This document shows positions 1 to 20,032 of a DNA stretch of 20,032 nt, in pieces (the stretch's first letter is position 1; every line of letters starts with the position of its first letter). The notes under the pieces were generated by a model. That model saw only the letters and a program-made list of their open reading frames with translations, ran no database searches and had not been told where the DNA came from. The DNA comes from a virus. A program made the position numbers and the translations under genes. Location of the stretch: positions 1-20,032 of the IMG/VR virus record IMGVR_UViG_3300030419_003076, one strand, 5' to 3'.

Positions 1-561
1 GTCTTTATGTGTTCCCTTATTAAAAGCTACCCAATTATTCCAAGAACGAGGACTTTTCTTTTCGATGTACGCCGCTAGCTCAATATTTTCAGAGTTATTT
101 AATTCTGATACGGGTTTTCCAAACATAGACATAGAGGTCTCGTTCCATACTTTGTCATTTATTTGGAAATAACCATAATCTGCACTATCAACTTTTTGAT
201 TTAATTCATAGTCTGGGTTGGTTATTTGGTTAAGAACCGCATCAGAAGAGCCGGGATTGTCTAATTCATTTTTAAGTATTTGCGATGAATCTTCTACTGT
301 GGTTACAGTCGCATTGGTGTCTATAAGCGCACTATCGTCCATAGAGCTTTCTTCTTTAGGGGTAATATCTTCTGCGTTTAAATCATTATAAAAATTAGCA
401 GAATCGCCAAAAGCTTCTTCATTTCCTAGGTACTGCCGTAATTTTTCTGCTTTTTTTGGGTCTTTAATTTGTTCATTAAAAAAATCAAAGTCTCCAAAAA
501 CTTCTGGGTTAGAGTCGTTTTCCTGTAGGTAGTTAAATAATTTTTGAGAATTTTGAGACAT
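1..561 (-). CDS. Lysozyme/transglycosylase-like virion protein, C-terminal part cut by window edge
   Basis: The reading frame opens with ATG at 561 and runs leftward off the window without a stop, so only the first 187 residues are visible. The first ~110 residues are hydrophilic and acidic with no recognised domain. From about residue 119 there is a lysozyme-like/SLT signature: SADYGYFQINDKVW, then N-S-E-N-I-E-L-A-A and R-S-W-N-N-W-V-A-F. This is the usual order of the substrate-cleft and C-terminal helices in soluble lytic transglycosylases. A catalytic Glu would normally lie upstream of the GYFQIN motif. E88, E103 and E114 are possible but I cannot pick one. The gene follows the candidate internal virion proteins, so a role in local peptidoglycan cleavage during DNA ejection is inferred, as for the transglycosylase domain of T7 gp16. 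The total length is unknown. Confidence 0.7.
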   Translation of the reverse strand, partial: MSQNSQKLFNYLQENDSNPEVFGDFDFFNEQIKDPKKAEKLRQYLGNEEAFGDSANFYNDLNAEDITPKEESSMDDSALIDTNATVTTVEDSSQILKNELDNPGSSDAVLNQITNPDYELNQKVDSADYGYFQINDKVWNETSMSMFGKPVSELNNSENIELAAYIEKKSPRSWNNWVAFNKGTHKD

Positions 562-566
562 ATTAT

Positions 567-1256
567 TTATTTAAAAAAACTTCCTTTTCCACCAGATGTT
601 TTATTAGAAGATTCTTTATTATTTTGCAATTTTGGGTCATAAACAGGAATACCTGTTAACCCTTCTGGTAAATATCTTTCAGTATCTTTTAATACATTTT
701 GATAATACTCTAACTCTGGACCAAGAGTTTCTTCATCCCATTTAGGCGGCAAAAATCCGGTTTGAATCAAAGCGGCATCGTTAGCATTAATTCTTCCCTC
801 TTTTATTCTTCTTAACTGGGCAACTCTTTTTGTTGAAAAACCCCTTGTTTCTTTTATTAAGTCTTCTTTGATTTTATTGGCATCTTTTGGTTTATACTGA
901 GTCTTTCCACCCACAGATTTAAATCCCGTAGGTAAATTAAATTGCGGGTCTTTAAAATCTCCGCCAACCCACTGACCTTTTATTGTTTCTCCAGTTGGGT
1001 TTCCTCTTTCATCTAACATTGGAAAATCTTCAAATTTAGGCTCTGGTTCTGTTTTTTCGCCTTCAATAAGCAAAGAAGATTCGCCAGTCCTAGGATTAAT
1101 TTGATAAAGGTCTTTATTAACCGTTCTATAAATAGGCTTAGATGCTTTTATTTCTGCATCATAATATTTTTCACGCTCTTGAGCCTTATGTGTTAAATAT
1201 GTGCTTAATAAATCAGTTAAAACATTTGCATTAAATACTTTTTCTCTATACGCCAT
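567..1256 (-). CDS. Hypothetical virion/ejection-region protein (229 aa)
   Basis: I do not recognise this family. The protein is hydrophilic, with many Lys, Glu, Pro and Gly residues and no membrane segment or signal peptide. The N-terminus (MAYREKVFNANVLTDLLSTY) is helical in character and the middle is loop-rich. The start at 1256 is supported by an AAAGGA Shine-Dalgarno element five bases upstream. It lies between a coiled-coil-like protein upstream and the lysozyme-like gene downstream with gaps of under ten bases, in the position where podovirus-like phages place internal core or ejection proteins. Function as an internal virion protein is inferred from position only. Confidence 0.6.
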   Translation of the reverse strand: MAYREKVFNANVLTDLLSTYLTHKAQEREKYYDAEIKASKPIYRTVNKDLYQINPRTGESSLLIEGEKTEPEPKFEDFPMLDERGNPTGETIKGQWVGGDFKDPQFNLPTGFKSVGGKTQYKPKDANKIKEDLIKETRGFSTKRVAQLRRIKEGRINANDAALIQTGFLPPKWDEETLGPELEYYQNVLKDTERYLPEGLTGIPVYDPKLQNNKESSNKTSGGKGSFFK

Positions 1257-1265
1257 AATAATCCT

Positions 1266-1856
1266 TTATGTATATTGGGTTAACGCTTCTTCTAACTGGA
1301 ATAATTGGTCTTTAAGGTCTTGCATTGCCCTTGTTTCTTCCATTCCTAATTGTAATTCAGCTCTATCAAACCCTAGTCTTTTTTGTCTATACCCTAAATC
1401 TGCATCTGCTACATCTAGCCCCATAGACGTATCTTTTAGTCTTTGAGCTTCTTCTCCACTTTCTATTTGGCGCCTTCTTGACATCAACTTAAACTGCTCT
1501 GCCGGGTCAGTAAGTGTAGCCAAACCCCTTTTAGAGACCATTGCGTCTGATTCAGCCCCAATATTATAAGAATCCATAAGAAAGTTTTCAAGACTTGATA
1601 AATAACCTGCTTCACTTGCATCTTTTGCAGTTCTTGTTTTTTCAAGATTAACGTCTACTCCCTGCTCAAATAATTCTCTTTCTGCCCCAGAAAGGTCTTT
1701 AAGTCCACTAAAATAATCTTGAACCCCTTGTTCTCTTCCTCGAACATCTTGCATTTGCCTATATATTCTTGAGCGATTTTCTCGAGCTTGGTCTGCTCCT
1801 TCTGTAGAGCCAAATACTCCCCAGTCTCCTGCCATTGGATGCCATTTACTTGCCAT
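1266..1856 (-). CDS. Hypothetical helical virion protein (196 aa)
   Basis: Unrecognised. The sequence is highly charged and strongly helical in character, with long runs rich in Glu, Arg, Gln, Leu and Ala (for example residues 18 to 65 and 120 to 190), suggesting coiled-coil packing. There is no membrane segment. The start at 1856 is fixed by an AGGAG Shine-Dalgarno element seven bases upstream, which lies within the last codons of the preceding gene, so the two are translationally coupled. Three consecutive genes of this kind between the tail genes and the lysozyme-like gene fit an internal core/ejection protein set, but sequence alone does not prove it. Confidence 0.6.
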   Translation of the reverse strand: MASKWHPMAGDWGVFGSTEGADQARENRSRIYRQMQDVRGREQGVQDYFSGLKDLSGAERELFEQGVDVNLEKTRTAKDASEAGYLSSLENFLMDSYNIGAESDAMVSKRGLATLTDPAEQFKLMSRRRQIESGEEAQRLKDTSMGLDVADADLGYRQKRLGFDRAELQLGMEETRAMQDLKDQLFQLEEALTQYT

Positions 1857-1859
1857 AAT

Positions 1860-2795
1860 TTATCTCCTTCTTCCAAGCATGCTTAATCCTCCAAGCCCTA
1901 ACCCTACTAATGGATTAACGGCTCCTATAACCCCCAAAGACGACAAGGTACCTAAACCACCAGCGGCGGTTCTTGCAACAGTCGATAAATCACCCCTACC
2001 TCTTTTTATATCTCTTAATCCAGTCCCTAAACCATATAAACTACCTGCAAGTCCCAATGCTTTCATTGCGCTTCCACCTGTATTGGCTGTATTTGCTGTT
2101 TCACTAATGTTTTCAGTTGGAATTTGCCCTACTCGTTTTTCTATTCCTGCATCTAGCGCTTCTTGTAAGTTTCTTTGCCAATTTTTTCCACCGCCTGCAA
2201 GTTCGTTTTTATATTTATTAATAACATTTTCAGAAACACCTGAAAAATCAAAACTTTCACTTGGAATATTATAAGGCTTTCCTTTAGGCACCGTTCCAGC
2301 GGCAACTCTACTTTTTTCTAATGGGTCTACAGGAGTTCCTCTTTGTATTTCTTTCTTAACATACCCCTTTTCTACAGGAGTTCCCCTAGGTATTGAATCA
2401 TCCGTTTTTGATTTAAAACTAGGTGTTTTTATTCCTTTTAATCCAAATGTTTCTGCTAATCCAATTTTTTCTGCTTTTCCACTTGCTATCATATCTGATG
2501 CATTTTTCATGTATTTTGCGCCTGTTCTTGGGTCAGCTAAAAAGTCTCCAATCTTTAAATCTGGATTAGCTCTTTTTGCCAATAAAAAATCTCTTCTAAG
2601 TTTAACAGTATTTAACCCAGCCTTGCCAAGTGATTCCCAATTTTTTGCTGTAGCAGCGTCTTCTTGCTCAGCCATAGTTTGGCGATTTCTCAACGCTTGC
2701 AATAACATGTTTGTATTAACTCCACCAGCACCTATGCTAGTTTGATAGTCTGATAAAATGTCTTGTATTGATGGGGTTGTTGTTTCTGTTGCCAT
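1860..2795 (-). CDS. Candidate internal virion/ejection protein with hydrophobic Gly-rich C-terminus (311 aa)
   Basis: The N-terminal ~110 residues are helical and charged. The middle carries two close copies of RGTPV (in PRGTPVEKGYVKK and QRGTPVDPLEKSR), a small internal repeat. The last ~65 residues are rich in Gly, Ala and Leu with hydrophobic stretches (GLAGSLYGLGTGL, LGTLSSLGVIGAVNPLVGLG), ending in GRRR. A small-residue-rich amphipathic tail of this kind is common in phage ejection proteins that must enter a membrane. That role is inferred. The start at 2795 has an AGGAG element about nine bases upstream. The stop overlaps the Shine-Dalgarno region of the next gene. I cannot name the family. 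Confidence 0.65.
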   Translation of the reverse strand: MATETTTPSIQDILSDYQTSIGAGGVNTNMLLQALRNRQTMAEQEDAATAKNWESLGKAGLNTVKLRRDFLLAKRANPDLKIGDFLADPRTGAKYMKNASDMIASGKAEKIGLAETFGLKGIKTPSFKSKTDDSIPRGTPVEKGYVKKEIQRGTPVDPLEKSRVAAGTVPKGKPYNIPSESFDFSGVSENVINKYKNELAGGGKNWQRNLQEALDAGIEKRVGQIPTENISETANTANTGGSAMKALGLAGSLYGLGTGLRDIKRGRGDLSTVARTAAGGLGTLSSLGVIGAVNPLVGLGLGGLSMLGRRR

Positions 2796-2806
2796 TTTAA
2801 TATCTC

Positions 2807-3565
2807 CTAAATCTGTGAAAAATATGCTGTTGCTTTAGACGGCTTTGTTCCTGCATTATTGCTTGGAAATCCGGTTTGTCTTATTGTTACAAGATACAAA
2901 GATGAAATATCCATTGTAGTATTTAATGTTACATCGACATACCTAATTGATTGTCCAGAGGGTGTACTTGCAGTAAAAGTTGTTGTTGAATCAGTAGTTG
3001 TACTTCCAGAATTTTGTGTATAATGTTTAACTATTAACTCAAATACATAAGCTGATTCACTTGCATCTGCAACTGTTATCGCAAAATTTATATTTTTTAA
3101 GATGCAATTTCTTGGGACAAGAAAAGATTTATCTGTAACGGTTGCAGAACCACCAGAAGTTGCTGAATTAGTATTAAAAGTTAAATAATTAATTATTGTA
3201 TCATCAGTGTGGGCATAGTTTATTTCAAAGTTACACCCCACTGCCCAAGAACCAGTAAGTGTGTTTACCATATCGGTAATATCTGTTCTAAATTTATCTA
3301 AATAAAAATTTAATTGAGAAACAAATGAACCGTCTATTGTTTTTGATTGAGATATTTGTTCTCCTTGTGTAAAAAAATCAAACTTTGATGTAATTGGTAT
3401 CCAAGCATTGTCTTTTTTAACATATTGGACTGTTCCTATTCCAGAAAGGTCTACATAAGCCACATCGCCATCTGCACCTTCTCTATTATCGGGTACTCCT
3501 TTTGTAAATATTGGAGCGCTTGATTTTTTAGCGCTAAGAGTTCTTTCATGTCTATTAAAAGCCAT
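2807..3565 (-). CDS. Tail fibre-like / receptor-binding candidate (252 aa)
   Basis: Residues ~20 to 60 hold a pattern often found near the N-terminus of short marine phage tail proteins: GADGDVAYVDL followed by a Y-V-K-K-x-N-A-W-I-P-I segment. Next is a helical stretch (KFDFFTQGEQISQSKTIDGS, then YLDKFRTDITDMVN), which may be a trimerising stalk. The C-terminal ~150 residues are rich in Thr, Ser, Asn and alternating hydrophobics, as expected of a beta-sandwich. The gene follows the tail hub with a TAATG one-base overlap, so it is made with it. A fibre or receptor-binding role is inferred from composition and position. It is short for a fibre and could be a fibre adaptor. Confidence 0.55.
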   Translation of the reverse strand: MAFNRHERTLSAKKSSAPIFTKGVPDNREGADGDVAYVDLSGIGTVQYVKKDNAWIPITSKFDFFTQGEQISQSKTIDGSFVSQLNFYLDKFRTDITDMVNTLTGSWAVGCNFEINYAHTDDTIINYLTFNTNSATSGGSATVTDKSFLVPRNCILKNINFAITVADASESAYVFELIVKHYTQNSGSTTTDSTTTFTASTPSGQSIRYVDVTLNTTMDISSLYLVTIRQTGFPSNNAGTKPSKATAYFSQI

Positions 3566-6500
3566 TATTTTACACTTTTCATTCTATATACTATAGTAAT
3601 ATCATTTATTTCAAAACCAGAAGGAACAAGACCAACTATAAACTTTGTAGTGCTATCTGCTGCTGGACTAAAGCCGGGAGTAAATGTCGCTACTTTTGTT
3701 GAGCCATTATAATCTGTAATTCTTGCCGTTTGATTTAACCCAGTGCCACTCCATGTTTGTATTCTCATATTATTATAATAATCATCAATAGCAGATGCGC
3801 CGCTATCCAAAGTTATGCTAGTTGTAGTTGGACCTGCCTGAGCTGTATTTGAGCGAATATTTGTATTAATGGCAAGCTTTAATGCAAAAGACTTAATATT
3901 ATTAGATTGAGAGCTTGTAGTTGGTTTTAATTCAGCTACCGCCCAATCCGTAGAAGGGTCTAATGAAAAAAATGAACCTGTTTGACCGCTAAAATATTCA
4001 GAATAATTTGTTCCAGCCGCAAATGTTTTATCATAAGCAGTGCCACCATTTGTGTCAAAAGAGCATAAAACATTAGGCAAGTTGCTAGCGCCAGTTCTAT
4101 ATGTTATATAAACTTTATATACTTTTTTTCTTATTGACGGGTCTCCAAAATCAATATCTTTTGTAGTGTATGTAAAGTCATGAGTAGGGGAAGAAACGTG
4201 TGTATATTTAGATATTTGCGATTTAGTTCCGCCAATTAAAAACATTTCATTGCTTCCATTAACGCCAAACTTAGTTACTTGCCTACCATCAAAGTCATGG
4301 TAATCCATTAAATTATCGCCAATATGCCAAGAACCTAGTTTTAAATTGTAAACATATATATCTGCAAATTTATTCATAAATACTATTTGATGTTTTTTAG
4401 GAGCATACCCAACAGAAGCTAGCGCAATATTGTCACTTGCATCTATAAAGTCAAACCATGTATCCTCGCTTATAACTACTTGCCCATTTCTTTCTAATAG
4501 GTCTATTACGTTATTTCCGTCATATAAATACGCACCATACTCATTAAAGAACGCTATTCCTTTGTCGGTTTTTGTGCTATGAAATTCATGAGATATACCT
4601 TTAAATGGGTGAATATGTTCTAAAAACTCAGAATTTTGAGCTACGTTTATAATATATAATGTTTTTTCTTTAAATTGCAGTATTCTATCAGCAAACGCTT
4701 CTAATTTGACTATACTTTCTCCGTCCCTAACTGCGACATCAACAATACTGTCTTTATTTGGAAATGTGTCAAAGCGATTGACCATACTTTTTAACATTCT
4801 ATCTGGATAATTAACATTGTCTTGCTGAACATTTCCAATATAAGCCCTTCTTCCTTGAACCACTCCAGTTTTCCATCTAGCTTCTAAAGTATCAACCTTT
4901 TGAAAAAAACCATTTAAACTTTTCCAGCTATCAACAACATTTGCTGACTCAGGAGTAATATTTAAAACTACTACTGCTTCATCTAAATTAGATGTTGTAT
5001 CATTAACATCAGCAAAAGAATAATCATAAGTTTCGGCTTCAGGAAAGAATTTAAACCCCTTATCTATAAAATTAGTTTCGCCAATAAGATAATAATTGTC
5101 ATCATCAGTTTTTTTGTAATATATCCTAGAGCCAATAATTCTTTTGTCTAGCCCATATGTACCGCTTGGCTTTGGATTCATATAAATATCAAAATTAAAT
5201 AATAATGGAGCGCCTACTATTGTAACTTGATTTAATTCTTTAGCATAACTATCGCTTGCATCAGTGTCTTGCATTGTAAACAACATAGATTCTTGTTTTG
5301 TATCATCATACAGCCAAGTATAAGCAAAACTATAAGTACCCTCAGTATATCCAACGCTTCCAACATTGTCTACTACAACTGGTCCGCTAATATAAAATTT
5401 TGGAACATCTGTATTTGCATTCCCATTTGTGGCGTTTATTTGCGTAACTGTAATACTAAAATGAACATGGCTATCTCCATATATAGGTGGGGTGCCAGTT
5501 TCTGAGGTGTGCCTACCTTGCTCGCATACAAGAATATTCCACCCAACGGCTATTTTTGATGACGGAACCTGCCATTCTCTATAATTACTTGAATCTGTTC
5601 CGAGTTGAACAGTTATGAAATCAAGCCTGTCTAATTCTTCTTGCCAAAAATATACGCCTACCGCTACAGATTTTTTATCATTTATAGTATAACTAAGGTT
5701 TGATACTGAACCGTCATCTTTTACTTCATTTGATGCTCCATTATATGCATTAAAGCCTTCCTTTCCACCCATCATAATGTTATTATCCAAAAATAAAGGA
5801 TAAACATCTTCAGCATTTGCGTATGTGTCGCTACTGCCTCCAGTATAATTTTTATAGTCCGTCATGTAATTAGCAGCTTCATTTGGAACTTTTGCAGTAT
5901 CTGACGTTGCATTAATTGCAGTTCCATCTGTTTTTACAGAGGAAACACTAGCAACACCAACTCTTAAATTAACAGCATTTGTGTCTAACAGCGCACTTCC
6001 GATTGCCCCTCTGTATTCACCTCTTGCAGAATTTGGTCCAGTAGTATCATCTGCTTTATACGGAGTGCTAATTAAACAGTTTCCAGCAGCGGGAGTTGCG
6101 GGATAAGCGTTTGTATCTATCCAGTCATCTATAGCTTGCGATGAACCTAAAGATGCAAATACAGTCCTATTTATATACCCATACCACCGACCTAATCCGC
6201 CTAAATTAACATCGTTAATTCTTAGCACTCCATCAGCAGAATAATATACAGGCTTAGCGTTAGAAGGCATTGTTATTTCGCTAGCGTGCCATCCGTCACT
6301 GTCATAAACATCTATATTTGTACCAAAATCATAATGGAAAATAAGCGTTTCGTCAGCAGCGCTGTTGTCAATTTGCCTGTCGCTACCCATCACAAACAAA
6401 CCATGTTTATGAGTTATTGTAGAAGTAGAATTATTACTTGCGTCCCCTTTATCAAATGCGCCTATTGTTCTTAATTTTCCAAGGTTATCTATAGAAGCAG

Positions 6501-6597
6501 AAACATTAGGGGATTCACCTTTTTGGATGTCTCTTGGGTCTGAGTTAGAGTTTAGACCCCCATGAAACTCGTTAATTACATAGGTTTGTTTTGCCAT
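3565..6597 (-). CDS. Large tail hub/nozzle-type structural protein (1010 aa)
   Basis: The N-terminus (VINEFHGGLNSNSDPRDI) is the type that opens podovirus tail-hub proteins: a short strand, an HGG/GGL turn, then a binding loop leading into repeated beta-rich modules. Central segments such as ESIVKLEAFADRILQFKEKT, GIAFFNEYGAYLYDG and VGYAPKKHQIVFMNKFADIY look like beta-propeller blades, as in the T7 gp12 / P22 gp10 class. The last ~200 residues (from DFTYTTKDIDFGDPSIRKKV) look like an added beta-sandwich. At 1010 residues it is longer than T7 gp12 (794 aa, from memory), with large inserts in the first half. It overlaps the gene before it by one base (TAATG) and the fibre-like gene after it by one base. 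The structural assignment is fairly safe; the exact fold is inferred. Confidence 0.7.
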   Translation of the reverse strand: MAKQTYVINEFHGGLNSNSDPRDIQKGESPNVSASIDNLGKLRTIGAFDKGDASNNSTSTITHKHGLFVMGSDRQIDNSAADETLIFHYDFGTNIDVYDSDGWHASEITMPSNAKPVYYSADGVLRINDVNLGGLGRWYGYINRTVFASLGSSQAIDDWIDTNAYPATPAAGNCLISTPYKADDTTGPNSARGEYRGAIGSALLDTNAVNLRVGVASVSSVKTDGTAINATSDTAKVPNEAANYMTDYKNYTGGSSDTYANAEDVYPLFLDNNIMMGGKEGFNAYNGASNEVKDDGSVSNLSYTINDKKSVAVGVYFWQEELDRLDFITVQLGTDSSNYREWQVPSSKIAVGWNILVCEQGRHTSETGTPPIYGDSHVHFSITVTQINATNGNANTDVPKFYISGPVVVDNVGSVGYTEGTYSFAYTWLYDDTKQESMLFTMQDTDASDSYAKELNQVTIVGAPLLFNFDIYMNPKPSGTYGLDKRIIGSRIYYKKTDDDNYYLIGETNFIDKGFKFFPEAETYDYSFADVNDTTSNLDEAVVVLNITPESANVVDSWKSLNGFFQKVDTLEARWKTGVVQGRRAYIGNVQQDNVNYPDRMLKSMVNRFDTFPNKDSIVDVAVRDGESIVKLEAFADRILQFKEKTLYIINVAQNSEFLEHIHPFKGISHEFHSTKTDKGIAFFNEYGAYLYDGNNVIDLLERNGQVVISEDTWFDFIDASDNIALASVGYAPKKHQIVFMNKFADIYVYNLKLGSWHIGDNLMDYHDFDGRQVTKFGVNGSNEMFLIGGTKSQISKYTHVSSPTHDFTYTTKDIDFGDPSIRKKVYKVYITYRTGASNLPNVLCSFDTNGGTAYDKTFAAGTNYSEYFSGQTGSFFSLDPSTDWAVAELKPTTSSQSNNIKSFALKLAINTNIRSNTAQAGPTTTSITLDSGASAIDDYYNNMRIQTWSGTGLNQTARITDYNGSTKVATFTPGFSPAADSTTKFIVGLVPSGFEINDITIVYRMKSVK

Positions 6598-7250
6598 TAT
6601 TCACCACGAGACACAAACGGCGCTAGCGCAGAATTGTACTCTGCTAGCAATTCCTGATATTGAGCGCGATGTAAAGATACTAGCTCTGGGTCTTCATCCT
6701 CGTTATAAAACGTAATTGTTCTTAATTTTAACTTTGCGCTAGCACCAAGAACTAGCGCATATTCTAGCTCATCTGGAAATTTAGTAACAGAACTAGCATT
6801 ATGTTCTATGGTTGGGTTATCCATAGAATAATACCTTGTTGGATTTCCAGCGGCTGGTTCTGGGTAGACATAAATATCATTATCATTAAATGTCCACCTA
6901 GGTGATTCGTCTGTTGCAAAATATATACTATGCGGATTTTGCAATTTCCCCTGCAATGTAGCATCTGCAAAAACACAAGAAACATATAAACTTGTCGTAT
7001 CGTCATCTTCTCTTCTTTCAACCAACAATATTCTTGAACTTTCAACATTGCTTGCGATTGGATTTGAGGTCACATTAGAAGATTTTGTTGCGAATTGAAT
7101 TAATATATCAGGTCTTACTTTATTTATAATGTCGCTTGCAGTATCTTGAAGCGCATCTTGTATAGCCTGTTCATTTGCGGCAGTATCATCTGAACCTAAA
7201 GTTGATGTTGCTCCAATTATATCTTCTATTCTTACCTGAAAATTAGCCAT
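6597..7250 (-). CDS. Head-tail connector/adaptor candidate (217 aa)
   Basis: A predicted mixed alpha/beta protein. The N-terminus (VRIEDIIGATSTLGSDDTAA, then AIQDALQDTASDIINKVRP) gives two helices. A beta-rich core contains W-T-F-N-D-N-D-I-Y-V-Y-P-E-P, a pattern common in phage adaptor proteins. A helical C-terminus (LEYALVLGASAKLKLRT, HRAQYQELLAEYNSAL) ends it. In position (after the first connector candidate and before the tail hub) and helix-sheet-helix layout it resembles adaptor/tail-tube-terminator proteins such as T7 gp11, but I do not claim homology. It overlaps both neighbours by one base. Its function at the portal-tail interface is inferred. Confidence 0.55.
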   Translation of the reverse strand: MANFQVRIEDIIGATSTLGSDDTAANEQAIQDALQDTASDIINKVRPDILIQFATKSSNVTSNPIASNVESSRILLVERREDDDTTSLYVSCVFADATLQGKLQNPHSIYFATDESPRWTFNDNDIYVYPEPAAGNPTRYYSMDNPTIEHNASSVTKFPDELEYALVLGASAKLKLRTITFYNEDEDPELVSLHRAQYQELLAEYNSALAPFVSRGE

Positions 7251-8167
7251 TAATCATCAGCCCCTGTTAAATTACCAATCGAACCATTTCTAGTAGTAAC
7301 AAAAGTTTGCATTGGATTTGGAACCATATGTGGCATTGGTTCTTTTGCGCGTGATGTTTCTATATATTCTTGTTCTATCTTTTTAGATAATCCCATATGC
7401 CCGCTACCAACTTGAAGATTTCCTCCAAGATTTAAAAAATGACCTAAAGTGTTGTGAATTGCCGCTGGTATTAACTGCTCAGGCAGGTCAACCCGACTAG
7501 CAACACTTGACTTTGCTTCAGGTTTTGCATAATAAAAAACCTTTAACGTATCTCCAGAATCAGGAGTTTTTGTTAAATAAAGCTTATGAGTATCTTCTTG
7601 CCAAAATCCTCCACTTGAATAGCTGGTTGTTCCACTTGAAGAGTCAACTGCTACAGTAAAGGTATTGTCAGCAGTTTTAGTAATTGCTAGTCTTTTTCCA
7701 TTTAAACGCGAAATTTTTGTTGCCGTAACATAGTGACCAACTATTTCACTAAAAATAACATAATCACCTGTGGCTAAGCCGTGCGATGCAGATGTCACCT
7801 CCGAAGGAGAAGCGCTTGTAATTCCAGTTATTGAACCAGTTGACGTATCTGTTTTTATGTAGTATCCAATCTTAGAAACATCATCATCTGCTATATCAGA
7901 TATTATCGCAGACTCATCAACAAAAGGTACATCTACCTTGTCTAATTCTACTTTATAAATTTGTCCTGAGTAATTAGCATTTGTAAAGATATATTCTTTG
8001 CTACTTGTAGTAAAAGATTCCGAGTCTTTTTTTCTTACTGCTCGCATAGCAATATCTTTAATGGCTTGGTCAAAATATATCTCAATTAAATTATGAGATA
8101 CAGGTAATTCAATGCCACCAGCAATCACACCTGCGTCAATAAGTTCATATGCTTCTTGATAGCGCAT
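7250..8167 (-). CDS. Portal-adaptor/connector candidate (305 aa)
   Basis: Starts MRYQEAYELIDAGVIAGGIE. A helical first ~45 residues (DQAIKDIAMRAVRK) leads into a beta-rich middle. Residues ~120 to 175 contain a small beta module (SPSEVTSASHGLATGDYVIF ... LAITKTADNTFTVAVDSSSG) of the type found as an insert in many phage and host surface proteins. The C-terminal part returns to helices (LPEQLIPAAIHNTLGHFLNL, then GLSKKIEQEYIETSRAKEP). Placed directly after the capsid and mini-protein genes and before the second adaptor candidate, it most likely builds the ring under the portal. The ATG at 8167 lies two bases after the upstream stop, so translation is probably coupled. Family not recognised with certainty. 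Confidence 0.55.
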   Translation of the reverse strand: MRYQEAYELIDAGVIAGGIELPVSHNLIEIYFDQAIKDIAMRAVRKKDSESFTTSSKEYIFTNANYSGQIYKVELDKVDVPFVDESAIISDIADDDVSKIGYYIKTDTSTGSITGITSASPSEVTSASHGLATGDYVIFSEIVGHYVTATKISRLNGKRLAITKTADNTFTVAVDSSSGTTSYSSGGFWQEDTHKLYLTKTPDSGDTLKVFYYAKPEAKSSVASRVDLPEQLIPAAIHNTLGHFLNLGGNLQVGSGHMGLSKKIEQEYIETSRAKEPMPHMVPNPMQTFVTTRNGSIGNLTGADD

Positions 8168-8169
8168 TG

Positions 8170-8268
8170 TTATTTTCTTTTATTTTTATTGTATTTTTTT
8201 CTAGCCCTACTTGCTTTTTTTACGCCTTCAGGCGTGTAGGGATATTCTACTCCATTAACATAAGGCAT
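8170..8268 (-). CDS. Tiny Lys/Arg-rich protein (32 aa)
   Basis: A 32-residue frame starting MPYVNGVEYPYTPEGVKKAS and ending in a basic tail (KKYNKNKRK). The first half, with V-N-G-x-x-Y-P-Y-T-P-E-G, is conserved-looking rather than random; from memory, similar mini-proteins occur in many environmental phages. The start at 8268 has an AAAAGG Shine-Dalgarno element about nine bases upstream, at the end of the preceding mini-gene. It ends two bases before the next gene. Function is unknown; binding to packaged DNA or capsid is a guess based on its charge and its place among head genes. Confidence 0.7.
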   Translation of the reverse strand: MPYVNGVEYPYTPEGVKKASRARKKYNKNKRK

Positions 8269-8270
8269 AG

Positions 8271-8393
8271 TTAATATCCTTTTCTTTTTTTACGTTTTTT
8301 GCGAACACGGGATTTCTTTTTTAGCGTTGTTATTAAACGCGTAGAGCCATCGCTAAACGATGTTGCCCCTGTTCCGTATGTTATTTCTTTCAC
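8271..8393 (-). CDS. Tiny basic protein sharing a motif with the capsid N-terminus (40 aa)
   Basis: Starts at a GTG (8393) that overlaps the upstream TAG in a TAGTG junction. It encodes MKEITYGTGATSFSDGSTRL and then a very basic tail (LKKKSRVRKKRKKRKGY). The first half resembles the capsid protein's own N-terminus: both have YGTG, then F-S-D at residues 13 to 15 and Arg at 19. It ends two bases before the next mini-gene's ATG. It is too short for automatic gene calling, but the coupling, the lack of a gap and the protein-level similarity support it. Function is unknown; capsid- or DNA-associated is an inference. Confidence 0.65.
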   Translation of the reverse strand: MKEITYGTGATSFSDGSTRLITTLKKKSRVRKKRKKRKGY

Positions 8394-8905
8394 TATGCAA
8401 TTACAAATTCAGCAGTCCCTGTAACTTCTCCAAGAACTTGCCAATTTGTACCATCAAATATCAACATTACCCCTCTTGAAGCAGCGTCTGATGTCAATGT
8501 TGAACCTGCTGCAAAATTTGCAGGGGTTACAACAAGAGAAACTGTATTTGCAAGCACCTTGTGAAAAATAATTTTTAATTGACCCGCTGTACCATCTGCA
8601 AGGCTAACATGACTTTTGCTTGTAGCTGTATTAACAAACGATGTTAATGTATTTAACGAAAGCGCTGTCGCGTTTCCTGAGCCATTACCAGCATCGACCG
8701 TTTCTACTCCAGCAATAATGCCGTATCCAGCCGTTACATGACCAGTGCTTATTATTTGACCCAATGCTTTTACGTTTCCAGTTGTTCCATCTTCTAATTG
8801 TAGTCCGGTAGTATCGCCATCGCCAGAAACAACAGTTCTTAGTGTTGAGTCAACGCCCTGATTATTATTATCTATTCTTAATGAATCTTTATATGATTCT
8901 GCCAT
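8393..8905 (-). CDS. Capsid decoration / head-fibre-like protein (170 aa)
   Basis: The protein is rich in Gly, Thr, Ala, Ser and Asn, with few charges. The N-terminal part (YKDSLRIDNNNQGVDSTLRT, then GDTTGLQLEDGTTGNVKALG) has the repeated short-strand look of phage head or tail fibres. The C-terminal part (HKVLANTVSLVVTPANFAAG ... MLIFDGTNWQVLGEV) is a beta domain of the kind seen at the end of decoration and fibre proteins, with the F-D-G-T-N-W-Q-V motif. The gene sits directly downstream of the capsid gene, the usual place for decoration proteins, separated from it by 58 bases containing a strong hairpin. There is an AAAGGA element ten bases upstream of ATG 8905. Role inferred. Confidence 0.6.
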   Translation of the reverse strand: MAESYKDSLRIDNNNQGVDSTLRTVVSGDGDTTGLQLEDGTTGNVKALGQIISTGHVTAGYGIIAGVETVDAGNGSGNATALSLNTLTSFVNTATSKSHVSLADGTAGQLKIIFHKVLANTVSLVVTPANFAAGSTLTSDAASRGVMLIFDGTNWQVLGEVTGTAEFVIA

Positions 8906-8924
8906 TTTTTATTCCTTTATCAAA

Positions 8925-8950
8925 CTTGAGGGCGGTTGCCCGCCCCCAAG
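8925..8950 (-). terminator. Strong GC-rich hairpin between capsid and decoration genes
   Basis: Arms 8925-8935 (CTTGAGGGCGG) and 8940-8950 (CCGCCCCCAAG) pair at ten of eleven positions around a four-base loop (TTGC). On the minus-strand transcript it lies just after the capsid stop codon. Only a short, impure U run (UUUGAU) follows. It may therefore be a leaky terminator or an mRNA 3'-end stabiliser that keeps capsid mRNA above the downstream genes, rather than a full stop. Confidence 0.6.
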
Positions 8951-8963
8951 CGATTATTTGGTT

Positions 8964-10418
8964 TTAGACCAGCTTTAAGATAGCGTGAGTCTGTTCATTA
9001 CGAATCTCAACGCCAACTTCCATTAGCCATTCATCAGTTTGACCATCACGACCATCCTTAACAATGTCTTTACGAAGTTGCATATCGCGACCAGCCAAAG
9101 GACGAACTGAAAAGTTCGCTGGGTCAATCGCCACTGCATAATCTTCTAAAGAACCATTTAAGTATGGATGAGGGATAAAGTCTAACTGACCAACTGGACC
9201 CATGTAAGAGCGAACCCTTAGACCAGTTGCTGTTTTTTCACCAGTATCGTAAAAACCAGTATCAGCACTTCTTGTAGCCGCAACAAGTTGCACAAGCCAC
9301 TTATTAGAACAAAATACGGTTTTTCTCATTGAACCTGAAACCATATCATGGAATAGATACTCTGAAACACCATCTAGGTTAGAAAGACCATCACTGTAAT
9401 CCCATTGCATATTGGTATTGCTAGCGCCATTCAAGGATGAAACTGCACCTGCGGTGCTACTAACATCAAAACCTTGAAAAGTACGTTTTGGGTTTTCAGC
9501 GGTTGCATCAAGAGAGATTGCGCCATTTGTTAAAATAGCCCATTCAACATCACCTTTGATTTTTGCTAGTTTTCTAGCTTGCAACCTTGCTAACTCCGAA
9601 CCACCGTAATGCTTTGCAGCTTTTGCAGTTCCAGTTACTGTGTATGGCTCGCGAAAAATTTGCGTACAGTTTTTCAACCTACGAACTTTTTTACGAGTTT
9701 CAGTTCCTACTGCTGAACCTTCAGCAATACCTGCAACGCCATTTTCACGCATAAAGTAATCAGCGTCAGCAAAAGTAACTTCACCAAAACCGCTAGTTGC
9801 GCTATGTGTTTGATAGCCATAGTATGATGTTGCGGTTCCATTGTCGTAAAATAACCCTGCATTAGCAACATATTCTAAAGTTAAAACACCAGATGCATCT
9901 GCTGTTATTAGGTCTGAAGCGTCTGCACAAGCTTCTACGTTATAAGCATCGAGGCTAGAATGAGCATGCGCTCCAAGAAACTGAGCCATTTTATCGGTTG
10001 CACTGCCATGATTCACATCTTTACCAACTGCGATACAAATAAAATGAGTAACATCAGTTTGTAAAGCCGCAGAGCCACCAGCAACACTTGCGCTGTAAAT
10101 ACCACCAACCTCAAACATTTCCATTTGAGCTTGTCTTTCAGCTATTAAGATTGTGTGATGACCGTTTATACCACCTGTTGCTGTGTCAGCAACATCTGAA
10201 GAAGTTATGTTAAACTTCTCACTTTTTTTAATCATATACTCGTCTTCCATCCACTCGAAAATAGGGACTGGAGTCACTACTGACTTCATTCCAAACAGAG
10301 AGAAAATGGGAGTCGCGTTAGGATTATAGTAATGGATTTTAGACCCTAGCTCAAGGACTTGTCTTTGTGTTGAGTCCGAGAACTGAAGGGCGGTACCAGT
10401 ACCGTAACTTGTAGGCAT
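8964..10418 (-). CDS. Major capsid protein (484 aa)
   Basis: Called from position (directly after an acidic scaffold), length and pattern. The N-terminal arm (MPTSYGTGTALQFSDSTQRQ) is followed by a segment with P-I-F-E-W-M-E-D-E-Y, a motif type seen in capsid proteins of the SU10-like (DUF5309-like) HK97-fold group. The C-terminus is typical of such proteins: PVGQLDFIPHPYLNG, then an A-I-D-P-A-N-F segment and WLMEVGVEIRNEQTHAILK. It has the strongest ribosome binding site in the window (AGGAGG, six bases from ATG 10418), as expected for the most abundant virion protein. The HK97 fold is inferred from known families; the exact family label is tentative. Confidence 0.8.
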   Translation of the reverse strand: MPTSYGTGTALQFSDSTQRQVLELGSKIHYYNPNATPIFSLFGMKSVVTPVPIFEWMEDEYMIKKSEKFNITSSDVADTATGGINGHHTILIAERQAQMEMFEVGGIYSASVAGGSAALQTDVTHFICIAVGKDVNHGSATDKMAQFLGAHAHSSLDAYNVEACADASDLITADASGVLTLEYVANAGLFYDNGTATSYYGYQTHSATSGFGEVTFADADYFMRENGVAGIAEGSAVGTETRKKVRRLKNCTQIFREPYTVTGTAKAAKHYGGSELARLQARKLAKIKGDVEWAILTNGAISLDATAENPKRTFQGFDVSSTAGAVSSLNGASNTNMQWDYSDGLSNLDGVSEYLFHDMVSGSMRKTVFCSNKWLVQLVAATRSADTGFYDTGEKTATGLRVRSYMGPVGQLDFIPHPYLNGSLEDYAVAIDPANFSVRPLAGRDMQLRKDIVKDGRDGQTDEWLMEVGVEIRNEQTHAILKLV

Positions 10419-10476
10419 ATTATACCTCCTATTTATGTTACAATAGCGCTACAATCCATCTTATAGAACTATAACA

Positions 10477-11391
10477 CTATGTATTCGTATTATTGTATTC
10501 CATAATTCCCTTCCAAAAATCATCAACAACTTTTTCTTCTGGCTCAACAGCTTGAGGAGCATTACCGCTAACAGCGGCAGCGCTATTCTGCTTGTTTTTT
10601 GCTTTTGGAGCTTGTTGCGAAGTTCCGGATTGAGAATTATTCCCTTTGTTCGATAAAGTTTTCCATATTTGAACTAAGTTCTCCTGAGATACATTATTTG
10701 GGTCAGCCATAAACTGCCTATATTCGACAATATCTGTATCACTTAACCCCATTTTCTGTAACTCTGCGGTCTCTGCATCAAACGCCTGAGACTCTGAAAG
10801 TTCAGACTTTAGCTTTTCGACCTCCAACATGGCTTGAGTAGCGCCTTGATTAATAAGCCACTTATCATGCTCTGCTCTCCAATTTGCGGAGCTAGAGTTT
10901 TCAATGCTTTCATCAAGAATATCGTAATCATCCGGCTTAACTGGCGGAGCATTCAAATCTTTTTGTTTTTCTTGAACTGATTCTGTCAGTTTTTGAACCA
11001 CATCAGGATTATTTGAGAGAAAATCATCTAATTGCGCTAATTTTTCATACTTTTGCTTTTCACCACTCCACTCATTACGTTCTTTATCAGACTTTGATTG
11101 AAGTTGCTTATAGGCATCTGCTAACGCTTTTTTTCCTTCCTCATCATTTGCGAATTTATTCTCGATAAGCCATTGCTCAACCTTAGATTCTTCATTGGGT
11201 TGCTCTTCATCGACTTTCTCATCAGATTGAACATCTTGAACTTCCTCAGCTTCTGGAGAATTTTGTTGGGTCTCAACTACCTCTTCCTGTTCAGCTTCTG
11301 GAGAAGAGCCTTCGTTAAACTCATCGAGTTCAGCCATAAGGTTATCTTCGTTCATTTCTTCATTCTGGTTTTTCTGGTCTTCATTTGTCAT
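10477..11391 (-). CDS. Capsid scaffolding protein (304 aa)
   Basis: The first ~75 residues are extremely acidic and disordered (Glu, Asp, Gln, Asn; e.g. EAEQEEVVETQQNSPEAEEV). A helical middle follows (residues ~75 to 225, including KKALADAYKQLQSKSDKERN and EVEKLKSELSESQAFDAETA). Then comes a low-complexity Gln/Ser/Ala/Lys stretch (~250 to 275) and a short C-terminal helix (VVDDFWKGIMEYN). That C-terminal helix is the likely capsid-binding part, as in P22- and T7-type scaffolds. The gene lies between portal and major capsid protein, the standard scaffold position. AAAGGAG, six bases before ATG 11391, supports the start. No protease motif is seen, so the scaffold probably exits or is reused rather than cleaving itself. 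Confidence 0.8.
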   Translation of the reverse strand: MTNEDQKNQNEEMNEDNLMAELDEFNEGSSPEAEQEEVVETQQNSPEAEEVQDVQSDEKVDEEQPNEESKVEQWLIENKFANDEEGKKALADAYKQLQSKSDKERNEWSGEKQKYEKLAQLDDFLSNNPDVVQKLTESVQEKQKDLNAPPVKPDDYDILDESIENSSSANWRAEHDKWLINQGATQAMLEVEKLKSELSESQAFDAETAELQKMGLSDTDIVEYRQFMADPNNVSQENLVQIWKTLSNKGNNSQSGTSQQAPKAKNKQNSAAAVSGNAPQAVEPEEKVVDDFWKGIMEYNNTNT

Positions 11392-11415
11392 ACGATGCTC
11401 CTTTTAAGTTATCCG

Positions 11416-13422
11416 CTATGCTTGCGGAGCTTTAGGTTCTGAGTTAATCGTTTGTTTTGCAATAGACAATTCCTCGCCGACCATGCGAGTCTTGTCTCTT
11501 TGTCGTGCTTGTTCCAGCTTTGCATTGGACTTAATGTTGCTTACCGCTTCAGAAACTGGTTTGGTAGCTTCACTTATTTCAGCCCTCATATTTGCATGGA
11601 ATACTTCACGCTCTCTAGTTTGCAGGTCTCCCTGCATTCTCTTGAGTTCTTCCTGCGCTTGTTGCAACTGCGCCTGTAAATTTGCTATTTCTCCCATTCT
11701 TTGCATTAGTGATGCTTTGTCTATATCACCTTTCATATTCATGATTACTTGCGTTTTATCATAAATACCTGCATTTAAGAGAGTTAAATCTTTTTGTAAT
11801 TCAGCCATTGGAGACTTACTACGAGTAGAACCAACTACTACTCTTACATCAAATTGCGATGTTTGCATATCATATAATTTTTTAACCGCACCTGTTTTAT
11901 CGTCAATAACGGGTATATTTAAATTAACTTCATTTTCGTCGCCAACCGGACTTACAATCCTCAAAGTTCTTTGTTGGTCATAAACGCTAGGCATCCATTG
12001 AGTAACAACCTTGGCTGTTCTTGTTAGCATGTCATATATAGGAAGAATTTTCCAGTTTTGTTTTCTCGAAGAAGATTCGTCCATGATTTGCGCTTCTCCA
12101 ACAGTTCCGGGCGCACCTTGTGCATTCCCTTGTAAAAATTTATATGCTCCAAAAACTGTTTCAATATCTACTTCATATCTTCCTTTTTCAGCATAAAGAC
12201 TTGAAGATACTGCTGGCGGGGCAAATTCTTTGATTTTTCCTGTTGCTAATGCACCCGGATTAGCCCGTATTATAGCGTTTGGTATGTGCCATTTTTGTAT
12301 TTCGCTAGCATCTATAGCCCCATCTTCGTATAAAAGTTTAAAATTTGTTGTAGCATTTGTATGTGAAATAATTAAAGCTTCGGTCCTGTTCAGCATACGC
12401 TGAGGTGTCTTGGCATGCCTAACGTCTCCACTCGGGAATGGATTGCCAGCATGCTCATTACATGCGACAGCAATAGGATACTCAGAGATGGGGAGTATCT
12501 CATCATACAGGACCGTATCACCAACAACAAACACTTCCCTAATTCTTGTCTGATACGCTAATTGCTCTGTAATTACCCCTTCTTTTAAAAAATCTTCATA
12601 TTTATTATCTGAAATAAGCTCTTTATATTCATCTTTTGTGTATAATTGATTTTTTCCAGTATTAGTATCAAGTATTAAAGCATGTGGAATATTTACTTTT
12701 ACAAAATAACAATATTTTCTTACCCTACTTTGATGGTCAAGGTCATGGCTTCCTCTTGTTTCTATATGGTCTCTTGAATACTTTCCACTTTCCATTTCAT
12801 TTCTTTGGTGATTTTCTTCGGCATCATCAATTTCTTTTGCGTATTGAGGAAAAAGTATTTTAAGATGTTCTTTTGTATGTAAATCTGAATATATAATAGC
12901 GCTAGCATCTGAAAAGTCTGGCATAGAGCTATTAGGGTCTACAAAAATAGATTCAGGTGGCATTCTTTTTACTTTTATAGTACCGAGACCACTATCCCCC
13001 TGCCAATCGGGATATATATACATATAAGCTAAACCTTTGACAATAAAATCTTTACATGCCTGTCTAAAATGAACATCGGCGTCCGATTCGTACCAAATCT
13101 TATCAAGTAATTGGTCAAAAACGAACGCCGCATCATTATCGGTCTTGCCCACAGCGTGAACATCCCATTCAGGAGCAGATGCGGCGATATTCGCTAATAC
13201 CTGCTCTACAGCGGGACGTATTTTATTGTTAGCTTCGGGGGGTTGCCCCACACTGAGCAAGTAATTCTTTTGTGCCTTTGTCAGTTGTGAACCGAGATAA
13301 AACTCATGGTCTTCCGCCATTTGATAGCGGTATTCGCTAGAAGAGCTTTCAAAATGCAGATAGTCTGCTCTTACCTCTTCTGCCGAAATCTTTTTAGTTT
13401 CAAGCTGACGTAAGTTTAACAT
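11416..13422 (-). CDS. Portal protein (668 aa)
   Basis: The length and pattern match large podovirus portals of the P22 type. The N-terminal part has a helical segment with Y-R-Y-Q-M-A-E-D-H-E-F-Y-L-G-S-Q, then PPEANNKIRPAVEQVLAN and ACKDFIVKGLAYMYIYPDWQ, a layout typical of portal wing regions. PPESIFVDPNSSMPDFSDAS is also a portal hallmark. Residues ~572 to 650 form a long Gln/Glu/Lys/Arg-rich coiled coil (e.g. EIANLQAQLQQAQEELKRMQ), expected for a barrel or DNA-guiding C-terminus. It forms the twelve-subunit ring at the packaging vertex, contacting the large terminase and the adaptors. There is no clear Shine-Dalgarno upstream of ATG 13422, which sits inside a 12-base palindrome (TAACATATGTTA, 13417-13428). 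Confidence 0.85.
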   Translation of the reverse strand: MLNLRQLETKKISAEEVRADYLHFESSSSEYRYQMAEDHEFYLGSQLTKAQKNYLLSVGQPPEANNKIRPAVEQVLANIAASAPEWDVHAVGKTDNDAAFVFDQLLDKIWYESDADVHFRQACKDFIVKGLAYMYIYPDWQGDSGLGTIKVKRMPPESIFVDPNSSMPDFSDASAIIYSDLHTKEHLKILFPQYAKEIDDAEENHQRNEMESGKYSRDHIETRGSHDLDHQSRVRKYCYFVKVNIPHALILDTNTGKNQLYTKDEYKELISDNKYEDFLKEGVITEQLAYQTRIREVFVVGDTVLYDEILPISEYPIAVACNEHAGNPFPSGDVRHAKTPQRMLNRTEALIISHTNATTNFKLLYEDGAIDASEIQKWHIPNAIIRANPGALATGKIKEFAPPAVSSSLYAEKGRYEVDIETVFGAYKFLQGNAQGAPGTVGEAQIMDESSSRKQNWKILPIYDMLTRTAKVVTQWMPSVYDQQRTLRIVSPVGDENEVNLNIPVIDDKTGAVKKLYDMQTSQFDVRVVVGSTRSKSPMAELQKDLTLLNAGIYDKTQVIMNMKGDIDKASLMQRMGEIANLQAQLQQAQEELKRMQGDLQTREREVFHANMRAEISEATKPVSEAVSNIKSNAKLEQARQRDKTRMVGEELSIAKQTINSEPKAPQA

Positions 13423-13435
13423 ATGTTACATAATA

Positions 13436-13464
13436 ATCTTACAAAACAGTTATACAATAATCAA
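13436..13464 (-). promoter_or_regulatory. Weak candidate promoter before portal gene
   Basis: On the minus strand, TTGATT (13459-13464) and TAAGAT (13436-13441) are separated by exactly 17 bases. Each matches the sigma-70 consensus at four of six positions. The start point would be only a few bases from the portal ATG, which also lacks an evident ribosome binding site. Chance matches are common in AT-rich DNA. Confidence 0.2.
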
Positions 13465-13841
13465 AATTTTTTATTTAATAAAATTAAAGTAGATATTGGC
13501 ACTAATAATAATTCAGATGTATTGTCATCGCCACCTTTTACCATGTGCGCTAAGTCGTTTAAATACATATACTTAACTGCCTTACGAAGTTTATCAACTC
13601 GAAAAATAAGCATAAACTTTACATCACCTTCAATAGTAAAAACCTGTATCCACCATTTTGCATCTGTAGTTGAAATACCAGAAGGCTTTCCCCTTGACCT
13701 TATTTCAATCGCTATATTTCCAGTGTCAGCCCATATATCTCTTTCGGTCTTGACCTCAATAGAGCCTTCACCTTCAAATAGTTTTCTTACTTTTTCTTCG
13801 TATATCTGACCAAAATCTAGGTCAATGTCAAAATTTCCCAC
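13461..13841 (-). CDS. PD-(D/E)XK-type endonuclease-like protein (126 aa)
   Basis: Resembles a small family often found between terminase and portal genes in environmental phages. A leading helix (DFGQIYEEKVRKLFEGEG) is followed by I-E-V-K-T-E-R-D (E29-x-K31, the ExK part), then TGNIAIEIRSRGKPSGISTT and A-K-W-W-I. The EVK, TGN..IE.R and SGI.TT elements are the landmarks of these resolvase/PDDEXK-like proteins; the catalytic Asp is not obvious. The start is a GTG at 13841 overlapping the terminase stop (TAGTG). A role in processing branched DNA before packaging, or in trimming ends, is inferred from position. A non-catalytic relative is possible. Confidence 0.6.
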   Translation of the reverse strand: MGNFDIDLDFGQIYEEKVRKLFEGEGSIEVKTERDIWADTGNIAIEIRSRGKPSGISTTDAKWWIQVFTIEGDVKFMLIFRVDKLRKAVKYMYLNDLAHMVKGGDDNTSELLLVPISTLILLNKKF

Positions 13842-15490
13842 TACGCTTCAACAAAATCTACTGCACTGAACATTTGACCCGTTTCCCAATCTACCTCTGT
13901 AATTGGTGGTGGTGCTAACCATTCTCCTTTTTCATTTTGCTCAACATCAGGCGCCCATATATCATCTATTGCCCAACGAAGTGCATCTAATGTATCTTTT
14001 TTAAAAGTTCCATGCTCTTTAAAGTTTAAAAGCTCTGTTTCTAGCTCTTCATGTGTTTCTTTTAAAAATACAGAATGAGATGCAAAATGAGGTTGCATTT
14101 GCTTTATTCGATAATATTTTGCTTTAATAGCTTTTCTTGTGTTTATATTATAAAACCTTCCAGTTTCTTTTGAATGTCTTCGTACATAGTCTGCTAGCAT
14201 TACATGACCTGTTTCTTCAATTTTAATATCTCTTGGATGATACATGTCTGCTAGCTCAAATAATTTATCAGCACCGTCCATAGGAGCTACTTGACCGCGA
14301 AAATAATCAAGAACATATATATTATATTCTTTATCTACTGCTATAACCATTATAACCGTATAATCTGCTTTTACATTCTCACTTGACGCAGGGTCAACGC
14401 CTATAAATATATTTACAGGTAATTTAACTCTCCGACCCTCATCTGTTCGCATAATAAAGCTTTGCTCATCTTCATACATGTACCTACCTTCCCAATATCG
14501 CATATCTTTTTGTTTAAATATACGAAAACTATCATCTACTGGAATGTTTTGATATTCTTGATAAAAATATGCTATATCACCTTCTGATTTTAATCTTTCT
14601 TTTTCCCCCATCAACCATGAATATGGTCTTCTATCTTCCCATAAAACTTTAACATTGCCTTTTTTATCTGTAAATTCATTTCCAGAAGTAGCAAATTTAC
14701 CTTTAGGTAGGTCTTGCGGTACTGCTTGAAAAAATAACGACCTCCAACCCTTGACCTTATAATTTCCCTCTTTATCATAAGCAAGAGGACCAGCAATTCT
14801 ATTCAAATAAGCATCTGTATCTACAATAGTACCGATAAATACAAGCTTTGCATCGCCAGAACCCGGTATAACTGCTGCGTTTAGCCATCTTCTAAATTTA
14901 TCTCGAGCTGTAGGGGTAGTGCTGTTTGATTCTCCCTCTCCATCGTCAATTATTGTTAAAGTTGGGCGATATGCTCCATATTTTAATCCACGAACCTTTT
15001 GACCAGTACCTCTAATAAGGCATTTACACATAACATTTGGTTTGCCGTATTCATCAAACCCGCCAATAACTTCTTTTTCTTCTTTTCCCCAAATAGCGCC
15101 TTTTCTATCGCCAAAAAAATATTTTATCTTAGGATTGAACTCAATTTCATTGCCTATTGCTTCTAAATTGTACTTAGATTGCATTTCAGATTCAGAAATA
15201 AGCAATAAAAAGCGCTCTTCTCCAAACAAAATACGATGTAATGGATAAATTAAATTGATAAAGGTCGATTTTGCGTGGTCTCTTGGAGCAACAACAGCTA
15301 ATTTGTCCCCACCATTCATATCTATTAGCGTTTTTGCTATTTCTTTATGAAAATCTGGCGACTTTGACCTACAATGATAATGCATAGAATTATCAGGGTC
15401 TCCAAATAAAATATCAGCAAATGTAAATATATCAAGATACATAGCTTCAAGCATTTTTTGTTTATTTTCAGCTTTTCCCATATTCCCCAA
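13841..15490 (-). CDS. terL: Terminase large subunit (549 aa)
   Basis: ATP-driven DNA packaging motor with nuclease. The N-terminal ATPase has a deviant Walker A, APRDHAKST (residues 68 to 76), with Ala replacing the usual Gly before Lys. It is followed by Walker B PTLTIIDDGEGE (Asp-Asp-Gly-Glu around 182 to 185) and the coupling motif VFIGT (217 to 221). The C-terminal RNase H-like nuclease shows its acidic triad in order: IFIGVDPASS (D366), IKIEETG (E425/E426) and KDTLDALRWA (D502). The length is normal. The ATG at 15490 overlaps the previous ORF by 23 bases; a second ATG three codons later (15481) is an alternative. It works with the small terminase at the portal. Confidence 0.93.
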   Translation of the reverse strand: MGNMGKAENKQKMLEAMYLDIFTFADILFGDPDNSMHYHCRSKSPDFHKEIAKTLIDMNGGDKLAVVAPRDHAKSTFINLIYPLHRILFGEERFLLLISESEMQSKYNLEAIGNEIEFNPKIKYFFGDRKGAIWGKEEKEVIGGFDEYGKPNVMCKCLIRGTGQKVRGLKYGAYRPTLTIIDDGEGESNSTTPTARDKFRRWLNAAVIPGSGDAKLVFIGTIVDTDAYLNRIAGPLAYDKEGNYKVKGWRSLFFQAVPQDLPKGKFATSGNEFTDKKGNVKVLWEDRRPYSWLMGEKERLKSEGDIAYFYQEYQNIPVDDSFRIFKQKDMRYWEGRYMYEDEQSFIMRTDEGRRVKLPVNIFIGVDPASSENVKADYTVIMVIAVDKEYNIYVLDYFRGQVAPMDGADKLFELADMYHPRDIKIEETGHVMLADYVRRHSKETGRFYNINTRKAIKAKYYRIKQMQPHFASHSVFLKETHEELETELLNFKEHGTFKKDTLDALRWAIDDIWAPDVEQNEKGEWLAPPPITEVDWETGQMFSAVDFVEA

Positions 15491-15692
15491 TATAACTTTC
15501 TAACATATCTAGTTGTTGTTTATATAAATCAACCTCATCAAGTAATTCTAAAATAAATTTAGCTACTACTCCATCAACAAAATAAGGTTCATTATCTATA
15601 TGAATCAATCCCGGTTGAGATACATCTATATCTTCACTCTTGGACTGTTGCTGATGTGTGAACTTCTTCGTTTTTATCGTTTTTTGCGCCAT
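15468..15692 (-). CDS. Short overlapping protein between terminase subunits (74 aa)
   Basis: Unrecognised. From ATG 15692 (MAQKTIKTKK) the protein has a basic, Gln-rich N-terminus. A compact part follows (GLIHIDNEPYFVDGVVAKFI) and then a C-terminal helix (LELLDEVDLYKQQLDMLESY). An ATG five codons upstream (15707) would give 79 residues. It overlaps the last ~59 bases of the small terminase gene and the first 23 of the large terminase, each in another frame. The downstream two thirds lie in otherwise empty DNA between the subunits, which argues that the frame is used. It may be a packaging accessory protein, but nothing in the sequence says so directly. Confidence 0.55.
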   Translation of the reverse strand: MAQKTIKTKKFTHQQQSKSEDIDVSQPGLIHIDNEPYFVDGVVAKFILELLDEVDLYKQQLDMLESYIGEYGKS

Positions 15693-16443
15693 ATGTGGTC
15701 TCTGCAATGGTTTTGCGTACAGATGACAATTTTTTTATATCACCATCTGATAAAGCAAATACGCCTTCAATCTGTTCTTCTTTTTTCTCTTTGGTCAAAT
15801 GTCCAAGCATGTCACTTACTCTATTTAAAGCATTAAGTTTTGTCGCAGGTGGTGTTTCAATATCTTCAATCATATTTTTGTATTGATTTGCAACGTAATC
15901 ATCGTCCATTCCCATTGCGGCTAATTTATCTCTCATATTCATAGCAATATATTCCCTAATATGTTTTCTTTTAAGTATCCCCATACCTCGCCTAAGTGCT
16001 TGTTCGGGGTTATTGTCTTTGTATATTGATTGATAGGCAAGTATTATAGATTCTGAATCCCACATGCCCAGCTTATCTGTTTTCCCATGTAGGAATAAAG
16101 CGTCTACAAATGTTCTTTGTTTTGCGGTAGGTCGTACATTTTTTACTAAATCTTTTCCAAAATAGTATTTATCACGATAATAATTTGGTTGTTCTTGAGC
16201 ATAAACATGTTTCTTATGAACACCGCATTCTCCGTAACCAGTACGGATGAAAATATAAGGTTTTTTAGAATTTGCGTGATTTTCTGTACGTCTGCCAATA
16301 ACCTGTATAACTTTTCCATCTTGCGTCTGTATCCAATCTCCTACCTCAGCTTTTCTCCAGTCATCTACAGGTGTTATATTTAGACCTTTCGATTCTTCTT
16401 TGGTATAAACATCAAATGTTTTACCTCTACATTCAACTCGCAT
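15634..16443 (-). CDS. terS: Terminase small subunit with extra N-terminal domain (269 aa)
   Basis: Residues ~105 to 235 fit a small terminase. There is a K-Q-R-T-F-V-D-A-L start, a helix-turn-helix-like region (ESIILAYQSIYKDNNPEQAL, RRGMGILKRKHIREYIAMN), then AAMGMDDDYVANQYKNMIED and P-P-A-T-K-L-N-A-L-N-R-V-S-D-M-L-G-H-L. This matches the usual recognition domain plus oligomerisation helices. The first ~95 residues form a separate beta-rich, possibly SH3-like domain containing V-G-D-W-I-Q-T-Q-D-G-K-V-I-Q-V-I, which classical small terminases lack. It recognises the packaging start on the genome and hands DNA to the large subunit. The ATG at 16443 overlaps the upstream stop (TAATG). Confidence 0.75.
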   Translation of the reverse strand: MRVECRGKTFDVYTKEESKGLNITPVDDWRKAEVGDWIQTQDGKVIQVIGRRTENHANSKKPYIFIRTGYGECGVHKKHVYAQEQPNYYRDKYYFGKDLVKNVRPTAKQRTFVDALFLHGKTDKLGMWDSESIILAYQSIYKDNNPEQALRRGMGILKRKHIREYIAMNMRDKLAAMGMDDDYVANQYKNMIEDIETPPATKLNALNRVSDMLGHLTKEKKEEQIEGVFALSDGDIKKLSSVRKTIAETTYGAKNDKNEEVHTSATVQE

Positions 16444-16622
16444 TACTTTTTAAGTTTTCTAGCGCGTAACCTTTTTGGTTTTTTTGCAGTTTTTGCAGAT
16501 TCTATAAAATCCTGTTTTGAAGGCGCACCCTTAGAACCTACTTTTCTCATTTTTTCACCACTGCCAGCTTTTATTCTTTTTCGCTTAGCATGGATATTTG
16601 CGTATAATCCGGGTTTAGCCAT
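16443..16622 (-). CDS. Small basic conserved phage protein (59 aa)
   Basis: Starts MAKPGLYANIHAKRKRIKAG and continues G-S-G-E-K-M-R-K-V-G-S-K-G-A-P, ending in a Lys/Arg-rich helix (KPKRLRARKLKK). From memory, this sequence type is very frequent as a stand-alone small gene in marine phage contigs, often beside terminase genes. Its function is unknown to me. It shares one base with the next gene's start (TAATG) and one with the mini-gene before it, so the whole cluster is coupled. The high charge suggests nucleic acid binding, which is an inference. Confidence 0.8.
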   Translation of the reverse strand: MAKPGLYANIHAKRKRIKAGSGEKMRKVGSKGAPSKQDFIESAKTAKKPKRLRARKLKK

Positions 16623-16708
16623 TACTTTTTCTTCTTTTTTACAGTTCTGGTTTTTTTCATTGGAGGTCTTCCAACTTTCTTACCATATGTACCTTTACCT
16701 CTTGGCAT
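16622..16708 (-). CDS. Mini basic protein, MPRGKGTYG type (28 aa)
   Basis: Encodes MPRGKGTYGKKVGRPPMKKT followed by a basic tail (RTVKKKKK). From memory, the RGKGTYG..VGRPP core recurs in many environmental phages as a mini-gene, which makes a 28-codon frame believable. AAGGAG lies upstream of ATG 16708 with about seven bases' spacing. It joins the next gene through a TAATG overlap. The VGRPP piece resembles an AT-hook (G-R-P), which suggests minor-groove DNA binding; this is inference. Confidence 0.7.
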   Translation of the reverse strand: MPRGKGTYGKKVGRPPMKKTRTVKKKKK

Positions 16709-16718
16709 AATATACTCC

Positions 16719-17015
16719 TTATGATTTTTTATTCTTGTTTGCAAAATTGCGCGCAGCCTCAACAGAACCAAATCCCCATTTTTTTAAAGCCAAAGCTTTT
16801 CTAGTAGGTCTTCCTTTTGAATCTTTCATAGGTCCTTTCATTCCAGCAAATCTTGCAGCGAACGATACTCGCCTTGGATTTGTTCCTTTTGGAACGGGCG
16901 CTTTTAACGTTCCGCCAGTTTCCGCTTTGTAACTCGCACGACCTTTAGCGTTTAAGCCACCTTTAGGGTTTTTACCTTCTTTACGTCTCCACGCTGCTGT
17001 TCTTAGTCTTTTCAT
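16719..17015 (-). CDS. DUF6321-like small basic protein (98 aa)
   Basis: Fits the small DUF6321-type phage family: A-W-R-R-K-E-G-K-N-P-K-G-G-L-N-A-K-G-R at residues 8 to 26, then LKAPVPKGTNPRRVSFAARF and a conserved GMKGPMKDSKGRPTRKALAL segment. Function is unknown to me. It is strongly basic, with Gly/Lys/Arg-rich loops and a short C-terminal helix (GSVEAARNFANKNKKS). No clean Shine-Dalgarno precedes ATG 17015 (an AAGG lies ~17 bases upstream). It sits ten bases upstream of the MPRGKGTYG mini-gene and belongs to the group of basic proteins next to the terminase. The family name is from memory. Confidence 0.8.
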   Translation of the reverse strand: MKRLRTAAWRRKEGKNPKGGLNAKGRASYKAETGGTLKAPVPKGTNPRRVSFAARFAGMKGPMKDSKGRPTRKALALKKWGFGSVEAARNFANKNKKS

Positions 17016-17036
17016 AATTAAAATGGTACCTTGTTT

Positions 17037-17198
17037 TTATCTTCTACTTTCATCTTTCATTTCAAAGAACCTACAACCCTTATCAACAACATTTGAAGGA
17101 ATATGTTCTTTTTCCTTGCCTAATTTATCAAAATATTTACAAAACCCCAAAAATGTCATTCCACCTAATTGTTGATACTTACAATTCCAACAATTCAT
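17037..17198 (-). CDS. Four-cysteine zinc-ribbon-like mini-protein (53 aa)
   Basis: A 53-residue frame starting MNCWNCKYQQLGG. Cys at 3 and 6 form a CxxC pair; further Cys at 20 (FLGFCKYF) and 42 (DKGCRFFE) complete a likely four-cysteine metal site. The I-P-S-N-V-V-D-K-G-C-R-F-F-E ending is a pattern I recall from small phage proteins with the same Cys layout. It begins at ATG 17198, overlapping the end of the previous gene by 20 bases in another frame. A later ATG (Met 14) would lose the first CxxC, so the upstream start is preferred. Function is unknown; a zinc-stabilised nucleic acid or protein binder is inferred. Confidence 0.65.
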   Translation of the reverse strand: MNCWNCKYQQLGGMTFLGFCKYFDKLGKEKEHIPSNVVDKGCRFFEMKDESRR

Positions 17199-17385
17199 TA
17201 TTTTCTCTATCATCTACATAAGTAATCATACAATCCCCATTAAATTCATCTGCTGTTGTAGGCTCTCCATCTAAAAATGCTATAGCCCTTTCTTTTGATA
17301 ATTCATCTGTGGTTGTTGAGGCTATTGTTTGAAGACCATGCTCTAGCCATTTAATACGTTCTTGTAAATTTTTTATTGAGGGCAT
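17179..17385 (-). CDS. Short hypothetical protein (68 aa)
   Basis: Unrecognised. The N-terminal 30 residues (NLQERIKWLEHGLQTIASTT) look like an amphipathic helix or short coiled coil; the C-terminal part is acidic (VDDRENNELLEL). No clear Shine-Dalgarno is seen before ATG 17385, which lies 17 bases after the stop of the DUF736-like gene, so it may depend on coupling. It overlaps the four-cysteine mini-gene by 20 bases. Support comes from the continuous open frame and tight spacing only. Confidence 0.5.
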   Translation of the reverse strand: MPSIKNLQERIKWLEHGLQTIASTTTDELSKERAIAFLDGEPTTADEFNGDCMITYVDDRENNELLEL

Positions 17386-17402
17386 GTTACGCGAGGTGGC
17401 AT

Positions 17403-17597
17403 TTAGAATGGATTACTGACCTTATCTTCAACTTTAAACGAAATATATTGCTTGCCAGATTGCCCAACCTTTTTCCAGCCTGCTATTTTAACTTCCCTAC
17501 CGCCTATCTTACCTTGTCCTGTATAATCTGGTTGTTTTTCGTTCTTCTTCTCATTCTCAAATATTGAAAATGTGTCATCTTTTTGTTCGTACGGCAT
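17403..17597 (-). CDS. DUF736-like small protein (64 aa)
   Basis: Matches the small DUF736-type pattern: I-F-E-N-E-K-K-N-E-K-Q-P-D-Y-T-G, then a G-x-E-V-K-I-A-G-W-K-K segment and SGKQYISFKVED, a compact beta-barrel-like fold. In related proteins the same order appears (N-x-K-x-x-x-x-P-D-Y-x-G ... W ... SGK.F.S.K). From memory, this family occurs in phages and mobile elements, with no firmly known role. The start is ATG 17597, supported by AGGAG six bases upstream. A longer frame to 17654 would add a hydrophobic N-terminus without a ribosome binding site, so I reject it. This is the first minus-strand gene after the divergent region. Confidence 0.7.
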   Translation of the reverse strand: MPYEQKDDTFSIFENEKKNEKQPDYTGQGKIGGREVKIAGWKKVGQSGKQYISFKVEDKVSNPF

Positions 17598-17692
17598 TTT
17601 TACTCCTGAATTGGTTAAAAAAATAATTTCAAGCCCCGCAACAAATATAATCATAATCGAATCATAGTTAAAAGAAAAAAGGTTGAGTAGTT

Positions 17693-17806
17693 AACCTAAG
17701 GTTTTTTAAACCTAAGGTATATAGTATATATACTTCTACTTCTACTTCTATATGCATGGCATTGCCATAGCAAAGCCATTTTAAAAAAATGGCAAAGCTA
17801 TAGCTT
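17693..17806. repeat. Cluster of direct, tandem and inverted short repeats
   Basis: AACCTAAGGT occurs twice (17693-17702 and 17709-17718), with AGGTTT/AAACCT arms between the copies. TACTTC is repeated in tandem three times (17731-17748). Three inverted repeats follow at once: ATGGCA-T-TGCCAT (17756-17768), GCCATTTT-AAA-AAAATGGC (17775-17793) and the 12-base palindrome AAGCTATAGCTT (17795-17806). None has a clean T run, so they do not look like terminators. Binding sites or origin elements are more likely. Confidence 0.65.
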
Positions 17807-18137
17807 GGCTATTTAAGTATAACAATATGTGAGGTTATAAAGAATTAAGTATTGAATAAACAGTGATGTAAACACCCTTTAAAGTAAAAAATTGTGCAAA
17901 AAATGGATGGGATGCACTCTACGTATGCACACCCCCCTATGTACGCGTTCGGCTCTGCTCGATTTCGTTGAGTACGCGTTTCGCGTTGACAGTCTCTCTA
18001 CGCGTAGACGTACCTTATCTTTTTTGCCTCGTTTTATCTCCTATTGCCGTCGATAATAGCGATTTAACTAGGTTTGGCGTTATTTTGTGGCTAAATTTGA
18101 GTTCTGCCGACGGCACTGTGTCGAAGGTTTTGAATGC

Positions 18138-18161
18138 ATACGCATAGCACGTGCGTATAAT
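18138..18161 (+). promoter_or_regulatory. Rightward promoter with overlapping palindromes
   Basis: A perfect -10 box, TATAAT (18156-18161), lies 37 bases upstream of the first rightward ATG. No clear -35 box is at 17 bases; TTGAAT (18130-18135) is 20 bases away. ATACGCA (18138-18144) and TGCGTAT (18152-18158) form a seven-base inverted repeat overlapping the -10 box, and GCACGTGC (18147-18154) is a nested 8-base palindrome. This arrangement suggests repressor or activator binding at the promoter. Confidence 0.5.
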
Positions 18162-18164
18162 ACA

Positions 18165-18190
18165 CGCGAAGGACACCCTTCGCGAAGGAG
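18165..18190 (+). promoter_or_regulatory. Hairpin next to a strong ribosome binding site
   Basis: CGCGAAGG (18165-18172) pairs perfectly with CCTTCGCG (18177-18184) around an ACAC loop. CCTTCGCGAAGG (18177-18188) is also a perfect 12-base palindrome that reaches into the Shine-Dalgarno AAGGAG (18185-18190), seven bases before ATG 18198. The two pairings exclude each other; the second would hide the ribosome binding site. It could be a translational switch or simply a DNA operator just past the promoter. Confidence 0.5.
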
Positions 18191-18197
18191 AAGAACC

Positions 18198-18590
18198 ATG
18201 AGTATAACAATATACACACCTAACAACGAAGTTGTTAACCGAAACGACGTAAACACCCAAGCTAGCACCGAACGCGTAGATATTCCTACGCATGAAGAAG
18301 AGCTTGCTCTTCTCGTGTACGAAGAGGACTTCCGTCAGCCCGAGCTAGCAAAATTCCTCGCGTCCGCGAAGAGTCGCGAAGAGGAAATTTGGGAAGAGGA
18401 AGAGTTCCGTGCGCAAGACCGCGCGGTAATTACACCCGCCGTCTACGACTTCGAGGACGAACTCCAACGTCGTGAAGAGTCCGACGTACCGAACGCGCAA
18501 GACCACGCGATGAAAACCGCGCTGTCTAACGGCTTTACTATCGACGAGAGTAGCGACGGAATCACGCGTTGGGAACATCTCAACGCGTAG
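18198..18590 (+). CDS. Very acidic first rightward protein (130 aa)
   Basis: Unrecognised. The start at 18198 is set by AAGGAG seven bases upstream. By my count it has about 31 Asp/Glu against 12 Lys/Arg, with acidic clusters at E-E-E-L (~33 to 36), S-R-E-E-E-I-W-E-E-E-E-F (~59 to 70) and YDFEDELQRREESD. It has no Cys or membrane segment. A helical centre is likely. As the first gene behind a strong promoter on the rightward side it sits where phages put early host-takeover or anti-defence proteins, and high acidity is compatible with DNA mimicry or RNA polymerase/nuclease inhibition. These roles are inference only. The gene is distinctly richer in G and C, with many CGCG, than the surrounding AT-rich genes. 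Confidence 0.65.
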   Translation: MSITIYTPNNEVVNRNDVNTQASTERVDIPTHEEELALLVYEEDFRQPELAKFLASAKSREEEIWEEEEFRAQDRAVITPAVYDFEDELQRREESDVPNAQDHAMKTALSNGFTIDESSDGITRWEHLNA

Positions 18591-18616
18591 ACTGTAGCCG
18601 ACGAGATACACAACGA

Positions 18617-18671
18617 AACCCTAGATGGTCTATCCCTTCGGGATAGGTAGGTTCGAGTCCTACCTAGGGTT
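18617..18671 (+). ncRNA. Compact tRNA-like fold lacking a D-arm
   Basis: AACCCTAG (18617-18624) pairs perfectly with CTAGGGTT (18664-18671), like an acceptor stem. GTAGG-TTCGAGT-CCTAC (18647-18663) is a perfect T-arm with a standard T-loop. Between them is CTATCCC-TTC-GGGATAG (18630-18646), which also reads as a five-pair anticodon-like stem with a seven-base loop (CCTTCGG, TTC in the anticodon position). There is no room for a D-arm, U33 is absent, and CAA rather than CCA follows. It may be a decayed tRNA, a tRNA mimic or another structured RNA. Confidence 0.45.
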
Positions 18672-18681
18672 CAATGCGCCT

Positions 18682-18722
18682 TATTCCCTTCGGGAATAGA
18701 CCACCCTAGAGCAATCTCTAGG
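18682..18722 (+). ncRNA. Two further hairpins in the structured non-coding stretch
   Basis: TATTCCC-TTC-GGGAATA (18682-18698) is a seven-pair hairpin nearly identical in loop and core to the one in the tRNA-like fold. CCTAGAG-CAAT-CTCTAGG (18705-18722) is a second perfect seven-pair hairpin. TGGTCTAT (18626-18633) is complementary to ATAGACCA (18696-18703), so the two elements could also pair with each other. No long T run follows either hairpin. Together with the preceding element this suggests one structured RNA of about 105 bases between two genes. Confidence 0.4.
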
Positions 18723-18736
18723 AACGCGTAAGGGAG

Positions 18737-18770
18737 AACACCCTAGGGAGTAAAACACCCTAGGACACCC
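18737..18770 (+). repeat. AACACCCTAGG direct repeat
   Basis: AACACCCTAGG occurs at 18737-18747 and 18754-18764, immediately followed by another ACACCC (18765-18770). The spacing of 17 bases between copies is a little over one and a half helical turns. It shares the CCCTAG core with the stems of the tRNA-like fold just upstream and the ACACCC core of the wider motif family. Confidence 0.6.
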
Positions 18771-18857
18771 AAAAATGCTAGCATGTCCTATAGTGACGGC
18801 ATAGAACACTCTAGCAAGAATAAAAACCATAGCCGTCGAAATGGAGTAAACACCCAA

Positions 18858-19205
18858 ATGGGTATAATCGACCAAATAACAAAGTGCATTATCGACACGA
18901 ATGGAGCCACTATTCAGGGATGGGAACTGTTCCAAGGGAACAGTGGATTTGTCGTAGGATGTGGTAATATTGAGACAATTACTGTCAATGGTAAGCAAGA
19001 AATATGGCATATAGTGGAAAAACACTATATTGAAAACGTAGGTTTTTGGATGGACGAAGGGAAACTGTATATTGACAGAATACAGATTGTAGATGATGTA
19101 AAAAGAGCCATTAGCCTTGCTAATGACAATAATGAACTTGCTATATGGGATATAGCAAACCAACAAGAGATACGAACCAATAATAATTCTAGCATTGAAC
19201 TATAA
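18858..19205 (+). CDS. Hypothetical protein (115 aa)
   Basis: Unrecognised. A soluble, probably alpha/beta protein with segments IDTNGATIQGWELFQGNSGF, then ITVNGKQEIWHIVEKHYIEN and VDDVKRAISLANDNNELAIW. I place the start at ATG 18858, with GGAG (18843-18846) eleven bases upstream, a slightly long spacing. The same frame is open to ATG 18783 (140 aa), but that start has no Shine-Dalgarno. The longer form would begin with a basic segment including R-R-N-G-V-N-T-Q, similar to R-N-D-V-N-T-Q in the acidic protein; the shared part is the GTAAACACCC DNA motif, so I prefer the shorter form. AT-rich, unlike the preceding gene. Confidence 0.6.
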   Translation: MGIIDQITKCIIDTNGATIQGWELFQGNSGFVVGCGNIETITVNGKQEIWHIVEKHYIENVGFWMDEGKLYIDRIQIVDDVKRAISLANDNNELAIWDIANQQEIRTNNNSSIEL

Positions 19206-19244
19206 GTGAAAATGCTAGAATTATTAAAAGCAAGAGAGGAGCAA

Positions 19245-19880
19245 ATGAACGAGATTCAAAAATTGAAATCAACTAAACTACCATTCATCCTATTGGATGA
19301 GAAATTACCATGCCATATTCAGTTGGCATTTAATCTATGCGAGGGCAAAGATGTGATATTAACTACTTTTGCCGAGGATAAAAGAACGAGAGATAGGCTA
19401 AAAAAGGACGTTATCTACGTTGCTGATAGTGAGAGGTATCATATCAAGCAAGGAACGGCTCTTTATAACCTAGCAAATATTTTGCTAGAAAATCACCTAG
19501 ATAGCCATAATTATGAGGGGAATTATGTTAGTGATATGGATACAATAATCAATATCCAAAAATGTGATATTTGGGATATAGATGCCGACGAGTTCTATCT
19601 TGAAAACTCTGTAACTTACATGACAAGCCATTGGACGATAGTAAATGAACAAGGGCAAAGAGTTGCGCTCCACCATGCTTTGCCATTCCACAAAGATTTG
19701 GTGGATAAATTCTATGGATATGAATTAACTTGGTCAAGACATAACATAACCGACGAAGATGGAAAATCAGATTATTTTTCGCATAAATATGATTTTAACG
19801 ACCTTGTTGACTCTCCTATAGAGAGTCAGTGGGGAAAGGGTTCTGATGTCTTTATCGTCGGAAAAGGAAAAGACTATTAA
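19245..19880 (+). CDS. Hypothetical protein (211 aa)
   Basis: Unrecognised soluble protein with mixed charge. The N-terminal part (KLPFILLDEKLPCHIQLAFN) has a strand-helix feel; the C-terminal half is rich in Asp, His, Tyr and Trp (KCDIWDIDADEFYLEN, HWTIVNEQGQRVALHHALPF). ATG 19245 is preceded by GAGGAG, only three bases away. The same frame is open from a GTG at 19206 that abuts the upstream stop and an ATG at 19212, giving 224 or 222 residues. Coupling to the preceding gene would favour those. The start is therefore uncertain; the frame and stop are not. The gene probably shares a transcript with the two before it. Confidence 0.65.
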   Translation: MNEIQKLKSTKLPFILLDEKLPCHIQLAFNLCEGKDVILTTFAEDKRTRDRLKKDVIYVADSERYHIKQGTALYNLANILLENHLDSHNYEGNYVSDMDTIINIQKCDIWDIDADEFYLENSVTYMTSHWTIVNEQGQRVALHHALPFHKDLVDKFYGYELTWSRHNITDEDGKSDYFSHKYDFNDLVDSPIESQWGKGSDVFIVGKGKDY

Positions 19881-19933
19881 TGCTAAAACCTAACGAATTA
19901 AAGAAGGGAGCAGATAATGAAACAGTATTTTAG
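19880..19933 (+). CDS. Possible 17-codon overlapping micro-ORF
   Basis: ATG at 19880 overlaps the preceding stop (TAATG) and reads MLKPNELKKGADNETVF to a stop at 19931-19933, overlapping the start of the next gene. Similar TAATG couplings link many genes here, so it might serve as a ribosome-carrying leader. It has no other support and may be chance. Confidence 0.2.
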   Translation: MLKPNELKKGADNETVF

Positions 19934-20032
19934 AATAGACTACACAGACCATGAGTGGTTTGAATTGATGAAAAAACATGATGAAAAATTACCAGAGAAC
20001 TACCATGATTGTTTTGATGAGCATGGAGAATA
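19917..20032 (+). CDS. Hypothetical protein, cut by right edge
   Basis: ATG 19917 follows a strong Shine-Dalgarno (GGGAG, six bases upstream). The 38 visible codons read MKQYFRIDYTDHEWFELMKK and then H-D-E-K-L-P-E-N-Y-H-D-C-F. The sequence ends in TA at the edge, so whether the next codon is a stop cannot be seen. Not recognised. Probably part of the same rightward transcription unit. Confidence 0.6.
   Translation, partial: MKQYFRIDYTDHEWFELMKKHDEKLPENYHDCFDEHGE

Follow-up and report, generated by a model that had tools for sequence, protein, structure and literature searches.

The element at positions 18617-18671 of the window (the whole 20,032-nt stretch of viral DNA analysed here) is a selected RNA with a real structure. 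It has the shape of a tRNA without a D-arm, its stems covary among related phages, its position near the start of an operon is kept, and similar elements are repeated between genes in other phages. The favoured reading, held with slightly better than even confidence, is that it acts in cis as a tRNA mimic that punctuates the operon, probably as a site for RNase P.

Structure and conservation of the element

The window is a phage contig, in which the ORF list places the structural genes leftward and, from about 18.2 kb, a series of small genes rightward (Table 1). The first rightward gene ends, at its stop codon, 26 nt 5' of the element. Its protein had no PHROG match and was matched by tblastn in 27 of 96 sources, against 10 of 96 for the next gene 3' of the element (window and duplicates counted in both cases), the element still being kept elsewhere. 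The same operon also contains a perfect 16-bp inverted repeat spanning the boundary between two rightward genes (19181-19196 and 19211-19226, with 14 nt between the arms), which is a different type of intergenic structure. The 98-aa protein encoded at 16719-17015 (-) matched the C-terminal end of two families of far longer phage proteins (phrog_3477 and phrog_727).

Table 1. Coordinates of features in the window and of elements in other phages.
Feature	Coordinates	Strand	Description
Terminase, portal, major head protein			leftward structural genes; PHROGs
First gene of rightward operon	18198..18590	+	130 aa; ORF list
Leader motif GATACACAA	18605..18613	+	just 5' of the element; by eye, similar in many relatives
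Acceptor-like stem, 5' strand AACCCTAG	18617..18624	+	8 bp with 18664-18671; fold
Linker ATGGT	18625..18629	+	GG at the place of D-loop G18 G19
Anticodon-like hairpin	18630..18646	+	7 bp, 3-nt loop; covarying stem, variable loop
T-arm	18647..18663	+	5-bp stem GTAGG/CCTAC, loop TTCGAGT
Acceptor-like stem, 3' strand CTAGGGTT	18664..18671	+	followed by CAAT, no CCA
Second hairpin	18681..18699	+	by eye, confined to closer relatives of the window; possible pairing of the 3' half with the element hairpin
Next gene 3' of the element	18858..19205	+	115 aa
G026 elements	L194 (G026 record 1-20000) 9172-14748		eight in one operon
G027 elements	L210 (G027 record 12001-23314) 5554-9266		eight; seven with linker starting CTTGGAGC
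BrutonGaster candidate	L198:43634-43687 (NC_048169.1)		contains the annotated gp169 start; record positions 89634-89687 (-)

The first-pass annotation had described three perfect stems without spare bases at 18617-18671; these coordinates proved exact and the stems were reproduced by RNA folding. The minimum-energy fold of 18617-18673 consisted of an 8-bp acceptor, a 7-bp hairpin with a 3-nt loop and a 5-bp T-stem with the loop UUCGAGU (-24.8 kcal/mol, z = -2.8), and an equally good energy was reached by one of 200 shuffles. RNAalifold returned the same three stems from 16 sequences with no structure supplied. Together, the acceptor and T-stems form a stack of 8+5 = 13 bp in the window.

A terminase search yielded 79 loci, and a strict three-stem scan run on 96 sequences (the window and L001-L095) gave 29 matches, one each in 29 sources, four of which (L001, L006, L007, L014) were second copies of contigs already counted. 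The linker contained GG in all 29 matches and measured 5-9 nt among them (5 nt in the window); a tertiary contact from this GG to the T-loop is predicted. The T-loop sequence TTCGA was invariant across 19 sequences. The anticodon-like loop was variable among the strict-scan matches, with 3-4 nt (TTC, TTT, TAAA, AAA, GTA, TTAG, GTC). If this arm is drawn with 5 bp and a 7-nt loop, position 33 is C instead of U, which makes it unusable as an anticodon arm. The stack was followed by CAAT or CTAT in 26 of the 29 matches, and by CTAC, CTTT or ACTA in the others.

The element was present in 25 of 25 loci with a terminase identity of at least 80% (lowest 81.8%) and at least 3.38 kb of upstream sequence (23 from the strict scan, L057 and L093 from relaxed scans), and in none of six more distant terminase relatives (66-72% identity). 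It was located close to where the rightward operon begins, on the strand opposite the terminase gene and 2.0-4.0 kb from it (27 sources in which both could be placed).

Compensatory changes in the stems of related phages, which the first-pass annotation had set as a check, were indeed found. In the MAFFT alignment of 16 sequences, 98.1% of cells were paired and double changes occurred in 8 of 20 pairs. A second alignment (40 matches, 25 distinct) was fitted to the model and is therefore biased toward the structure; in it, 14 of 20 pairs had double compensatory changes (acceptor 5 of 8, hairpin 5 of 7, T-stem 4 of 5). For both alignments, the covariation score was reached by none of 500 shuffles. 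Uncompensated stem breaks were also looked for: 96.2% of cells in the model-fitted alignment paired, and the unpaired ones were mostly in the hairpin. Hairpin variants included CTATCCC/GGGATAG, CTACCCC/GGGGTAG, CTTCCCC/GGGGAAG and CTCTCCC/GGGAGAG, among others; T-stems occurred as GTAGG/CCTAC, CTAGG/CCTAG, AGGGG/CCCCT and AGCAG/CTGCT, and the acceptor strand as AACCCTAG, AAGCCTAG, AGCCTTAG and CTCCCTAG. In eight chosen relatives, the element was 79-89% identical to that of the window, compared with 0.56-0.65 over the 80 nt downstream (0.585 for shuffled sequence) and 0.62-0.89 over the 80 nt upstream, which are partly coding.

A covariance search of 41 sources matched 40 (the miss being L203). 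Over 92 sources, family members reached 51-88 bits apart from two divergent sequences, which scored 28 bits, and full-length tRNA-like sequences of other phages scored up to 34 bits; these two members are thus not separable from tRNAs by model score and were separated by their place and stems. On 26 whole records, the model matched 18, including one unrelated record (that of L124). The eight missed records were four distant relatives, the divergent L056, in which the stem scan was positive, and the contigs L036, L037 and L043, which have short upstream DNA.

In a longer transcript (18617-18725), the minimum-energy fold breaks the cloverleaf by pairing 18626-18636 with 18693-18703. This alternative pairing could act as a switch; it is not a general feature, because the downstream partner is absent, by eye, in more distant family members.

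Smaller elements in other phages

A wide search with the pattern CCTAG-N20-38-GTTCGANTC-N4-5-CTAGG returned 65 stretches in viral contigs, 35 of which were counted to the window's family, and eight stretches in 257 Gb of cellular contigs, five of them without such a structure. CTAG is uncommon in many bacterial genomes, and as the pattern contains CTAG, taken from the window's family, these counts do not allow an estimate of how frequent the class is or of whether it is restricted to viruses. Many of the other 30 viral stretches had an acceptor, a GG linker and a T-arm, with the small hairpin present or not, and a few were in or beside tRNA genes (L121, L126, L136) or were ambiguous. L123 had the wide pattern and no element by structure search. 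ARAGORN called no gene in L124, L147, L135, L145, L138, L146, L143 or L131.

The reduced elements, found in phages unrelated in sequence, consist of an acceptor, a 10-12-nt linker with GG and a T-arm, and the smallest are acceptor/T-arm minihelices with a GG linker. A catalogue of 44 distinct mini-elements was compiled from 24 chosen sources, excluding the window's family, scores below 21 and lengths above 63 nt. Stacks of 11, 12 and 13 bp were found in 16, 12 and 16 of them, respectively, in a scan that admits only 11-14 bp. All 44 had GG in the linker, helped by the scan scoring, in which GG added 2 points when choosing between alternatives and was not required. The drawn fold was not the minimum-energy fold in two of six mini-elements folded (L225:9435-9480 and L194:9172-9215), and further mini-elements also missed it. 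The predicted folds of L122, L128 and L139 had a tiny D-like hairpin plus a second hairpin, and these elements are possible intermediates between the minihelix and a full cloverleaf. The matches in L218 and L230 (minus strand) were judged spurious by eye.

Whole-record scans found eight elements in G026 (the record of L124; seven of 41-44 nt and one of 59 nt) and eight in G027 (the record of L147), in each case all on one strand, as well as three candidates in G030 and four elements in L145. Six shuffles of G026 gave no element, one shuffle of 1.72 Mb gave nine, and two shuffles each of 15 records gave three. The element start lay -6 to +20 nt from a same-strand ORF stop in 8 of 8 G026 and 6 of 8 G027 elements, a range that holds 9.6% and 8.3% of positions, respectively (simple binomial tests against uniform placement, with mechanical ORFs of at least 40 aa; P = 7e-9 and 8e-6). 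The window's family has one site per contig found, with a gap from stop to element of 26-31 nt (G013, G002) and no stop within 40 nt in G012; close stop-codon punctuation is therefore argued from the other phages.

T-stems covaried among the L210 elements with the CTTGGAGC linker, and across seven of the eight G027 copies (6 distinct) 6 of 13 pairs covaried, which was matched by 2 of 500 shuffles. The seven-element L194 alignment was left out of the pair counts, as one row was out of register. In six of the eight L194 elements, CTAAATT occurs within two bases 3' and is a possible second conserved signal.

The L057 element, in the window's family, and the G027 elements have AACCTAG-CTTGGAG in common, and L057 may thus connect the forms with one site and those with several. 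Five further phage contigs with elements (L202, L204, L206, L207, L208) came from a scan for this motif, which also matched L203, with no element there. The cultivated Gordonia phage BrutonGaster carried one candidate element between gp170 and gp169, and the annotated start of gp169 falls within it, at what may be a wrongly placed start codon. Among the relatives of this phage in the collection none matched in the region, so that conservation of the element is unsupported in BrutonGaster. The same scan recovered its three annotated tRNAs and two low-scoring matches (18 and 20) judged to be chance. Neither lambda nor Streptomyces phage Ididsumtinwong gave an element in the scan. L151 pointed to Streptomyces phages; the single member scanned lacked an element. 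In phiC31, a control chosen for its possibly processed early transcripts, the scan gave only the annotated tRNA-Thr, and nothing on such processing was found in a literature search. The phage collection contained no match to L147 or L124 DNA, and L145 matched, among the matches listed, methylase genes or positions in an unannotated record.

Among the terminase relatives of L146 (group B), the strict scan was positive in 1 of 20 loci, L162, which is L146's own contig. L170 is the same contig as L125, with the element at the other end. In a looser look at 13 group B loci, L164 and L172 had, by eye, a T-arm with a possible acceptor in a comparable place. Immediately 3' of the L146, L125, L131 and L148 elements stands ACTTGACA, containing a -35-like TTGACA, and on this motif a promoter may lie directly 3' of these elements.

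Tests of tRNA identity and rival explanations

ARAGORN called no tRNA gene in the window or in any of the 50 terminase-relative loci given to it. Rfam at gathering thresholds found nothing in the window and no match over 12 element-bearing loci (130,615 bases). The canonical tRNA model (RF00005) scored above its cut-off in none of 26 phage records and in 14 of 14 control genomes, the best match among the 26 records being G011's own element at 16.9 bits. In a permissive Rfam search, the top models for the element were tRNA-Sec (20.1 bits, E = 0.2; gathering 47) and mascRNA-menRNA (18.5 bits, E = 0.41, positions 1-56 of 56; gathering 42.5), both well under gathering and at chance level. BLAST of a 196-bp region of the window against annotated phages returned short matches only, several of which, among the matches listed, were tRNA genes. 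The element possesses the T-arm of a canonical tRNA (5-bp stem, UUCRA loop) and lacks both the D-arm and a 7-nt anticodon loop with U33 and a conserved anticodon. It possesses the 13-bp acceptor/T stack of tRNA-Sec (RF01852) and lacks the long variable arm: its hairpin abuts the T-arm, the variable arm being missing altogether. As the loop varies, CCA is not encoded and both ARAGORN and Rfam miss it, the element is not a tRNA in decay, nor does it decode.

D-armless tRNAs are found in mitochondria, and a working one that decodes or delivers an amino acid would share the 13-bp stack of tRNA-Sec. Such a tRNA is hardly credible here, given an anticodon-like loop that varies in sequence and length (3-4 nt), the lack of U33 and of an encoded CCA, and the absence of any tRNA gene call; a decoder was accordingly rejected on the tRNA features listed above. 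A tRNA-derived remnant, either the deletion-derived pseudo-tRNA that the first-pass annotation had offered as an alternative or an attP site copying the 3' half of a host tRNA gene, is very improbable. The T-arm and 3' acceptor strand do resemble a tRNA 3' end, and integration is described as commonly yielding partial tRNA genes (PMC9897764). However, an attP requires neither a 5' acceptor strand nor covariation, and RF00005 exceeded its cut-off in none of the 26 records; the covariation of all three stems contradicts the pseudo-tRNA and was taken to rule out both forms.

A mascRNA-like small RNA, cut at both ends and acting in trans, for instance as a decoy that engages tRNA enzymes or defences aimed at tRNA, would agree with the two top models of the permissive search and with CAAT/CTAT after the stack as a possible 3' signal. 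It is nevertheless unlikely, since those scores are at chance level, many elements of other phages contain little beyond acceptor and T-arm, eight differing copies between genes resemble sites rather than one product, and the anticodon-like loop is variable. The more specific proposal of a decoy for anticodon nucleases fares poorly too, as that loop varies and many other-phage elements have no such hairpin. No result pointed to a role in replication. An mRNA structural spacer that needs no tRNA-processing enzymes (3'-end protection, translational insulation, or put/nut-type antitermination close to the early promoter) is doubtful, with a small but real chance of being right: it would suit a place early in the rightward operon and directly after stop codons in other phages. 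Any stable hairpin protects, yet here the T-loop sequence, the linker GG and the full acceptor stack are kept; moreover, no U-tract follows the window element and an intrinsic terminator scan found none at it. The broader suggestion of a tRNA mimic or processing signal, also made at first pass, is supported, as the stems are kept by compensatory change and similar elements lie between genes elsewhere.

Proposed processing and relation to known systems

RNase P is described as binding the T-arm/acceptor stack and measuring from the elbow (PMC4919913), and for E. coli RNase P RNA an acceptor stem with a T-stem-loop alone is reported to be a sufficient substrate, cut at the canonical position (PMC11143913). 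The element is most simply read as a processing site, because only the parts recognised by RNase P are kept, after stop codons on the coding strand. The acceptor/T-stem/T-loop domain of an RNase P substrate (about 12 bp) is present, with 13 bp in the window, and no 3' RCCA is encoded. In the mechanism that we infer, the element would be transcribed and cleaved by RNase P, with an effect on gene expression. The 13-bp stack, T-loop and GG linker of the transcript would imitate the tRNA elbow, from which host RNase P would measure to the stack end, with the expected cut on the 5' side of the acceptor strand, shortly 3' of the first gene's stop codon. Cleavage would free the message of the first gene and give the downstream message a structured, closed 5' end. 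In the window's family, an extra hairpin stands where a tRNA has its D and anticodon arms, and other phages carry up to eight, mostly smaller, versions after successive genes.

That the operons of several unrelated phages are punctuated by such miniature tRNA mimics, the smallest placed directly after stop codons, with host RNase P cutting gene by gene, is considered an even proposition; a frame wider than a single element, with miniature tRNA-like punctuation in several phage groups, is likely. The class would have been overlooked because tRNA finders and Rfam have no model for it. Against RNase P cleavage stand the unencoded CCA and a stack of 13 bp instead of the 12 bp of a normal tRNA; cleavage of a pseudoknot substrate by RNase P is reported to have required a 3' RCCA (PMC12710915). 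The competing fold in the window's subclade and the absence from the six distant relatives also count against this reading or limit it, as does the different minimum-energy fold predicted for some mini-elements.

Several known systems offer comparisons. In mascRNA, RNase P makes the 5' cut, the 3' end is cut and CCA is added. With mascRNA/menRNA (RF01684; MALAT1, MEN-beta), whose anatomy is given partly from general knowledge, the element shares the lack of a D-arm, a size of about 56-60 nt, and the order of acceptor, short hairpin and T-arm; it differs in belonging to a phage, following a protein gene in an operon and being multi-copy in some phages, and its processing is predicted. With tRNA-Sec, its best Rfam match, it shares the 8+5 stack, but it has no long variable arm, D-arm or UCA anticodon and scores 20.1 bits against 47. 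In mitochondrial polycistronic RNA, tRNAs punctuate between genes. Similarly, the phage elements are tRNA shapes between same-strand genes, most of them directly after stops, but unlike mitochondrial tRNAs they have no normal-size D-arm or usable anticodon, and some lack the anticodon arm. MALAT-1 and Men-beta are named as RNase P substrates in PMC4919913, and the RNase P-cut phage and operon RNAs named in PMC11143913 are M3 RNA, C4 RNA (P1, P7), T4 gene 32 mRNA and polycistronic operon mRNAs. As cited there, these phage and operon RNAs are single cases, likened to the present elements by description, whereas the phage elements are repeated and have a consensus. The model substrates of McClain and Altman (acceptor stem, T-stem, T-loop) are nearly matched by the smallest phage elements (41-44 nt), which differ in being natural and in having a GG linker between both stems.

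In the search results from open-licence literature, no description of phage elements of this type was recognised. If the proposed reading is true, they represent a type of viral RNA element that has a set architecture and has escaped annotation, which would explain how genes may be separated within one phage transcript by a host ribozyme and would provide natural minimal RNase P substrates. BrutonGaster, as a cultivated candidate carrier, makes RNA from infected cells obtainable. The phages concerned would thus possess a counterpart to mitochondrial tRNA punctuation, without tRNAs.
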